A DNA stretch of 64,000 bases, taken from contig JASBTM010000017.1 of NCBI GenBank assembly GCA_030148425.1, positions 186,001-250,000 of the forward strand. Direction: 5' to 3'. This document shows positions 1 through 64,000 of the stretch, piece by piece (position 1 is the stretch's first letter; the number at the start of each line of letters is the position of its first letter). Under the pieces are notes generated by a model. The model made no database searches, was not told the origin of the DNA, and saw only the letters and a list, made by a program, of their open reading frames with translations. The position numbers were made by a program, and so were the translations under genes. Origin of the DNA: Hyphomicrobium sp. Lineage in GTDB: Bacteria > Pseudomonadota > Alphaproteobacteria > Rhizobiales > Hyphomicrobiaceae.

Positions 1-2
1 CG

Positions 3-1100
3 CTGTTCCCATTCTCCGCCGCCGTGCATATTTCGATGGCTGGTTCGATGACCTGGGTTGCGGCCGGGGCCATCGCCGGCCTTCTTTCAGGATGCCTCAC
101 GAAGCTCGTCTACACGACGGAGGATTTGTTCTCCAGGCTGCCGCTTCACTGGATGTGGTGGCCGATGATCGGCGGCGTATTCGTCGGCGTAGGTGGCCTT
201 ATCGATCCGAGGGCACTGAGCGTCGGCTACGATAATATCGATCACCTGCTCAAAGGCGATTTGACAACGGCGAGCGCCCTTTCGCTATTGCTGGTGAAAA
301 TGAGCATTTGGGGCATTGCACTTGGGTCCGGCACGTCCGGCGGCGTGCTGGCACCGTTACTCATCATCGGCGGCGCGATGGGTATGGTGTTGACGGCCAT
401 CTTGCCGGCCGCCAGCGCGGGCTTCTGGCCACTCGTCGTTATGGCGGCGACTATGGGCGGAACGATGCGCATTCCGTTGACCGCAACATTCTTCGCCGTC
501 GAGCTAACCGGCGCGAACGAATGCCTCTTGCCAGTCATGACGGCTTGCGTTGTCGCTTATGGCGTTGCGGTTTTAATGATGCGCCGCTCGATTTTAACGG
601 AGCGTCTGGCTCGGCGCGGGCACCACATCCTATGTGAATATTACGTCCGATCATTTGCGCTGGCGCGCGTCGAAGATGTCATGACGAAGGAAGTACAAAC
701 CGTTTCCGCGTCACTGACGCTGCGCGGAGCCGCGGCGTTTCTCGTTGATCCACGGACAGTTCATCCGACATATCCCGTTGTCGATGACGATCGCCGGGTG
801 CTCGGAGTTCTTGATCCGCCAGCCGTCATAAGGTGGCGGCGGAGCGGTCATCAGAAGACCGCTCGTCTTGAGGAACTTTTGAAGGGAGCAAAGCCGGTAA
901 CGGCTCATCCAGACGAGCATCTGGAGACCGTTGCGGAGCGCATGAATTCAGCGAACGTCGCTCATGTTCCGGTCGTCGAGAGAAATGGCGGCCGGCTCGT
1001 CGGCTACGTTGGTTGGAAGGACATCGTCAGCGCGCAAGCCAGTCAGCTCGAAGAACGGCCGAGGTCAAAATTCTTTGGATTAAAGAAACTCGGCGCATAA
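3..1100 (+). CDS. ClC-type chloride channel/transporter with C-terminal CBS pair, 5' partial
   Basis: This is the C-terminal part of a voltage-gated chloride channel family protein (ClC) in the inner membrane. The frame is open to the left edge of the window, so the gene begins outside it and the internal ATG at 24 is not the start. The visible part has several hydrophobic segments and the ClC ion-pathway stretch GSGTSGGVLAP, whose GxxxP loop lines the Cl- pathway. A helix with MRIPLTATFFAVELTG follows. Two CBS domains make up roughly the last 145 residues (VEDVMTKEVQTV and PVTAHPDEHLETVAERM), which in this family bind adenine nucleotides and gate transport. Whether it is a channel or a Cl-/H+ antiporter depends on a gating glutamate outside the window. 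The family assignment is secure. The gene converges on the encapsulin cargo gene across a strong hairpin. Confidence 0.9.
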   Translation: MFPFSAAVHISMAGSMTWVAAGAIAGLLSGCLTKLVYTTEDLFSRLPLHWMWWPMIGGVFVGVGGLIDPRALSVGYDNIDHLLKGDLTTASALSLLLVKMSIWGIALGSGTSGGVLAPLLIIGGAMGMVLTAILPAASAGFWPLVVMAATMGGTMRIPLTATFFAVELTGANECLLPVMTACVVAYGVAVLMMRRSILTERLARRGHHILCEYYVRSFALARVEDVMTKEVQTVSASLTLRGAAAFLVDPRTVHPTYPVVDDDRRVLGVLDPPAVIRWRRSGHQKTARLEELLKGAKPVTAHPDEHLETVAERMNSANVAHVPVVERNGGRLVGYVGWKDIVSAQASQLEERPRSKFFGLKKLGA

Positions 1101-1163
1101 ATTTTTATGCTCGGGCTTCGAGTATCTTCGATAAGAATCTTTGGCAGATTTCAGCAGTAGATT

Positions 1164-1188
1164 GCGGCGCGCCTCAGCAGCGCGCCGC
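1164..1188. terminator. GC-rich hairpin between convergent genes
   Basis: A perfect 9-bp inverted repeat (GCGGCGCGC at 1164-1172, GCGCGCCGC at 1180-1188) encloses a 7-base loop. It lies between the stops of the ClC gene (plus) and the cysteine desulfurase gene (minus), where a bidirectional terminator is expected. No T-run follows on either strand, so termination is inferred from position and stem strength only. Confidence 0.5.
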
Positions 1189-1217
1189 GATGGGTAACAC
1201 CGGCGAGAATCACATGC

Positions 1218-3434
1218 TCATAGGCTGGTGATTGCGACTTCCGACTGAATATCTTTCAGCGCGTCGACAAGCACATCGATCTCGCCACACGTGTTGTAGA
1301 AGGCAAAAGAAGGGCGCACCGTCGTTTCCTGGCCGAACCGGCGCAGGATGGGCTGGGCGCAATGATGACCCGAGCGCACGGCGATCCCGTACTTGTTGAG
1401 ACGCGCACCTATTTCCTCGCTCGGAATGCCTTTGAGAGTCAGCGATATGACGCTCGCCTTCTCGGGTGCCGTTCCGATGATGCGCAAACCTGGAATTTCT
1501 CCCAGCCGCTTCGTGGCGTACACAAGCAGCTTGTGCTCGTAGTCTGCGATGTTCTGCAGTCCAATGCGCTCGACGTAGTCGATTGCAGCACCAAGCCCGA
1601 CGGCATCAGCAATGTTGCCCGTACCTGCTTCGAACCGTTGTGGCGATTTGTGGAATTCGATCCGCTCGAACGTCACATCGCGGATCATGTTGCCGCCGGT
1701 CTGATAAGGCGGCAACGAATCCATAAGGTCCTTCTTGCCGTAGAGGGCGCCGATACCGGTCGGAGCAAACAGTTTGTGACCGGAGAACACGAAGAAGTCC
1801 GCGTTGAGATCCTGTACGTCGACCTTCATGTGAGAAACGGACTGAGCGCCATCGACCAGCACGCGCGCGCCAACCCGATGCGCCATCTCGATGATGGCTT
1901 TCGCGGGCGTGATCGTGCCGAGCGCATTTGAGACTTGCGTAAAGGCCACGAGCTTCGTGCGAGCGTTCAGCAGCTTCCCGAATTCATCGAGCAGCAACGC
2001 ACCGCAATCATCGACCGGCGCGACACGGAGTTTCGCACCCTTCTCGAGACAAAGTTGCTGCCATGGCACGATGTTGGCATGATGCTCGAGGTGAGTAACG
2101 ACAATCTCGTCGCCCGGACCGATGTGCTGGCGACCAAACGTTGCCGCGACCAGATTGATGGCTTCCGTTGCGCCACGTGTGAAGATGATCTCTTCGGCCG
2201 ATCCTGCATTCAGAAATCGAGCGACTTTGTTTCGCGCTCCTTCATAGGCATCGGTGGCGCGTGCCGCGAGCTCATGCGCGGCACGATGAATATTCGAGTT
2301 TTCATGCTCGTAGAAATATTTGAGCCGCTCAATCACGGATCGCGGTTTCTGCGTCGTGGCCGCGTTGTCAAACCAGATCAGCGGTCGCCCATTCACAGTT
2401 TCATTCAAGATCGGGAAGTCGCGGCGCGCTGCGCCGACGTCGAAGCCGCGGCTATCCGAAGTGGCAGCCGGGGTTTTTGGAAGACTGCCATCGGAGGTAT
2501 TTGAGAAACCAGGCCCGCGCTCGAGAAAATAGAAACTCGAGCCGGCGTCTCCAATGAAGTTGCTGATCGGCTCGGCCGCCAGCGGAGCAAGCAACGTCCT
2601 GAGTTCCGCTTCGAACGGAATTCCGATCAGATCGGAATTTGAAACGGTGCCGCTCGAATGCGGCGTCTCGATGCCGGAGTGGTCGTTGAGAATCTGCGGC
2701 GGCGGTGTGGCTGCAGGCGCCTGCGGCGGCGACGAGCGTCCGACACCCGGAAGTGAATCTGCCAACCGTACCCCTTCTGGACGTGCCGGAATGTCTCTGG
2801 ATGCGCCGTGCCCCGAGAGCGACGGCCCTGCGTCGACACTCGACGGAAGCAATCCCGCAGGCGTCCCGAGCAGAGCGTTGATGACGCTCAGGTCGAGAGC
2901 GCGATCGCGTGAGCCGGGCGTATCATCCGAAGGCGCGATTGTCGCGGTTTCCAGCGTTCCACGTTCGCCGGGCAGGACAGCCGGTGAAGCATATCCTGCA
3001 TCGATATAAGGCGAACTGCCCAAGCCAGCGAGAGACGGGCCGGAAGGCGAGCCCGCCGGTAGCGACGGGATACCGCCGCCAAGCAGTCCGATCAGTACGC
3101 CCTGGTCAATCGATGAACCGCCAAATGGCGACGTTTGACTGAACCCGGTTGGAGACGTCGCGCCCGGCAATGAAGCAGGCGACGTCGCGGCCGCAACATG
3201 CGGAGCAGCGCTTCCGCTGACATCGGCTGGCGAAGCGCCGAATCCGCTCTGCGACGGACCCGCCGGGTATGGCACCGATTGGCCGGGAAGCGCCGCGAAC
3301 AATTCGTTCGCGAGCTTCGTCAGGCTGCTCGCGCTCGGCAAATCCGCAGGCGGCTTTACCGCCGCATCCTGTCCAAGCGCTGCGGCTGCGAGCCCGTCGA
3401 GGCTCGCATTACGTCCGATATCAGCTGTAGGCAT
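1218..3434 (-). CDS. Family 2A encapsulin cargo cysteine desulfurase with long disordered N-terminus
   Basis: This is a PLP-dependent cysteine desulfurase that converts cysteine to alanine plus enzyme-bound persulfide sulfur. Residues about 335-738 are a complete SufS/CsdA-type class V aminotransferase domain. It has the PLP lysine in FSGHKLF (Lys554) and the catalytic cysteine in RSGHHCAQP (Cys692). The first 335 residues are rich in Ala, Pro, Ser and Gly and are predicted disordered; ordinary SufS is about 410 residues and lacks them. Such extensions mark the cargo enzyme of family 2A encapsulins and carry short shell-docking motifs. Visible candidates are SLTKLANELFAALPG (37-51), two hydrophobic stretches around 109-128 and 180-199, and SSFYFLERG near Tyr302. 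A GPSxxGxGxS element recurs at residues 59, 132 and 203. The start overlaps the shell gene by 14 bases, which suggests coupled translation. Identity is firm; the docking role of individual motifs is inferred. Confidence 0.95.
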   Translation of the reverse strand: MPTADIGRNASLDGLAAAALGQDAAVKPPADLPSASSLTKLANELFAALPGQSVPYPAGPSQSGFGASPADVSGSAAPHVAAATSPASLPGATSPTGFSQTSPFGGSSIDQGVLIGLLGGGIPSLPAGSPSGPSLAGLGSSPYIDAGYASPAVLPGERGTLETATIAPSDDTPGSRDRALDLSVINALLGTPAGLLPSSVDAGPSLSGHGASRDIPARPEGVRLADSLPGVGRSSPPQAPAATPPPQILNDHSGIETPHSSGTVSNSDLIGIPFEAELRTLLAPLAAEPISNFIGDAGSSFYFLERGPGFSNTSDGSLPKTPAATSDSRGFDVGAARRDFPILNETVNGRPLIWFDNAATTQKPRSVIERLKYFYEHENSNIHRAAHELAARATDAYEGARNKVARFLNAGSAEEIIFTRGATEAINLVAATFGRQHIGPGDEIVVTHLEHHANIVPWQQLCLEKGAKLRVAPVDDCGALLLDEFGKLLNARTKLVAFTQVSNALGTITPAKAIIEMAHRVGARVLVDGAQSVSHMKVDVQDLNADFFVFSGHKLFAPTGIGALYGKKDLMDSLPPYQTGGNMIRDVTFERIEFHKSPQRFEAGTGNIADAVGLGAAIDYVERIGLQNIADYEHKLLVYATKRLGEIPGLRIIGTAPEKASVISLTLKGIPSEEIGARLNKYGIAVRSGHHCAQPILRRFGQETTVRPSFAFYNTCGEIDVLVDALKDIQSEVAITSL

Positions 3435-4332
3435 GATACTTGGTCACATCCACGTTCTCGAGCACGCCGACAGCATCGTCGGTCAGGATGGCGAGTGAGC
3501 AATAAAGCGACACGAGATAGGACGCGATCGCCTGATCGTTGATGCCCATGAAGCGAACGGACAGACCTCTGGACAGTTCTCCGGGAAGGCCCGGTTGAAA
3601 CAGTCCTACGACGCCCTGCTTCGCTTCGCCCGTGCGGATCAGCAGGATGTTGGTCTTGCCAGCCTTCACTTCGAGCTTGTCGGATGGAACGAGTGGAATT
3701 CCGCGCCACGTGAGGAACGGCGACCCAAACAGCGTGGTCGTTGGCGGGGGAACGCCACGCCGTGTGCATTCGCGTCCGAACGCAGCAATCGCCTGCGGGT
3801 GCGCGAGGAAGAAAGCCGGCTCCTTCCAGACTCTCGTGATTAGTTCGTCGAGGTCGTCGGGCGTCGGTGCGCCTGAGCGCGTCTTGACCTTCTGGGCGGC
3901 GGTGGCATTCGGAATGATGCCGTATTCTTTGTTGTTAAGGAGTTCGCTTTCCTGGCGCTCCTTCACCGTCTCGATCGTCAGCCGAAGCTGCTCTTTGATC
4001 TGATTATGCGGGATGCTGTAGAGATCGGATACGCGCGTGTGAATATCGAGAACGGTCTGAACCGCGCTCAGAAGGTATTCGCGCGGATTGTCGACGTAGT
4101 CGACGAACGTCTGCGGCAGGATGCGTTCATCGCGGAGCGAGCACGCGACTTCGACGCTGTCGGCGTCCTTGACTTTGTTTACGCGGTAGATGCCCGCCTC
4201 GACCGGAACCCAGCTCAAGAAATGTACGAGCCACCGCGGGGTAATGCTCGACATTTGGGGGACGGTTTTGGTCGCATTGGCTAATTGCCTAGCGGCGATA
4301 TCGCCCAAAGCAGTTTGAACTTCGTCTGCCAT
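3421..4332 (-). CDS. srpI: Family 2A encapsulin shell protein (SrpI type)
   Basis: This 303-residue shell protein has an HK97 phage-capsid fold and self-assembles into a proteinaceous nanocompartment in the cytoplasm. Its length matches SrpI of Synechococcus (about 300 residues). Recognisable family stretches are ITPRWLVHFLSWVPVEAGIYRVN near residues 30-52, the central IPNATAAQKVKTRSG...PDDLDELITRVWKEPAFFLAHP, and the C-terminal run around FQPGLPGELSRGLSVRF and YLVSLYCSLAIL. Family 2A shells are always found with a cysteine desulfurase, as here. Published work on this family links the compartment to sulfur starvation and to storage of elemental sulfur. It lies 94 bases after the serine acetyltransferase gene, in an AT-rich spacer with two inverted repeats. 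No portal, protease, terminase or tail genes are nearby, so this is a domesticated shell and not a prophage. Confidence 0.95.
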   Translation of the reverse strand: MADEVQTALGDIAARQLANATKTVPQMSSITPRWLVHFLSWVPVEAGIYRVNKVKDADSVEVACSLRDERILPQTFVDYVDNPREYLLSAVQTVLDIHTRVSDLYSIPHNQIKEQLRLTIETVKERQESELLNNKEYGIIPNATAAQKVKTRSGAPTPDDLDELITRVWKEPAFFLAHPQAIAAFGRECTRRGVPPPTTTLFGSPFLTWRGIPLVPSDKLEVKAGKTNILLIRTGEAKQGVVGLFQPGLPGELSRGLSVRFMGINDQAIASYLVSLYCSLAILTDDAVGVLENVDVTKYHAYS

Positions 4333-4358
4333 AGCCTACCTATCGTCTGCTAAATTAT

Positions 4359-4403
4359 AAGAATTGTATTCTTCATATATGCTTATCCGAGAAACAGATA
4401 AGC
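4359..4403 (-). promoter_or_regulatory. Two inverted repeats in the AT-rich epsC-encapsulin spacer
   Basis: In the 94-base spacer upstream of the shell gene there are two perfect inverted repeats. GCTTATC (4381-4387) pairs with GATAAGC (4397-4403) across 9 bases. AAGAAT (4359-4364) pairs with ATTCTT (4368-4373) across 3 bases. The spacer is conspicuously AT-rich for this genome. Either an internal promoter/operator for the shell-cargo pair or an mRNA structure setting expression relative to epsC would fit; the sequence does not decide between them. Confidence 0.45.
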
Positions 4404-4426
4404 GGGTCAACGACGTTATATTGGAA

Positions 4427-5401
4427 TTAGATACCGGCGCCGTGATCGAAGGTTTCGCTGCGCGGCTGCGCCTGCACAATCACGCTCTCGGGCGAGACGC
4501 TGCGTGTGAGCCAGACGTTTCCGCCGATCGAGGAGCCGCGTCCGATGGTGATGCGTCCGAGAATCGTGGCGCCTGCATAAATGACGACGTCATCTTCAAC
4601 GATCGGATGGCGGGGTTCGCCTTTAACTAGCGCGCCCTGCTCATCGACAGAGAAACGTTTCGCGCCAAGCGTCACTGCTTGATAGATGCGGACGCGCTCG
4701 CCGATGATGACCGTTTCGCCGATCACGACACCCGTTCCATGATCGATGAAAAAGCTGCCGCCGATCCGCGCGCCGGGATGAATGTCGATGCCTGTCTGCG
4801 AATGCGCGAGTTCGGCAATGATCCGGGCGACGACGGGCGCTCCCAAAGTATTCAGGACGTGCGCTATCCTGTGATAGATGATCGCTTTCACGCCTGGAAA
4901 ACTGAGAAGCACTTCCTCGGTACTTCGTGCCGAAGGATCGCCGTCGTAAGCCGCGCGAACATCGCTTTCCAGAAGCTCGTAGATTTTGGGAAGCTTTCCG
5001 GCGAATTCGGCGACAATCGTTTCAGCCGGCCGACGGATGGACGTATTGCCCTGGCGCGAGCTGTCTACGAAACCATGTTCGCGCCTGATCTGCTCGACCA
5101 ACAACGTCAATGCTTCGTTCAAAGTACTGCCGACGAAGAAGGCCAGACCTTCCTCGCTGTGATCGACCGCCCCTGCGTGGCGCGGAAAAAGCGACGCGTA
5201 GAGCCTGCTGACCACCTGTTGAAGCAATTCAGGAGACGGAATAGGCGTTCGACGGTTGCCTGCCGACGAAACGCGAACGCTTCGGCGGCGGGCATCGCGC
5301 AGATCTGATACGATAGCCTCGATATCCCAAGGGGGTGTGATGCGTTCATCGAAGCTAAGGTCGCTCTCGATGTCGGCAGTGAAGTCGTTGGACACTGTCA
5401 T
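4427..5401 (-). CDS. epsC: Serine O-acetyltransferase, EpsC/CysE type
   Basis: It acetylates L-serine with acetyl-CoA to give O-acetylserine, the carbon acceptor for sulfide in cysteine synthesis. The C-terminal half is a left-handed beta-helix of hexapeptide repeats with the catalytic Asp220-His221 pair in FIDHGTGVVIGE and HPGARIGG just before it. The N-terminal 170 residues are the helical serine acetyltransferase domain, longer than in CysE of E. coli and typical of the EpsC branch. The ATG at 5401 was chosen, 31 bases after the stop of the sulfate-binding gene. A TTG at 5479 would add 26 residues but overlaps that gene. Serine acetyltransferases are a recognised accessory gene of family 2A encapsulin loci. 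No targeting extension like that of the desulfurase is visible, so it is probably outside the shell or attached to its surface. Confidence 0.93.
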   Translation of the reverse strand: MTVSNDFTADIESDLSFDERITPPWDIEAIVSDLRDARRRSVRVSSAGNRRTPIPSPELLQQVVSRLYASLFPRHAGAVDHSEEGLAFFVGSTLNEALTLLVEQIRREHGFVDSSRQGNTSIRRPAETIVAEFAGKLPKIYELLESDVRAAYDGDPSARSTEEVLLSFPGVKAIIYHRIAHVLNTLGAPVVARIIAELAHSQTGIDIHPGARIGGSFFIDHGTGVVIGETVIIGERVRIYQAVTLGAKRFSVDEQGALVKGEPRHPIVEDDVVIYAGATILGRITIGRGSSIGGNVWLTRSVSPESVIVQAQPRSETFDHGAGI

Positions 5402-5432
5402 TCCGCTATTACACGCCAATGCTGCTGCGACA

Positions 5433-6437
5433 TTAATTTTGCTTCGTGGTGATCTGATCGTAGACACCGCCGTCTGCAAAATGGGTCTTCTGAACCTCCG
5501 CCCACGGCCCGATCTTGTCTTCCACCGTGAACGTGCGGATCTCCGGTAGGTGCGCCTCTTTCAGGATTTCAGCGTTCTGAGGCCGGAAGTGATGTTTCGC
5601 GATGATTTTCTGAGCTTCATCGGAATAGAGAAAATCGAGGTACGCCTTGGCGAGCTTTTCGGTTTTCCGCTTCGCGACAATCGTTTCGACTATGGCGACG
5701 GGAGGCGCCGCTTCGATGCTGAGCGACGGATAGACGATATCGAAATTCCCGCCATCTACTTCTGCCTTGATGAGGGCGGCTTCGTTCTCGAACGATACGA
5801 GTACGTCGCCGATGCCGCGCTGCGTGAATGTTGTCGTCGCGCCGCGTCCACCACCGTCGAACACCGGCACATTCGCAAACAGCTTGGCGACGAAGTCGCG
5901 CGCTTTATCGTCGGAACCGAGCTTCTCTTTCGCATAGCCCCACGCAGCCAGGTACGTGTAGCGGCCGTTGCCCGACGTCTTCGGATTCGGAATGACGACC
6001 GAGACGCCCTGCTTAATCAAGTCATCCCAATCCTTGATGCCTTTGGGATTGCCCTTTCTGACCAGAAAGACGCTTGTCGTCGTATAGGGGGAAGCGTTAT
6101 TGGGAAACTGTTTCTTCCAGTCGCTGCTTACCGCGCCTTTCTTAGCCAGGAAGTCCAAGTCAGTGGGCTGATTGAGCGTGACGACGTCGGCTTCGAGTCC
6201 CTCGGCGACAGCCTGTGCCTGCTTTGTAGATCCACCGTGCGACTGCTTTACAGTCACGTCCTCGCCTGACGATTTTTTCCATGCCGCCGAGAACGCCGGA
6301 TCGATATCCTTATAAAGTTCCCGCGAAACGTCGTAGGAAGCATTAAGGAGAGTCGTTTGGGCGAAAGCCGTCACGGACTCTAGAGAGATAAGAGCCAGAG
6401 CAAGACCGAGGCTAGTGGCAACTCGTCGACGGACCAT
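5433..6437 (-). CDS. sbp: Sulfate/thiosulfate ABC transporter periplasmic binding protein
   Basis: This is the periplasmic receptor for sulfate or thiosulfate uptake. Signature stretches are LLNASYDVSRELYKDIDPAF directly after the signal peptide, VKQSHGGSTKQAQAV (anion-contacting loop) and EADVVTLNQPTDLDFL. The start at 6437 was chosen because GGGGAAAG sits 6 bases upstream and it gives a clean signal peptide (MVRRRVATSLGLALALI, cleavage after AFAQ near residue 26). Starts up to 6500 would only lengthen the N-terminus. It is the first gene of the encapsulin operon and divergent from the cysB-like gene. The matching permease and ATPase genes (cysT, cysW, cysA) are not in the window, so it must work with components encoded elsewhere. 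Confidence 0.92.
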   Translation of the reverse strand: MVRRRVATSLGLALALISLESVTAFAQTTLLNASYDVSRELYKDIDPAFSAAWKKSSGEDVTVKQSHGGSTKQAQAVAEGLEADVVTLNQPTDLDFLAKKGAVSSDWKKQFPNNASPYTTTSVFLVRKGNPKGIKDWDDLIKQGVSVVIPNPKTSGNGRYTYLAAWGYAKEKLGSDDKARDFVAKLFANVPVFDGGGRGATTTFTQRGIGDVLVSFENEAALIKAEVDGGNFDIVYPSLSIEAAPPVAIVETIVAKRKTEKLAKAYLDFLYSDEAQKIIAKHHFRPQNAEILKEAHLPEIRTFTVEDKIGPWAEVQKTHFADGGVYDQITTKQN

Positions 6438-6662
6438 ATGAACTTTCCCCATTTGACGTCCCATGCATACCTGTTGTTTCAAACCTGTCCGGCCTACCAA
6501 ACCAATAAAAAATCACAAGCTTAGACGTCCGCTCTTTCTGCTAAGAGCTGGTATGCATAAGCAAAGAGGAATTTGTCCATTAGCGCCTCCGCTAGCGCAG
6601 ATGGTGATCTGCTATGTAAGACGTCTAACCTCGTCAGCCGCGAAGTCAGAGGCCTTTAACGT
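6438..6662. promoter_or_regulatory. Divergent sbp/cysB control region with two interleaved 9-bp inverted repeats
   Basis: This 225-base region must hold the promoters of the encapsulin operon (minus) and the CysB-like regulator (plus). Two perfect 9-bp inverted repeats interleave. ATGCATACC (6463-6471) pairs with GGTATGCAT (6550-6558), and TTAGACGTC (6521-6529) pairs with GACGTCTAA (6620-6628). A third GACGTC lies at 6455-6460. Widely spaced symmetric sites are typical of LysR-type regulators, which bind as tetramers and bend DNA. Assignment to the adjacent regulator is an inference. Confidence 0.55.
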
Positions 6663-7595
6663 ATGAACTTTCAACAACTCCGGATCATTAGGGAAACTGT
6701 ACGGCACCGCTTCAATCTGACGGAAGCTGCAAATGTTCTTTTCACCTCGCAATCCGGCGTCAGTAAGCATATCCGCGATCTCGAAGAAGAACTCGGCGTC
6801 GAAATCTTCGTCCGCCACGGCAAGCGCCTTCTCGGATTGACAGAGCCGGGCAAGGAAGTTTTCAAGATCGTCGAAAGAATGCTCGTCGATGCCGAAAATC
6901 TTTCGCGCGTCGTTGCGGATTTTTCGGAGGGAAATGACGGGCTGCTTCGTATCGCTACGACGCATACGCAAGCGCGCTATACGCTGCCCCCCGTTATCGC
7001 CCGCTTCAAAGAGACCTTTCCAAATGTCCGTCTGAATCTGCAACAGGCGAGCCCGAAGGACCTGCCAACGGTTCTACTCGCGGGTGACGCGGATATCGCA
7101 ATCGCCACCGATACCCTCGACCACCATCCGGGACTGATCGCGTTTCCCTATCACACTTGGGACCACGCCGTGGTCGTTCCGCGCGGTCATCCGCTGACGA
7201 AGGAAAAGGCGTTATCGCTCGCGAACGTTGCGGAGTGGCCGATCATTACCTATGACGACGGCTTGACCGGACGACAGCGGATCGATCAAGCCTTCGAGGC
7301 GGCGGGTCTCAGCCCCGACATCTCCATAACAGCTCTCGACGCAGACGTTATCAAAGCCTACGCCGAGCTTGGTATGGGGGTAGGCATCATCGCTTCCGTC
7401 GCCTACGATCGCGAGCACGATAGAAAGCTCGTGAAGCTCAATGCGCCGCATCTTTTCGAACCGAGCACATCGAGCATCGCGGTACGTCGCGGACGCCTAC
7501 TTCGCCGCTATGCGTATCGCTTCATCGAGCACTGCAATCCTGAAATTACCGAGGGGGTTATACGGTCAGCCGACGACGGGGGAGACGAAATCTAG
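6663..7595 (+). CDS. cysB: CysB-type LysR regulator of sulfur assimilation
   Basis: A LysR-type transcriptional regulator of 310 residues. The N-terminal winged helix-turn-helix (residues 1-60) reads LTEAANVLFTSQSGVSKHIRDLE. The effector domain starts with the CysB/Cbl signature TTHTQARYTLPPVI, which binds N-acetylserine, O-acetylserine, thiosulfate or sulfate in known members. It is transcribed divergently from the sulfate-binding/serine-acetyltransferase/encapsulin/desulfurase operon. Activation of that operon under sulfur limitation is therefore the likely role. O-acetylserine made by the adjacent EpsC is a known CysB-family inducer precursor, so a feedback loop is plausible. CysB and Cbl cannot be separated by eye. 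Confidence 0.92.
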   Translation: MNFQQLRIIRETVRHRFNLTEAANVLFTSQSGVSKHIRDLEEELGVEIFVRHGKRLLGLTEPGKEVFKIVERMLVDAENLSRVVADFSEGNDGLLRIATTHTQARYTLPPVIARFKETFPNVRLNLQQASPKDLPTVLLAGDADIAIATDTLDHHPGLIAFPYHTWDHAVVVPRGHPLTKEKALSLANVAEWPIITYDDGLTGRQRIDQAFEAAGLSPDISITALDADVIKAYAELGMGVGIIASVAYDREHDRKLVKLNAPHLFEPSTSSIAVRRGRLLRRYAYRFIEHCNPEITEGVIRSADDGGDEI

Positions 7596-7606
7596 CAGGC
7601 AGCTGC

Positions 7607-9004
7607 CTATTCCGATGCCGCTCGGAGGCTTCGCGGTGAGCGGCCCGTCTCGGACGATTGCGTCAGTTGCTCGGCGAGCCGCGCGCACTGCGTGCGGATA
7701 TCGGGAATGCCGGTTATTTCCCAGAATGCACCGCGGGTCAGTGGTCCAATCGCAAATATATCTGTTGCGCGCTTCCCGTTCCGGTCGATAAGGGCCGACG
7801 CAGCATCGACATCGAGCCCCAGCCCCAGACGATCTGGGCGTGCAAGTCCTTGGTCGACGAGACTGCGAACGAGCGGGTTTTCTGCTTTCGAGACGTCGAT
7901 ACTGAAACCGGTGCAATCCGTAATGCCTTGGACATCGAGCGTTTCGATTTCGTGTTTGCCTCGTCGACGGTACTGAACTTCAATGCTGCCAGGCTTTTGG
8001 TCTCGCGGAGTGATCGAGACGATTTTCGAAGGAATGACGACGAGACGCCCACTTGCAACGAGATCGCCAATCGCTGCCGCAACTTTTGGGGCCATGCGGT
8101 GGCGCCGCACATCCCACCAGGGTCGGGCGTGCCGCACAAATCGCGATTGATCAGCAGGCGAAAGCGACTGCCAAAGCTCTTGCACGAAAGGGCGCAGCCC
8201 ATCGAGGACCGCGCGCCAATCCGATCCTTGTCCCTCGGCGTCTCTCACTCGCTCACGGAACCATTTAAGAAGCCTCGAAAGGCTCTGGCCAAAAGGAATC
8301 TCGCCTTTCGCGATTTCCGCGGCTTCGAAGGGTCGATGCGCTTGTGGCAGGAGCCCACGGCGCGAGATGGCGATGATCTTACCTTGATAGCCCGCGGCGA
8401 TAAGAGATTGCACATGATCTATCGTGGAAAGGCCGGTTCCGAGAAGCAGGATGTTTTCGGTGTCGCCGAGTATTTTGCGATCAATGCTGAGCCACGGGGT
8501 AAGAGTCGAGGATAAGCCCGATAGCGCCGGAGATTCGTAGCCCGTGGCGATGACGGCGACATCGCCAATGATCCGTCGAAAATTATCGAGCGTAACGCGG
8601 ATGCCGCTCGGAGTTCGGGATATTGCGACCGCCTCGCCGCGAATGTGCGTCAGCCGCGTTGTAGCGGCGCCATGCTCGTGCAATTGGCTCGTCAAATAAT
8701 TGCCGAACGCGAGCCGCGAGGCAAATCGGAAGCCGACGTCCTCGCTACCGTCATGTTTTCCGTCGTTCTCGCTAAGCCAGGCCGCGAAGTGATCCCGCAG
8801 ATCCGGATAGGCGCTCATGTTGGCGGCCCGAACATTCAGGAGATGAATCGGATGCGCCGATCCATAAGCGACACCCTTACCGAATGTATCAGAACGCTCA
8901 ATGAGGGTAACGTGCGTGGTCGTATCGGCGCGTAGAATTTGGATGGCGAGCAAGGTACCGCTCGCGCCGCCGCCCAAGATCAAGATGTTGCGTGCGCTCG
9001 CCAA
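7607..9004 (-). CDS. FAD/NAD(P)-binding oxidoreductase (YdhS-like)
   Basis: A 465-residue flavoprotein of the FAD-NAD(P)-binding type (YdhS-like). The N-terminus has the dinucleotide-binding ILGGGASGTLLAIQIL followed by ERSDTFGKGVAYGSAHPIHLLNVRA. A second nucleotide-binding stretch is LLGTGLSTIDHV. It is the last gene of the ssuD-ssuC-ssuB run, 21 bases after ssuB, so a role in sulfonate use is likely. It could serve as an electron-transfer or monooxygenase component, but the reaction is unknown. No SsuE-type NADPH:FMN reductase gene is present in the window, and whether this protein replaces it is only a guess. Confidence 0.8.
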   Translation of the reverse strand: MASARNILILGGGASGTLLAIQILRADTTTHVTLIERSDTFGKGVAYGSAHPIHLLNVRAANMSAYPDLRDHFAAWLSENDGKHDGSEDVGFRFASRLAFGNYLTSQLHEHGAATTRLTHIRGEAVAISRTPSGIRVTLDNFRRIIGDVAVIATGYESPALSGLSSTLTPWLSIDRKILGDTENILLLGTGLSTIDHVQSLIAAGYQGKIIAISRRGLLPQAHRPFEAAEIAKGEIPFGQSLSRLLKWFRERVRDAEGQGSDWRAVLDGLRPFVQELWQSLSPADQSRFVRHARPWWDVRRHRMAPKVAAAIGDLVASGRLVVIPSKIVSITPRDQKPGSIEVQYRRRGKHEIETLDVQGITDCTGFSIDVSKAENPLVRSLVDQGLARPDRLGLGLDVDAASALIDRNGKRATDIFAIGPLTRGAFWEITGIPDIRTQCARLAEQLTQSSETGRSPRSLRAASE

Positions 9005-9025
9005 GCGGATATTCCAATCTTCGGC

Positions 9026-9823
9026 TTAAACCTCGCGAAGGATACGTTCCTGAAGCGCAGCGAGATCGCGATCCGTGCGCTGGCGAGGCCGGTCTGCGGA
9101 AACATCAACATCAAACGCGACGCGGCCATCCCTCATGACGACGACTCTGTCGGCCAGTGCCACCGCTTCGGCGACGTCGTGCGTTATCAAAATCGTTGTG
9201 AAGCGCTCACGGAGCCAGAGCTTTTCGAGAAGCACGTGCATGTCTGCGCGTGTCAGTGCATCGAGTGCACCGAAGGGCTCATCGAGAAGCAGGACATTCG
9301 GTTCCCCAACGAGAACGCGGGCCAGGGCAACCCGCTGGCGTTGTCCGCCCGAAAGAACCGCCGGCCATTCGCCGTGACGCTCTGCGAGCCCCACGTCGCG
9401 GAGCGCTGTCATCGCCGCCTCGCGCCAGCCCGGCGTGCGTGCAATTCCGACGTTGCTCAAAACCGTCTGCCACGGCAGCAAACGTGCGTCCTGAAAGAGT
9501 AGCTTCACCGACTTCTGCAAGCCGCGCACGGGATTGCCGTCAATCGAGACTGTTCCGCTCGTCGGCTTGTCGAGGCCGACAATCAAGCGCATCAAACTCG
9601 ACTTGCCCACGCCTGAGCGGCCGACAATAGCGACGAACTGGCCAGCCGGAACGGTGAGGTTCAAATCGCGCAAGACCGCGCGCTCTCCGAAGGACAGATG
9701 GAGATGGTCGAGCGCAAGCTCCTTGCCTTTGGCGCGTACATTGCCGTCGGTCGAGGGGAGCCCCCGTCCAATACTTGTTTTCGCGACCGGTATGCGGTCA
9801 GCGCTGCTCAATCGTTTCAACAT
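9026..9823 (-). CDS. ssuB: Aliphatic sulfonate ABC transporter ATP-binding protein
   Basis: The cytoplasmic ATPase of a nitrate/sulfonate/taurine-class importer. Visible motifs are Walker A GRSGVGKSS (about residues 69-76), the Q-loop FQDARLLPW, signature LSGGQRQR, Walker B VLLLDEPFGALD and the switch histidine in ILITHDVAEA. The start at 9823 (ATG, 265 residues) avoids overlap with ssuC. An upstream in-frame start at 9904 would overlap it by 59 bases and add 27 non-conserved residues. Residues 1-33 before the ABC domain are longer than in E. coli SsuB and basic. Adjacent ssuC and ssuD fix the substrate class as sulfonates. Confidence 0.92.
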   Translation of the reverse strand: MLKRLSSADRIPVAKTSIGRGLPSTDGNVRAKGKELALDHLHLSFGERAVLRDLNLTVPAGQFVAIVGRSGVGKSSLMRLIVGLDKPTSGTVSIDGNPVRGLQKSVKLLFQDARLLPWQTVLSNVGIARTPGWREAAMTALRDVGLAERHGEWPAVLSGGQRQRVALARVLVGEPNVLLLDEPFGALDALTRADMHVLLEKLWLRERFTTILITHDVAEAVALADRVVVMRDGRVAFDVDVSADRPRQRTDRDLAALQERILREV

Positions 9824-9845
9824 GATCGAATGCCAGAGCCCGGTT

Positions 9846-10643
9846 TCAACGAGAGACGGAGCCGGCGTGATACGCCGGATGCCACGCAAGAACGCGGTTC
9901 TCAATCAGTTTTGTGGCGGTGTCTGCTGCCTTCCCGAGGATTGCATAGACGAGAATTCCTAAGACCACGACATCGGTCTGCAGAAACTCGCGTGCGTTCA
10001 TCGTCATGTAGCCAATGCCCGATGACGCAGAGATCGTCTCCGCAACGATAAGCGTCAGCCACATGATGCCGAGAGCATAACGAAGGCCGACCAGCACCGA
10101 GGGCATGGCGCCGGGAAGCAAGACGCGCCAGAAGATCGCGAATTTCCCCAAACCATTCACTTCGGCCATTTCGATAAGCCCGCGATCAATCGTGCGTATC
10201 CCGTGATAGGTATTGAGGTAGACGGGAAAGAGGGTGCCCACAGCGACGAGGAAAATCTTCGCGGTTTCGTCGATGCCAAACCAAAGGATCACCATGGGAA
10301 TGATCGCGAGATGGGGAACATTGCGCAGCATCTGAAGCCCGGAATCGAGCAGGAGTTCCGCGCGCCGCGAGACGCCCGTCAAAATGCCGAGAACGAATCC
10401 GAGGCCGCCCCCAATTGCGAGACCGATGATCGCGCGCTCGAAACTGATCAGGACATTGCGCCCGAGTTCACCGCTTTTGGCGCTCTCCCAAAACGCGACG
10501 GCGACCTGACTCGGCGCTGGAAGCGTTCGCGCTTCGATGAAGCCCGTGCGGGCGCCGAGTTCCCATATGAGCAAGAGCCCGACGGGCACGAACCATGGCG
10601 CAGCGCGTTCGACGGCGCTCCGAAATGAAAGCGACTGGCTCAT
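9846..10643 (-). CDS. ssuC: Aliphatic sulfonate ABC transporter permease
   Basis: The inner-membrane permease of the sulfonate importer, 265 residues with about six hydrophobic segments (for example [15 protein letters not shown] and [17 protein letters not shown]). The ABC-facing EAA loop lies in [20 protein letters not shown]. The start codon overlaps the ssuD stop by 4 bases (ATGA), which indicates translational coupling. Confidence 0.93.
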
Positions 10644-11812
10644 GATTGCCCTCGCTGGCGTTCCGCCGGAGCGAAATCGTTAGCGACTGTTTCTCCGATT
10701 GGGCCGCCCCTTCTGAAGCGGATGCCGGGCGTATTCTGCGCGAGAGGAAGCAACGGAAAGACAAGCTCGGCGAAGCGATAGGCTTCCTCCAAATGCGGGT
10801 AGCCGGAGAAGATGAAGGTATCTATGCCGATACGCATATATTCCCTGATGCGCTCGGCGACTGTTTCCGCGTCGCCGACGAGGGCCGTTCCGGCACCCCC
10901 GCGCACGAGACCGACACCAGCCCAGAGATTCGGGCTGATTTCGAGCTTGTCGCGGCGACCGCCGTGAAGTGCCAGCATGCGCTTCTGACCGACGGAATCC
11001 ATGCGCTCGAAGGTCTTCTGCGCCGACGCGAGCGTAGCATCGTCGAGGTGTTTCAGAAGTTCGTCGGCGGCGTGCCAGGCTTCCTCATTCGTCTCGCGAA
11101 CGATGACGTGCAGACGAATGCCGAACGTGAAGCTCCGGCCGCGCGCATTGGCAACTTTCTGTGCCGCTTCGAGCTTTTTCGCGACTTCGCCCGGCGGTTC
11201 ACCCCAAGTGAGATATTTGTCGATGGTCTCGGCGGCAACAGCGATGCCCGCGTCGGATGATCCCCCAAAGTAGAGGGGCGGGTGCGGCTTTTGCAGCGGC
11301 GGAAACAGCAGCCGCCCATCTTCTATTTTTATATGACGACCTTCATAGTCGACGCGGCCTCCTGCCAGAAGCGCCTTATAGACGTCGAGAAATTCCTTCG
11401 TGACCGCATAGCGTTCGTCATGCGCCAGAAAGATGCCATCGCCTTTGTTCTCGACCGGATCGCCGCCAGTCACGACATTGATCATCAGTCGCCCGTCGGA
11501 AATTCGGTCGAGTGTCGCGGTCATTCGCGCCGCAACCGCAGGTGACAACAGCCCGGGACGAACAGCCACCAGAAAACGAAGATCCCGAGTTTGCGGCAAC
11601 AGAGCGGACGCAATCACCCACGAATCTTCGCAGCTTCGGCCCGTCGGCAGCAATACGCCGTAGTAGCCGAGCTTGTCGGAGGCTTCCGCAACCTGGCGAA
11701 GATAACTGAGATCTACGTCCCGCCCGCCGATTGAGGATCCGAGATACCTCCCGTCTCCATGCGTCGGCAGAAACCAAAGAACGTTTGCGGTTGTTGCAGG
11801 CGCAATTTTCAC
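10640..11812 (-). CDS. ssuD: FMNH2-dependent alkanesulfonate monooxygenase
   Basis: It cleaves C1-C14 alkanesulfonates to aldehydes and sulfite using FMNH2 and O2. It has the bacterial-luciferase-like TIM barrel. Landmarks are [16 protein letters not shown] at the start, [35 protein letters not shown] and [11 protein letters not shown]. The GTG at 11812 was chosen because homology begins at [14 protein letters not shown], giving 390 residues against 381 in E. coli. A GTG at 11944 would add 44 Arg/Ala-rich residues with no family counterpart. The gene is divergent from ssuA across about 257 bases, which must contain both promoters. Confidence 0.93.
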
Positions 11813-12069
11813 GGACAGGATATTCCCAATGATGCTCGTACTCGCCGCTATCGGCAGTCGACGTCGGATACGCCAAGCAGTTTGCCCGCCGCGCGTCGCG
11901 TGGGCCGCTGATGTCCGCAATGCTGGACGAACGGCTGCTCCCACACAAACAAGAAAAACCGATTAGCTTTTCTGTTTTTGATATTGGTCTTCCCCTGGGA
12001 CCGCGCCGATTACTGAGGTGCTCTGCGGGATTGCAAGCAGTTCGAGCATCAAACCTAAAGGCTTCGTCC

Positions 12070-13047
12070 ATGGATCGTCGTCGTTTTGTCGAGCGCGGGC
12101 TCGCCCTCGGAATTTTGTTGATCGCTACTGCCGGCGTTGCTGCAGCGGCCGACGGCCCTGCCACCGTGCGCATCGGCTTTCAAAAATCGTCGACGCTTAT
12201 AAATATTCTCAAGGCGAACGGTCAGCTCGAGAAAGATCTTGCTGGTCTCGGCGTCTCGGTGAAATGGTCGGAATTCTCGAGCGGCTTACCGCTGCTTGAA
12301 GCGCTGAACGTCGGAGCCATCGACCTATCCGGCGACGTCGCCGATACTGTACCCATTTTTGCGCAGGCAGCCGGAGCCAAGCTCACTTATGTTGCCGCCG
12401 AGGCGCCGTCTCCCACAGCTCAAGCACTTCTCGTTCCGGAAAGCTCGTCTATTCGTTCGATCGCCGACCTTAAGGGCAAGAAGGTCGCGGTCACCAAGGC
12501 GGCCGGGAGTCATTATCTTCTGATCGCCGCTCTGTCTCAGGCCGGACTGACGTTCAAAGATATTCAGCCGGCTTATTTGACACCGGCTGACGGCCGCGCG
12601 GCCTTCGAGAAAGGCGCTGTCGACGCTTGGGTCACTTGGGATCCTTTTGTCGCCGCCGTGCAGAAACAATCCGCCGTGCGCGTTCTGGCCGACGGGACGG
12701 GAATCGCGAACTATCAGCGCTACTATCTCGCCTCTTCGAGTTTTGCGGCTTCACGGCCGGATGTGCTGAAGCTCGTCTTCGCGAAGCTCAAGGAAACCGG
12801 CGAGTGGGTGAAGAAGAATCCCGAGGCGGCTGCTCAAATCCTAGCTCCTGCGTGGGGATTGGATGCCGCGGTTGTTTCGCTCGCAAATAGTCGCCGTAGC
12901 TATATTGTTCGCCCGATAACGCCGGACAACATTGCCGACGAACAAAAGATCGCCGATGCATTCTTCAGTGTTGGCGCATTGCCAAAGCCAATCAACATTG
13001 GCGATGCGCAGAGCTGGTCTCCTGACAAGCAGGCATCCACCCAATAA
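12070..13047 (+). CDS. ssuA: Aliphatic sulfonate-binding protein
   Basis: The periplasmic receptor of the sulfonate importer, 325 residues. A signal peptide (MDRRRFVERGLALGILLIA, cleavage near AAAA at residues 24-27) precedes TVRIGFQKSSTLINILKANG, the usual SsuA opening. YVAAEAPSPTAQALLVP, DLKGKKVAVTKAAGSHYLL and GAVDAWVTWDPFVAAVQ are also family stretches. AAAGG lies 9 bases before the ATG at 12070, which decides this start over longer ones. It is transcribed away from ssuDCB and followed by a classical terminator. Confidence 0.92.
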   Translation: MDRRRFVERGLALGILLIATAGVAAAADGPATVRIGFQKSSTLINILKANGQLEKDLAGLGVSVKWSEFSSGLPLLEALNVGAIDLSGDVADTVPIFAQAAGAKLTYVAAEAPSPTAQALLVPESSSIRSIADLKGKKVAVTKAAGSHYLLIAALSQAGLTFKDIQPAYLTPADGRAAFEKGAVDAWVTWDPFVAAVQKQSAVRVLADGTGIANYQRYYLASSSFAASRPDVLKLVFAKLKETGEWVKKNPEAAAQILAPAWGLDAAVVSLANSRRSYIVRPITPDNIADEQKIADAFFSVGALPKPINIGDAQSWSPDKQASTQ

Positions 13048-13071
13048 AAAATACGGGATAGCCGAAACGGA

Positions 13072-13100
13072 AGAGCTCGGCCGCAAGCCGAGCTCTTTTT
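13072..13100 (+). terminator. Rho-independent terminator of ssuA
   Basis: The 9-bp perfect stem AGAGCTCGG (13072-13080) / CCGAGCTCT (13088-13096) has a 7-base loop and runs into a T-tract (13096-13100). It is 25 bases after the ssuA stop and polar for the plus strand. Confidence 0.9.
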
Positions 13101-13128
13101 CGTGGCATGCATACCTCAAGTGCGACCG

Positions 13129-14481
13129 TTACGCCTGAGTATCCCCTCCATGCCAACGCGCATGATGGTGGGCGTGCGTCGGAAGGTAAGCGCCGGGTTT
13201 GAAGAGCGCATCGTAGTATTCGGTGTCGATATGATGGGCTTGAAGGTACATCAGGATATAAACCGACGGTATCGTCGCCGGAAATTTGCCGAACGTATCG
13301 TACATGTATTGCGCTTGCAGAGCGATGAGACGCTTGAAACGCTCATCATGGAGCTGAGCGCTTGCCCGCACCGTGGGGCTGTCTTTCCAAGGACCCGGCG
13401 TTTCCGGATTGAAGGGGCCGCCGGGGCCGAATTTACGTGCGACAAGCGCTTCGACCGCTTCGCGTAGATCCTTGTAGTGGGGTGGCGTGAATGCCGTGAA
13501 AACGCCTTCAAGCCCTGTCGGATTTGGCTGCGGCCATCTCGGATCAGCATCGTAACGGAAGCCCAATCCCGGGACGTCAGGATCGCCGCTGGCGCCGAGG
13601 ACCGTGAGGCGGTCGATCCCATCGTAGATCCATCCACCGAGACCAAGCGCTTGCAACAGCAATTGGCCCGCAAATGGCCCAATCGCTAGCTCCGCCGAAA
13701 GCTCTGCCAACGAATATTGATCTAGAAATGAAAGCGGATAGGGATTCTCGACATCGACGATGTCTTTGAACTCCTCGATCCCAGGAATCTTTCGCTTGTT
13801 GATATCGTCGTAGATCGTAAAGCCATTCTGCGCATAGAACGCGATATTGAGCAGGACGTGCTGCGCCAGATCTCCGACAGGAAATACCAACAGCGAACCG
13901 GGCCCGTTGCCGACCCACGTGTTGTGGCCTTCCATATATGGCTCGCGGTTCGGGATATAAATGCGCTTATCCGAAAGCTTGCGGATCTGTGATTTATGAG
14001 CCGCGAGAAGATGCTCTAGATCGAGGCTCCCCTCCGCGTCCCGATCGACAGGAACGGGTGTATCTCGTGTTTCAAAAATATAGGTTCCGCTATCGTCAGT
14101 GAAGAACACCTCAGCTGTGTGAAAACCTGCTGCCGATGGAAACGTCCGTCCTCCAGCGGCACCCGGATAATTCGAGAGGTGAGGCACATAACGTTCGTGC
14201 CGCGTAACGCTCTCGTGCCAGCCCGTTTTTCCAGCGACTGTTGTGACGAGCAGCAGCCGTTCGAGTTCAGATAATGGTTCCGGCTTGAATCGAGATTTGT
14301 ACTTCAGGGTACCATCAGGAATTTCGGCTCCACGAAAAAAGCGGCGCGAACGCCGCTGAAAGATGGCTTCAGTCAATGGATAGCGGACGAGTTCTTTCAA
14401 CGCGTCGCGTTCGGCTGGAGAAAGCGACAATCGATCGTCGCTTGTCTTCGTTTCTGATTGCCCAGAGCTCGATTCACTCAT
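13129..14481 (-). CDS. Nitroreductase-like (SagB-related) protein
   Basis: A 450-residue protein with features of the nitroreductase/SagB fold. The FMN-contact motif RRSRRFFRG is near residue 43. LSNYPGAAGGRTFPSAAGFH corresponds to the conserved SAGGxxP loop of SagB-type enzymes, and AIGPFAGQLLLQALGLGGW to the late FMN-binding helix. It is about twice the length of a simple nitroreductase, with a middle insertion and a histidine-rich C-terminus (THAHHHARWHGG). It has no signal peptide. It ends the four-gene run that begins with a DapA-like lyase. A flavin-dependent redox role is inferred; the substrate is unknown. Confidence 0.65.
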   Translation of the reverse strand: MSESSSGQSETKTSDDRLSLSPAERDALKELVRYPLTEAIFQRRSRRFFRGAEIPDGTLKYKSRFKPEPLSELERLLLVTTVAGKTGWHESVTRHERYVPHLSNYPGAAGGRTFPSAAGFHTAEVFFTDDSGTYIFETRDTPVPVDRDAEGSLDLEHLLAAHKSQIRKLSDKRIYIPNREPYMEGHNTWVGNGPGSLLVFPVGDLAQHVLLNIAFYAQNGFTIYDDINKRKIPGIEEFKDIVDVENPYPLSFLDQYSLAELSAELAIGPFAGQLLLQALGLGGWIYDGIDRLTVLGASGDPDVPGLGFRYDADPRWPQPNPTGLEGVFTAFTPPHYKDLREAVEALVARKFGPGGPFNPETPGPWKDSPTVRASAQLHDERFKRLIALQAQYMYDTFGKFPATIPSVYILMYLQAHHIDTEYYDALFKPGAYLPTHAHHHARWHGGDTQA

Positions 14482-14573
14482 GCGGTTAAATCCCGGTGCT
14501 GCGTTACGAAATCCACACCTTCAATGCTTGCATAAGAAAAATGGCCTCGCCACCGCCTTCTGGCTGCGAGCGG

Positions 14574-15449
14574 TCACTTCAACGAGACGGTTTGTGCAGA
14601 TTCGGGCTGTGAAGGTTTCCAAATCGGGAAGGTCAGTCGCGCCCAGACATGGGTATCGTTTCTCGAATAGTTGGTGGCTCCGCCTTGATCGACCGCACGG
14701 GTCGCTTCGAGCAGAAGCTTCGAGCCGCCGAAATCGTATCCGACCATGCCGCCGATGCCGATGATGTGGCCTTCGCCGACTGCCGCATTGGTAACGGTTT
14801 GTTCGAGATCCCATGCGCCGTAGCCGACGACGCCGAACTGCCATTTCCCGAAGGCGTGAGCGACGGTCCAGTCGACGTTGAAATAGTTAGGCTGTCTCCT
14901 GTTGACATCGTCCGCAGTGGTGACGCCCAAGATCGTGTTCGCGGAGATGATCCAGCCATCCTTCAAGTAACTGAATGCGACGCGGGTTTCCGCGGCCCAG
15001 CCGCTCGTTTGTCCCGGCGTCGTAAAGGCGACATCACTGTCGAATGGAAAATAGATGCCTTCGCCGACGGAGACAAAGAAGCCCTGGCCCAGATTCCACG
15101 ATAGACTTATCGGAATGAGAAGCGGGCTAAAAATGCCTGATCTGATCGTCGATGTTGCTTTATTCTCAACTTGGAGGCCTTCGAGGATCAAAACGGCGGA
15201 GTAGGTTGCACCAAGGAAATTCGCGCCGGTCGACCAAGTGAAGGCCGGAACGTCCGCTGTGATGGTCTTGTCGGGCCCGTCACCATAATGCGTGAGATTC
15301 GAGACGTAGATTCCCGGCGCCAACGATGCTCCCAGAGGTACGCCCATCGTCACGCCGGGCGGCGTCCATGAAACCGCAGCCGCCGGAACGGCGGAGCCAG
15401 AAAGAACCGCGAGAGCGAGCGCTCCGAGCAGAGATCGGTTTGTCGTCAT
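14574..15449 (-). CDS. MetA/SphA-like outer-membrane transport protein
   Basis: This is a 291-residue beta-barrel of the 'MetA-pathway of phenol degradation' group. Members are found beside degradation genes for hydrophobic compounds and are thought to pass them through the outer membrane. A signal peptide (MTTNRSLLGALALAVLSGSA, cleavage after VPAAA) is followed by Gly/aromatic-rich alternating strands and the typical PGIYVSNLTHYG opening. The ATG at 15449 has GGGGGAC at a good distance, which decides it against an earlier TTG/GTG start. The neighbours suggest uptake of an organic substrate handled by the DapA-like lyase and nitroreductase-like protein. Confidence 0.78.
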   Translation of the reverse strand: MTTNRSLLGALALAVLSGSAVPAAAVSWTPPGVTMGVPLGASLAPGIYVSNLTHYGDGPDKTITADVPAFTWSTGANFLGATYSAVLILEGLQVENKATSTIRSGIFSPLLIPISLSWNLGQGFFVSVGEGIYFPFDSDVAFTTPGQTSGWAAETRVAFSYLKDGWIISANTILGVTTADDVNRRQPNYFNVDWTVAHAFGKWQFGVVGYGAWDLEQTVTNAAVGEGHIIGIGGMVGYDFGGSKLLLEATRAVDQGGATNYSRNDTHVWARLTFPIWKPSQPESAQTVSLK

Positions 15450-15536
15450 TAGTGTCCCCCTTAAACAACGTTGCAAAGGCCCCCCACGGGCAGATTGCAG
15501 ATCTTCAATGTTTCATTGACTGGTGGAGTGCGAAGG

Positions 15537-15971
15537 TCATTGCCGGTAGTCGGTGTTCTTGTAGAAATAGGCGAGTGCGGCTTCAGCGACCTCTTGGTCT
15601 TGCACGGCCGTCCCGGAGCTGATGCCAATTCCGCCAACGATTTCCCCGCTGACGAAGACGGGAAGCCCTCCCCCAATAATTGAGAAGCGACCGCCGTTCG
15701 TGATGTGAATGCCGAATGTTGGCTGTCCTGGAACGCAAAGTTGATTATAGACGTGCGTACCTTTGCGTGCGACGGCCGCCGTGAATGCTTTATCGACGGC
15801 GATAGATATGCTGCTGACCTTGCCGCCATCCATGCGTTTGAAATCGATGAGATGACCGGACTCGTCGGTCACCGCGATGCACATGGGTATGCCGATATCC
15901 TTGGAAGCCCCGATTGCCCCATCGATAAGAACTGCGGCGTCGGCAAGAGAAAGCCTTCGAACTTCAAGCAT
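15537..15971 (-). CDS. GlcG/HbpS-like heme-binding-family protein
   Basis: A 144-residue protein of the GlcG/HbpS family (DUF336). The family core is visible: MCIAVTDESGHLIDFKRMDG, AVDKAFTAAVARKGT and GGLPVFVSGEIVGGIGISSG. HbpS members bind heme or cobalamin, and GlcG-like ones accompany glycolate and other catabolic genes; the role here is unknown. The ATG at 15971 overlaps the stop of the upstream DapA-like gene by 8 bases, so the two are probably co-translated and may act on the same pathway. Confidence 0.82.
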   Translation of the reverse strand: MLEVRRLSLADAAVLIDGAIGASKDIGIPMCIAVTDESGHLIDFKRMDGGKVSSISIAVDKAFTAAVARKGTHVYNQLCVPGQPTFGIHITNGGRFSIIGGGLPVFVSGEIVGGIGISSGTAVQDQEVAEAALAYFYKNTDYRQ

Positions 15972-16977
15972 GCACAAGACCTTTAAGCGGAGCGAAATGA
16001 GCAGAAAGGAACGCGTGGAGTTCCTCTAGATGTGCGCCATGCACGGGGGCGTAAGGCGGGTAAGGCGCCCCCACGGGAACGCCGAGATAGTCGGCCGATG
16101 CCTTCATCACTGCTGCGAGCCCGTAGGACATCCACCGAGATGGATAGGTCGCGAAGATCTGCTGCAGCTTCGTCGCGAGAGTGAGATCGCCACGCTCGTA
16201 GGCGTCGATGATTAAGTTTGCGATCTCGGACGCCGGAGGCGGTAGCGTGCCCCCCGAGCCGCCGAGCTGCAACGTGATCAACAGCATCTGCATGGTCGTG
16301 AAATAGCGCGCGAGGCCGGCGTGCTCGATTTCAGTGATCAGCCGCGAGACGCGCGCGAGATCGCGGGAGCTCTCTTTGATGAATTTTATGGACTCGAGTT
16401 TGGCCAGTTCAACCGTTGCCGGTATCGAGACGTCGGCGCCCGGACCAGCGTTCAGGTACAAAACGATCGGCAGTGATGTTTCGCTTCCAACCAGTTCGAA
16501 GTAGCGGACGAGTTCGGCTGTCGACGGAATGCCGCCGGTCGGCTTTTGTGGTGCGAGAAGTTGCACAGCCTTAGCGCCATGCTTTTCCGCAAAATGCGCG
16601 AGTTCTATTGCGACCTTATAAGACGGATGCGAGATGCCGACCGCGACGGGAATGCGGCCGTCGACAGCATCGATGGTTGCCCGGATAAGATCGAGACGTT
16701 CCTGGAAAGGAAGAAATTGGTATTCCTGCGCCTCAACGCCGGCTGCGATAATAAAAGCGGGCTTGCTTCGCTCTACGACGACATCGACGCCTTTCTTCAA
16801 AGCGGCATTATCGACTTTTAATTCTGTGGTGAATGGCGTCAGCGGTGGAACGAGTATTCCCGGCCAACGAACGTCCAATTCTGGCATTCCGGTCTTTAAC
16901 CCCAACGCAATCAAATCGCGCACGAACTGCGGCGACTCCCCAGTGCCGCGAATAACATCCTGCGATCTTTTATTCAA
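15964..16977 (-). CDS. Dihydrodipicolinate synthase/N-acetylneuraminate lyase family protein
   Basis: A class I aldolase/lyase with a DapA-type TIM barrel. GILVPPLTPFT opens the barrel, and the Schiff-base lysine lies in SIKFIKESSRD. The second conserved landmark YLNAGPGADVSIP takes the place of the usual YNxP(x)RTG. That divergence, and the extra N-terminal 35 residues, argue against DapA itself and for a catabolic aldolase such as those acting on hydroxybenzylidene-pyruvates or 2-keto acids. The start at 16977 is a TTG preceded by GTAGAG; an ATG at 16887 is an alternative. It begins the four-gene minus-strand operon and is divergent from the MFS/monooxygenase operon. Confidence 0.8.
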   Translation of the reverse strand: MNKRSQDVIRGTGESPQFVRDLIALGLKTGMPELDVRWPGILVPPLTPFTTELKVDNAALKKGVDVVVERSKPAFIIAAGVEAQEYQFLPFQERLDLIRATIDAVDGRIPVAVGISHPSYKVAIELAHFAEKHGAKAVQLLAPQKPTGGIPSTAELVRYFELVGSETSLPIVLYLNAGPGADVSIPATVELAKLESIKFIKESSRDLARVSRLITEIEHAGLARYFTTMQMLLITLQLGGSGGTLPPPASEIANLIIDAYERGDLTLATKLQQIFATYPSRWMSYGLAAVMKASADYLGVPVGAPYPPYAPVHGAHLEELHAFLSAHFAPLKGLVHA

Positions 16978-17234
16978 TAGACTCTACAGATTTAGTAGAC
17001 TATTGAGATGCGACGCTTTCGTTGGCTTCTCATGAAGTGGTCAGCGCGTCCGTGAAAGTGCCGTTTCGACTGCGCCGAAAAAAGCCAGTCTGCACGTCAT
17101 GGATGCTTCCGATCGGTCTGGGCTCAGCGACATGCAAGCAAAGAAAAGACACGCGGCGCTTCCGGGGATGGTTCGCGCGTACACCAAAGTGGCGGGGACG
17201 CCGAGTCTATCTCGATAGGGGAAACCAGCATCAT

Positions 17235-18617
17235 ATGGCGATAAGTGATTCACCTGTTCTTTATCAGCGCGCAGCACAGCGGAATGGCTTCATAGGCGCA
17301 GCGCTTGGTTGGATGTTCGACGGTTACGAAACGTTCGCGACAGTTCTCGTCGCGCCGGCGATCGTCAATCAATTGATCGGCCCCGGGACGGCGCAAGCGC
17401 AACCGATTTATGTCGGAGGCATACTTGCGACGACGTTGATCGCGTGGGGATTGGGTGGCCTCTTATCCGGCGTCCTTGCGGATTATATCGGAAGACGTCG
17501 CGTTCTGATGTATTCGATCCTTTGGTATTCGATCTTTGCAGGCGCCGCGGCCTTCTCCCAAAACTACGCCATCTTTCTCGTTCTCCGTTTCCTGACGGGT
17601 GTTGGCATGGGAGCGGAATGGGGAGCGGGTAGCTCGCTTGTTTCCGAAACCTGGAACGACCGAAACCGCGGCAAAGGTATTGCTTTGCTTCAGGGTAGCT
17701 TCGGCGTCGGCTTTCTCATAGCGGCCGGTGCGTGGCAGGTATTTAACCACGGTTCGCCGGACGATTGGCGTTGGATGTATATTCTTGGCGCCGCTCCGGC
17801 CCTTGTGTCCCTGTTCGTCAGGCGACGCGTCAAAGATCCTGACATCTGGATCGCAGCCGACAGAAAGCGCCGCGATGTTCGAACGCGCGTCCGAAATGGT
17901 GAAGTGGTAGGCGCCAAGGAACGACAGCTTACGAAATCCACGCTTGCCCAATTGTTCCAGACTCCTGAGCTTCGGCGTCGTCTCATCCTGCTCTTCCTTG
18001 CGGCATTGAGCACGACGATGGGCTGGTGGGCCGTGTCGAGCTGGATTCCGCTTTTCTCCGCTCAACAGCTGGCGGGCAAGGTGCAGAGCGTGCCGACCGC
18101 GGTCACGACCGTCGTCGTTGCGTACAATGTCGTTGGGTTGGCCGGTTACTTTCTGATGGGTGTGCTGGCCGACTGGCTCGGCCGCAAGCCTGCGATGATG
18201 ATCTACTTTGCCGGATCTCTCGTCGTCGTTCCGCTTCTCTTCCTCACCCCGGCATCCCCATCGCTCTTTATTGCGCTCGCTGCGATCAATGGGTTCTTCA
18301 CGATGGGACAATGGACGTGGGTCGCGCTCTATCCGGCTGAACTCTTTCCGACGCAGGTGCGCGCCACCGCGATCACGTTCGTGTTCAACACAACACGCTT
18401 CGTCGTCGCAGCCGGGACATTGCTTAGCGCTGCGGCGATCCACTTCTTCGGAAGCATCAGTATTGCGGCGACGGTTCTTGGCTCCGGCTACATCATCGGC
18501 TTGCTTGTCACGCCGTGGATCGGGCCGGAGACCAAAGGACTGCCGCTTCCCGGCGCCGAAATACCGCCCGATGAGTCTTGGAGCCCCCTCGAAGCCGTAG
18601 CCGCAGGACACAAATGA
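17235..18617 (+). CDS. MFS transporter, metabolite:H+ symporter type
   Basis: A 460-residue 12-helix major facilitator. It opens with GWMFDGYETFATVLVAP, carries motif A in GVLADYIGRRRVLM and again in GVLADWLGRKPAMM, and has the RFLTGVGMGAEWGAG helix typical of the aromatic acid/sugar symporter groups. The ATG at 17235 was chosen (AGGGGA upstream) because the in-frame 71 codons before it are Arg-rich and lack membrane character. It leads an operon with two flavin monooxygenases, the next starting directly after its stop. It probably imports their sulfur- or nitrogen-containing substrate, an inference from linkage. Confidence 0.85.
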   Translation: MAISDSPVLYQRAAQRNGFIGAALGWMFDGYETFATVLVAPAIVNQLIGPGTAQAQPIYVGGILATTLIAWGLGGLLSGVLADYIGRRRVLMYSILWYSIFAGAAAFSQNYAIFLVLRFLTGVGMGAEWGAGSSLVSETWNDRNRGKGIALLQGSFGVGFLIAAGAWQVFNHGSPDDWRWMYILGAAPALVSLFVRRRVKDPDIWIAADRKRRDVRTRVRNGEVVGAKERQLTKSTLAQLFQTPELRRRLILLFLAALSTTMGWWAVSSWIPLFSAQQLAGKVQSVPTAVTTVVVAYNVVGLAGYFLMGVLADWLGRKPAMMIYFAGSLVVVPLLFLTPASPSLFIALAAINGFFTMGQWTWVALYPAELFPTQVRATAITFVFNTTRFVVAAGTLLSAAAIHFFGSISIAATVLGSGYIIGLLVTPWIGPETKGLPLPGAEIPPDESWSPLEAVAAGHK

Positions 18618-19799
18618 ATGTCGCATACATTGGAAAAAATCCGGCTGCACCAGGCCCAATCGCCTTTGGACTATCCGGAGAGCCCGCTGTCGCGGATCGC
18701 GGCGCAACCGATGATGATCGGCCTTTTTCTGCCGACGCAGACGGGAGGATTTTCGCAATCGAAGCTTCCAAGGGAAACGCAGTGGAACTTCGACTATAAC
18801 AAGCACCTAACGTTAACCGCCGAGAGCTACGGCTTCGATTTCGTCTTCGGTCTTCAGCAATGGGTGCAGAAGGGTGGCTTCGGCGGCGAGATAAAATATC
18901 GCGAGAATTTTCTCGATCCCTTTATCTCTACGGTAGCGATCGGCGCGCTTACCAAGAGCATCGTGACGATTTCGACCGTCCATATTCTTTATGGAAGTCT
19001 ACACCCGCTCTATCTCGCGCGTTTCGCAGCCACAGCGGATCACATCACCGGCGGACGGTTCGGTCTCAACATCGTCACTGGGTATGACGCAAAAGAGCCG
19101 CTGATGTTCGGCATGAATCGCGTCGACCACGATAAGCGCTACCAGCAGGCGGATGAGTTCACGTCGATCATGGAAGACTTATGGGTGGGAGAAGAAAATC
19201 TCACCTATGACGGGGACTACTATCATCTCGATGGTGCGTATATCTCGCCCCGGCCGCGCTATGGACGCCCGATACTCGTTTCCGCTAGCGCATCTCCGGC
19301 GGGCTTCGACTATGCCGCCCGTCACGCCGACATCGTATTCACGTCGAGCCCAGCCGGCGCCGTCTTCGAGAACGCGATTGCTGCGCTGCCCGCGCACGTC
19401 CAGCAAATCAAACAGGCCTACGCGAAGACGGGTCGGACTGGAAAGACCATCATCTTTCCCTTGATCGTCTGCAAGAAGACTCGCGAGGAAGCATATGCCT
19501 ATCGCGATGCCATCGTTGCTCAAGCCGATCTCGAGTCCATCGCAGCTTATACCAACCGGCATGCGAAAGGCGATGCGCAGGGCTGGCCGAAGCACGTACC
19601 GGCCGATCGTGTTCTAGGCGGGCACATCCAGATTGTCGGCGATCCGAACGACGTTGCCGATGCGATAACGCAGCTTCATGAAGCGGGCTTGGATGGCATT
19701 CAGATCGGCTTCTACGACTACGGCCCGGACCTGGACTTCTTCGCCGAGGCGGTCCTTCCGATTCTTGAAAAGCGCGGTTTGAGAAAGCCACGATCATGA
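18618..19799 (+). CDS. LLM-class FMN-dependent monooxygenase (RutA/SfnG-like)
   Basis: A luciferase-like flavin monooxygenase of 393 residues. Family features are MMIGLFLPTQTGG at the barrel start, FDYNKHLTLTAESYGFDFVF, ATADHITGGRFGLNIVTGYD and RPILVSASASPAGFDYAARH. The pattern is closer to RutA (pyrimidine) and SfnG (dimethylsulfone) than to SsuD. Reduced FMN must come from a reductase not seen nearby. It starts at the base after the MFS stop and overlaps the next gene by 4 bases (19796-19799). With the DmoA/NtaA-type enzyme that follows, a two-step oxidation of an organosulfur or similar compound is plausible; the substrate is not determinable. Confidence 0.82.
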   Translation: MSHTLEKIRLHQAQSPLDYPESPLSRIAAQPMMIGLFLPTQTGGFSQSKLPRETQWNFDYNKHLTLTAESYGFDFVFGLQQWVQKGGFGGEIKYRENFLDPFISTVAIGALTKSIVTISTVHILYGSLHPLYLARFAATADHITGGRFGLNIVTGYDAKEPLMFGMNRVDHDKRYQQADEFTSIMEDLWVGEENLTYDGDYYHLDGAYISPRPRYGRPILVSASASPAGFDYAARHADIVFTSSPAGAVFENAIAALPAHVQQIKQAYAKTGRTGKTIIFPLIVCKKTREEAYAYRDAIVAQADLESIAAYTNRHAKGDAQGWPKHVPADRVLGGHIQIVGDPNDVADAITQLHEAGLDGIQIGFYDYGPDLDFFAEAVLPILEKRGLRKPRS

Positions 19800-21139
19800 G
19801 TTCCGATATCATTCTCAATGCCACGATCATGGGCCTCGGCATGCACCTCGGTGCGTGGCGGCATCGATCCGGAAGCCCTTCGGACTATCTCGACATCAAC
19901 TACTATCGCGAGGTTGCGCAGCTAGCGGAATCCGGCCGGCTGCACGCACTTTTCCTGGCGGATACGCTCGCCGTCAGTGAAGAGAACTTTGAGCGGCCGA
20001 ATCTCGGCGCCATGGATCCCACAGCGGTTCTTGGCGCACTTGCGGCAGTGACAAGCCGGATCGGTCTTGTGGCAACGGCATCGACGTCCTTCAACGAACC
20101 CTTCAACCTCGCGCGCCGCATTGCCTCACTCGATCATCTGAGTCGCGGGCGAGCGGCATGGAACATCGTGACGACGTTCATACCGGATGTCGCTGCGAAC
20201 TTCGGAAAGGGTCCGTTGCCGCCGCACGCGGAGCGTTACGCCAAGGCCGAAGAATTTGTCGATGTCGTCACGGAGCTTTGGGATTCCTGGGACGAGGACG
20301 CGCTTGTCGGCAATAAAGCCTCAGGTCTTTTTGCCGACCGGAGCCGTGTGAATGCGGTAAATCACGATGGCCGCTTCTTCTCGGTGCGCGGCCCTAACAC
20401 TCTACCGCGTTCGCCTCAAGGTCGGCCCATCCTATATCAAGCTGGTTCTTCCGAGGAGGGGCGCGCTCTTGCCGCCCGCACAGCAGACGTCGTATTCGCC
20501 GTGCAAAATACTTTGGCAAGTGCGATCGCTTTTCGAAAGGATTTACGCGATCGCGCTGCGCGGGAGGGACGAGATCCAGACAGCCTAAAAATCCTGCCCG
20601 GCCTTGTACCAATTATCGGCGGTACAGAGCGCGAAGCTCAAGACCGAAAGAGCGCGCTTGACGATCTTGCGGGCGACGCGGAACTCAGGAAACTGGCGTC
20701 GCGCGTCGGTGTGCCAGCGTCGGATCTTTCGTTGGACAAGCCGCTGCCCATAGATCGGATCAAAGCCAACGACAAATTCAATGCGTCTCGCGGCTTTCAG
20801 GCCGCCGCCATCCAACTTGGCGCTTCAGAAAATCTCACCGTGCGCGAAATCCTTTATCGCAACGGCGGCGGCCATCCTCAGGTCGTCGGCACACCGGAGC
20901 AAGTCGCCGATTTCATCGAGAGCTGGCACCGTGCCGGAGCCGCTGACGGCTTCAACCTGATGATTGACGAACTTCCCTCGGGACTTCGCGCATTCGTCGA
21001 TGAAGTGGTGCCGTTGCTGCAGCGACGCGGTGTTTTTCAAAGCGATTACCGCGGTGATACGCTGCGTTCGAACCTTGGACTGAGAAATCCTCATGATTCG
21101 CTACGAAACTACGAGCAGCGTCGCTCGCATTACGCTTGA
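19796..21139 (+). CDS. NtaA/SnaA/DmoA-family FMN-dependent monooxygenase
   Basis: A 447-residue monooxygenase of the NtaA/SnaA/DszA group, which includes the large subunit of dimethylsulfide monooxygenase (DmoA) from Hyphomicrobium. It has the opening GLGMHLGAWRHRSG, the YREVAQLAESGRLHALFLAD helix, GRAAWNIVTT and RPILYQAGSSEEGRALAARTAD, all family hallmarks. Oxidation of a C-S or C-N bond with FMNH2 and O2 is expected. Its last 47 bases overlap the enoyl-CoA hydratase-like gene in another frame, so the operon is tightly coupled. Given the sulfur genes around it, an organosulfur substrate is favoured but not proved. Confidence 0.85.
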   Translation: MSSDIILNATIMGLGMHLGAWRHRSGSPSDYLDINYYREVAQLAESGRLHALFLADTLAVSEENFERPNLGAMDPTAVLGALAAVTSRIGLVATASTSFNEPFNLARRIASLDHLSRGRAAWNIVTTFIPDVAANFGKGPLPPHAERYAKAEEFVDVVTELWDSWDEDALVGNKASGLFADRSRVNAVNHDGRFFSVRGPNTLPRSPQGRPILYQAGSSEEGRALAARTADVVFAVQNTLASAIAFRKDLRDRAAREGRDPDSLKILPGLVPIIGGTEREAQDRKSALDDLAGDAELRKLASRVGVPASDLSLDKPLPIDRIKANDKFNASRGFQAAAIQLGASENLTVREILYRNGGGHPQVVGTPEQVADFIESWHRAGAADGFNLMIDELPSGLRAFVDEVVPLLQRRGVFQSDYRGDTLRSNLGLRNPHDSLRNYEQRRSHYA

Positions 21140-21794
21140 TACGCCGGAGACGGGAAACAGGTTCACTTATCAGTTGATGCTGGATTTCATCGCTGCTTTG
21201 ACCTCTGCCGCGAACAGCGGCGCCGCGGTTCTGCTTCTCGACGCAACAGGATCGGACTTCACGCTCGGACGCGATCAAAGCGAAAAGCTGGAGAATGTGA
21301 GCCGGAAAGACAGCCTTAAACTCATCCTTCAAGCCAACAGCCGGCTCAAGGCATTTCCGGGCGTGAGCGTCGCGCTCATCCAGGGTAGAGCGATGGGCTT
21401 CGGTAGTGGACTGGCTCTTCACGCCGATATATCGGTCGGTTCTTATGACGCCGTTCTCGGCTTCAACGAGATCAAGCACGGCCTCGCTCCGCTGGTCGTA
21501 TTGACCTATTTGTCGGATTACGTCGGCCCGAAGGTCGCAAAGGAATTGATCTACACAGGACGGGACGTGCCCGCAGATGAAGCCGTGCGTCTCGGGCTTC
21601 TTAATACAGCAGTCCCGGCAGGCGAACTCAAAGCAGAGGGCGAGCGTCTTGTCGGTGAGCTCGGGCAGTTTCACGCCGGGGCCATCAGGCTAATCCACGA
21701 ATTCACGGAGGACTTGCCGAACATCACGACTGAAGATCCAGCGGTCGTCGGCATTGACCGTCTTGTTGCGTGGATAGAAGCCGGAAAACCCTAG
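21093..21794 (+). CDS. Enoyl-CoA hydratase/isomerase-like protein
   Basis: A 233-residue crotonase-fold protein. Characteristic stretches are the N-terminal SVARITLDTPETGNRFTYQL, an oxyanion-hole region GSDFTLGRDQSE and GRAMGFGSGLALHADISVG. The usual catalytic glutamates are not clearly placed, and the C-terminus is shorter than canonical hydratases (about 260). The activity may therefore differ from hydration; crotonase homologues also act as hydrolases or C-C lyases. Its start lies inside the preceding monooxygenase gene (47-base overlap), and its stop overlaps the convergent Rrf2 gene by 4 bases. Confidence 0.82.
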   Translation: MIRYETTSSVARITLDTPETGNRFTYQLMLDFIAALTSAANSGAAVLLLDATGSDFTLGRDQSEKLENVSRKDSLKLILQANSRLKAFPGVSVALIQGRAMGFGSGLALHADISVGSYDAVLGFNEIKHGLAPLVVLTYLSDYVGPKVAKELIYTGRDVPADEAVRLGLLNTAVPAGELKAEGERLVGELGQFHAGAIRLIHEFTEDLPNITTEDPAVVGIDRLVAWIEAGKP

Positions 21795-22240
21795 CGTGAT
21801 GGCCGTTTACGCTTACGCATTTGTTGCGGCAAGTCGCGAAGGTCGGCCAGCGTTTGATTATCGAGAACGCTGGCGATGGCGTTCCGGACATCGAGCATGG
21901 TGAGCCGAATAGCGCAGGCATCTTCATCGACGCAATCATCGCACTTCTGGAAGAAGTTATGGGAGGCGCAAGCTATCGGCGCTAATGGGCCGTCCAGAAC
22001 GCGGATCACTTGTCCGATATGAATTTCTTCCGGGAGGCGAGCCAAAAAATAGCCGCCGCCCTTTCCCTTCTTGCTGTGGACCACAGCCGCCTTCTTGAGA
22101 TCGCTCAGGATCGCCTCAAGGAATTTTTTGGGTATCTGATTGGTCTCTGCAATGGTGGTAATCAACGCGACTTCGCCCGGATTGAGGCGCGCCAAATAGA
22201 CGAGGGCTTTGAGCCCATATTTCCCTTTTTTTGTCAGCAT
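21791..22240 (-). CDS. Rrf2-family transcriptional regulator
   Basis: A 149-residue Rrf2/BadM-type winged-helix regulator. The DNA-binding part reads IPKKFLEAILSDLKKAAVV and GKGGGYFLARLPEEI. Four cysteines near the effector region (Cys91, Cys100, Cys103, Cys109) form a C-x8-C-x2-C-x5-C pattern. That differs from the three-cysteine IscR and NsrR spacing, so an iron-sulfur cluster is possible but not assured. CymR, a relative, controls sulfur metabolism by binding a cysteine-synthesis enzyme, and the location at the end of a sulfur island invites the same idea. It converges on the monooxygenase operon. Confidence 0.88.
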   Translation of the reverse strand: MLTKKGKYGLKALVYLARLNPGEVALITTIAETNQIPKKFLEAILSDLKKAAVVHSKKGKGGGYFLARLPEEIHIGQVIRVLDGPLAPIACASHNFFQKCDDCVDEDACAIRLTMLDVRNAIASVLDNQTLADLRDLPQQMRKRKRPSR

Positions 22241-22526
22241 GGATCGTTCGATGGCAGCGTCGGAACTGAGAAGCTGAAGAGCATAGATTTCATGGATAGC
22301 ATAGAAGAAAAAAATATATGCGTTCCGCGCCGACAGTCGGAGCGTCCGCCGCAGTGGTGATGTCGGCGGAGTTGCTCAGGCGTAATCAGACAACTGCCAG
22401 AGATGCCATCATCGACCGGATCGAAATTCGTTCGGCCGGAGAATTGTAGCGACGGCGGCGCATCTATGACTTGTATTCACTACACTGAGACACCTTTTGC
22501 ATCCAGTGTCGTTAGGTAGGGACCGC

Positions 22527-22566
22527 GATCTTGCTGCCAGATTTTTTATCGGCACGTGGCAAGATC
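22527..22566. repeat. Bulged inverted repeat, 8 + 4 bp stems
   Basis: GATCTTGC (22527-22534) pairs with GCAAGATC (22559-22566). Directly inside, TGCC (22535-22538) pairs with GGCA (22551-22554), leaving a 4-base bulge (CGTG) and a T-rich 12-base loop. Both stems are perfect. It could be a structured 3' UTR element of the PQQ dehydrogenase transcript or an operator. No function can be assigned from sequence. Confidence 0.45.
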
Positions 22567-22607
22567 TCATTTTATGACCGCGACAGAGCCTTCGAGCGGA
22601 TTGGAAT

Positions 22608-22634
22608 GGCGTGGCCACACTTTGCGGCCACGCC
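22608..22634 (-). terminator. Probable terminator hairpin of the PQQ dehydrogenase gene
   Basis: The perfect 9-bp stem GGCGTGGCC (22608-22616) / GGCCACGCC (22626-22634) has a 9-base loop and lies 41 bases after the stop of the minus-strand gene. There is no T-run, so it may terminate inefficiently or only protect the 3' end. Confidence 0.5.
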
Positions 22635-22675
22635 CGTTCGCGTACCCGGCCGAGGTGCCGGGGGATTGAGACCGG

Positions 22676-24304
22676 TTACTGTTTCAGTCCAAAAACGGTA
22701 ATCGTCGGATTGCCACCCTCGATGGCCGGCGCCAATTGATGGTAATAGCCGCCAACGAATCCAGAAACGACGCTCACATATTGTTTTCCGCCTGCAGCGT
22801 AACTTACAACGCCGCCTGCAGCGGGATCTCCGAGATTGTGCTTGAACAACACCTTGCCGTCGGTCGCGTCAAAGGCCAAAAAATCTCCGGTCAACTCGCC
22901 GACGAAGATGAGATCGCCACCCGTGGCGGCAACGCTGCCGATGACGGGCTTCGCAGATTCGTACTGCCAAAGCTTCTTGCCCGTCGCGTCGTCGAAAGCC
23001 CCGACCCAGCCGCGCGCCTTTTCCCACGGCTCGAACTCGAACTTGCCGCCGAAGAACTGGCCTTTCTTATTCTGGCCTTTGGGACTTGGCGCCTCCGTAT
23101 CCGGGACGATGTGGTTGCACCAGTCCGTCGCCGGCATGAACAAGGCATGAAGTCGTGGGCTATAAGCGCCGCCGTTCCATTCGTGACCGCCAAGGAGACC
23201 GGGGCAAACGCGCCCGAGTTCGGGCTTCAATTCTCCTTCGGCATTTTCCCGCGTGGTGAAAGGCACACTGTAGATAATCTTGCGTGTATCGCGATCCAGC
23301 CCGCGCAAAAGGCCATCCTTGCCGTTAAGGGCGAGAACCGTTCGCGCTTTGCCGTCGATCGTCGTCGTGAATACGGGCGAAGCATGGCTCAGATCGTAAT
23401 CTCTCACGTCATGCGGAACTGACTGAAAGTACCAAGCGAGCTTACCCGTGTGCACGTCCAGCGCGACAACCGAGCCGGTGTAGAGATTGTCGCCGGGCCG
23501 ATGTCGATCAAAGAAATCCGGTGCCGGATTGCCGACGGGCACGTAAAGCCAGCCCTTCTCCAAGTCCAATGACATCGGAGTCCAGAGATTGCCGCCGCCG
23601 TGCTTTAAAATGCTTGGGTCCGGTCCCCACGTTTCTGCGCCCGGCTCGCTAGGATCGGGGACATTGTTGAATTTCCATACGGGCTCGCCGTCGCTCAATT
23701 TAAATGCGCCGACCCAACCCTTGCTCGCAAATTCCGAGCCCGCAGGCCCGATCAGCACGAGATTGTCATAAATCAGCGGCGGCATGCTGAAGAAGTAACC
23801 GTCAGTGGGCTTTACGACTTGGCGCACCCAGAGTTCTTTTCCGGTTTCGGCGTCCAAAGCGATCAGATAGCCATCCGCCGTACCTCGGACGATCTTACCA
23901 TCCTTGATCGCGGCGCCGCGATGCGTAACGAACGTCTCGTGGTCGCGTGGCTTCCATTCATACTGCCAGATGGGTTTGCAGGACGCACCGTCGAGTGCCA
24001 CGGTATAATGCGTCGTCGTCGCGAAGATGACGCCATTATACGCAATCGGCGCCGTCTGTGCCGGCATCTTTTCAGGGAAGCTATAGGAGCAGACCTGAGT
24101 CAGGTTCGCCGCATTTTTGGTGTTGATCTGATCGAGCGGCGAATACCGATGCCCTCGATAGTCGTGATCGGCATAGAGCCAATTGGATCCATCCGACTCT
24201 GCGTTGTTCAACTCTTCCTGTGTCGGACCTGCGGCGTAAGCGCCGCCGGTGAACATCAGACACAAACCGCAAACGCTACCCAAGAACAAGACCTTGGCGC
24301 TCAT
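22676..24304 (-). CDS. PQQ-dependent alcohol dehydrogenase-like protein, methanol/ethanol family
   Basis: A periplasmic eight-bladed propeller quinoprotein of 542 residues. A signal peptide (MSAKVLFLGSVCGLCLMFTGG, cleavage after AYA) is followed by W-motif repeats such as ALDAETGKELW and the PQQ-site stretch LGGHEWNGGAYSPRLHALFMPATDW. The catalytic-base region is PHDVRDYDLS. Asp302 corresponds to the catalytic aspartate and Asp304 to the position that is Asp in lanthanide-dependent XoxF enzymes, while the normally conserved Trp before it is Arg. The vicinal Cys-Cys disulfide of methanol dehydrogenases is missing. No cytochrome cL or PQQ synthesis gene is next to it. GGAGG lies just before the ATG. 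Substrate and metal are undetermined. Confidence 0.85.
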   Translation of the reverse strand: MSAKVLFLGSVCGLCLMFTGGAYAAGPTQEELNNAESDGSNWLYADHDYRGHRYSPLDQINTKNAANLTQVCSYSFPEKMPAQTAPIAYNGVIFATTTHYTVALDGASCKPIWQYEWKPRDHETFVTHRGAAIKDGKIVRGTADGYLIALDAETGKELWVRQVVKPTDGYFFSMPPLIYDNLVLIGPAGSEFASKGWVGAFKLSDGEPVWKFNNVPDPSEPGAETWGPDPSILKHGGGNLWTPMSLDLEKGWLYVPVGNPAPDFFDRHRPGDNLYTGSVVALDVHTGKLAWYFQSVPHDVRDYDLSHASPVFTTTIDGKARTVLALNGKDGLLRGLDRDTRKIIYSVPFTTRENAEGELKPELGRVCPGLLGGHEWNGGAYSPRLHALFMPATDWCNHIVPDTEAPSPKGQNKKGQFFGGKFEFEPWEKARGWVGAFDDATGKKLWQYESAKPVIGSVAATGGDLIFVGELTGDFLAFDATDGKVLFKHNLGDPAAGGVVSYAAGGKQYVSVVSGFVGGYYHQLAPAIEGGNPTITVFGLKQ

Positions 24305-24366
24305 TAAGCCTCCATGAGGATTGACAGCCGCTCGCGATCGCGCGCGAAAGCGAGCGTTAGTGAGGT

Positions 24367-24419
24367 GCAGATACTGCGAGCTAATCCGATCGAATAGATA
24401 TCTGCTGCGAACCGCAGAT
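24367..24419. repeat. Repeated GCAG/CTGC palindromes between PQQ dehydrogenase and hxlR-type gene
   Basis: GCAG-ATA-CTGC is a palindrome at 24367-24377, and ATCTGC (24400-24405) / GCAGAT (24414-24419) is an inverted repeat with an 8-base spacer. Both use the same GCAGAT core and sit between divergent genes, as an operator for the HxlR regulator would. This is an inference from symmetry and position. Confidence 0.4.
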
Positions 24420-24534
24420 GGCCGAGTTACTCGCCGAAAAAGCCGCGGCGCTCATTCGTAGATTTCTTGGATATAGTCCTTAAAACCTGTCCACTATTTG
24501 GATCGAGCATCTTGGGGGATTTTCGTCTCCATCG

Positions 24535-25014
24535 ATGGCTCACAATGCTCCCGCACGAACTCTTAACGACGGTCATTTCCACATGGCAAGTACGCACAAA
24601 AAAGTAAGGTCTCTTCAAAGGCGTGAAACTGCGGCTCAGCCGGATACCGCTTCACGCACTGCCGAAGATGCGCTGAAGGCGATCGAGGGCCGTTGGAAGT
24701 TACGCATCCTTTTCAATCTCAATGCCACTCTAGTCATGCGTTTCTCGGCACTGGAACGTGCGATACCCGAAGTTACTCAGAAGATGCTCGCACAGCAGTT
24801 GCGAGAACTCGAGAGGGACGGACTCGTTGCACGAACGGTTCACCAGGAAGTGCCACCGAGAGTGGAATATGCGCTTACGCAGTGGGGACAGGATCTTTGC
24901 CCGGCGCTCGATGAACTCAGGGCTTGGGCTACGCATACGAGCCGGCCGAGCTCAAAAGAAAGCGAAACGTTACCGCCGCGCGATCCCAACCGAACGCGCG
25001 ACAGCGATATTTGA
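24535..25014 (+). CDS. HxlR-family transcriptional regulator
   Basis: A 159-residue HxlR/MarR-like winged-helix regulator. The core is EDALKAIEGRWKLRILFNL, RFSALERAIPEVTQKMLAQQLRELERDGLVAR and PRVEYALTQWGQDL. It also has a charged N-terminal tail of about 45 residues and a Ser/Arg-rich C-terminus. An ATG at 24583 would remove 16 residues and is an alternative start. HxlR proteins typically respond to formaldehyde, quinones or other electrophiles. Divergence from the PQQ dehydrogenase makes that gene a likely target. Confidence 0.87.
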   Translation: MAHNAPARTLNDGHFHMASTHKKVRSLQRRETAAQPDTASRTAEDALKAIEGRWKLRILFNLNATLVMRFSALERAIPEVTQKMLAQQLRELERDGLVARTVHQEVPPRVEYALTQWGQDLCPALDELRAWATHTSRPSSKESETLPPRDPNRTRDSDI

Positions 25015-25326
25015 ATTATGGAAGCGAAGCGGCGTAAGACGCCTGGCGCGCAGTGATCCTCGAAGTTCCCCGATCTCCGCGCATCACGGTAAATTATTCC
25101 AATTAATCCTTATACTTCACCGAAAACGGCCTTTTGCGCGTATTTCCTGAAAATCGTCGGTAGCGCGGACGCCTTCACTTTTGAGTGCCGGAAGGGGGTG
25201 GGCGACCTCATCAAAACAATCAGTCCCGCAACGAAAATAGAAGACAGGCCATCGGCGCAGTCTCTATAATGCGTGGAGATGGGGGACACTTGGCGGCTTT
25301 GAGCAAACAACCAAGGAGTCCATATT
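25015..25326. other. Intergenic interval, no gene seen
   Basis: These 312 bases have no credible reading frame. The right end carries the ribosome binding site AAGGAG of the following small gene, 10 bases from its ATG. No repeat or GGAAC-type stress promoter was found. Confidence 0.6.
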
Positions 25327-25626
25327 ATGAAGTATATCTTCGCGACTGCTGCTACTGCGATCGTTCTGTCCTTCGCGACCACACCATTAATCGCAGACGA
25401 TCAGACCTCGACGGACCCGGCGCGCCATACCATGGGCGATGAAGGCAAGCTGCCCTCAACCGGTGCTGTCAGTGGACGCGTTCCTGACATGGGTGCCGGA
25501 ACAGGCACCAGCACGGGCACTGAAGGTACGTCCCATCGAATGGGCGACGAAGGCAAGCTACCCGCGACGAACTCGATGAGCGGCCAGGTACCCCAAATGA
25601 ATAAGCAACCCGGCGACAAAAATTGA
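25327..25626 (+). CDS. Small secreted protein with two 20-residue repeats
   Basis: A 99-residue protein that I do not recognise as a named family. A signal peptide (MKYIFATAATAIVLSFATTP, cleavage near LIA-DD at residue 23) gives a mature periplasmic chain of about 76 residues. It is rich in Gly, Thr, Asp and Met and has no cysteine. Two copies of the unit MGDEGKLP(S/A)T..(V/M)SG.VP.M span residues 36-55 and 72-91, joined by a Gly/Thr linker. The copies share protein sequence more than DNA sequence, so selection seems to keep the motif. AAGGAG lies upstream of the start. The gene precedes an HdeD-type stress protein. Confidence 0.85.
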   Translation: MKYIFATAATAIVLSFATTPLIADDQTSTDPARHTMGDEGKLPSTGAVSGRVPDMGAGTGTSTGTEGTSHRMGDEGKLPATNSMSGQVPQMNKQPGDKN

Positions 25627-25731
25627 ATCTCTGTCTGCTCCTGCGGGCTACCCCCGAGACCGACGCCAATAGAGCGCGCCGATCCGGGGGCGGCGTTTCT
25701 CATCCTCCATTGAACAATTGAGAGGTTCGTC

Positions 25732-26298
25732 ATGACAGCCAGTCCAATATCGGGGAGACTTTCGGAAACTTCAGATCCCAGTTGGTGGGGTACTATTCTC
25801 GTCGGCGTAATTTTTATCTTCGCCGGCATCTTTGTGCTTGGAGATCTGGTGACGGCTACGGTGATCAGCACGATGCTCATCGGTGTGCTGCTGCTCGTCG
25901 CGGGTCTGGCGGAAGTATTCCAAGCTTTTTCGACACAGCATTGGCACGGATTCGCACTGAGATTGCTCGTCGGCATCCTCTATGCCGTTTGTGGAATAAT
26001 GCTGATGACAGATCCGGCGCGGGCCTCCGTCATTTTGACATTGATATTCGCGCTTTCTTTGATCGCTTCAGGATGCGTCCGGGTTGTCCAAGCCATTCAG
26101 TATTGGGCTCTGTTCGGTCCGTTGCTGCTGATCTCCGGTCTCATCGGTATCGTTGCAGGTCTCATCATTCTCGCGAAATGGCCGATCAGCGGCTTGTGGG
26201 TCTTGGGGCTCGTGGTTGGAATAGATCTCCTCTCTCATGGAATTTGGTGGCTCTTCTTTGGAAGTCGGCTACGGCAAGAACGTAGCGCCACACACTGA
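25732..26298 (+). CDS. HdeD family membrane protein
   Basis: A 188-residue inner-membrane protein with six hydrophobic segments and little else, matching the HdeD/DUF308 family (acid-resistance membrane protein in E. coli). Segments include WWGTILVGVIFIFAGIFVLGDLV, TMLIGVLLLVAGLAEVFQAF and GLWVLGLVVGIDLLSHGIWW. GAGAGG lies upstream of the ATG. It is the first of a plus-strand run with a patatin, a permease and a metallophosphoesterase. A stress role is the family expectation, not shown here. Confidence 0.88.
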   Translation: MTASPISGRLSETSDPSWWGTILVGVIFIFAGIFVLGDLVTATVISTMLIGVLLLVAGLAEVFQAFSTQHWHGFALRLLVGILYAVCGIMLMTDPARASVILTLIFALSLIASGCVRVVQAIQYWALFGPLLLISGLIGIVAGLIILAKWPISGLWVLGLVVGIDLLSHGIWWLFFGSRLRQERSATH

Positions 26299-26359
26299 CG
26301 AACGCGAAGAATATGGAGGTGTTCCTCCGAAATAGAACTCTCTGGTTGTACGAACGGTA

Positions 26360-27412
26360 ATGGCAAGCGAACAGACCGACGCTCCACGGAAGTTCAATCG
26401 TGACGCTTGCTTGGTCGATCTGGCACTCCAGGGCGGAGGCTCTCACGGAGCTTTCACCTGGGGCGTTCTTGATCGTTTGCTGGAGGAGCACTGGCTGAAA
26501 ATCGACGGCGTTTCCGGCACCTCGGCGGGTGCCATGAATGCCGCGGTCATGATCGACGGTTACGCCGCCGACGGCCCCGACGGCGCTCGCTCAGCGTTGG
26601 AGCGATATTGGCGAGACGTCTCGCGTGCGGCCTTGTTAAGTCCGTTTCAACGTACGCCGCTCGACATGATGATGGGGCGTTGGACGTTGGATTTGTCGCC
26701 AGCCTTCATAGCGATGGATCTCATGTCGAGACTCATCTCGCCCTATGATCTGGATGTCATCGGGACCAATCCGCTTACCGACATTCTCAAACGTAACATC
26801 GATTTCGTGCGTCTGGCGAAAGCGGAGATCAAGTTGTTCGTCACAGCCACTAATGTGCACACCGGCAGAGGACGGATATTTCGCAACGCCGACATCACGC
26901 CTGACGTCCTGCTCGCTTCAGCTTGCTTGCCCAGTCTATTCCAAGCAATCGAGATCGACGGCGAAAGTTACTGGGACGGCGGATATTCCGGAAATCCGAC
27001 CATCACGCCGCTCATACGCGAATGCTCGTCCAAAGATACGATCCTGGTGCAAATCAACCCTATATCTCGTCCGGATATTCCTAAATCCGCGCGCGACATC
27101 CTCAATCGCCTCAACGAAGTTTCATTCAATGCCGTTCTGCTGAAAGAGCTTCGCATGATCGCGATGATGCGGCAGGTGGCCGATCCGGGCAACTGCGAGG
27201 GCGCTCTCTGGGCAGGCATGAGAATTCATCGCGTCGCCAGCGAAGTGATGTTGTCCCTCGGCTATTCATCGAAACTCAACGCTGAGTGGGATTTTCTGTG
27301 CATGCTGCGCGATGAAGGCCGCCGCGCAGCTGAAACCTTTCTGCAAAAGGATGGCGACAATCTTGGCCGAAAGTCGTCCTACGATCTCGATACATTGTTG
27401 GAAGGTATATAG
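26360..27412 (+). CDS. Patatin-like phospholipase
   Basis: A 350-residue patatin-family serine acyl hydrolase. The oxyanion loop GGGSHGAFTWGVLD lies near residue 26. The nucleophile elbow GTSAG gives the catalytic Ser, and the dyad Asp is in YWDGGYSGNP. No signal peptide is present, so it probably acts on membrane lipids or polyhydroxyalkanoate-like substrates from the cytoplasm. Related bacterial proteins are linked to phospholipid turnover. It ends 3 bases before the permease gene. A small GGAGG/CCTCC hairpin (26315-26328) precedes it and could limit its translation or separate it from hdeD. Confidence 0.9.
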   Translation: MASEQTDAPRKFNRDACLVDLALQGGGSHGAFTWGVLDRLLEEHWLKIDGVSGTSAGAMNAAVMIDGYAADGPDGARSALERYWRDVSRAALLSPFQRTPLDMMMGRWTLDLSPAFIAMDLMSRLISPYDLDVIGTNPLTDILKRNIDFVRLAKAEIKLFVTATNVHTGRGRIFRNADITPDVLLASACLPSLFQAIEIDGESYWDGGYSGNPTITPLIRECSSKDTILVQINPISRPDIPKSARDILNRLNEVSFNAVLLKELRMIAMMRQVADPGNCEGALWAGMRIHRVASEVMLSLGYSSKLNAEWDFLCMLRDEGRRAAETFLQKDGDNLGRKSSYDLDTLLEGI

Positions 27413-27415
27413 CCG

Positions 27416-28861
27416 ATGGGGCTCTTTGGCATTCTTCTTGGCCTCGGAATTCTCATATGGCTCGCCTTCCGGGGATGGAGCGTGCTTTTGCTCGCACCGG
27501 CCGCTGCCCTTATCGCTGCGTTCTTTTCAGGCGGACCGTTACTCGCACATTGGACCCAAACCTTTATGAGCAGCGGCGCCCACTTTCTCGCGCAGTTCTT
27601 TCCTATTTTTCTGCTCGGTGCACTTTTCGGAAAGTTGATGGAGGATAGCGGCTCCGTCGAGGCCATTTCCGCATTCATGACGGAACGGCTCGGCGAGAAG
27701 CGGGCTATACTCGCAGTTGTTCTCGCCGGAGCGATCGTGACCTATGGCGGCGTCAGCCTTTTCGTCGCGTTCTTCGTTCTCGCGCCTATGGCGCGGGCTT
27801 TGTTTAGTTCCGCTGGCGTTCCCCTCCGCCTGATGCCTGCAGCGATCGTTCTGGGCACGTCGACATTTACGATGTCGGCGCTACCGGGGACACCGGCTAT
27901 TCAGAACGCAATTCCAATGCCGTTTTTCGGGACCACGCCTTTTGCTGCACCCGGCCTCGGAATCATTGCTTCGGCGATCATGCTTGGTTTCGGTATGTGG
28001 TGGCTCACGCGTGCTGAAGCGCTCGGGCGTGTGGGAGGCGGCGGCGCATCAATAGGCGTGGCTGATCGCGCGGCGCACGACGAAAGGGTTCGCGAACTTG
28101 CGACGACGGCGAGTGAATTCGATCCGGCGGAAATCGATAAGGGCCATCGAAGCGATCAGTTGCCCCCGATTGCTTTGGCTGCGCTGCCATTGATCGTGGT
28201 GGTCGCCGTCAATTTTCTCATGTCGATGATCGTTCTGCCGCGACTCGATACGACCTTCTTGGCCGAGCCCCAATGGGGAGGAACGTCGCTTTCCGCCGTC
28301 GGTGGCGTATGGTCCGTCGTCACCGCGCTGTTCGCAGCGACTATAACGTTGATTGTCATCAACCGGCCCAGACTACCCGCTCTCCGTCGAAGCATGGACG
28401 CTGGAGCCAACGCTTCCGTTTTGCCTGCCTTCAGTGTTGCTAGTCTCGTGGGCTTCGGCGCGGTCGTGGCGGCCCTTCCGGCGTTCGCCTTGGTACGCGA
28501 TTGGGTTCTATCGATCGGTGGAGGACCGCTCGTCTCCCTCGCCGTCGCAACGAACATTCTCTCGGCGTTGACAGGCTCGGCATCCGGCGGATTGACGATC
28601 GCGCTCGATGCGCTCGGTCCCACATACATGAACCTCGCCACAGAGCACGGGATCGATCCTGCGCTTTTGCATCGCGTCGCTGTCATAGGTTCCGGAACGC
28701 TCGACAGCTTGCCCCACAATGGTGCTGTGGTCTCGCTCCTCGCCGTCTGCGGCTCGACGCATGGCGAGAGTTATTTTGACATTGTCATGGTTGCTATCGT
28801 TGGCGCAATCTTGGCCTTGGTTGCCGTGATCCTGCTAGGCTCGACGTTCGGCTCATTCTAG
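27416..28861 (+). CDS. GntP-family permease
   Basis: An inner-membrane transporter of 481 residues with about a dozen hydrophobic segments, matching the GntP/citrate-type H+ symporter group for gluconate and hydroxyacids. Typical stretches are FLAQFFPIFLLGALFGKLMEDSGS, GAIVTYGGVSLFVAFFVL and the late GSGTLDSLPHNGAVVSLL. Its cytoplasmic loop at about residues 200-250 is charged. It begins 3 bases after the patatin stop, so the two are co-translated. In other bacteria this subfamily often lies next to hydroxybutyrate or butyrate metabolism genes; the substrate here is unknown. Confidence 0.87.
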   Translation: MGLFGILLGLGILIWLAFRGWSVLLLAPAAALIAAFFSGGPLLAHWTQTFMSSGAHFLAQFFPIFLLGALFGKLMEDSGSVEAISAFMTERLGEKRAILAVVLAGAIVTYGGVSLFVAFFVLAPMARALFSSAGVPLRLMPAAIVLGTSTFTMSALPGTPAIQNAIPMPFFGTTPFAAPGLGIIASAIMLGFGMWWLTRAEALGRVGGGGASIGVADRAAHDERVRELATTASEFDPAEIDKGHRSDQLPPIALAALPLIVVVAVNFLMSMIVLPRLDTTFLAEPQWGGTSLSAVGGVWSVVTALFAATITLIVINRPRLPALRRSMDAGANASVLPAFSVASLVGFGAVVAALPAFALVRDWVLSIGGGPLVSLAVATNILSALTGSASGGLTIALDALGPTYMNLATEHGIDPALLHRVAVIGSGTLDSLPHNGAVVSLLAVCGSTHGESYFDIVMVAIVGAILALVAVILLGSTFGSF

Positions 28862-28917
28862 ATTGGTTTTCCGATCGTCCGTCGGTCGACATTCTATACC
28901 GCCAAGGAGAGGCAACC

Positions 28918-30750
28918 ATGCAGCCGATCGTCGATCCTCGTCATGGCGACGCCGAGGACGATGCCTCGAGCACGAAGCGGCGAACACTTATGTCGCTTGC
29001 AGGCACGCTGCTCTCCGAAATCAGTTTACCGAAGCTGCTCGCTGCCTGGATCGTACTGATTGTTGGTCCGGCGATCATTCTCGGAGCGGCGCCCATTTTC
29101 GCATCGATTTGGATCGGAACGGTTTCAGCGAAAACCGCCGCGATCTACACAGGTCTCTTCGCGCCAATTGCGTTGCTTGCGCTGCTTTTAATCGGATGGT
29201 TCGGCGGCAAGCCGTTGTGGCGATTTGCCGAGACGAACTTCTGGTCGCTGAACGCGCTCGCGGTTCAGCCCGCTTATGCCCTCGTTCGCGAAGCCGTCCG
29301 TCAATTCACCGAACGCTTTTTAGCCGATAGCACCGATCAGCACGCTCGCGGCCTTGTCCGCGCAAGGAGCGCTGCGGTGGCTGGCCTTCTGATTTGCGCG
29401 TTCTCTATTTGGATCCTCATGCTTGTCTGGCCGCAAACGCGGTGGACCGGTTCGATGAGCGATCTCTCATCGCCATTGAGGCTGATGGGCATCGCGCTTT
29501 GCAATAGCGTGGCCATCATAGCGGCATATCTCGCGGCAGCGAGTCTGGCCTGGGGGCTCGCTGATACCTTCATGGCGCAACCGGAAGATTTCTTGCCGGG
29601 CGTAGCCCCGTCTCCCGCAAAAAAGCTTTGGCGCGTCGCACATCTTTCCGATATCCACGTCGTTGGCGAGAAATACGGCTTTCGAATAGAAGGTGGACGA
29701 TCGGGCCCCCGAGGCAACGATCGTTTGATGCAGGTTCTCGCAAAGCTCGACGCGGCTCATGAGCAGCGTCCTCTCGATTTAATTGTGATTACCGGAGACT
29801 TGACGGACGCGGGCCGCTCGACCGAGTGGGCGGAATTTCTCGAAGCCATGGCGCTATATCCGCGTTTGCTCGAGTTGACCGTGGTGCTTCCGGGAAATCA
29901 TGACGTCAATGTCGTCGATAGAGCAAATCCCGCGCGGCTTGATTTGCCTCTCAGTCCGAAGAAGCGACTGCGCGAAATTCGAGCGCTGTCAGCAATGGCG
30001 GCCGTGCAAGGCGAGCGCGTCCGTATTTTCGATGACGCAACAAGTTCGTTGGGCGTAACGCTACAGAAGGTCCTGGATCCTTGGGCGGAACGAATTGCTG
30101 CATTCGCTGATAAAGGCGCCATGCGGCTGTCGTGGCAGCTCGCAAATATCCGCCCGCGAAGCTTTCCCATGATTCTGCCGCCGCAAACGCCGGACGGATT
30201 GGGTGTCGTTTTGATGGATTCGAATGCCGAAACGCATTTCTCGTTTACAAATGCGCTTGGCCTTGTGACGACTGAGCAAATACACGCGACCGAGAAAGTC
30301 TTCGCCCTATATCCACATGCAAGCTGGATCGTGGCGCTTCATCATCACGTCGTCGAATATCCGAAGGCTTCAAAAGCGCTTTCGGAGCGGATCGGCACGG
30401 CGCTCATCAACGGTAGTTGGTTCGTGCGGCGAATGCGGCGGTACGGCAAGAAGATCATCGTCATGCATGGCCATCGCCATATCGACTGGATCGGGCGCTG
30501 CGGCGAGCTGACAATCGTCTCTGCGCCCTCCCCGATCATGGACGTGACTGATGACAAGGATACCTATTTCTATATTCACGGCCTTGGCATCGGCGCGGAC
30601 GGAAATCTTACGCTCTTCGCTCCGGAACGCATCGTTCTCGTCGGCAATTTCAATCCTGCCCCAGAGGCTCACGCGTTGGAGACGCGCCGAACAAGTCCGC
30701 AATCCAGCGCGTCGACGGATGTGCCTCACACAGTGAAAGAAGAGCTATGA
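28918..30750 (+). CDS. Membrane-anchored metallophosphoesterase
   Basis: A 610-residue protein with four predicted membrane segments in the first 220 residues, followed by a calcineurin-like phosphoesterase domain. The metal-binding blocks are HLSDIHV, VITGDLTD, LPGNHDVN, ALHHHVV and MHGHRHIDW, so both metal sites appear complete. Substrates of this group include phospholipid headgroups, UDP-diacylglucosamine and cyclic nucleotides; none is indicated here. AAGGAGAGG lies before the ATG. The 3' end overlaps the convergent AI-2E-family gene by 101 bases. Confidence 0.88.
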   Translation: MQPIVDPRHGDAEDDASSTKRRTLMSLAGTLLSEISLPKLLAAWIVLIVGPAIILGAAPIFASIWIGTVSAKTAAIYTGLFAPIALLALLLIGWFGGKPLWRFAETNFWSLNALAVQPAYALVREAVRQFTERFLADSTDQHARGLVRARSAAVAGLLICAFSIWILMLVWPQTRWTGSMSDLSSPLRLMGIALCNSVAIIAAYLAAASLAWGLADTFMAQPEDFLPGVAPSPAKKLWRVAHLSDIHVVGEKYGFRIEGGRSGPRGNDRLMQVLAKLDAAHEQRPLDLIVITGDLTDAGRSTEWAEFLEAMALYPRLLELTVVLPGNHDVNVVDRANPARLDLPLSPKKRLREIRALSAMAAVQGERVRIFDDATSSLGVTLQKVLDPWAERIAAFADKGAMRLSWQLANIRPRSFPMILPPQTPDGLGVVLMDSNAETHFSFTNALGLVTTEQIHATEKVFALYPHASWIVALHHHVVEYPKASKALSERIGTALINGSWFVRRMRRYGKKIIVMHGHRHIDWIGRCGELTIVSAPSPIMDVTDDKDTYFYIHGLGIGADGNLTLFAPERIVLVGNFNPAPEAHALETRRTSPQSSASTDVPHTVKEEL

Positions 30751-31756
30751 CGATCGGAACGCCGATAAAGGCTCCAGGTAATCCCCAGAGATAAGTCCAG
30801 AAGAATACCGAAAACAGAACGACGAAGGGCGATATCGACAATGCGTTCCCGACGAACCGTGGCTCGAGATAGCTTCCGACTACAAATTGGATGACGTTGA
30901 GGCACCCGAAAATCGCAACAGCTGCTGGCCACGATGCGAATTGCGCCACGGCGAACACGGTTGGAAACATGGTAGCGATGAAAGGCCCTATAAAGGGAAT
31001 GAAGTTCAAGGCGAAAGCTATGATGCCCCATTCGAACGCAAGCGGTAGCCCGGCCATCCACGCAAATGCCCACACCAGCAGACCCGTAATGGCGCTCATC
31101 TGAGTTCGGACAAGCATATAGCGCCGAAGTTTTAGGGCGGCGCTCGATCCGCCTGCCAATAGAACTTCGCCTAGGCTGCCATGGCGCCACGTCCGAAGTT
31201 TTTCGCTCACTTCGTCAACTTCGAGCAAGCCGAGCAGCACATAAATAAAGACAACGATGAGAAAGCTGATTGCCGTATTGAGCCGCGACGTCACCTCTTG
31301 TGCCAAGCGGAGCAATTGATCGACGTTGAAATAATTTGCCCATAGCTTCGCGATCTCGACGCCATGACTTTCGAGCCAAGAGGTCATCGAGCCATAAAGC
31401 GCCTGAAGGCGGGCGGCATCATTTACGATGAACTGACCGACGCGGCCCGCAGCCCAGGCGAGCAGCATGGCGAAGGCCGTCATTACAATCATGATGGATG
31501 CGGTCGTCAGGGCGACAGCAACAAGCCGTGCCGTTCTCGTTTGCAGGGCCCGCTGCAAGGGCCATGAAATAGCGATAATGAAAAGCGCGAACACGAGCGG
31601 GGCGAAGATCGACTCGGCGACAGAAAGCGCCCCACACACAAGCACAGCGGTGCACAATCCCAGCATCGCTGTTCGTGCACCGAGACTCTGTTCGTGTGAA
31701 GGCGGTTTATGAGTGTCCACGTCCGACAGTTTCAGCCGGGACAAGGCCGCGGTCAA
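30650..31756 (-). CDS. AI-2E family transporter (TqsA/PerM-like)
   Basis: A 368-residue inner-membrane protein with 7-8 hydrophobic segments. Family hallmarks are the paired N-terminal helices, the long hydrophilic helix region at about 120-180 (the coiled-coil-like arm), and the C-terminal FALNFIPFIGPFIATMFP and SYLEPRFVGNALSISPFVVL. Members export small molecules or ions; autoinducer-2 export is proved for only a few. Its last 33 codons lie opposite the end of the metallophosphoesterase gene. Both reading frames retain family features up to that zone, so the overlap appears real. Confidence 0.87.
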   Translation of the reverse strand: MTAALSRLKLSDVDTHKPPSHEQSLGARTAMLGLCTAVLVCGALSVAESIFAPLVFALFIIAISWPLQRALQTRTARLVAVALTTASIMIVMTAFAMLLAWAAGRVGQFIVNDAARLQALYGSMTSWLESHGVEIAKLWANYFNVDQLLRLAQEVTSRLNTAISFLIVVFIYVLLGLLEVDEVSEKLRTWRHGSLGEVLLAGGSSAALKLRRYMLVRTQMSAITGLLVWAFAWMAGLPLAFEWGIIAFALNFIPFIGPFIATMFPTVFAVAQFASWPAAVAIFGCLNVIQFVVGSYLEPRFVGNALSISPFVVLFSVFFWTYLWGLPGAFIGVPIVIALLSLCEAHPSTRWIADLFGASPTREPLGQD

Positions 31757-31867
31757 GGTACGCCAAGAAATATCCCAACCGGCCGGCAGGATCGCTACGA
31801 TGGCTTACATCGGCGGATGACAACCATCGCCCCGACGCTCGACGATTACCTGCGGGCGCAGTCTCGT

Positions 31868-33049
31868 TTACAGCCGGCGTCCCTCGATCGCGGCGTCGAG
31901 AATGAGAGCCAGGTTTTCGGGATTGAGCGGGATGGGGTTTCCACCGCCACAGGGATCGACGGCTCCCATCTGCGCGACCTTATCGCGGTCAATGGAGGTC
32001 AGGCCGATCTCCGGAAGGGTGTTCGGAATGTTCAGCGCGATCCGGAGTTCGAGAATCCAATCGATGACCGCATCGGTGCCGGGCTTGCCAGGAAGATCGA
32101 GAAAACGTGAAAGCGCGATGAACTTCTCTTCGATGACCGGGCGATTGAACCCGACGACGTAGGGCATCAACACGGCGTTGAGAAGCCCATGGTGGGCGTC
32201 ATACAGAGCGCCGAGCGGATGCGCCAGCGCGTGGATGGCACCGAGCCCTTTTTGCAAAGCCACGCAAACCATGCCGGACGCGATCAGCATCTGCGACCGC
32301 GCTTCAAGATCGGAGCCGTCCGCCGTCGCGCGCGGCAACCAATCTTTGACAAGCCGCACGCCATTCAAAGCCAGTCCCTCAGCCATGGGATGAAAAGTCG
32401 GCGCGGCAAAAGCCTCCAAACCGTGCGCAAGCGCGTCCATGCCGGTCGCCGCAGTCAATTGAGCAGGCAGTCCGAGCGTCAGCTCGGGATCCATGATGGT
32501 GATGTTTGGCATCATGCGCGGATGGAAGATGACTACTTTCCGCGCTTCGGCCTCGTGCGTGATCACGGAAGACCGTCCAAGCTCCGAGCCAGTGCCGGCG
32601 GTCGTCGGGATCGCGATGACAGGCACGAGTGCCGACGTATCGACGCGCTTCCAGTGATCGCCAATGTCCTCGAAATCCCAAAGCGGGCGACTCTGCGTCG
32701 CCATCAGCGCGATCGCCTTGGCGGCATCGAGTGCGCTGCCGCCTCCCAAGGCGACGACGAGATCGTGACCGCCTTCCTTCAAGACTTTGAGACCCGCATC
32801 AACGTTGCCGCCGGTCGGATTTGGCTTTACCGCCGAAAACAGCCCGGCAGGAATACCTGCAGTTTTTAGAACCTCCATCGTCCGCGTGACAGGCGGCAGA
32901 GAAACCAATCCCTGATCGGTAACGACGAGCGGGCGTTTTGCGCCGAGCTCAGCGATCGCCGCGGGCAATTCGTTGATCCGGCTGGCACCGAAACGTACCA
33001 GCGTCGGGAAGCTCCAGTTGGCCGTGGTGGCGGGCGTCAGGAAGGTCAT
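31868..33049 (-). CDS. Iron-containing alcohol dehydrogenase
   Basis: A group III (iron-type) NAD-dependent alcohol dehydrogenase of 393 residues. The NAD-binding GGGSALDAAKA is followed by PTTAGTGSELGRSSVI, and the metal ligands lie in GMDALAHGLEAF (Asp, His) and HALAHPLGALYDAHHGLLNA (two His). The ATG at 33049 was chosen; a GTG three codons earlier is possible. It is the last gene of the polyamine-type ABC operon, 48 bases after a permease. It may oxidise or reduce an amino-alcohol or aldehyde derived from the imported substrate. Confidence 0.9.
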   Translation of the reverse strand: MTFLTPATTANWSFPTLVRFGASRINELPAAIAELGAKRPLVVTDQGLVSLPPVTRTMEVLKTAGIPAGLFSAVKPNPTGGNVDAGLKVLKEGGHDLVVALGGGSALDAAKAIALMATQSRPLWDFEDIGDHWKRVDTSALVPVIAIPTTAGTGSELGRSSVITHEAEARKVVIFHPRMMPNITIMDPELTLGLPAQLTAATGMDALAHGLEAFAAPTFHPMAEGLALNGVRLVKDWLPRATADGSDLEARSQMLIASGMVCVALQKGLGAIHALAHPLGALYDAHHGLLNAVLMPYVVGFNRPVIEEKFIALSRFLDLPGKPGTDAVIDWILELRIALNIPNTLPEIGLTSIDRDKVAQMGAVDPCGGGNPIPLNPENLALILDAAIEGRRL

Positions 33050-33097
33050 GGGTCTCACTCGGATGAAGGAAGGCTTTGAGAAGAAGGAAACGGTTAG

Positions 33098-33928
33098 TCA
33101 GGTCGGTTCAGGCAGCACATTTCGGCACGCCGCACGGCGGCGAACCACGTCAGCGACGATCACGAGAATGAGCGCCGGAACGAAGTTGAGAGTCGCCAGC
33201 GCTGGATAAATCGGCGATGATCCGACCGCGATGCCGCTGTAGACGAAGGTTGGCAATGTGCGCATCGTTCCGCCGAGACTGTAGGAAACGTAGAAGTTTC
33301 CCCAGGACAGCAGGAACGAGAAGGTGAGCGCGGAGAAGATGCCCGGCCACAACAGAGGCAATGTCACTTCGCGGAACACGTCCCAACCGCTCGCTCCCGC
33401 GTCTCGCGCCGCATCCTCAAGCGTTTCGTCATAGCCGTAGACCTGAACTGCGACGATCACCAATGCAAATGGGGTAACGTAGACGATATGGCCGATGACG
33501 ATGGTGGCGAGTCCCGTCGAAAATCCGAGCCACTGGCCGAGAACGGAGAACCAGAGAAGCATAACAACGCCCAAGAGCAGCTGGGGAAACAGCAGCGGCG
33601 CGAACGTTAGTAAGCGGAACGTCTGCTGAAAACGGAACTTAAAGCGCACCCAGGCGATGGCACCTGCCGTACCGAGCACAGTTGCAAAGATCATCGATAT
33701 TGTCGCAACGAGCGTAGAATTCTTTAACGCCGGAAAGAAATCCGGCCGCGCCAGCAAAGCGCCGAACCACTCGGTCGACCAACTCTCGATCGGCAGCGTC
33801 AGCATACGACTGCCGGTGAACGAGAACACGACGAGAGTTACGATCGGGACGTAAAGGAAGGCAAGGAACAGCGCGACCGATCCGACCAGCAGCACGTCGA
33901 TGAAGATGCTTCTCGACCTATCCGACAT
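33098..33928 (-). CDS. Spermidine/putrescine-type ABC permease (PotC-like)
   Basis: An inner-membrane permease of 276 residues with six hydrophobic segments and the coupling-helix region DAARDAGASGWDVFREVTLPLLWPGI. The start at 33928 has AGGGGAGG upstream inside the end of the PotB-like gene, an 11-base overlap. A start nine codons earlier is possible. Substrate specificity resides in the binding protein of the operon. Confidence 0.9.
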   Translation of the reverse strand: MSDRSRSIFIDVLLVGSVALFLAFLYVPIVTLVVFSFTGSRMLTLPIESWSTEWFGALLARPDFFPALKNSTLVATISMIFATVLGTAGAIAWVRFKFRFQQTFRLLTFAPLLFPQLLLGVVMLLWFSVLGQWLGFSTGLATIVIGHIVYVTPFALVIVAVQVYGYDETLEDAARDAGASGWDVFREVTLPLLWPGIFSALTFSFLLSWGNFYVSYSLGGTMRTLPTFVYSGIAVGSSPIYPALATLNFVPALILVIVADVVRRRAACRNVLPEPT

Positions 33929-34805
33929 CAGACAGCCTCCCCTGCTCACCGCCACGGCGCCGCAAAGTCAGTGCTGCGGAAAGTGCGAGCGATGCTGACC
34001 CGATGACGATCAGGACAAGGGTCAATGCGGCGCCGAGCGGCCAGTTCACGCGGGTCGAGAAGCTTTGATTGATGAGCTCGGACGCCATCGGAGCGTTGCC
34101 TCCACCCATCACCTTGGGTTCCAGAAACGCTCCGAGACTGAGGACGAAGACGAGCGCGGCTCCGGCGTAGAGCCCGGGACGCGAGAGCGGCAACGTAACC
34201 TCGAAGAAAGTTCTAAATCGCGACGCTCCGGCGTCGTAGGCCGCGAGCTGAAGATCTCGGTCGATGCGCGCCAGCGAAAGATAGAGCGTGAAGATTGGAT
34301 AGACCGCAAGGTTGTAGACCATTCCTATCAATGTCGCAGTCGGCGTGAAGAGGATGTTCACCGCGCCTGGCTCAAATCCGAGATGCGACAATCCCCAATT
34401 GAGGACCCCGTTCTGGTCGAGCACCAGAATCCAGCCGAACGTCTTCAAGACCGTGTCGGTGAGGAAGGCGAACGTGATGAGGATCGTGACGTGATGACGT
34501 AACGATCCGAGCCGTGTCGCCAGTCCGTAAGCCACAGGGTAGGCGATCAATACAGAAAGCACCACGCACGCGAGCGACATGCCGAGCGTACGCAGCATCA
34601 CCACCCAGTAATGCGAATGCCCAAACACGTCCCGCCAGATGGTGAGATCCCACGTCCAGGCAAGACGATAGTAGCGGCTTGACTGGAAGGTCAGGATGCC
34701 CGTCATGATCAGGGGCACGACGAAGAACAAAATCATGATTAGCGCGAGCGGAACCGTCGCGCCGATCAGAAGCGGATCTCGCCAGCTCTTGTGTTCGATG
34801 CGCAT
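33918..34805 (-). CDS. Spermidine/putrescine-type ABC permease (PotB-like)
   Basis: A 295-residue inner-membrane permease. A short basic N-terminus, six hydrophobic segments and the EAA loop AAYDAGASRFRTFFEVTLPLSRPGL match the PotB type. It starts 3 bases after the ATPase gene stop, so it is translationally coupled. Confidence 0.9.
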   Translation of the reverse strand: MRIEHKSWRDPLLIGATVPLALIMILFFVVPLIMTGILTFQSSRYYRLAWTWDLTIWRDVFGHSHYWVVMLRTLGMSLACVVLSVLIAYPVAYGLATRLGSLRHHVTILITFAFLTDTVLKTFGWILVLDQNGVLNWGLSHLGFEPGAVNILFTPTATLIGMVYNLAVYPIFTLYLSLARIDRDLQLAAYDAGASRFRTFFEVTLPLSRPGLYAGAALVFVLSLGAFLEPKVMGGGNAPMASELINQSFSTRVNWPLGAALTLVLIVIGSASLALSAALTLRRRGGEQGRLSDVG

Positions 34806-34808
34806 CGC

Positions 34809-35906
34809 CTACTCCTGCAGCAGGAAAACGTCGGAGCGGTCGAAACCGATGGTGACGTCGGCGCCAACGGCGGCCGGAATGTTTGGCGTGCCAGGGAGAT
34901 CCATCACCACCGGAACGGGGTGTCCATCGACGCGAATGCGGAATTGGATCGAGGCGCCTTTGATGAAGAATTCCTCGACCTTGCCATTCAGCGTAGCGAA
35001 CGGCTGCGCATTGCCGGCTTCGACGAAGCGCATTGCCTCCGGGCGAACGAGCAGCGACGCCCGATCGCCCTCTATCGTCGGCGAGCATTGAGCCTTTGGA
35101 GCGATGGCGCTGTCGCATGCGATGATTGGCGAAGAAAACGCAACGCTGCCGCCCTGCCCGTTTGCGATAGAGACGGGGAATAGATTGGTGTCGCCGATGA
35201 AGCTCGCGACGAAAGTGTCGACCGGACGGTAATAAATTTCCGAAGGTGTGCCGACTTGCAGCACGCGGCCAGACCGCATCACGCAAATCCGGTCGGCGAG
35301 CATCATCGCTTCCTCTAGGTCGTGCGTGACCAGAACAAACGACGTGCCAAGGTTGCGGTGAAGGTTCTTCAACTCCGCCTGCAGCGATTTCTTCAGCTTG
35401 ACGTCGAGCGCGCTCATCGGCTCGTCGAGAAGCAAAACTCCGGGCCGAGAGACTAAAGCACGTGCGAGCGCAACGCGTTGCTGCTCGCCGCCCGACAGCT
35501 GAGCCGGATAGCGCCCGAGATAGGAAGGGTTGAGATGCATCAAGTCGAGCATGGCGCGCACCCGGCGATCGGCTTCCACCTTCTCCGTCTTTGCGAGTTT
35601 CAACGGGAACCCGATGTTGTCGCGCACCGTCTTATGGGGGAAAAGCGCGAGGCGCTGGAACACCATGCGGACAGGCCGCTTAGCTGCCGGCACGCCGTCC
35701 ATATTGCTGCCCGCAATTTTGAGTTCGCCCGAGGTCGGTTCCTCGAAGCCGGCAATGATCTTCAGCAGCGTGGTCTTACCGCAACCCGACGGCCCGACCA
35801 GCGCCACGAATTCGCCGGTTCCGACCTCGAGCGAAACAGAATGCAATGCGCGGAAAGATCCGTAGTCCTTGATGATCCGCGAGGCTTCGATGATGGCGCT
35901 CGGCAA
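34809..35906 (-). CDS. Spermidine/putrescine-type ABC ATPase (PotA-like)
   Basis: The cytoplasmic ATPase of the importer. It has Walker A GPSGCGKTT, the Q-loop FQRLALFPHKTV, signature LSGGEQQRVALARAL, Walker B VLLLDEPMSALD, H-loop ILVTHDLEEAM-type (VTHDLEEAMML), and a C-terminal TOBE domain (about residues 270-365) typical of PotA. No ATG exists before the ABC domain. The TTG at 35906 with GGAG 10 bases upstream is the best start, giving 365 residues. The longer frame to 36089 would overlap the binding-protein gene by over 100 bases. A hairpin separates it from that gene. Confidence 0.9.
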   Translation of the reverse strand: MPSAIIEASRIIKDYGSFRALHSVSLEVGTGEFVALVGPSGCGKTTLLKIIAGFEEPTSGELKIAGSNMDGVPAAKRPVRMVFQRLALFPHKTVRDNIGFPLKLAKTEKVEADRRVRAMLDLMHLNPSYLGRYPAQLSGGEQQRVALARALVSRPGVLLLDEPMSALDVKLKKSLQAELKNLHRNLGTSFVLVTHDLEEAMMLADRICVMRSGRVLQVGTPSEIYYRPVDTFVASFIGDTNLFPVSIANGQGGSVAFSSPIIACDSAIAPKAQCSPTIEGDRASLLVRPEAMRFVEAGNAQPFATLNGKVEEFFIKGASIQFRIRVDGHPVPVVMDLPGTPNIPAAVGADVTIGFDRSDVFLLQE

Positions 35907-35939
35907 CGACGGTCGGCTCCAATGAGAAACAATGAGGTA

Positions 35940-35965
35940 GGCCCGCGCGCCTTCGCACGCGGGCC
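35940..35965 (-). terminator. Intercistronic hairpin after the binding-protein gene
   Basis: The perfect 8-bp stem GGCCCGCG (35940-35947) / CGCGGGCC (35958-35965) with a 10-base loop lies 8 bases after the binding-protein stop and before the ATPase start. No T-run follows. In ABC operons such hairpins attenuate transcription or shield the 5' mRNA, so the binding protein is made in excess. That role is inferred. Confidence 0.6.
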
Positions 35966-35973
35966 GGAGTTTA

Positions 35974-37125
35974 TCAGCGGGCAGCGAGTTCCTGCTGCCA
36001 GATCGCCAGCATGTCATCGATATTGGGAGCGATGGTGTGGAAGTGGCTGTTGTCCCAAGCCGTCCACATGTAGTCCATCTGCAGCGCACTCTTCTGCTGG
36101 GCTGTGAACAACGCTTCGGCTTTCTGATTGGGCACGAGGTTGCATGTCGCTTCAGTGATCGCGAGCTTCACCGCGACTTCAGGCGATACGATATATTTCA
36201 AGAATTTCGACGCAATCGCAGGGTCCCTGTCATTTGCGATAAGGCCGGTCGCCTCCATCCAGATGATGCCCTGCTTCATGCCGTTGCGCGGCTCGGGCAC
36301 GATCGACTGAATGTAATCGTGGCCGGTGTTGCGCAACGACGACGTGCAATAGGTACCGCCGCCGATGAGGCAGCGAAACGAGCCATCAATCAGACCCTTC
36401 TGCGCGGTCGCGAGGTCTGCAACGATGGCACGCGTATTTTTGAACGCCGCGCGAATGACCTTGCGGATTTCTTCGAGTTCCTTGTCGTCGAGCTTTTTGT
36501 ATGGGTCAACGCCGGCATAGAGTGCAAGCGGCATGATCGGCCAATCGCCCCAATCAAGAAGGCAGATCTTGTCGCGATATGCCGGATCGAAGACCGGCGC
36601 GTAGCTCTTCCACGTTTCGAGCTTGTCGAACTTGGTGTTGACGGTCGGTCCAACCCAGCCCCAGCGTGTCGGCAGGCCGGTCGCCTTGCCTTCAAACTGC
36701 AGCGGCGCGAACGGCGCGCGGAACTGCGGATAGAATTCGGCGTATTGTTCGGCGAAATCTGCATCGTTGATGAAGCGGGAAATTCCGGCCGGTCCCATGC
36801 GTGCGATCCAGGGACAATCCGACGAAACGAGATCGAAATCGCGAAAGGCGCCGGCAGCAAGCTTGGCGAAGCCACCCGCGGAATCGGTGATGAGATCGAC
36901 CGAGATCGCAACATCGTTGGACTTCTGGAACGGATCGAGGATCGAGGGGGAGTTATAGCCCTCCCAGCACATGTAGTTGATCGACTGCCCCGCCTGCGCG
37001 TTCCCCGAAAATCCCGGCATATTCCCGGTCGCACTGAACACGGCGCCTGCTCCCAATCCCTTCAACAGGCTGCGTCGTGAAAGCGGTCTGAACGGAAGCG
37101 AGTCTCGGATGTCCTTGTCGGTCAT
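35974..37125 (-). CDS. Polyamine-type ABC substrate-binding protein, Tat-exported
   Basis: A 383-residue extracellular solute-binding protein of the PotD/PotF class. A twin-arginine signal is clear: LSRRSLLKGLGAGAVFSA near residue 18, cleavage around NAQA. The mature start INYMCWEGYNSPSILDPFQK matches the family opening. AGAGGAACG precedes the ATG at 37125, and the 32 in-frame codons before it are not conserved. Folding before export through Tat is expected. The ligand could be a polyamine, an amino alcohol or a related cation. Confidence 0.9.
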   Translation of the reverse strand: MTDKDIRDSLPFRPLSRRSLLKGLGAGAVFSATGNMPGFSGNAQAGQSINYMCWEGYNSPSILDPFQKSNDVAISVDLITDSAGGFAKLAAGAFRDFDLVSSDCPWIARMGPAGISRFINDADFAEQYAEFYPQFRAPFAPLQFEGKATGLPTRWGWVGPTVNTKFDKLETWKSYAPVFDPAYRDKICLLDWGDWPIMPLALYAGVDPYKKLDDKELEEIRKVIRAAFKNTRAIVADLATAQKGLIDGSFRCLIGGGTYCTSSLRNTGHDYIQSIVPEPRNGMKQGIIWMEATGLIANDRDPAIASKFLKYIVSPEVAVKLAITEATCNLVPNQKAEALFTAQQKSALQMDYMWTAWDNSHFHTIAPNIDDMLAIWQQELAAR

Positions 37126-37187
37126 ATCACGTTCCTCTTTGGCATCGACTGCATTGAACCTGGCGGCGGCAGAATTTTCGGCGGGGA

Positions 37188-38543
37188 TCAGACCACTTCT
37201 ATATAGCGGCGGATCTCCCACGGGCTGACTTGGCGGCGATATTCCTCGTCTTCAAATAAGCGTGCAGCCACGAAGGCGTCGACGAAGGTGTCGCCGAAAG
37301 TTTGCCGGGCGGGTGCGGATGCGGCGAAGCGTTCGGCGGCACGACCGAGATCCGTCGGAAACGCGTTTTCAGGTTTCGGCCGGACGGCATAAAGATTGTC
37401 CGTGCTGGACGGCGGCGGCTCGATTTCATTGCGGATGCCCCAAAGGCCGGCACCAAGGCACATGGCGAGCGCGAGGAATGGATTTGTGTCGGCGGAAGGG
37501 ACGCGAAACTCGATCCGCGTTGCTTCCGGGCTGTCATTGATGATGCGCACCGCGGCCGTGCGGTTCTGCGCGCCCCAGTTAGCGGCGGTCGGCGCCCACG
37601 CACCCGGCACCATACGCTTGTAGGCGTTCACCGTGTGACTGCACATCGCCAGCCAGTCGGGCATCAACGTGATGAGGCCGCCGATGAAATGTAACGCGGT
37701 ACGGCTGAGGCCGTCAGGCCCGTTAGGATCGTAGAACAGCGGCGTGCCCTCGCGAGACACGAGGGAAACATGCAGGTGCCCGGACTGCCCCGCCAACTCC
37801 GGCGAAAGCTTCGACATGAACGCGGCGGTCAGCCCCTGGCGCAGGAAATAGGCCTTGGCGAAGTTCTTGAAGAGCGCCGCGTCGTCGGCCGCCTTGATGC
37901 CCTCCGCATAGGTCAAGGGTACTTCAAAGCATCCGGGGCCGAGTTCGGTATGGATGGCGTCGAGACCGACATCGAGCGTCGTCATGACGGATTTCAGGCC
38001 AGCCAATAGGTCCCCGTGAAGGGCGGACGTCGAGAGAGAATAAGTCCGGTTGGCCTGGGCAAAGTGCTTCAGCCCGTCGAAACGCTTGGCGCGGAGGCTT
38101 TCCGGTGTCTCGTCGAATACGAAGAATTCGAATTCGAATGCGGAGAAGGCGCGCCAACCAAGCTTTTCCACCTCATGAAGCATTCTCAAGCACTGATTGC
38201 GTGGTGAAAAGAGCCCGAACTCTCCAACGAAATCCGCGATACAGAGAGCCGTGTTATCGGCGAACGGATACCGGCGAATGGTGTCGGCAAAAAGCGTGGC
38301 GGGGCGATCGATATAGGCGCCGCTGGAATAGGTTTTCTCGGCAGTATCCCAGCCGTAGAGGACGTCGCAGAAGGGGTAGCCCTTCGTGGCCAGCTTGGCC
38401 GCTTTCGGGGCCGATACGAGCTTGTCGCGGAACATGCCGTCAGGATCGAAGATGCCGATGTGAACATCGGCGACGCCGAACTCACGCAACCGAGCGTCGA
38501 AATTTGCGGCAGCTCCTCCCGCGGAAGACCCGGTGTCCGTCAT
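37188..38543 (-). CDS. Glutamine synthetase-like enzyme (gamma-glutamylamide synthetase group)
   Basis: A 451-residue glutamine-synthetase-fold ligase. Active-site blocks are AFSAFEFEFFVFDE (metal Glu), TELGPGCFEVPL, AGQSGHLHVSL, NAYKRMVPGAWAP, WGAQNRTAAVRI and RIEFRVPSADTNPFLA. The adenylylation Tyr loop of GlnA is not evident. This profile fits the GlnT/PuuA/GmaS group, which joins glutamate to an amine such as putrescine, ethanolamine or methylamine using ATP. Sitting 62 bases ahead of the polyamine-type binding protein, it probably gamma-glutamylates the imported amine. The ATG at 38543 has AAGGG upstream; a GTG at 38561 is possible. It leads the operon. Confidence 0.88.
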   Translation of the reverse strand: MTDTGSSAGGAAANFDARLREFGVADVHIGIFDPDGMFRDKLVSAPKAAKLATKGYPFCDVLYGWDTAEKTYSSGAYIDRPATLFADTIRRYPFADNTALCIADFVGEFGLFSPRNQCLRMLHEVEKLGWRAFSAFEFEFFVFDETPESLRAKRFDGLKHFAQANRTYSLSTSALHGDLLAGLKSVMTTLDVGLDAIHTELGPGCFEVPLTYAEGIKAADDAALFKNFAKAYFLRQGLTAAFMSKLSPELAGQSGHLHVSLVSREGTPLFYDPNGPDGLSRTALHFIGGLITLMPDWLAMCSHTVNAYKRMVPGAWAPTAANWGAQNRTAAVRIINDSPEATRIEFRVPSADTNPFLALAMCLGAGLWGIRNEIEPPPSSTDNLYAVRPKPENAFPTDLGRAAERFAASAPARQTFGDTFVDAFVAARLFEDEEYRRQVSPWEIRRYIEVV

Positions 38544-38686
38544 GAAAAAATACCCTTGCACATACCGCGTGCCTACTTGTTGATCATGCCCAATAATTAC
38601 GCGAGCCTATGATGCAACGTTTGCGCTAGGAATATCCCTCAAGGGATAGAAGGCAGAAAAATTGGGGCCGGAGGGGGAGCCGCTAC

Positions 38687-39472
38687 TTGGAGAGTTTTTC
38701 TGACTGGAATGCCGCTGTCGCCGAAGCGGTCGGCGCGCTGCGCGAACCGGAGTTTTCACGGTCTTTACAAGGGCTGCTTTCGGCTCTCGTACCGTACGAC
38801 ATTTTCATGGTGTTCGCGTATTTTGGCCAAGCCCAGCCGATCTGCCTCGCGCACAACATGGATGAAGCGCGGGCGGAGATCGTCATTCACGCCTATACAC
38901 GCGGCCCCTATCTTCTCGATCCGTTCTACAGCGTCACGACCGGTCCGGAGCGCGCAGGCGTTCTGCAGCTCAAGACGCTCGCTCCGGATCACTTCTATAA
39001 TTCGGAGTACTTCAAACAGCATTACGAGCGCACCGAGATCCGTGACGAGGTCGGCTATCTGACCCGCCCCGATGGAACCACAGGCGTGGTCTTGAGCTTC
39101 ACGCGCCCACTCGATCAACCTGCCTTTTCCACGCGAGACCTCGCACGAGTGCGTTCTGCTGAACCTCTCATACGTCGACTTATCGAGGAGCATTGGAGCG
39201 ATGTGGCGGAGCGTTTTCCGGCTGGACAGGGGCATCCGCACCTAAGCCCTATCGATACGGCGCTGGATGAAATGGCGACGGGACGTCTGACGCGACGGGA
39301 AATCGAGATTACCGCGCTCATTTTACGTGGACATTCCAATACCTCGATCGCAGAGCTACTGACGATCAGCGCAGGGACCGTGAAGATCCATCGTCGCAAC
39401 ATTTACCAGAAGCTCGAAATTTCGAGCCAGGCGGATCTTTTCTCCCGATTTATCACTCACCTTGCCAAATGA
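38687..39472 (+). CDS. LuxR-family regulator with TTG start
   Basis: A 261-residue protein. The C-terminal LuxR/GerE DNA-binding domain is clear: LTRREIEITALILRGHSNTS, then TISAGTVKIHRRNIYQKL. The first 180 residues form an unnamed sensory domain that does not look like an acyl-homoserine-lactone pocket and resembles the GAF-like input of solo LuxR proteins. The TTG at 38687 is supported by GGAGGGGGAG 7 bases upstream. It is divergent from the amine-ligase/ABC operon (143 bases between starts) and likely regulates it in response to the amine. Confidence 0.87.
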   Translation: MESFSDWNAAVAEAVGALREPEFSRSLQGLLSALVPYDIFMVFAYFGQAQPICLAHNMDEARAEIVIHAYTRGPYLLDPFYSVTTGPERAGVLQLKTLAPDHFYNSEYFKQHYERTEIRDEVGYLTRPDGTTGVVLSFTRPLDQPAFSTRDLARVRSAEPLIRRLIEEHWSDVAERFPAGQGHPHLSPIDTALDEMATGRLTRREIEITALILRGHSNTSIAELLTISAGTVKIHRRNIYQKLEISSQADLFSRFITHLAK

Positions 39473-39563
39473 ACGAAAAACACCGGATTGAGTGAATTGA
39501 CGTTACTGCAAAGGTTCGCTTTTATTACGCGCTGCAACCGACTTGTTCACTTGGCACCCGGAC

Positions 39564-39800
39564 ATGCGTGCGCTTCGTATTCTGCAACATGGGGCTTTTA
39601 GCCCCGCTGGCGTCGAACGGCTGCAGGCTGCTTTCAACAAAGCCTGGGAAAATATTGCGCCCGAAATCGACGCTCGAGAGAGAGACAACGCGCGAGAGTC
39701 ACTCGCTATCGTTGTAGTATCGGCAGGTAACGTCTCCGATCTCGACGCCGATGGCCTCGCCCAAGTAGCGTTGCGGCTTTTCCGGGCTATTCGGGTCTAG
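39564..39800 (+). CDS. Small conserved-type hypothetical protein
   Basis: A 78-residue reading frame (85 if an upstream TTG at 39543 is used). The sequence is a predicted helical, soluble chain: SPAGVERLQAAFNKAWENIA, then RESLAIVVVSAGNVSDLDAD. This resembles short hypothetical proteins common in Hyphomicrobiales, with the RxxLAxxVVSLA..SDLDxxxLxxxAL pattern. No ribosome binding site is strong at either start. Function unknown. Confidence 0.6.
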   Translation: MRALRILQHGAFSPAGVERLQAAFNKAWENIAPEIDARERDNARESLAIVVVSAGNVSDLDADGLAQVALRLFRAIRV

Positions 39801-39811
39801 GACACTCGTTT

Positions 39812-41989
39812 CTATACCAATAGGAGTTGTGCACCGCCTGTGCAGTCTGTGACGTCGGCCACGATTGATCCATGCCTGCGCGTCAGAACCAAATCCAGCG
39901 TACCCTCTCCGACCCGGAGATTGTTGATCGCGATTTCATTCACTTTCGCGGGCAAGCGCGGCGTGTTGAGCGTGACGGTCTTTGATATCGCATCGATGTC
40001 GAGACCCAACAAGGAACTCAAAATATGGAGCAAGGCGCCGCTTGACCAAGCCTGCGGCGAGCAAGCGACAGGATATAATATCGGGGAGCGTCCGGCGCGG
40101 CGCCGGAAGCCGCAGAAAAGCTCCGGCAGCCTGCCCTGATCCATCCTCAGCGCCGCATCGAAAAGACCATCGAATATCGCCCCGATGCGATCGCCGTGCC
40201 CATAGCGTGCAAAGCCCGCGGCGATCATCGCATTGTCGTGTGGCCAGATCGAACCATTATGATAGGACATCGGATTGTATCGCGCTTCCGAGGTCGCGAT
40301 GGTGCGGACACCCCAACCCGAAAAGAAATTTGGCGATGTCAGCTGATCAACGATGCGCGCCGCATGCTCGGGCGTAGCAATGCCCGTGCTCAAGACATGA
40401 CCGGCGTTACTGGAGCGCACGCGAACGGGTTTCTTGTTTCCGTCCAGCGCCAGCGCATAGATGCCGAGATCTGGCTGCCAAAATTTTTCATCGAAACGGC
40501 GTCGCAGAGTTTCAGCTTCGCCGAGAAGCCGAAGCGATAAAGCCTCCTCCCCGAGGCGAGAGGCCATGCGCGCCGCTGCAATTTTCGCGGCGTACACGTA
40601 GCCTTGTACCTCTACGAGAGCCAACGGTCCTCGGGCGAGACTGCCATCGCTATTGAACACCGCATCGTGACTGTCTTTCCAGCCTTGATTGGCGAGGCCA
40701 TGCTCTGTTTCGCGCGCGTATTCCACAAATCCATCGCGGTCCGGATCGCCCGGACCATCGATCCATGCGAGCGCTCTCAAAACATTCGGCCAGATCTCGC
40801 GCAGGAACTCCGTATCACCCGCAACGGCGTCGTAGGCACCGGCAACGACGATGAACAACGGCGTTGAGTCGACGCTTCCATAGTAGAGCCCAAACGGTAT
40901 TTCGCGAAGCGAGGCCATTTCTCCGCCGCGCATCTCGTGGAGGATTTTTCCGGGCTGTGCGTCGGCATCAGCGTCGAAGCTTTCGGCCTGAAAGCGCGCG
41001 AGCCGGCGCAGAACACCGCGTGCGATGGATGGTTGGAACCAAAGCATCTGTAGGGCTGTGATAAGGGCGTCACGGCCGAACGTCGTGGAATACCACGGAG
41101 TGCCTGCATAGGGATAAGGACCGTCTGAGGTGTTCGTCGTCAGAATCCTGAGATCGGACATCGCCCGCTTTAGGATCATGTCGAGATCCGGATCGGAAAC
41201 CGAGATGCGAGTTTCGTCAGCGCATGATCGCCGCATCGCGCGCTGCGCGTTCCGCAATCCTTTGGTGTAAGAGCACGATTGCGGCGCGGGGCCCATTTGC
41301 GCGGTTGCCGTGACAAACACGCGTCGCGATTCCTTCGCCGGTATGTCGAGATAGTAAAGCGCGGAAGTATCTTTTAGAGACGACGGCGAGGGATCCATGT
41401 GAACAGCCGTGTCGCGGACAATTTGATCGAGCCCGGTATAAACAAAACGTACGGAATGGTCGGATTCGACATGGCGCTGCAGCGTTCCGCGCTTTTTCCG
41501 GCGCATCCCGCGTACTTCGAAAATATCCGAAAAATCACAATCGAATATGATCGACACCGGAAGTCGCAGATCAATATTGCCGTGATTGGTGAAGACCAGA
41601 CGCTGCCGAACGGCGGCATCCCGGACGTAAGTTGTCCGGTAGATATGCACGACATCCTTGTGAAGCCACGTGCCGCCGTCTTCATACACGTCGGTATTGG
41701 TCAGATCGCAGCATAGTTGAAGATCGTTGCCATCCAGCGTGGCGCCAAGGAGCAGCGGGGTTGTCCGCGCGATGAGCAGCTCGAGCCGCGAAAGATATCG
41801 CGTGTCCTTGAAGAAGAATCCATCCGAACGACTGCCGAAGGCACCGATATCGCCGTGGGTGTCGACGATAGCGAAAGCATCGTCGTGCTTCAGAGTCTCG
41901 TGGGCCCTCGGCGAGCCATCGGCCGTCGCATGATAGCGCTCTTCTTCGTGCGCTTCGTTATGCGGCTGTCCTGCCGGGGCTAAAGCCAT
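39812..41989 (-). CDS. Glycogen debranching-type amylo-alpha-1,6-glucosidase
   Basis: A 725-residue protein with an N-terminal bacterial GDE beta-domain (residues about 40-240, starting HDDAFAIVDTHGDIGAFG and FFFKDTRYLSRLEL) and a C-terminal (alpha/alpha)6 barrel related to GH15/GH63. Catalytic-region blocks are YPYAGTPWYSTTFGRDALIT, GNKKPVRVRSSNAGHVLSTG and MSYHNGSIWPHDNAMIAAG. Hydrolysis of alpha-1,6 branches or an oligosaccharide is expected. GGAG lies 6 bases before the ATG at 41989; an ATG four codons earlier is the alternative. It follows the glycosyltransferase gene by 74 bases and probably shares its stress promoter. Confidence 0.88.
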   Translation of the reverse strand: MALAPAGQPHNEAHEEERYHATADGSPRAHETLKHDDAFAIVDTHGDIGAFGSRSDGFFFKDTRYLSRLELLIARTTPLLLGATLDGNDLQLCCDLTNTDVYEDGGTWLHKDVVHIYRTTYVRDAAVRQRLVFTNHGNIDLRLPVSIIFDCDFSDIFEVRGMRRKKRGTLQRHVESDHSVRFVYTGLDQIVRDTAVHMDPSPSSLKDTSALYYLDIPAKESRRVFVTATAQMGPAPQSCSYTKGLRNAQRAMRRSCADETRISVSDPDLDMILKRAMSDLRILTTNTSDGPYPYAGTPWYSTTFGRDALITALQMLWFQPSIARGVLRRLARFQAESFDADADAQPGKILHEMRGGEMASLREIPFGLYYGSVDSTPLFIVVAGAYDAVAGDTEFLREIWPNVLRALAWIDGPGDPDRDGFVEYARETEHGLANQGWKDSHDAVFNSDGSLARGPLALVEVQGYVYAAKIAAARMASRLGEEALSLRLLGEAETLRRRFDEKFWQPDLGIYALALDGNKKPVRVRSSNAGHVLSTGIATPEHAARIVDQLTSPNFFSGWGVRTIATSEARYNPMSYHNGSIWPHDNAMIAAGFARYGHGDRIGAIFDGLFDAALRMDQGRLPELFCGFRRRAGRSPILYPVACSPQAWSSGALLHILSSLLGLDIDAISKTVTLNTPRLPAKVNEIAINNLRVGEGTLDLVLTRRHGSIVADVTDCTGGAQLLLV

Positions 41990-42063
41990 CGGCAACTCCA
42001 TTCAAGTCCGGGCACGCCAAACCGTACAGCCTTCGGGCCCCATTGGCTATACACAGGCGGCAA

Positions 42064-43149
42064 TCAATTGATGAGAGCTTCGATGGAACCGTTCACTTCT
42101 TCATTGCGAAGAACGACGTGGGATGTGGCGAAGGCACGCGCGTAAAGCGCGACATACGCTTTTGCCATCGACGTCGACGTAAATCTCTCATCGAACTGCC
42201 GGCGCACGCGCGAGCGGTCGAGCGAGAGAAGCCGCGGAACCGCTGCTATGCCACTTTCCGCGTCGTCAACGATAAAACCTGTAATACCCTCGTCTATCAC
42301 CTCACGCACGGACCCTCGATCAAAGGCAAGCACAGGTGTGCCGCACGCCATTGCCTCGATCATGACCATTCCAAATGGCTCCGGCCAATCGATGGGGAAT
42401 AGCAGTGCAGAGGCTTCGCCCAAAAATTTACCTTTATCGCGGTCGCTGATCTCGCCGATGAACTGCACGTCGTCGCCTTGCAGAAGCGGCTTGATCCGAT
42501 CCTCGAAATATTCCACGTCGACGGCGTCGACCTTCGCGGCAATCTTCAAAGGAAAGCCAACGGCGCGCGCTATTTCAATCGCTCTGTCGAGACGCTTCTC
42601 AGGCGAAATTCGTCCCAGAAATGCAAGATAACCGCCACGCGGCTCGAACGTCGGACGGTGCAAGTTTCGCGGTAGGCCATGATACACGGTGCCGGCGAAG
42701 TTCGCGAAAGGGATGGGATCTCGCTGCGCATTAGAGATGGAAACGACGCTCATCTCCGGAAACGCCTGATAGAGTTGTTGCAGATCGGGCAAGTCCTGAC
42801 GGCCATGAAGAGTCGTCAACGTCTTGTGGGCAATCGTGCGGAAGATAGGGAGATGAAACTGATCGATGTGGAAGTGCAGAACATCGAAGCTCGACGCCAT
42901 TTTCCGTACTTTATCGAGCATCATCATGTAGTACGGAATCGGATCCCGAACTGCGGGATTGGATCGCAGCGATTGCTTACAACATGGAATTAAGTTTGCT
43001 GCTGTCTCGGAATCGCCGCTGGCGAAAAGCGTAACATCATGCCCCTGCGCGACAAGCTCTTCAGTCAGATACGAGACAACGCGCTCCGTGCCTCCATAAA
43101 ACTTCGGTGGGACGCTTTCAATTAGAGGCGCGATTTGAGCAATTCTCAT
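42064..43149 (-). CDS. Family 4 glycosyltransferase
   Basis: A 361-residue GT-B glycosyltransferase. The nucleotide-sugar site is FLGRISPEKRLDRAIEIARA and the GT4 motif is GMVMIEAMACGTPVLAFDRG. The acceptor domain begins MRIAQIAPLIESVPPKFYGG, the opening of trehalose/sucrose-synthase-like and stress-linked GT4 enzymes. AAGGG is 8 bases before the ATG at 43149. Paired with a debranching enzyme and an EcfG-type promoter, a role in a stress-induced glucan or glycoside is plausible; the donor and acceptor are unknown. Confidence 0.9.
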   Translation of the reverse strand: MRIAQIAPLIESVPPKFYGGTERVVSYLTEELVAQGHDVTLFASGDSETAANLIPCCKQSLRSNPAVRDPIPYYMMMLDKVRKMASSFDVLHFHIDQFHLPIFRTIAHKTLTTLHGRQDLPDLQQLYQAFPEMSVVSISNAQRDPIPFANFAGTVYHGLPRNLHRPTFEPRGGYLAFLGRISPEKRLDRAIEIARAVGFPLKIAAKVDAVDVEYFEDRIKPLLQGDDVQFIGEISDRDKGKFLGEASALLFPIDWPEPFGMVMIEAMACGTPVLAFDRGSVREVIDEGITGFIVDDAESGIAAVPRLLSLDRSRVRRQFDERFTSTSMAKAYVALYARAFATSHVVLRNEEVNGSIEALIN

Positions 43150-43181
43150 GCGATGAGCCCTTCCCATGATCCGGAAAGCTG

Positions 43182-43206
43182 AACGCAACGGAGCTGGTAT
43201 TGTTCC
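43182..43206 (-). promoter_or_regulatory. EcfG-type general stress promoter of the GT4-debranching operon
   Basis: On the minus strand GGAAC (43206-43202) and CGTT (43185-43182) are separated by exactly 16 bases. This is the alphaproteobacterial EcfG consensus (GGAAC-N16/17-CGTT). The start codon lies 33 bases downstream of the -10 element, with its ribosome binding site between. Exact match and position make it a strong candidate. Confidence 0.7.
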
Positions 43207-43364
43207 CCAAACCATCTGACTTGTTTCGACAAACGCCGCATCAAACGTAACGACGATCTATCCGAGACTTAATCTGTCCTAGCGGCGCGCCGGAACTGGA
43301 TCGAATTTCGCGGGTATTGCATCACGGTATTTTCACCCGTCGAGCGAAGCGAGATCCAATTGGC

Positions 43365-43925
43365 ATGACCGCAGAATTCCGCATGATTTTGATGCTCGCA
43401 TGCGTCTGCTCTGCTCTCGCAATCTCTATGAGCAACGCCCGTTCGCAAGACATAAAGCCTACTACGACGGGGGCATCTGCAGCGCAACCGACGGGCGATA
43501 AGGTCAATCCGGCCGATAAGAGTGACGCGTCAACGGACCCGCAATCCGCGAAACCTCCAGCCCAGACCAAATTTGAAACCCCCGCTGTCCTTGTCGATGA
43601 CAAGCACCTTGAAAGTATTCTCGGCAAAGAAATCCACACCTCATCCGGCGAAACGCTCGGCACCGTCACGGATATTCTCGTCGATGGCGGCGGAAATGTT
43701 CGAGCGGCCATCGTCGACTTCGGCGGCTTCTTGGGCGTGGGAGTCCGTAAGATAGCAATCGCCTGGTCCGCGCTTCATTTCGTTCAGTCAAAAGCGTCCC
43801 CTAACGCCATCCTCGATATGGATAAGGATCAATTGCGCGTCGCTCCGGAATATCACGCGGGCGAGCCGATCGTGATCCTAGGTGCGGGCCAGAAACCATC
43901 CCAACCGGCCTCACAAGGCCAATGA
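43365..43925 (+). CDS. Secreted PRC-barrel domain protein
   Basis: A 186-residue protein with an N-terminal signal peptide (MTAEFRMILMLACVCSALAI, cleavage near SNARSQ), a disordered Ala/Pro/Thr linker to residue about 80, and a PRC-barrel: HLESILGKEIHTSSGETLGT, then DILVDGGGNVRAAIVDFGGF and VAPEYHAG. Bacterial PRC-barrel proteins are often stress-induced. Starts upstream (TTG at 43317) or at 43383 are possible. It lies 33 bases before an MFS gene. Confidence 0.82.
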   Translation: MTAEFRMILMLACVCSALAISMSNARSQDIKPTTTGASAAQPTGDKVNPADKSDASTDPQSAKPPAQTKFETPAVLVDDKHLESILGKEIHTSSGETLGTVTDILVDGGGNVRAAIVDFGGFLGVGVRKIAIAWSALHFVQSKASPNAILDMDKDQLRVAPEYHAGEPIVILGAGQKPSQPASQGQ

Positions 43926-43958
43926 AGCAGGGCACCAGAGAGTGTCGGCGGTCGTCAT

Positions 43959-45191
43959 ATGCGTCGGGATGAGATCAATGGTATTTCCGATCCGGCGGTT
44001 AGGACGAGCTCTCGCGGTCTCGATTATTTCTCCTTCTTTCTTGCCGATGCGCAAACGGGCTTCGGGCCATTTCTGTCCGTTTATCTCACGAGCGAGAAAT
44101 GGCCGAACGCCGACATCGGGCTTTTGCTTACGGTCGGGAGCCTCGTCGGTCTCGTCGGGCAAATTCCGGCTGGCGCTCTCATCGATGCGACGCGCCGAGA
44201 ACGTTTGATCGCCGCTATCGCCGTCGCGTGCGTCGGATTGAGCGCGTTCGCCATTGCGCTTTCACCCCAGTTTCTTTTCACGCTCTTCGCGCAAATTCTT
44301 CACGTCGCGGCGAGTGTATTCATTGGGCCTGCGCTCGCGGCTATCAGCCTCAATCTCGTTGGCCGTTCCCATCTCGGTGTCCGGCTCGGGCGTAACGCTC
44401 AATTCGCATCGGCGGGAAGCATGGTCGCGATCGTCGTCATGGGCGCATGCGGCTATTTCCTGTCAAATCGCTCGGTCTTTTTCTTGACGGCCGCGATGAC
44501 GGTTCCCGCGCTGATCGCCCTCTTGTTCGTTTCGCCGTCCAGCATGCGCCATCGCTCCCCCGTCTCACAGCGAAGCAATCATTATTCATTGCCATCCGCT
44601 TTGCTCGTACTGATGAAAAACCGAGGCTTTGTCGTGCTGGCTATCTGCGTGTTCTTTTTTCATTTCGCGAATGCCGGACTGATGCCGCTTGCAGCGAACA
44701 TCATCACGATGCGCTCCGAGCAAGCCGCGACAATTCTCGTCGCTCTTTGCCTCATCCTCCCCCAAATTATCGTCACCGTCGGATCAATCCGCGTTGGCCG
44801 CTTGGCGGACGAACGCGGCCGGAAGCCGCTTCTACTCTGTGCCTTTGCCGCAGTAGCGCTGAGAGCCTTCTTGTTCGCGTTCTGCCGCGAACCGATTTCC
44901 TTTGTTGCGCTCCAAATTCTCGACGGCATCGCCGCAGCGGTGATCGGAGTTGTCGTGGCCGTCTGCGTGGCCGATCTCACGAGCCGATCGGAGAACTTCA
45001 ATGTCGGCTTGGGTGCGGTCGGAGCGGCCATGGGGCTCGGAGCCGCTATAAGCACGTCGTTAACAGGCGAGCTCGCCGATTGGGCCGGAACATCCGTGGC
45101 ATTTCTCGCGATGGCGGCGATCGCCCTGTTCGGACTGACAATCGTCGGCCGTTACATGCCCGAAACGGGGCGTCCGGTCGCCGACAACTGA
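43959..45191 (+). CDS. MFS transporter
   Basis: A 410-residue 12-helix major facilitator. It opens FFLADAQTGFGPFLSVYL, with the motif A-like GALIDATRRERLIAAI after helix 2 and GRLADERGRKPLLLC after helix 8. The MFS subgroup of 'FFLAD.Q.G.GPF.' proteins is widespread in alphaproteobacteria and uncharacterised; drug or metabolite efflux is the usual label. No substrate cue is present. Confidence 0.85.
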   Translation: MRRDEINGISDPAVRTSSRGLDYFSFFLADAQTGFGPFLSVYLTSEKWPNADIGLLLTVGSLVGLVGQIPAGALIDATRRERLIAAIAVACVGLSAFAIALSPQFLFTLFAQILHVAASVFIGPALAAISLNLVGRSHLGVRLGRNAQFASAGSMVAIVVMGACGYFLSNRSVFFLTAAMTVPALIALLFVSPSSMRHRSPVSQRSNHYSLPSALLVLMKNRGFVVLAICVFFFHFANAGLMPLAANIITMRSEQAATILVALCLILPQIIVTVGSIRVGRLADERGRKPLLLCAFAAVALRAFLFAFCREPISFVALQILDGIAAAVIGVVVAVCVADLTSRSENFNVGLGAVGAAMGLGAAISTSLTGELADWAGTSVAFLAMAAIALFGLTIVGRYMPETGRPVADN

Positions 45192-45291
45192 CGTTGCGAC
45201 GAAACGCACACCATTGCGTTCGAACTGTTCGCGAATTCCAGAGTTACGGATCGAGTGCTCCGCACTTGCGGAAATGAGAGGGAACGCAGGA

Positions 45292-47061
45292 ATGGCCGAT
45301 CTCTCGGCATACTCGAGCCACCCATACCGATTTGTTCTGTATACACTGAAGAAATACCGACTTGCCCACGTCGTGATCTTTGTTGCAGTTCTTTTCGCGG
45401 TGACATGCTCGGTTTCGACCCAATACGCGGTTAAGTACCTCGTCGACGCGTTATCCGACCCCGGAAGACACGGCGTGGTGTGGCAAGCCTTTGCCTTCGT
45501 CGTCACGTTGATCGCCGCTGACAATCTTCTTTGGCGCGTTGCGGCGTGGGTCGGACACTCCGCATTCGTGAGCGTATCGGGCAGCGTGCGGCGCGATCTT
45601 TTCAAGCATTTGACTGGCCAACCGCCGAGCTTCTTCCTAAGCCAGCCGCCCGGATCTCTTACGAGCCGGATCACGGCGACATCCAATGCGCTCTACACAA
45701 GCGAGACGATGATAACCTTCAGCGCCTTGCCGCCGTTGATCGCAACCTGCGTCGCCATTTTCTATCTGACGACTGTAAGCCTTTTTATGGCTGCGTGTCT
45801 GAGCGCAGTTGTTGCCGTGGTCGTGGCGATCATGTTCCGCTGGGCCGCGCAGGGAAAACCCTTGCACCGGCTCTACGCCGAAGACGCTGCGGCAGTCGAC
45901 GGCGAGATGATCGATATCATTTCGAACATAACTTTGGTTAAGGCGTTCGGCAGGCTGCGGGGCGAACATCGGCGGCTGGCGGGCGCGGTCAGCGACGAAA
46001 CGAGATCGCGGCGGCGGAGCCTCTACTATCTCGAAAAGCTCCGCATCTTTCATGCGCTGACGACCGCTGCTCTGACCTGCGGATTGCTCTCGTGGGCGAT
46101 CTTGCTGTGGCAAAAGGGGCAGGCATCCGCCGGCGATGTTGTCCTCGTCTGTACGCTCGGAATTTCCATTTTGAGCGCGACGCGCGATCTTGCGGTGGCG
46201 CTCGTCGATGTTACCCAGCATCTGGCGCGTCTTTCCGAGGCGCTGTCGAAACTCCTGGTGCCTCACACGTTTCACAGCGGCGATTCTCATGTGTTGCCGG
46301 TCGAGAAAGCAAGCGCGATCACTTTCCGCGACGTTGATTTTGCCTACCCCGGGGGCAGGCAGATTTTTTCGGGGCTTAATTTCACGATCGAAGCGGGTTC
46401 ACGCGTCGGCATTGTCGGACCGTCGGGCGGCGGCAAATCGACGATGTTCTCTCTTCTGCAGCGGTTCTTCGTTCCACGATCCGGCGCGATCCTTATCAAC
46501 GGCCGGGACATCGCCGATCTTTCAGACGAAGCCTTGCGAAAAATGATCGCTGTCGTACCGCAGGACGTAACGCTGTTTCACCGCACGCTCCGTGACAACA
46601 TTCGCTACGGCCGTCCCGGCGCGACCGATGAGGAGGTCTGGAATGCGGCGGAGATGGCGCGCTGCATGGGCTTCATCGAGCAACTGCCCGAAGGACTCGA
46701 TACTGTTGTCGGTGATCGCGGCGCCAAGCTTTCGGGGGGACAACGACAACGGATCGCAATTGCACGGGCCTTCCTCAAGGACAGTCCTATTCTCCTGCTC
46801 GATGAGGCCACATCCTCGCTCGATGCTCAGTCAGAGGATCTTATCCGGGAAGCATTGACGACCCTGATGCGCGGCAGGACCGCGATCGCAATCGCGCACC
46901 GGCTATCGACGCTCAGAAGCTTCGACCGCATCATCGTCGTTCAGAACGGTCAAGTCATTCAGGACGGACAGCCCGACAGTCTGCTCACCAAGGCCGGCCT
47001 CTATAAATCGCTGGTCGATCTCGAGGTTAGTCGCCTGCGGGGCGTCGGCGTCGCCGCTTAA
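45292..47061 (+). CDS. ABC exporter, permease fused to ATPase
   Basis: A 589-residue half-transporter of the MsbA/ATM1 type. Six membrane segments occupy residues about 20-310. The nucleotide-binding domain has Walker A GPSGGGKST, the Q-loop VPQDVTLFHRTL, signature LSGGQRQRIAIARAFL, Walker B PILLLDEATSSLD and IAIAHRLSTL. It probably works as a homodimer. The ATG at 45292 has AGAGGGAACGCAGGA upstream, which favours it over starts at 45214 and 45274. The substrate is unknown; lipids, glycans and peptides are all usual for this class. Confidence 0.88.
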   Translation: MADLSAYSSHPYRFVLYTLKKYRLAHVVIFVAVLFAVTCSVSTQYAVKYLVDALSDPGRHGVVWQAFAFVVTLIAADNLLWRVAAWVGHSAFVSVSGSVRRDLFKHLTGQPPSFFLSQPPGSLTSRITATSNALYTSETMITFSALPPLIATCVAIFYLTTVSLFMAACLSAVVAVVVAIMFRWAAQGKPLHRLYAEDAAAVDGEMIDIISNITLVKAFGRLRGEHRRLAGAVSDETRSRRRSLYYLEKLRIFHALTTAALTCGLLSWAILLWQKGQASAGDVVLVCTLGISILSATRDLAVALVDVTQHLARLSEALSKLLVPHTFHSGDSHVLPVEKASAITFRDVDFAYPGGRQIFSGLNFTIEAGSRVGIVGPSGGGKSTMFSLLQRFFVPRSGAILINGRDIADLSDEALRKMIAVVPQDVTLFHRTLRDNIRYGRPGATDEEVWNAAEMARCMGFIEQLPEGLDTVVGDRGAKLSGGQRQRIAIARAFLKDSPILLLDEATSSLDAQSEDLIREALTTLMRGRTAIAIAHRLSTLRSFDRIIVVQNGQVIQDGQPDSLLTKAGLYKSLVDLEVSRLRGVGVAA

Positions 47062-47263
47062 CCTTTTCATGTTGCGGCCGGGGTTGATGTTGAAATCCCG
47101 GTCTTTGCTAAAAAAATTTCACAATACCTATCATTTCGACTTCGCGACGGTCTGCGCCCAGACGTCTACAATTTAACGCGCCTGTGATCCGACGGCTAAA
47201 TATCGGCACGGAGGTCAGAGGCGAATTCCCAGCGAAACTGCCCCGCCAGACGAGGGAGCCAAG

Positions 47264-47635
47264 GTGCGGGTCTTCAAATCGAACCATTTTATCCGCTACG
47301 CGCGAAGCCAAGGCTTGACCGACGATGAGCTTTGGCACGCTACGACGCGGGCCGTACATCCCGATCTGGATCTTTGTCTCGGCGAGGGATTGTTTCGGCA
47401 GAGGATACCCCGTCCCGCGACGCGGCACCGGTTGGGCTACTGCTCCATACTGACGTACCGGACCAGTGCCTGTGCCGTCGTCCTCTATGGGTTTCCTCGA
47501 AATAAGCCTGACGAGCTCGATGCCGGTGAGGTCATGACGTTCCGTGCCCTCGTGGATCAATTTGTTCGGCTTGGAGACGACGACATCGCAATTCTCACGG
47601 CCCACGGCAAATTCATAGAAGTTCATCATGGCTAA
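47264..47635 (+). CDS. RelE/HigB-type toxin, GTG start
   Basis: A 123-residue protein of the HigB-like RelE superfamily (MRVFKSNHFIRYARSQGLTD opening, GLFRQRIPRPATRHRLGY, AVVLYGFPRNKPDELDAGE). Such toxins cleave mRNA at the ribosome. The GTG start has GGGAG at 5-base spacing. It lies upstream of its antitoxin and overlaps it by 8 bases, the order typical of HigBA. The C-terminal tail (LTAHGKFIEVHHG) is a little unusual, but the core seems intact, so an active toxin is plausible. Confidence 0.8.
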   Translation: MRVFKSNHFIRYARSQGLTDDELWHATTRAVHPDLDLCLGEGLFRQRIPRPATRHRLGYCSILTYRTSACAVVLYGFPRNKPDELDAGEVMTFRALVDQFVRLGDDDIAILTAHGKFIEVHHG

Positions 47636-47945
47636 GAAGTATAGAAGCGCTGCTATGGAAATGGCTCACAAGACTGCGTCCAACCTCCTCGGTTTGGATC
47701 TCATTGATAAAGAGACGATGAGCGCGTTCGACGTCTCATGCCTCTTCACTTCCGAGGCGTTTACACCGCATGAGCTCGAAGCGCTTAGAAAGCGCGAGGG
47801 CGTTAGCCACGGTGTATTTGCGGGCTATCTGAACGTGCCGGAGTGCTACGTCCGCGATTGGGAACTCGGAACGCGCAAGCCTGTCGGCCCGGCTATTAGG
47901 CTGCTTTCGCTCATCAAGACAAAGGGACTTTCTGTCCTCGCTTGA
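47628..47945 (+). CDS. HigA-like XRE antitoxin
   Basis: A 105-residue DNA-binding protein. Residues about 45-100 form a helix-turn-helix: TPHELEALRKREGVSHGVFA, then YLNVPECYVRDWELGTRKP, the pattern of YgiT/HigA antitoxins (QxxFAxxLxVxxxxVxxWExGxRxPxGxA). The 45-residue N-terminus would bind the toxin. Its start lies within the toxin gene. Autoregulation of the pair from a promoter in 47062-47263 is expected. Confidence 0.85.
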   Translation: MAKKYRSAAMEMAHKTASNLLGLDLIDKETMSAFDVSCLFTSEAFTPHELEALRKREGVSHGVFAGYLNVPECYVRDWELGTRKPVGPAIRLLSLIKTKGLSVLA

Positions 47946-48436
47946 TCTGGCCCTACACTGGCGCCTGCCGACTTCAAGACTCCCCGCGCGATAAAACTCG
48001 AGCGACCACCGAAGCAGCAACTGCGAAGGGAACTGCTAGAGTCAGAAACCCGCCTCGCGTCAGGGTCAGCGGAGCGTTTGATCGGAGATGGCGCATGAAA
48101 GTGCCCATCCGCGACTTCAAGATCGTCGGTATCGCCAAAGCGCTGCGCGCTCGGTCAACCAGCGCGTACAAAGAGGCGAGCGAAGGCGCGTTATCGTTCG
48201 AAGACTGCAAATTCCGCAGCGTCGCCACTGGTATCGCCGACACTTGTCGGCAATCGACCAAAGGGAATGGTTTGCGGGCCATCATTGCTCGAACCGTTCT
48301 GAATCTCGTCAAAACTACGCCGAACGAACGCTACGCCATTTTCTTCGCTATTATGCGCCTGGTGTGAACGAGATCAAGCGGGCTTCATGGCGCCCGCAGA
48401 TCACAATTGATATCGCGTCAGTCGATAAATCGACCC
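47946..48436. other. Interval without a supported gene
   Basis: Both strands have open frames here (plus 47942-48367 and 48088-48462, minus 47974-48312), but none has a recognisable domain, a good ribosome binding site or convincing composition. The minus frame (112 codons) ends with a hydrophobic segment and contains SSNDNAPSLASLYALVDRAR; it is the least unlikely. The interval may be a decayed gene between the toxin-antitoxin pair and the envelope cluster. Confidence 0.5.
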
Positions 48437-48811
48437 TTAGTGCCCTGCGAGCGGCGGCTTAAAAACTGCCGCCGGCGGACGATAAGGGACGACCGACTGG
48501 CCGAAGTTCGGCCCGTATTGCTGGCGAACGGCAGGTCCGTTTACGATTCCTAGATGAATATCCTGCGAACGCGCATCGATCGGCGGTAAATTAGGTATGG
48601 GATTGACGCGAGCCGCCTCGCCCTTCAACCGACGATTCAAACAGTCGAGCGCCTTGGCGCCATCGATTTCGACTTCGACGCAACTCTCGAGCGTTTCGTC
48701 GTTGTTTGATGGCGGAGCCGTAGTGATTGAGCCGGGAGTCGTTTTTTGCTGTGCGAGCGCTGGTTCTCCGGCCGTCAGCAGTAGCAGAAATGCGATCGTC
48801 AGTGGGCGCAT
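48437..48811 (-). CDS. Small secreted hypothetical protein
   Basis: A 124-residue protein with a clear signal peptide (MRPLTIAFLLLLTAGEPALA, cleavage before QQK). The mature chain has two cysteines (LESCVEVEIDGAKALDCLNR), which could form one disulfide, and a Pro-rich C-terminus (PYRPPAAVFKPPLAGH). No family is recognised. It is the last gene of the envelope cluster, 39 bases after the preceding gene, and so probably works in the periplasm with that system. Confidence 0.78.
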   Translation of the reverse strand: MRPLTIAFLLLLTAGEPALAQQKTTPGSITTAPPSNNDETLESCVEVEIDGAKALDCLNRRLKGEAARVNPIPNLPPIDARSQDIHLGIVNGPAVRQQYGPNFGQSVVPYRPPAAVFKPPLAGH

Positions 48812-48850
48812 GGTGAAACGTCTCCGACACTATCGAAACGTGGGCGGCAT

Positions 48851-49300
48851 TTATTTTCGCGGAACGAGCGACAGCATAAGCTGAACAGGCTGAAGCATAT
48901 CGGGCGGCGGCGATCCTGCAGAAATAGTGGCAAGCAGCAGTCTGAGATCTACCGATGCTTCCGGAGAGGGTAGCGGCGGAAAATCCACCTTAACGATCGT
49001 ACCCGACGGGCCGATCCATAGGCTGACTTTCACGCGCGTTTGCGCCTCTTTTTGTTGCGCGGCTGCTTTCATATTTTCGAGCGCGGCGTTCAAGCGACGG
49101 GCCGTAGGCTCGTCGGCCTGCAGAGCCGTTTCGCATGCCGCTTTGAGGCGCACGGAATATTCACTCCACGCTAACGGTGCTTCGGCCGCGCTCTTGAACG
49201 CGTCTGCCATCGTCACCGCAGATCCGCAGAGGCTCACGCAAAGGAGAGCAAGTGCGACAAGGCCTGACCGCGCCGTGTTCATCTTCAGATTTGGCAACAT
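48851..49300 (-). CDS. Periplasmic TonB-C-like single-domain protein
   Basis: A 149-residue protein with a signal peptide (residues 1-32, GLVALALLCVSLCGSAVTMA). A helical stretch follows (residues 40-85). The last 60 residues (VKVSLWIGPSGTIVKVDF to SLVPRK) share with two other cluster proteins the pattern LW-x-(G/D)P-(S/T)-x-x-I-x-x-V and a late PPxxxxQPV. This is a TonB C-terminal-like domain without a membrane anchor. A soluble decoy, adaptor or partner of the cluster's TonB proteins is the simplest idea. Confidence 0.72.
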   Translation of the reverse strand: MLPNLKMNTARSGLVALALLCVSLCGSAVTMADAFKSAAEAPLAWSEYSVRLKAACETALQADEPTARRLNAALENMKAAAQQKEAQTRVKVSLWIGPSGTIVKVDFPPLPSPEASVDLRLLLATISAGSPPPDMLQPVQLMLSLVPRK

Positions 49301-49453
49301 GTCTGCCGAGGCCCTTCCTCGAATTTTTGCGTCTTAAGCGGGTTAGTCGATCGCTCCGCGGCTGCTTAACCGCGAAGCGTATTCTCTTGGCCTATCGCGC
49401 GTTCCCGCTGACCTAGGGCACGCCATCAAACAATGACCGCGTGCCTCATTGGA

Positions 49454-50521
49454 TCACTGGGTCGAAGACGCCGTCGGACCGGTCGCCGGAGTACCAAGCA
49501 CCTTCGAAAGCGCGAGCTCGTTGATGACGGGCGTGTTCTGCTTCAAGAGCTCGCCGACATACGAACGGCGATTAGCAGTCGCCTGCTGCTCACGCATCTT
49601 CTGAGCGAGAACGGGCCGGACTTCGGCGAACGTCTGCGTCCGAGCCTCTTTGACTTCGAGAACTTTGATGAACTGCCAGCCGTCATCGACCTGGACCTGA
49701 TCGGTCACGCCGCCCTTATTGAGCGCGATGACAAGCGCCTTTACTTCGGGGCGAAGCTGATCTTCGGTTATCCAGCCGATTTCTCCGCCGTTGGCACCCG
49801 TTTCGGTCGCGTCGCTTTTCGACTTCGCGATCGCAGCGAAATCGGCATTTGGCTGCTTCAGCTGCGAAGCGATGTCAGCAACTTTCTGCGCGCCCTTGTC
49901 CTTGGAGGCCTGGTCGCCCTTGCCCGAGCTCACGTAGATCTGAGCCAAGTGGTACATGCGCGGAACAGCGAATGAGGATTTGTTCGCGTCATAGACCTTC
50001 TGAACGTCAGCGTCGGTCGGGAAGGTATCAGCCGGCTTCGACACCGACTGAAGATAGGCTTCCGTGATGGCGCTGTCCCGGACGCGCTGGAGAAGCGCTG
50101 CATTGGCCGGTTGCTGCTCCCAACGCTTGGCGAGCGCCTGCTTGAGCACGAGCTGGTTGACGAGGATCACGCGCACAAACTGCGAGAGTGCTGCGGGATT
50201 TTGTGCCAATGCGGCCCGATCGGCGGCGCTCAAAGCTTCGAGATACGTCTTGATCTCGGAAGCGCGAAGTTCCTTACCCTCGACGCGGGCGATCACCTCG
50301 TCACTACCCGACACCGCTACGGGCGATGCTGCCTGCGCCGTCTTTGCGGCAGGAGCTGCGGGAGGCGGCGTCTCCGGTTGCGACGAGCCGAAGATCGATG
50401 GAACGAAGTCTTTGACCTTCAGCTCTGCGGCGTTCGCCGGCGATACTGCGGCGATCGCAGAGACGGCAGTTAACGCCGCCACGCAATTGAGCTTCAATAG
50501 AAAACGCGATTTCTCAATCAT
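49454..50521 (-). CDS. PpiC/SurA-like periplasmic peptidyl-prolyl isomerase
   Basis: A 355-residue parvulin-type foldase. A signal peptide (cleavage near PANAA, residue 32) and a Pro/Ala linker precede a SurA-N-like helical part (DEVIARVEGKELRASEIKTY) and the parvulin domain (VPRMYHLAQIYVS, GGEIGWITEDQLRPEVKALV and DDGWQFIKVLEVKEA). It helps fold outer-membrane or exported proteins. Its start overlaps the coiled-coil gene's stop by 4 bases. Inside this cluster, likely clients are the TpsB-type barrel and the large porin. Confidence 0.88.
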   Translation of the reverse strand: MIEKSRFLLKLNCVAALTAVSAIAAVSPANAAELKVKDFVPSIFGSSQPETPPPAAPAAKTAQAASPVAVSGSDEVIARVEGKELRASEIKTYLEALSAADRAALAQNPAALSQFVRVILVNQLVLKQALAKRWEQQPANAALLQRVRDSAITEAYLQSVSKPADTFPTDADVQKVYDANKSSFAVPRMYHLAQIYVSSGKGDQASKDKGAQKVADIASQLKQPNADFAAIAKSKSDATETGANGGEIGWITEDQLRPEVKALVIALNKGGVTDQVQVDDGWQFIKVLEVKEARTQTFAEVRPVLAQKMREQQATANRRSYVGELLKQNTPVINELALSKVLGTPATGPTASSTQ

Positions 50522-51111
50522 GGCTGAACCTTCTGTTCGAGGATTTTATCTTGGTAGTCCTGCAAGAGATTTTGCACTTGCACGCGCTTGAGGCCGGTCA
50601 GGGGTTCTTGCGACAACAGTGCGTCAGTGAAATGAACCGTCCGCAGACGATCCACTAATTCCCGGCCGACCTGTACGAGTTTGATGTTTCGTTCCGCGCA
50701 GGTCTTCGTCATGGCCTTGAAGCTTGCGGCTTCGGCGGCTGCCTGCGCTCTTTCGGCGTCCTTCGCGCGGGCGACGGTGGCGGCTTCTTCGTAAGCCGCC
50801 TTCCATTTCTCGAGGACCTGATTGCGTTCCTCGAGCCGCTGATTGAATTCAGCGACGGCTTCTTTATGGGCTTTCTCGACGGCCTTGATTTTGGCTTTCG
50901 CCGCCGTGAGGTCGTTTTTTACCTTGTCGCGTTCCTGGATCGTCGCGTTCAGCTGGTTCTGAATCGCAAGGCGCTGATCGTCGAGACCGTGCATCTGCGC
51001 GGTCGCGTCTCTCAATGCCTGACGCAGCCGCTCGATCTCGGTATCTTCGGCCCTTGCCGGGGCCGCAAACGCGACCGCGAGCATTGCAGCGATGATGATG
51101 TTTTTACGCAT
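50518..51111 (-). CDS. Periplasmic coiled-coil protein
   Basis: A 197-residue protein with a signal peptide (MRKNIIIAAMLAVAFAAPARA). The mature chain from residue 22 to 120 is a near-continuous heptad coiled coil (TEIERLRQALRDATAQMHGL and AKAKIKAVEKAHKEAVAEFN). A C-terminal part follows, with one cysteine in TKTCAERNIKLVQVGRELVD. Nothing matches a named enzyme. By arrangement it resembles periplasmic spacers or OmpH/Skp-like chaperones. It is coupled to the PpiC gene by a 4-base overlap and follows the porin gene by 2 bases. Confidence 0.82.
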   Translation of the reverse strand: MRKNIIIAAMLAVAFAAPARAEDTEIERLRQALRDATAQMHGLDDQRLAIQNQLNATIQERDKVKNDLTAAKAKIKAVEKAHKEAVAEFNQRLEERNQVLEKWKAAYEEAATVARAKDAERAQAAAEAASFKAMTKTCAERNIKLVQVGRELVDRLRTVHFTDALLSQEPLTGLKRVQVQNLLQDYQDKILEQKVQP

Positions 51112-51113
51112 GA

Positions 51114-53075
51114 TCAGAACTTTGCATTTAGGTCGAGCTGAAGGACGTCCACCGCGAACGGTGGGCCGGCGATGGCGTTGGCGCTCATCCAGGTGAGCGA
51201 CGTCGACACGTTGTGGCTCAAGGCATAATTGCCGCCGACGAAGTAACCCTTGAGGTTGGTGCCACCCAGGCCGAAGTCGGAGTCGGCGAAGGCATCAACC
51301 GTCGCGTCGGATTCGAGATACTTATAGCCGACGTTCGCGTTCCAATCGCCGTATTGGTCGAGTTCTTTGTGACCCACAGTCGTGCGGATGAGCCAGCCGA
51401 TATTGCCACCTTCGTATGACCCAGATCCCGCCAAGCCGTTTGTGGAGCCAAAGTTGTTCACTGCTCGGCCTGCGATGTTGTTCTTTTTAAAGGCGAGGTT
51501 CTGCAGGTATTCGCCATCGACAATGATGTGAATGGGATTGAAGTGTGCGAGATCGAGTTGCCCAGTGATCACGAGATCTTGGAAGTCGCTCGCCAATCCG
51601 AAATACTGGAACTGGTTGCTCGGCGGGTTGGTGTTGTTGACAGTTTGGACGATATTCCGCAGCGGCATATATGTGTTGCCGCGTTGCGCAAAGGATGGGC
51701 GGTCCGCGTCGGTGTCGCAAGCAGATGATGCGTTGTACACCCAGCACGGGCTCGATTCTTTCCCCTTCACACCGTCAAAATCAAAGTAAGCGGCAGCCAC
51801 CTTGACGCCGACCTCGGGGCGGGCTTTCCAGGCCAAGCCGACCTGAGCACCGTAGAGGTATTTGTCGTCGCTCTTGAACTTGTTGTCTTCGTTGGTTGCG
51901 AAATCAAGATTGGTATTAAAGATCGGAAACGCGCCGCCTACCGCGAATGCCTGAAGGTTCTCAGAAACGCGATGCTTTACGCGAAACGCTGCACCGTCGA
52001 AGCCGAGATCCCTGTCCCAGACGAGTTCCGTCGGCGAGAAGAATGGGTTGTCGAAGCGGCCGACGGTCAAATCCAGATCTTGTCCTGGCTGATATTTCAG
52101 GAAGGCGCGATCAAGCCACAAGGAGTATTTGCTGAAGTTGCCGCCGTTGCCCCCGAATGTTTGGTTTGTCGATACGGGCGTCGCTGAGTCACCCGTGGCG
52201 ACGCGGATGCCGGCGGCCCAGCCTTCTCCGAGATCGGCATCAACGCCAAGGCGCATCCGGAGGCGGAAACGATCGCGATCCTCGTCGCTATTATAACGAG
52301 GATAGGGATTGGCGATTTGTCCCCCGGTCGACAAATCGATCGGATTTCCGGTGTTAATGGCGTTGAAGTTCGGGAAATAGCCGCCGGGCGCATTTCCGCT
52401 GGGATACATGATGCCTTCGTATCTGGCGCGGATGTCGCCGGAAATCCGAATGCGCGAAGCCCACTCGGGGTACTTTCCCGGCGATGCCCAATTCTCGCGT
52501 TGAGCTTGGGACATCACCTCCTGCTTGATCTCGTCGCGAAGCTGGCGCCTTACGACTTCAGGCACGTAGGAAACGCGCTTGGTGCCAGGAGGAGACGCAG
52601 CAAGCGCCGCATCCTTCGCTGCCTTGGCAGCATCCGCCGCCTTCTCCGTCGCGTCCTTCGCGGCCTCGCGGCTAACGTAAGATTCGTCGTCCGCTTGCTT
52701 GACGATTTCGGCCGCTTGATCCTCGGTGATGATACCCTTTTCGACAAGCACGTTGACGATGCTCGCCGTGGCGTTCGGCGTCACGGGCTTCTTGTCGGAC
52801 ACCTTCGGCTGGCCATCATCCTTGCCCTTGGCGGTCGCGCTCTTCTTGGCGACGCTCGTGGTGTTGCTGCCGTTCGCCGGTGTGGCGTCGGCGACAGTTT
52901 GCTGCGCGGGCGTGGTCGACGTGACGAAGCCCTGTGCCAGCGCAGGCGAGGCAGTCGATCCCAACAGGCCCGCCGTAACTACCGCCATCACTGAGCTCGA
53001 CAAAATGCCAAACGGCGATGTGGAACGCAAAGACCGCACTTGTTTCTCTCGGTTTACAAGCATTGAAACGATCAT
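51114..53075 (-). CDS. Large outer-membrane porin (Porin_5 type)
   Basis: A 653-residue putative porin. A signal peptide of about 48 residues (MAVVTAGLLGSTASPALAQG) leads to a low-complexity linker and a charged helical region (residues 110-175, EDQAAEIVKQADDESYVSRE). A 16-18-strand beta-barrel then covers about residues 200-653 (RIRISGDIRARYEGIMYP, LGVDADLGEGWAAGIRVATG), ending in the aromatic-terminated LDLNAKF. The C-terminal Phe is the BAM signal. The helical segment could reach peptidoglycan or a periplasmic partner. It is embedded between TonB/ExbBD-type and foldase genes, unusual for a porin and suggestive of an energised or gated channel. Confidence 0.87.
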   Translation of the reverse strand: MIVSMLVNREKQVRSLRSTSPFGILSSSVMAVVTAGLLGSTASPALAQGFVTSTTPAQQTVADATPANGSNTTSVAKKSATAKGKDDGQPKVSDKKPVTPNATASIVNVLVEKGIITEDQAAEIVKQADDESYVSREAAKDATEKAADAAKAAKDAALAASPPGTKRVSYVPEVVRRQLRDEIKQEVMSQAQRENWASPGKYPEWASRIRISGDIRARYEGIMYPSGNAPGGYFPNFNAINTGNPIDLSTGGQIANPYPRYNSDEDRDRFRLRMRLGVDADLGEGWAAGIRVATGDSATPVSTNQTFGGNGGNFSKYSLWLDRAFLKYQPGQDLDLTVGRFDNPFFSPTELVWDRDLGFDGAAFRVKHRVSENLQAFAVGGAFPIFNTNLDFATNEDNKFKSDDKYLYGAQVGLAWKARPEVGVKVAAAYFDFDGVKGKESSPCWVYNASSACDTDADRPSFAQRGNTYMPLRNIVQTVNNTNPPSNQFQYFGLASDFQDLVITGQLDLAHFNPIHIIVDGEYLQNLAFKKNNIAGRAVNNFGSTNGLAGSGSYEGGNIGWLIRTTVGHKELDQYGDWNANVGYKYLESDATVDAFADSDFGLGGTNLKGYFVGGNYALSHNVSTSLTWMSANAIAGPPFAVDVLQLDLNAKF

Positions 53076-53088
53076 CCCCCAATACGTT

Positions 53089-53805
53089 CTAACTCGGCCG
53101 CCGCACGGTGATCCGCGTCACCATTGGCATTGGCATATCCCCCGGTGGTCCCTCCCGGAGCCGCAACCCCGGAAGCACTTCGTTCTGCAAAGCGGAATCG
53201 AATTCCGCATTCCCCGTCGACGAGACGATCTGCACGCGGCTGATGCGGCCCGTGCTGTCGGCCCAAATGCGTATCTGTGCCTGCATCAGAGAGTTTCGAA
53301 GCTTCGCGTTGTTGCGAAGCGCACTCTCGATCTCGGCTTGCACCATCGACGCGTACCAGCCCCAGCGACTGCGGCCCGCTCCCCCGAAGAGGCCGCGTCC
53401 GCCAGGATTTGATCCAAGTCCCATCGCATCGCCCGGACCTTCCGCCGCTGCATCGAGTGCAAGCGGGCCGGGTGGCGGTGCGTCGTCTTTGTCGTTGTTG
53501 TCCGCTTTGTCTTCCGGCTTATCGATCGGCTCATCCTTTATTTCCGGCTCGACCATCTTCGGCTGCTCGATCATTTTCTCTTCGGGCATGGCCTGCGGAG
53601 GAGGAGGCGGAGGCGGCGGAGGAGGCGGCATGATCTGCACCACGATCGGCTCCGGAATTCGCCGCGGCGGAGGCGTCTTGTCTTGATTCATCATCCACGC
53701 CGCGCCCCCAACGATGATCGCCGTGGCGGCAAGGAATGCCGATCCGATAAGGATGCGATTTCGGTTTTTGGGCTCGGCGTTGGTGCTTTCGTCGCTCATC
53801 GTCAC
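53089..53805 (-). CDS. TonB-like energy-transducing protein with polyproline arm
   Basis: A 238-residue protein. A short cytoplasmic tail and one membrane segment (ILIGSAFLAATAIIVGGAAW, about residues 14-35) precede a polyproline stretch (11 Pro after IM), an acidic/Lys linker (KPEDKADNNDKDD) and a C-terminal domain (IRIWADSTGRISRVQIVSST to ITVRRPS). This is the TonB layout. The C-terminal domain resembles those of two other cluster proteins more than classical TonB. The gene overlaps exbD by 4 bases and precedes the porin by 13, so it presumably conveys proton-motive force to that porin or to the TpsB-type barrel. Confidence 0.83.
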   Translation of the reverse strand: MTMSDESTNAEPKNRNRILIGSAFLAATAIIVGGAAWMMNQDKTPPPRRIPEPIVVQIMPPPPPPPPPPPQAMPEEKMIEQPKMVEPEIKDEPIDKPEDKADNNDKDDAPPPGPLALDAAAEGPGDAMGLGSNPGGRGLFGGAGRSRWGWYASMVQAEIESALRNNAKLRNSLMQAQIRIWADSTGRISRVQIVSSTGNAEFDSALQNEVLPGLRLREGPPGDMPMPMVTRITVRRPS

Positions 53806-54206
53806 TTGACCAACGGTTTTGTGGCGATGCCGACCTGGGTGATGCTCAGCCGCGAAAGCATGTCCAGAACGTCGACGACATTCTGGAACTGCGTTTGCGA
53901 GTCACCGCGAACGACAACTGGGAATTCCGGTGTGAGCGCCTTCTGCTGCACCAGGCGCTGCTCGAGCTCGGGCAGCGACACCGGAATGGTATCGAGGAAG
54001 ATCTTTCCATCGTTGCCGATCGTGATGGCCTTGGTCGTCTGCTGGGCGAGCGATGGTGAAGGGCTCGCTTTCGGCAGATTGACCTTCATGCCTTGGATCG
54101 TTGCCGTGGTCATGATGATGAAAATGACGAGCAGCACGTACGCCAAGTCGAGCATCGGCGTAATGTTGATGTCATCGTAGAGCTTGTCTTCGGATTGGAC
54201 CTGCAT
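53802..54206 (-). CDS. exbD: ExbD/TolR-family biopolymer transport protein
   Basis: A 134-residue protein with one membrane segment near the N-terminus. It contains the catalytic-type aspartate in NITPMLDLAYVLLVIFIIMT, which carries protons in ExbD and TolR. The periplasmic domain (KAITIGNDGKIFLDTIPVSL, LTPEFPVVVRGDSQTQFQNV) fits the family. It pairs with the ExbB domain of the gene just upstream (5 bases between) to energise the TonB-like protein. Confidence 0.92.
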   Translation of the reverse strand: MQVQSEDKLYDDINITPMLDLAYVLLVIFIIMTTATIQGMKVNLPKASPSPSLAQQTTKAITIGNDGKIFLDTIPVSLPELEQRLVQQKALTPEFPVVVRGDSQTQFQNVVDVLDMLSRLSITQVGIATKPLVK

Positions 54207-54211
54207 CGCCC

Positions 54212-56302
54212 TTACTCCGCTGCGATGCGCAGGGGAGCGGGGGCTGGCCGATCCGCGTGAAGCTCGGCCATCCGGGTCACGAATTCATCGACGAAGACCC
54301 GCATATCGCTGGTTACGTCTTTGATGCGGGACGTCAGATAGTTGTATCCGAATAGAGCCGGGATAGCGACGGCGAGACCGGCGACGGTTGCGACCAACGC
54401 TGCAGCAATACCCGGTGCAATCGCGTTGACGTTGACGTCGCCAGATTCCGCGATCGCAGCGAAGGTGATCATGACGCCGACGACCGTTCCGAGAAGGCCG
54501 AGAAATGGGCCGCCCGAGATGGCGATCGTAAGCATCACCATCATCCGGTTGAGTTTCTGGCTCTCTCTCACCATCACAGCGTCAAGGCTGGCGCGGATCG
54601 CAGCAATCGAAGGATCCGCAAGAATGCGCCGCTGACCATCGTTCGGACCGGCGTGCCGTGCCGCGATTTCGGCCGCACCTCGCTTGAAGATCTGATAGAG
54701 CGAAGAATTCTTGAAAGTTTTTTCACCGCCCGTGGAGAGGCCTTCGAGCATCTGATTGATCTCGCCGTACTCACCTTTCGAGAGGTCGACCATCGTTGCC
54801 GACGCGACGCGGTAGCTCTTGAGGAACTCCTCGTTCGCGCGCGCCTGCTTCCTGATCAGAGAAGTCTTTCCGATCATGACGAACCAGCTGATGACCGACA
54901 GGACGACGAGGAAGCCGATCACGACCCAGCCGTCGATCGTGACCGAGCGTAGGATCACCGCGAAGTAGCCCGACAGCCAGCTGGCGGTTTCTTCGTCAAC
55001 GCTGAAGGTTATGAACTTCGCCTGATCCGGTCCTTGGCTGATCGTCTCGGCTTTGATGAAGCCTGCAGGGCGTGCGATCTTCGAGATGGACAGCTCGTCG
55101 AGATCACCGGCGAAGCCCGCCGACGTTACGACCACTGCAGCTGGTGCAGGAGCAGGTGCCGGCTGTGCAGCAGCGGCATCCGGCGTAGCACCGGCAGCTT
55201 GCTGTTCAGCTGTTGCGGCTTCCCCGGCCGGCTGAGTGGCACCGTCCGTAGAGGGGGCTGCTGCATCGGCTGGAGAACCCGCTGGAGCTTGCCCCTCCAC
55301 GGACGGCGCCGCCGGCGTGGCGTTGGAGATTACCCCGCCGCCGAGGCTAGCGGTGGAGTTTAACGCCGGTAGCTGCGCGCTCAACGTCGCGTATGGAGTG
55401 CCATCAAGATAAAGAGTGATCGTGCCATTCGCAGCGGCCATCGCGAGATGGTGCCAGCTGTTCATTGCGACGGGTGCGCCATTCGTCGTCCGCTGCACGC
55501 TGCCGTTCAACACTTCGACAAACGGAGATCCGTTATCGAGACCTATGACGAAGCCGCGTCCGCCGTCGTGGCGACTGTAGATTGCGGCGTTCGGCTGAGG
55601 AGCCGCAGGCTTGATCCACGCCGACCAGGTGATGGATCCGTTCTCGGGAAGCATCAGCGAGGGAGCCGCGGGCAGCGTAATCGGTGCCTGGCCCGTAAGG
55701 CGCAAACCTGTACCGACGATGGATCCATCCGCAGGCTGTCCGGCGCTCTGAGCACCATTGGCCCAAACGGACGAATCTTGTGCGGGCGATCCACGCTCGG
55801 CAAAGTGATAGACGAGAACCGTATCAGCGTCGTACGTCGCTTTCGGATCGCTCGCTTTTTGTGCTTTCTTATTGCCGTAGTAGAGCCAGAAATCCGATTT
55901 CTGACCCGGGCTCAGGTTTGGCACCTGCACCCAAGCAAACGCTTCGCCGAGAAGAGAGTCATACTTCTCGATGTGGAACTTGAGCGGCGTCTTGTCGTCA
56001 GATGCGACAAACCTCAAATCGTCGCCCGTTTCCTTCGCCTGACCGAAACGGAAATTTCCGACGTGCAATCGGACAAGAACGGCCATCGTGCCGATTTGAT
56101 CGGTGATGTTGGCGCCGGACGCGCTGGTGTCGACCGTGATTTTTTTACGCAACTGCCACTCGTCGTTCCACCACGCTTCGGCCGATTGGGGCAGAGCGAC
56201 GAGAACGAGAGCGGCAAGGATCGACATTCCAAGGCGGGCAAACCAACCTCGGCTGTTCGCGGCTTTCGCCGCACTTCTCGATTTACGTTCAACGTTGTGC
56301 AT
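54212..56302 (-). CDS. DUF2341-LamG-ExbB/TolQ fusion protein
   Basis: A 696-residue protein that joins an extracytoplasmic sensor or binding module to a proton channel. A signal/anchor (FARLGMSILAALVLVALPQS, residues 20-45) is followed by a DUF2341 domain (WWNDEWQLRKKITVDTSASG to about residue 165), a LamG/concanavalin-like domain (ITWSAWIKPAAPQPNAAIYS, HHLAMAAANGTITLYLDG; about 170-330), an Ala/Pro/Thr linker, and a MotA/TolQ/ExbB domain from about 455. The last has GWVVIGFLVVLSVISWFVMI and GPFLGLLGTVVGVMITFAAI. Ordinary ExbB is about 240 residues. The start shares one base with the TpsB-like stop (TGATG). The periplasmic modules could bind glycan or the barrel partner. Confidence 0.9.
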   Translation of the reverse strand: MHNVERKSRSAAKAANSRGWFARLGMSILAALVLVALPQSAEAWWNDEWQLRKKITVDTSASGANITDQIGTMAVLVRLHVGNFRFGQAKETGDDLRFVASDDKTPLKFHIEKYDSLLGEAFAWVQVPNLSPGQKSDFWLYYGNKKAQKASDPKATYDADTVLVYHFAERGSPAQDSSVWANGAQSAGQPADGSIVGTGLRLTGQAPITLPAAPSLMLPENGSITWSAWIKPAAPQPNAAIYSRHDGGRGFVIGLDNGSPFVEVLNGSVQRTTNGAPVAMNSWHHLAMAAANGTITLYLDGTPYATLSAQLPALNSTASLGGGVISNATPAAPSVEGQAPAGSPADAAAPSTDGATQPAGEAATAEQQAAGATPDAAAAQPAPAPAPAAVVVTSAGFAGDLDELSISKIARPAGFIKAETISQGPDQAKFITFSVDEETASWLSGYFAVILRSVTIDGWVVIGFLVVLSVISWFVMIGKTSLIRKQARANEEFLKSYRVASATMVDLSKGEYGEINQMLEGLSTGGEKTFKNSSLYQIFKRGAAEIAARHAGPNDGQRRILADPSIAAIRASLDAVMVRESQKLNRMMVMLTIAISGGPFLGLLGTVVGVMITFAAIAESGDVNVNAIAPGIAAALVATVAGLAVAIPALFGYNYLTSRIKDVTSDMRVFVDEFVTRMAELHADRPAPAPLRIAAE

Positions 56303-58089
56303 CAGAATTCACCCCAGACGCGGAAGAGCACACGCGGCTCTCCGCCTTTCACGGTTTCTTCGGTTGATTGCGGCATGGCGACCACGACGGAGCCGTTCAC
56401 GACGTCGAGTGCCTTGAACGTCGTGCCGACGCCGTAACTCCAGAGGTGCTTGAAGCCCTCTTGGTCTGGCAAACGATCGTGAATGTTAGCGAGACCGGCA
56501 TCGACAAAGGTGAAGAGACGCCAGTCGTTAAAGACCTTCCGATCTTTAAGAGCGCGACCGGACTTCTCGACACGATCTTGAAGGTAAGGCCCCATGTTCG
56601 GGGTCCTGAATTCGATCGTTGCGGCGGCGCCCTGGTCGCCGAGCCAAGCGGATTCAAGGAAGCCGCGGACCGTCTGCTCGCCGCCCAAACTGTATTCTTC
56701 ACTCGAAACGAGGGCTTGGTCGGAGAGCTGACCACCGATCTTTCCAAAGAATTGGAAGCCTCTCGGCAGCTCGTAAGTCTCGGATATATCGCCAGAGAAG
56801 ATGAAGAAATTCGGCGTTGCCTTGTAACGCTTCGTATCCCACTCGGCCCAGTCTTCGCTGCCCAGTCCACGCAAGCCGTACGTGACCGACGCGTTAAGCT
56901 GGGTCAGAGATTTTTGCGGCTGCTGCCATGTCGCCGAGTAGCTCGCGACGAATGGGAAATAGGTGATCGGCGAATTGAAGCTGTTGATGCCGATTGCGGT
57001 CGTCTGCTCGAAGTGCTTGTAATCGACACCCACCGAAAGCGTGTGGAAGAAGTCTTCTTTCGCAGGAAGCGTCATGACGGCCCGCGCACCGACGATCTGA
57101 CCCGGACCGACGACGTTCAGATCACCAAGAAGCGCGACGTCGCTGCTCGAGTTCACGCCGTAGAAGAGCAGGCTCAGCCAATCGTTCCCTGGAATACGCG
57201 CAAGGTAGGATCCGGAGAAGGCTTCCATATCGTCGGGACGCTTCGGCGCGACCTGATAAGTGAAGCTCAACGAATGCCCGAGCTGCCACAAGTTGCCGTA
57301 GCTGAGCGTGGTATTTACGCGCAAGTCCGACGTGCTCGGGCTTTGTCGGTTATTGACTTCGACACTTGCGTGGAACGGCAGCTTGTCTTCGACGTTGAGA
57401 TCGACGTCGACGGTCCCAGGCGTGACGCCGGCCCGCAGCGCGGGTGTCACGCGCCGATCCGGCCACTGGTTGAGCGCGACGATGTCTTTAGTAACCGCAC
57501 CGAATTCCGGGAGAACTTCAGGTGCAACCGACCGCGCGTCGAGCTTTGCCTTATCGAGATCGTGATACTTCGAGTTCTTGACCCGAAGCTGCCCGACCTT
57601 CAGCTCCGAAACGGTGAGAGCGACATAGTTCTCGGGAACGTTCTGGTATCGGACGGCGACGCTAACCGTTTGATAACCTTTATCGTGGTATTTTTTTTCC
57701 AGCGCAGAACGCGCCGCTTCGATGTCTTTTGCCGTCTTGCCCGGTCCGAGATACGGATAGACAGCATCTTCGACATCGACCTGAGGCAAAGCATCGGCGC
57801 CTTCGACTCGATACTCATCAATCTCGAAGACTTGCGGCTCCGTTGGCCCTGGAGCCGCTCCACCTTCGGATGCATTTGCCGGCGCTGCTGCGCTGTCGCC
57901 GCTGCTCTCAGTGGCCGCCGCATTCGTCGTGTCAGACGATGCTGGATCAGCAGATGCCGGCATCGACACAATGGCAGTGGCAAGTAACGCCAAAACCATG
58001 GTCGACGCCGACCCCCTCCCTCCCCCGGGAAAAGGCTGCTTAAAAGAATAGCCGAGTTGACGCTTCATCCTGCCGCTCTGACGCCCCAT
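56302..58089 (-). CDS. TpsB/ShlB-type outer-membrane transporter
   Basis: A 595-residue Omp85-superfamily barrel of the two-partner-secretion class. A signal peptide lies near residues 25-48 (MVLALLATAIVSMPASA). The POTRA domains are FEIDEYRVEGADALPQVDVE and LTVSELKVGQLRVKNSKYHD. The 16-strand barrel has the L6-type motif VRGFLESAWLGDQGAA and ends at LFRVWGEF, with a C-terminal Phe. TpsB proteins secrete large beta-helical TpsA partners; none is encoded here. The start at 58089 is ATG; an ATG seven codons later is possible. It is placed after FecI/FecR, so cell-surface signalling may control it. Confidence 0.88.
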   Translation of the reverse strand: MGRQSGRMKRQLGYSFKQPFPGGGRGSASTMVLALLATAIVSMPASADPASSDTTNAAATESSGDSAAAPANASEGGAAPGPTEPQVFEIDEYRVEGADALPQVDVEDAVYPYLGPGKTAKDIEAARSALEKKYHDKGYQTVSVAVRYQNVPENYVALTVSELKVGQLRVKNSKYHDLDKAKLDARSVAPEVLPEFGAVTKDIVALNQWPDRRVTPALRAGVTPGTVDVDLNVEDKLPFHASVEVNNRQSPSTSDLRVNTTLSYGNLWQLGHSLSFTYQVAPKRPDDMEAFSGSYLARIPGNDWLSLLFYGVNSSSDVALLGDLNVVGPGQIVGARAVMTLPAKEDFFHTLSVGVDYKHFEQTTAIGINSFNSPITYFPFVASYSATWQQPQKSLTQLNASVTYGLRGLGSEDWAEWDTKRYKATPNFFIFSGDISETYELPRGFQFFGKIGGQLSDQALVSSEEYSLGGEQTVRGFLESAWLGDQGAAATIEFRTPNMGPYLQDRVEKSGRALKDRKVFNDWRLFTFVDAGLANIHDRLPDQEGFKHLWSYGVGTTFKALDVVNGSVVVAMPQSTEETVKGGEPRVLFRVWGEF

Positions 58090-58328
58090 TGTCTCGCGCC
58101 GATGCCAGCCCCCCCGGGCAGCAATCAGGTCCCATGGTTGTTAGACGTTGCGCAGCGCGGGCTTGCGAATCCGCCGAGCGAAGTTTTTTTGGAAGGCCGC
58201 ACCGAATGGGCCGGTTTCTCAACGCGAGATCGAAGTTTTTCGCGGAGTTCAGAGAGGAATTTCGAAAGGCAGACAAATACAATCAGTGTGTCTGCGATCT
58301 TCGTGCCACACAGTCAAAGCGTGGCGGT

Positions 58329-59333
58329 TTAGCTTAACAGCGTGACTCCGCCGGGTAGCGAAGTCGCTTTCGCTCCGAACAGCTGTCTCACCTGCTCGAC
58401 GAAATTGCCGAGCTGATCGCGATGGAAAGTGCCGTTAACGACGCGAGCGCGGAGCTCCGAACTCGTTATGAAAATATGGCCCGGACGATATCGATTGATT
58501 TCATCGACCACTTCGCCGAGGGGCTTACCGGAAAAAATGAGAACGCCGGAGCGCCAAGCCGTCGCTTTGTCGACGTCGACATTGACGACGGCGCCTAGGC
58601 CTGCCCTCGAATAGGAGATCTGCTGCCCCGGCAACAATTCGATTTTGCTGGCGCCCCTCGTAATACCGACACTGCCCGAAGCGCAGGTGACCGAGACGAC
58701 GCCATCAATGCAGCGGGCATCGAAATCAGCAATTCCGGCGATGATTTTGCTGTCGGCGGCAAGAACGATGAGCTTTTTTCCGCCTTGCGCGTTGGCGGTA
58801 AATGCAGCTTCGCCGTTGATCAACTCGACCTTGGTGTCCACCTGGCTGGATTCAACCGCGACGCTCGTCAGCGTGCCGAGCTTCACGGAAATTTCCGGAC
58901 TGAGAGCGACCTTGAGTTCATCGCCCTTGCCGGTGCGATAATCGGCAGCGAGTTCTTTGAGCGACGGCCATAGATCCGCCGGCGGACGGACGAGGAGATA
59001 GCCGCCGACACCGGCTGCCAGCGCTCCTCCGAGAAGAGCGCGCCGGGTGGGGGATTTCGGGAGAAAAGCCACGACATTGGAAACGGGCGGCTTGACGTCA
59101 GAGGGCGTTTCACCAGCAGCGACTTTGAATGTCTGCCAAAGGCGCACGGCTTTCTTTAGCGCCTCCTCGTTGGCGGCGCTCTCGTTCCGCCAGCATCGGA
59201 ATGCCGCGGCGTCTGCTGCTGTCGCCTCGCCAGATTTCAACCGGACAAGCCAAGTAATTGCTTGGCGTGTCGGCAAATCCAGATCGGACGATGGATCGGC
59301 GGGCTCGTTCACAACCCCAAAAATCCTTGTCAC
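58329..59333 (-). CDS. fecR: FecR-family anti-sigma/regulatory protein
   Basis: A 334-residue inner-membrane protein. The N-terminal cytoplasmic part (DLPTRQAITWLVRLKSGEAT, AAFRCWRNESAANEEAL) matches the DUF4880 sigma-binding helix-turn region. One membrane segment follows (RRALLGGALAAGVGGYLLVR, about residues 105-125). The periplasmic FecR domain has VALSPEISVKLGTLTSVAVE and a C-terminal STN-like IFSGKPLGEVVDEINRYRPG. The GTG at 59333 (GGA nearby) is preferred because upstream in-frame codons lie within the sigma gene. It should relay a periplasmic signal to the adjacent ECF sigma factor. Confidence 0.87.
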   Translation of the reverse strand: MTRIFGVVNEPADPSSDLDLPTRQAITWLVRLKSGEATAADAAAFRCWRNESAANEEALKKAVRLWQTFKVAAGETPSDVKPPVSNVVAFLPKSPTRRALLGGALAAGVGGYLLVRPPADLWPSLKELAADYRTGKGDELKVALSPEISVKLGTLTSVAVESSQVDTKVELINGEAAFTANAQGGKKLIVLAADSKIIAGIADFDARCIDGVVSVTCASGSVGITRGASKIELLPGQQISYSRAGLGAVVNVDVDKATAWRSGVLIFSGKPLGEVVDEINRYRPGHIFITSSELRARVVNGTFHRDQLGNFVEQVRQLFGAKATSLPGGVTLLS

Positions 59334-59376
59334 GTTTCCGAGAAAGACTGCGTCTCTTACCCAGATTCGAGAAATT

Positions 59377-59970
59377 CTAGTCAGTAGACGATTCTGAGGA
59401 GGGGGTTTCGCAATTATTTCCAAAATTTTCTTCAAGGCGGCGGGCGCCGTATTCCAGCGCGCGCTGAACCTCAACGTCAATTGTACGGACGCTTACCCCA
59501 AAACGCGCGGCAAGTTCGCTCCGGGGCTTATTCTCTATAAGAACCGCTTTGAAAATCGTCCGGCGCCGCTCGGGCATTTCTTCGAGCACGCGCTCCAGCG
59601 CCCGAAGCTCGGAGCGGGCTTCGGTGACACGCTCGGGATCGGGGTTCTCGTCGGCAATATCGAGAAGAGCATCTACTTCGTCCGTAGACAGGCGGCGCGC
59701 TTCAGATCGGCGCTTGTCAGCAGCAATATTGACGGCGATCCGAAATAGATAGCTGATCGGATTGCGTACCGAACTCAATACGGAGGCCGTCTCCAGACGC
59801 AGATATGTTTCTTGAAGCGCCTCGTCGGCAGCATCCGGCGAGCCCAAGCGTCGCGTCAACCGCCGACTTAGGTTCGCGTAGTTGATGACCAGAAACTGCT
59901 GTAGCGCCGTTCGGTGCGCGTCCGACACGTTCTGCCCCCAACTCGCGAACGCCCGTACGGACGTGTTCAT
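59377..59970 (-). CDS. fecI: ECF sigma factor, FecI type
   Basis: A 197-residue sigma-70-family ECF factor. The sigma2 region is AADEALQETYLRLETASVLS, then ISYLFRIAVNIAADKRRSEA. The sigma4 region is MPERRRTIFKAVLIENKPRS, then ELAARFGVSVRTIDVEVQRA. This is the FecI group, normally controlled by FecR and a TonB-dependent transducer with an STN domain. In this cluster the STN domain is on a soluble-type protein (60815-61564) and not on a receptor. Targets are likely the envelope genes downstream. Confidence 0.93.
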   Translation of the reverse strand: MNTSVRAFASWGQNVSDAHRTALQQFLVINYANLSRRLTRRLGSPDAADEALQETYLRLETASVLSSVRNPISYLFRIAVNIAADKRRSEARRLSTDEVDALLDIADENPDPERVTEARSELRALERVLEEMPERRRTIFKAVLIENKPRSELAARFGVSVRTIDVEVQRALEYGARRLEENFGNNCETPSSESSTD

Positions 59971-60049
59971 CCGTAGGTAAACATCCGTTAGCCGAGACGA
60001 ATAACAGAAATGTGACTATAACGCTTTCTGGAGTCCGCGATGTCTCGAG

Positions 60050-60066
60050 CGCGACGAGCCGTCGCG
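60050..60066 (-). terminator. Hairpin between tonB and the sigma factor gene
   Basis: The perfect 6-bp stem CGCGAC (60050-60055) / GTCGCG (60061-60066) with a 5-base loop lies 13 bases after the tonB stop. There is no T-run, so termination is uncertain. It suggests the STN-tonB pair and the sigma-FecR pair are partly separate units. Confidence 0.4.
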
Positions 60067-60078
60067 ACAGAAAATGTT

Positions 60079-60759
60079 TTATCGTAGAGAGAACGCGATC
60101 GGCAGAAGCACTCTCAACTCGTCCGGCATTTCACCCGGGATAGAAGGCAGCGGCTCGGCACGATACAGCGTAGCGATGGCTTCGACGTCGAGGTCCGTCT
60201 CACCAGAGCTTCTCATCACCTGAGCGTCGAGCACGCGGCCGTCGCGACGCAGCCGGAAAAGCACTTGCACCGTTCCTTCCACGCCCTTCGACTTTGCCCG
60301 CACCGGATACTGCTCGAAGCGGGCAATGTGTTGTAGAAGCTCGTGCCGGAATTTCAACGCCGCTTCCGTACGCGACGCCACCGAAACCGGACGCGGCGGT
60401 GCGATGACAGCCGGAGCAGGCGGATCGTGCTGGACTGACACCTCAGACACCTGCGCATCGCCTTCCGACCACGACGGGTCGGACTCAGTCGAGCGGCCGA
60501 CACTGCCGGCTGCCACAACGGCTTGATGCTCCGGCGGCGGCGCCTCGATCGGCGTTGGATCCTTAGTTTCTACGATGACCACTTGGACCGTCGGCCCGGG
60601 CTCGAGGCCCCCCGGTCTTTGCGGCCACTGCCTCAACCAGTAGACGCCTCCCGCAAGCAGCATGATGGCGACGCCCGACACGATGACGAGACGAAAAATC
60701 TCGCTGGACGCTGCTGCGGCCGCTTCCTCGTCCCTTCCTGGGTGCCGGTCAGACGTCAT
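60079..60759 (-). CDS. tonB: TonB family protein
   Basis: A 226-residue energy transducer. A short cytoplasmic tail, a membrane segment (IFRLVIVSGVAIMLLAGGVYWL, about residues 22-44) and a Pro/Glu-rich periplasmic arm (DPTPIEAPPPEHQA) lead to a canonical TonB C-terminal domain: YPVRAKSKGVEGTVQVLFRL, VLDAQVMRSSGETDLDVEAI and AEPLPSIPG. It would deliver proton-motive force from ExbB-ExbD to an outer-membrane partner with a TonB box. It is the only classical TonB here, and no TonB-dependent receptor is in the window. Confidence 0.9.
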   Translation of the reverse strand: MTSDRHPGRDEEAAAAASSEIFRLVIVSGVAIMLLAGGVYWLRQWPQRPGGLEPGPTVQVVIVETKDPTPIEAPPPEHQAVVAAGSVGRSTESDPSWSEGDAQVSEVSVQHDPPAPAVIAPPRPVSVASRTEAALKFRHELLQHIARFEQYPVRAKSKGVEGTVQVLFRLRRDGRVLDAQVMRSSGETDLDVEAIATLYRAEPLPSIPGEMPDELRVLLPIAFSLR

Positions 60760-60814
60760 ACGTGGGACTCTTATAGTTCCCGCTCAGGGGCTCGGACTTG
60801 CTTCGCCCTTTCGG

Positions 60815-61564
60815 TCACAACGAGCGGACCGTGATGACGACTTTGACTGGCTGAGGTGTGTTCGAAGGTGGAGCTCTACTCAAGACGACACCTTGAAGCG
60901 CCGACGGAATGGACGCGTCGCGTTCGGTGTTGCCGGTCGAGTTCAACAACCCAACGGTGCGGATCTTGCGTGTAGGATCAATCCACAAATTGATGCTCGC
61001 CTTATACGAGCCGGACCGCGTGCTGGCATTCTGACGGAGTGCTCTTTCGAGATCGAACTGAACAGTCTCGCTGAACTCGCGAAGCGTTCGCGCATCGGCG
61101 CGGCTGCTGCCGTCCGTTACCTGGAGAGTATCCAGTGCGAGATCAGCGTCGGCCAACGGGCTCATTGGCGGCAAGTTATCTTCAGCCGAGAAAGGCAAAG
61201 ACAATGTAATGGCATTCTGACGCGCGTAACGAACCTTAAGCTCGGTCCGGCTGAGCAGCAGTTGCAATGCCATCTCGGACGTATATTCACCTTCGATCTT
61301 TTCAGATTGAAGCGACGCTACGATGCTGGATTCATAGAGGACTTCTATTCCGCTCAGGCGCGCATAGGTTTCCAATGCGCTGGCCAAAGGCTGAGCCGGA
61401 ATGTCGAAGAAGCGCGACGTCGCCTCACTACGTAGAGCGCCTTCGCCCCAGCCGTGGTCGGCGGATACACTTGCTAGCCCAATAAGGAGAGCCAAAAGGC
61501 ATGCGAGACGAGGCGACACAAACCTAAAGGACTTCGTTGCAAACGCAGCTGTCATACCGCTCAA
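60815..61564 (-). CDS. Secreted STN plus TonB-C-like two-domain protein
   Basis: A 249-residue periplasmic protein. A signal peptide (ACLLALLIGLASVSA, cleavage near residue 36) is followed by an STN domain (FFDIPAQPLASALETYARLS, then IEVLYESSIVASLQSEKIEG and EMALQLLLSRTELKVRYARQ). The C-terminal domain (SINLWIDPTRKIRTVGLLNS, STGNTERDASIP, to VKVVITVRSL) resembles TonB-C. STN normally sits at the N-terminus of FecA-like receptors and contacts FecR. Here it is detached from a barrel and joined to a TonB-like fold. It may act as a free periplasmic signal carrier between TonB, FecR and FecI. The 283 bases upstream show no gene. Confidence 0.85.
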   Translation of the reverse strand: MSGMTAAFATKSFRFVSPRLACLLALLIGLASVSADHGWGEGALRSEATSRFFDIPAQPLASALETYARLSGIEVLYESSIVASLQSEKIEGEYTSEMALQLLLSRTELKVRYARQNAITLSLPFSAEDNLPPMSPLADADLALDTLQVTDGSSRADARTLREFSETVQFDLERALRQNASTRSGSYKASINLWIDPTRKIRTVGLLNSTGNTERDASIPSALQGVVLSRAPPSNTPQPVKVVITVRSL

Positions 61565-61847
61565 GTGAGCTACTCACTGATTTTGATCGATCTTCCAGGA
61601 TTGAGACCCAAACTGCCGTTGGGCTCAACTGCGTTCTCTACACACCTATGCATGACTGGTGGATGACAGCTTGGCACGATAGGCCATCGCCGGTCAGAAG
61701 GTTTGAGCGAATTTTCTTGCGCTGATGCATCCGCGTATCGGTTGCCGCGTCGCGCGAGGGATTTAACCCGAAGGAACCACAAGCGCTCCAGTTCACATGA
61801 CCGGCGAGACGCCTAGAGATGGTTCCGGAGCACTGCGACCACTTTCG

Positions 61848-62810
61848 TCACGCCGCCTTCAGGTACCAATTCAGCGTGCGGCGGATTCCTTCTTCGAGCG
61901 GGATCTTGGGCGCATAACCCAGTGCACGCATTTTGGTGATGTCAGGACAACGGCGAAGCGTGCCGCCGGCAGGTAAATCCGTCGGGATGAGCGCCGCCTT
62001 ACGGCCGAATTGCGCGAAGATGGTGTTCACCAGCTCGGCGATGCTGACCTCATCTTCCGTTCCGATATGGTAGGTTTCCCGATGTGCCCCCTTGCTCGCC
62101 GCAAGAAGGAGGCCGTCGATGAAGTCATCTATATATACAAAGGATCGCGTCTGGGATCCGTCACCTTGAATTTCAAAAGGGACATCTCCCGTCGGGTGCC
62201 GGGCAATCTGCTTAGCCGCGCGTGCCGTCAACTGAGGGATAACGTGCTCCTCGCCCATGTCCGCGCCGTACACGTTGTGCGGCCGGAATACGATCAACTG
62301 CTTGAAGACGTCGCGCAGGTAATTCGCGACGATGATTTCCGAAATTAATTTTGAGCCGCCATACGAAAACCGGGGATTCCACGGATCGGGTATTGAGAGC
62401 GACACTTCCTCTGGCGTCGGAACGATGGACGCCGATTGATAAGCCTCCGACGATGAGGCCAGGACAAATTCTTCTACGCCGTTCGCACGGGCAGCGTCGA
62501 GGATGGCGAACAGGCCACGGATGCCGACATCGAGAACGACATCCGGTCGCCGGTAAAAGTTCTCGGTGCCATTCAAAGCCGCGAGATGCAAAATCGAATC
62601 CACGCCTTGCGCGGCCTCGATCATCGCATTCGTATCGCGGATATCGCAGCGAAACATTTCGAAGCGTCCGCTGATATCTGCCAAACGGCTGGACCTTCCG
62701 CGCAAGTCATTGTCGACGACACGGACGCGGTGGCCGTCCTTCACCAGACGGCGCACAAGATACGAGCCGATGAATCCGGTGCCACCGGTGACGAGGTAAG
62801 ACCGCTTCAT
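61848..62810 (-). CDS. NAD-dependent epimerase/dehydratase, nucleotide-sugar type
   Basis: A 320-residue extended short-chain dehydrogenase. The Rossmann motif is VTGGTGFIGSYLVRRL at the N-terminus, and the catalytic Tyr-x3-Lys is in FSYGGSKLISEIIV. ASSSEAYQSASIVPTPEE and FRPHNVYGADMGEEHVIPQL are typical of UDP-glucose/GalNAc-type 4-epimerases and UDP-glucuronate decarboxylases. The start overlaps the stop of the nucleotide-sugar dehydrogenase gene by 4 bases, so the pair oxidises and then epimerises or decarboxylates a UDP- or GDP-sugar for surface polysaccharide. Confidence 0.9.
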   Translation of the reverse strand: MKRSYLVTGGTGFIGSYLVRRLVKDGHRVRVVDNDLRGRSSRLADISGRFEMFRCDIRDTNAMIEAAQGVDSILHLAALNGTENFYRRPDVVLDVGIRGLFAILDAARANGVEEFVLASSSEAYQSASIVPTPEEVSLSIPDPWNPRFSYGGSKLISEIIVANYLRDVFKQLIVFRPHNVYGADMGEEHVIPQLTARAAKQIARHPTGDVPFEIQGDGSQTRSFVYIDDFIDGLLLAASKGAHRETYHIGTEDEVSIAELVNTIFAQFGRKAALIPTDLPAGGTLRRCPDITKMRALGYAPKIPLEEGIRRTLNWYLKAA

Positions 62811-64000
62811 GCGAATTCCATTTTTTCCCGGCCCAACGCCATAAAACGCACGCGTGCGGGGAGTGTATCGGCGGCGACGTCATGCATATTCCAAAGATCG
62901 TAGACGAGCGCGGGATTCGACATTCGTTTCGTTGATGTCGTGAGGTCGAGATTCTGCAGTTCGATGTGGTTCGTCAGCAGGAATGCGATGTCGGCGCCAT
63001 CAAAGGCGTCATCGACAGAGGACGCGGCCGAAAATCCAAATGCGCTTTCCGTGACGTAGCGCGGCACCACAGGGTCGTAGCCTCTGAATTCTGCATCGGG
63101 AAAAACCTCTTTGAGCGCTCTATAAATCGGAAAAGCCATGCTTCCGCGCAGATCGTCCGTAGCAGGCGTTCCCTTGAACGCTAGACCGAGCAAAGAAATC
63201 CTGGGATAGCGCGCGAAACCTTCGATACGATGAGCCGCGTCATGGGCCATTGCCGCTACTTGATTTGGCTGAAACTCGTTCGTTAGCCTAGCCGCGTGGG
63301 TGACGGGCATTTCGATCCCGAAACGCCGCGCCGATTCGACCAAGATATGAGGGTCTTTCTCGAGGCAGGGACCGCCGACGGGTCCGGGCATCGGCACATT
63401 CGTGCGCGGATATCCTAGCTTTCCCGCGCGAATGATCTCGGCCGCCGAAAGCCCGGCCTTGCCGCAAAGTTTCGCAATCTCATTGGCGAAGCCAAAGCTC
63501 ACGTCGCGATAGGTATTGTCGACGAGCTTCACCAATTCCGCGGCTTCGAGCGACGACAGCGCCACCGTCGTCGGCGTCATTCTGTTGAACAACATCTGGC
63601 AACGACGGCGCGTGCCACGATCATCGGCTCCGATAATCTGGGGCAGCTCGTTGAGTTCGAGCAGCGCACGTCCCTCCAAAGTTCGTTCTGGGCAAACGGC
63701 GAGCTGATAGGATTTTCCGGAGGAATCTAGAATGGGCGCCACGATCTCGCGCGCGGTTCCGAGTTTGACAGTCGAACGTAGAATGACGAGAGTTCCGTCT
63801 TTCATCGTTCTTGCGACTTCAGTTGCTGCATCCGCCGCCATGTCGATGCGGGCGGTTCCATCCGGCCCTAAGGGCGTTCCGACGGTGATGATGTAAACGT
63901 CCGCGTCGAAATCCAACGGTGGCGTCGCGAAAATCTTGAGATGGTTGCGAGCCATCACTCTTTCGAGTTTTTGATCGAGCCGTGGCTCCCAAAAATGGGC
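62807..64000 (-). CDS. UDP-glucose/GDP-mannose dehydrogenase family, 5' partial
   Basis: The C-terminal 397 codons of a nucleotide-sugar 6-dehydrogenase. The reading frame is open to the right edge of the window (EPRLDQKLERVMARNHLKIF continues the family N-terminus), so a GTG/ATG near 63955 is not the start. The N-terminal GxGYVG NAD motif is outside. Visible blocks are VYIITVGTPLG, CPERTLEGRALLELNELPQI, AAELVKLVDNTYRDVSFGFA, the catalytic cysteine in GPVGGPCLEKDPHIL and LGLAFKGTPATDDLRGS. It oxidises a UDP/GDP-sugar to the uronate with two NAD+. It is coupled to the epimerase gene. Confidence 0.92.
   Translation of the reverse strand, partial: AHFWEPRLDQKLERVMARNHLKIFATPPLDFDADVYIITVGTPLGPDGTARIDMAADAATEVARTMKDGTLVILRSTVKLGTAREIVAPILDSSGKSYQLAVCPERTLEGRALLELNELPQIIGADDRGTRRRCQMLFNRMTPTTVALSSLEAAELVKLVDNTYRDVSFGFANEIAKLCGKAGLSAAEIIRAGKLGYPRTNVPMPGPVGGPCLEKDPHILVESARRFGIEMPVTHAARLTNEFQPNQVAAMAHDAAHRIEGFARYPRISLLGLAFKGTPATDDLRGSMAFPIYRALKEVFPDAEFRGYDPVVPRYVTESAFGFSAASSVDDAFDGADIAFLLTNHIELQNLDLTTSTKRMSNPALVYDLWNMHDVAADTLPARVRFMALGREKMEFA

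Follow-up and report, generated by a model that had tools for sequence, protein, structure and literature searches.

A family 2A encapsulin operon of Hyphomicrobium sp. with a CysP-type receptor and a candidate sulfur-regulon promoter box

The locus described here raises the question of whether an encapsulin operon that carries genes for sulfur acquisition works as a self-contained sulfur loading and storage module, as the initial annotation had proposed, or as one part of a broader response to sulfur limitation. The window, i.e., the whole stretch of DNA analysed, is 64,000 nucleotides long and corresponds to positions 186,001–250,000 of contig C16 in an assembly of 85.85% completeness. The coordinates of the ORF table agree with the gene order given earlier, which is a minus-strand run of receptor, serine acetyltransferase (SAT), shell and cysteine desulfurase (CyD) genes with a CysB-family gene diverging on the plus strand. 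As the ORF table uses the first possible start (4427–5479 for the SAT, 5433–6500 for the receptor), gene starts were revised by homology: the SAT probably begins at ATG 5401, with relatives aligning from about residue 26–30, and the receptor probably at about ATG 6437. Among the best 80 of 567 named loci, the closest named relatives of the window belong to Hyphomicrobium. The explanation that we favour, and regard as reasonably probable, is that the locus is a family 2A operon of the SrpI/CyD kind, which belongs to a sulfur-limitation regulon and both feeds and cages sulfur.

The identity of shell and cargo was examined with encapsulin HMMs, a search proposed in the initial annotation, and the family 2A assignment held for both proteins. 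The shell (303 aa; 3421–4332, minus strand) scores 533 bits against the curated family 2A model NF041162 encap_f2a (cut-off 380), 354 bits against the Pfam SrpI-like family (PF19307), and 517 bits, over residues 5–302, against the solved SrpI structure (PDB 6x8m). The family 2B model is passed as well (436 bits, cut-off 400), yet the alignment to it starts only at model position 210 out of 450, and therefore the cNMP part is missing; family 2A is characterized by an SrpI-like shell that lacks the cNMP-binding domain found in family 2B. Shells of this family form particles of about 25 nm into which the cargo is loaded, and the same is predicted for the present pair. A phage capsid, considered as another identity of this protein, is ruled out by the curated family 2A model matches. 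The cargo CyD (738 aa; 1218–3434, minus strand) reaches 849.5 bits against the curated 2A cargo model NF041166 (cut-off 800). The N-terminal extension that precedes its R.DFP landmark counts 336 residues, of which 64% are A/S/G/P/L, in good agreement with the 335-residue low-complexity extension noted earlier. An adjacent SufS-type desulfurase with an unannotated N-terminus is likewise typical of family 2A, disorder being judged here from composition only. This disordered-looking N-terminus, which contains LANELF and SSFYFLERG, is a putative loading domain, and CyD retains the catalytic HHC and the PLP Lys motif.

The best-described counterpart is the SrpI/CyD system of Synechococcus elongatus PCC 7942 (Nichols et al. 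2021, PMC8049743). According to that work, SrpI and CyD increase upon sulfate deprivation, cargo loading requires the CyD N-terminus, and encapsulation raises CyD activity about sevenfold. The likeness, judged on shell and cargo, is close: the shell aligns over its full length, and the cargo is of SufS type with a disordered-looking N-terminus, in which LANELF and SSFYFLERG resemble the two published loading motifs (LARLANEFFS and AASPYYFLDG). That N-terminus differs in length (336 residues here, 225 in S. elongatus), and a CysP-type receptor and a CysB-family regulator lie beside the window shell and cargo.

For comparison across the family, 26 relative loci (window included) were combined with the best 80 of 567 confirmed named loci, which, after subtraction of 6 duplicates, gave 100 loci, 96 of them cargo-bearing. 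In this set, loose patterns matched motif 1 in 53 of the 96 cargo N-termini and motif 2 in 71, with 41 N-termini having the two together, as compared with 1.9% and 0.1% in shuffled N-termini. The loading motifs are thus far above chance, yet not universal among the 96 cargo genes. The catalytic HHC is present in 94/96 cargo genes, 81 of which match the initial pattern. An apparent loss of the catalytic Cys in the other 15/96 cargo genes was discarded: 13 have it as RTGHHC, and the remaining two (L051 and L095) are incomplete genes. In the window, the shell stop and the CyD start overlap by 14 nt. Overlap of an in-frame cargo ATG with the shell gene end recurs in 92/96 loci, 69 of which share the offset of −13. 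Such a recurrent overlap suggests translational coupling of shell and CyD.

The receptor gene (5433–6437, minus strand) had been named sbp, a name that the site residues do not bear out. At the sites equivalent to residues 132, 173 and 192 of 1sbp, which we take to have a role in sulfate binding, the window receptor has N/G/F, the same as E. coli CysP, whereas the other receptor of this genome (Sbp1, contig C7) has G/A/W, the same as E. coli Sbp. The remaining 82 receptors fall into 46 with N/G/F and 36 with G/A/W, with zero intermediates. In a quick tree of 86 sequences, one split with 99% SH-aLRT divides the two residue types and places E. coli CysP, a very long branch, with the window receptor. 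Path lengths from the window receptor are 1.77 to E. coli Sbp, 1.66 to its own Sbp1 and 2.96 to E. coli CysP; the shorter path to E. coli Sbp than to the long-branched E. coli CysP is counted against the favoured explanation. Both the Sbp and the CysP models of NCBIfam are over cut-off (TIGR00971, 427 bits). On its site residues we designate the product a CysP-type thiosulfate/sulfate-binding protein, and these residues make thiosulfate a predicted ligand at least as likely as sulfate. In comparison with the CysP/CysTWA uptake system of E. coli, the likeness lies in the N/G/F residues, while the window receptor sits in an encapsulin operon that has no permease.

The SAT (4427–5401, minus strand) is of EpsC type (NF041874, 157.8 bits, cut-off 150) and ends in FDHGAGI, similar to the FEYGDGI end of E. 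coli CysE. According to PMC9547175, CysE is anchored to CysK by its terminal Ile, which binds in the active site, and the same tail also serves cysteine feedback. Docking of the CysE-like, Ile-terminated SAT tail on CysK is therefore predicted and, as the CysE tail has both functions, a regulatory role is also possible by analogy. The CysE-CysK cysteine synthase complex of E. coli differs from the present case in that the window SAT is EpsC-type and the CysK is encoded on another contig. An Ile end occurs in 41/83 shell-linked SATs of the 100 loci (including the best 80 of 567 named) and in all 22 of the Hyphomicrobium group (window, L107–L126 and L030); it is thus a lineage feature rather than a family-wide one. 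None of eight SAT/CysE proteins from other loci ends in Ile, and the CysE of this genome ends in FGGL. The pairing of SAT with a caged desulfurase is itself known: SAT and rhodanese are given as the most enriched accessories in 1281 cysteine desulfurase operons (Andreas and Giessen 2021, PMC8346489), and SAT is common to the window and that set. The passages on these operons name no sulfate/thiosulfate receptor or LysR regulator. Profile models identified no rhodanese or other sulfur acceptor in the window operon, which is counted against the favoured explanation.

The operon lacks both a permease and a cysteine synthase, which are encoded elsewhere, and hence it is not the self-contained module that had been suggested. 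The genes sbp1, cysT, cysW and cysA, together with a second cysB, are clustered on contig C7 (the cysT, cysW, cysA and cysB names are from sequence reading and similarity), a SUF operon with a separate SufS is found on contig C5, CysE on contig C14, and a CysK-like protein on contig C15. CyD is accordingly not the sole SufS of the genome, nor is the operon SAT its sole SAT. The absence of permease and cysteine synthase from the operon is counted against the favoured explanation; absences in general are weak in an assembly that is 85.85% complete. In 12/26 loci a cysteine synthase is encoded close to the shell (7 CysK-like by sequence, 5 of the PRK10717 kind). A cysteine synthase peculiar to encapsulin operons was considered on these grounds and rejected, as enzymes of the PRK10717 kind are nothing unusual in the order (117/150 genomes).

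The linked receptor and regulator had been said to go beyond the usual shell-cargo description; as a peculiarity of this locus they find no support in the 100 loci, which include the best 80 of 567 named ones. Of these loci, 83 have a SAT gene, 96 CyD and 51 a receptor for sulfate/thiosulfate. Sulfate-transport genes of any kind were found in 59, with cysT, cysW and cysA all present in 32; a CysB-like gene occurs in 30 loci and ssuD in 5. Linkage to sulfate transport is therefore common in the sample. The counts cover the fetched flanks, some of them short, and are no census because the set is skewed to near relatives of the query (the 74 non-relative loci include 34 from Betaproteobacteria and 22 from Gammaproteobacteria).

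How the operon may be controlled is indicated by its promoter region. Alignment of the operon upstream regions of relatives revealed a common block at window positions 6498–6524 (minus strand; CTAAGCTTGTGATTTTTTATTGGTTTG), beyond which the alignment is poor. Degenerate copies of this box precede this genome's sbp1 and cysT, and a box at 11945–11971 (minus strand) lies upstream of ssuD of the ssuDCB operon. The first box matrix was trained on encapsulin-operon heads and was used to locate the training sites of the next one, so that these models are partly circular; the search was therefore repeated de novo on sbp1 promoters from shell-less genomes (20 promoters, of which 12 of the same family were used and 8 from other families omitted). 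The Gibbs sampler (best of 12 runs; width 24, chosen with the earlier box known) recovered ATAAGCTCAGCAGTTCTTCTTGGT from the 12 promoters. When the whole window is scored on its two strands, this matrix has its top position at 11948–11971, upstream of ssuD (20.7 bits), and its second at 6501–6524, at the head of the encapsulin operon (15.9 bits). A weaker copy in the cysB-proximal part of the intergenic region (6557–6580, plus strand) ranks sixth.

The box was also scored in the fetched loci. Among 25 relative loci, the top de novo match lies upstream of the encapsulin-operon cysP or SAT in 14, and the operon match is within the top three in 7 more, including L119, whose low score (8.0) is counted against the favoured explanation. 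In L124 the operon match is below the top three, and L126, L127 and L130 have none. With the earlier matrix, 16/25 operon heads had p < 0.01, these p-values being optimistic because the random-window background is mostly coding sequence, a bias that the whole-locus ranks avoid. With the same matrix, four more loci (L118, L122–L124) have the box before SAT, and the cysP genes of four genus-g8 genomes do carry it, while none of the five SAT-less shell heads does, which is counted against the favoured explanation. In L112 and L113 the top box match precedes a CysK-like gene. Among column-permuted matrices, the top two matches fell in the two promoters in 6/400 cases (earlier matrix) and 3/600 cases (de novo matrix). 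At some window position, 4.5% of the permuted earlier matrices reached the top score of the unpermuted one, and the highest permuted de novo score (22.3) exceeds the real 20.7; hence it is the position of the box, not its score, that is telling. A consensus scan of promoters and terminators gave no excess (3 promoter-like against 3.5 expected, 6 terminator-like against 9.1 expected).

The box common to sbp1, cysT and ssuD supports the predicted membership of the encapsulin operon in a sulfur regulon, to which ssuDCB may belong as well. The product of the divergent gene (6663–7595, plus strand) is a CysB/Cbl-family LysR-type regulator (NF009327, 422 bits, cut-off 402) that stays below the cut-offs of the CysB and Cbl equivalog models, and we infer that it reads the box. 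Of the single sulfur-sensing regulator that had been postulated, the part concerning the sulfur regulon is thus supported, while control by the linked CysB-like protein stands as our inference.

The distribution of the receptor was then compared with that of the shell in 150 related genomes (own included), of which 26 have a shell. A CysP-type receptor, called at ≥59% identity to the window receptor with the residues read in 30/33, is present in 26/26 shell genomes and in 7 others. A tree built from SufB DNA covers 62 of these genomes, among them all carriers of either gene (the 88 omitted have neither); on it, the receptor is present in 26/26 shell genomes against 7/36 shell-less ones. In 10 independent shell contrasts, CysP changes in the same direction in 7–8, in the opposite one in 0, and shows no difference in 2–3 (p 0.008–0.016), on a tree of one gene in which 22/59 inner branches are weak. 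The control, Sbp1, occurs in 26/26 shell and 19/36 shell-less genomes, with the same direction in about 3/10 contrasts (not significant). CysP tracks Sbp1 as well (about 4/5 contrasts, not significant) and lies within 10 kb of it in 7/7 shell-less carriers, both of which count against an exclusive tie between CysP and shell, and, together with the presence of CysP in these 7 genomes, against the favoured explanation. SAT was found in 21/26 shell genomes and in 0/36 shell-less ones on the tree, and the five shell genomes without it are counted in the same way. Off the tree, the shell-less genome G123 encodes a SAT of 51% identity.

The favoured explanation would work as follows. Under sulfur limitation, a CysB-type regulator would read the box and switch the operon on, alongside sulfate and sulfonate scavenging. 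CysP would hand its ligand, thiosulfate or sulfate, over to the CysTWA permease of contig C7, and the extra SAT would make O-acetylserine, with its Ile tail docking on the CysK encoded elsewhere, so that more cysteine is formed. Cysteine would enter the shell, where CyD, loaded via its disordered N-terminus, would convert it into alanine and sulfane sulfur, which the cage would keep for later use. That the sulfur would be stored rather than delivered is conjectural at this locus, and this is counted against the favoured explanation; storage of elemental sulfur is reported as the claim of Benisch et al. 2024.

The co-inheritance of CysP and shell might instead reflect physical linkage and an older sulfate-transport neighbourhood rather than joint function. 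The proximity of CysP to the shell in 15/26 shell genomes and to Sbp1 in every shell-less carrier is what such a history would leave behind. It accounts less readily for the other 11 shell genomes, in which CysP lies outside the fetched shell flank (G048 and G085 are near contig ends), or for the box at 6/8 clearly unlinked cysP genes (p < 0.01; G001, G014, G015, G018, G020 and G025), the p-values of the other two being 0.02 (G003) and 0.06 (G041), all optimistic against a coding-rich background. G001 corresponds to Hyphomicrobium facile DSM 1565, a named carrier of SAT-shell-CyD (L027), and has its cysP on a contig other than that of the shell. We consider this history somewhat unlikely.

Two further alternatives concern what enters the cage and where the sulfur goes. 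The receptor could serve mainly for thiosulfate, the cage then being filled from reduced inorganic sulfur, not sulfate. E. coli CysP, with which the N/G/F residues agree, is annotated as binding thiosulfate and sulfate; yet E. coli Sbp is likewise annotated for both ions, the window receptor passes the models of both kinds, and three residues cannot reveal a ligand preference, so we hold a cage fed mainly by thiosulfate to be improbable. On the output side, the caged desulfurase could hand persulfide sulfur to Fe-S or cofactor acceptors under sulfur stress, its neighbours only supplying cysteine. The SufS-like cargo domain is in line with such delivery, and Nichols et al. (PMC8049743) can be cited in its favour, but the operon contains no identified acceptor gene, a second SufS is encoded in a SUF operon elsewhere in the genome, and storage is reported as the claim of Benisch et al. 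2024. Delivery instead of storage seems unlikely to us, and the favoured explanation, an operon that feeds and cages sulfur, is retained. A bolder form of it, which we put forward tentatively and think rather unlikely, is that in Hyphomicrobiaceae the cage would store what an inducible scavenging circuit for thiosulfate (through the co-inherited CysP) and sulfonate (through SsuDCB) takes in. One CysB-type regulator would read a common box and the SAT Ile tail would recruit CysK to supply the cage with cysteine, so that uptake, cysteine synthesis and caging would form a single regulon whether or not their genes are linked.

Since the core of shell, cargo and SAT has already been published, the locus belongs to a known kind, and it is another member of the SrpI/CyD family 2A encapsulins. 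What appears to be new, from sequence comparison, is the CysP-shell co-inheritance, the promoter box and the SAT Ile tail, none of which was met in the open-licence literature searched, supplements aside. A link of encapsulin with SAT, sulfate transport or thiosulfate is likewise unreported in that literature, although such neighbours may be given by Nichols et al. in their supplementary file 2. Family 2A cages are widespread, but the factors that load them, and the time of loading, have been studied in few organisms. The box, the co-inherited receptor and the docking tail provide three concrete handles on how the cage is filled, and the apparent wiring of the operon to sulfur-uptake genes makes its proposed role as a sulfur store testable. 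If the favoured explanation is true, sulfur caging would be part of the ordinary sulfur-limitation response in these bacteria.

The start codon of the gene for the cargo cysteine desulfurase (1218–3434, minus strand) lies within the final codons of the family 2A shell gene (3421–4332, minus strand), so that the two genes overlap by 14 nt (3421–3434). The identical offset was found in 69 of the 96 loci with a cargo gene. Methylotrophs are the source of many of the named family 2A loci closest to this one, with 17 loci from Methylococcaceae and 15 from Methylophilaceae among the 74 non-relative loci drawn from the best 80 of 567; since these loci were chosen by similarity, the counts show no enrichment. 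The window also encodes a PQQ-type quinoprotein (22676–24304, minus strand), kin of methanol/ethanol dehydrogenases, which scores 375 bits, below the curated cut-off of 480 bits, and also shows likeness to the 'acido-empty-quinoprotein' group.

Copies of the candidate promoter box were also seen outside the window. Elsewhere in the same genome, at locus L137, a strong copy (12201–12227; 36.6 bits) precedes a gene (12276–12935) that, judged by eye, encodes an XRE/cupin-like regulator and lies directly 5' of cysTWA. At fetched loci L112 (3801) and L113 (13697), the top box match of each locus lies directly 5' of a gene for a CysK-like protein, close to the encapsulin operon.

Past the cysB-like gene, ssuB, ssuC and ssuD (within 7607–11944, minus strand) and the divergent ssuA (11911–13047, plus strand) form a sulfonate cluster. 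None of the scanned proteins was recognised as an ssuE-like flavin reductase. The cluster ends with an unassigned FAD/NAD(P)-binding protein (7607–9004), and proteins resembling it occur near ssu genes at loci L110 and L128. Further along, an MFS transporter is followed by two flavin-dependent monooxygenases and a crotonase-family protein (17022–21794, plus strand). The first monooxygenase is SfnG-like, scoring below the cut-off, and the second is an NtaA/DmoA-family member, scoring over it. These genes possibly constitute another organosulfur scavenging set.
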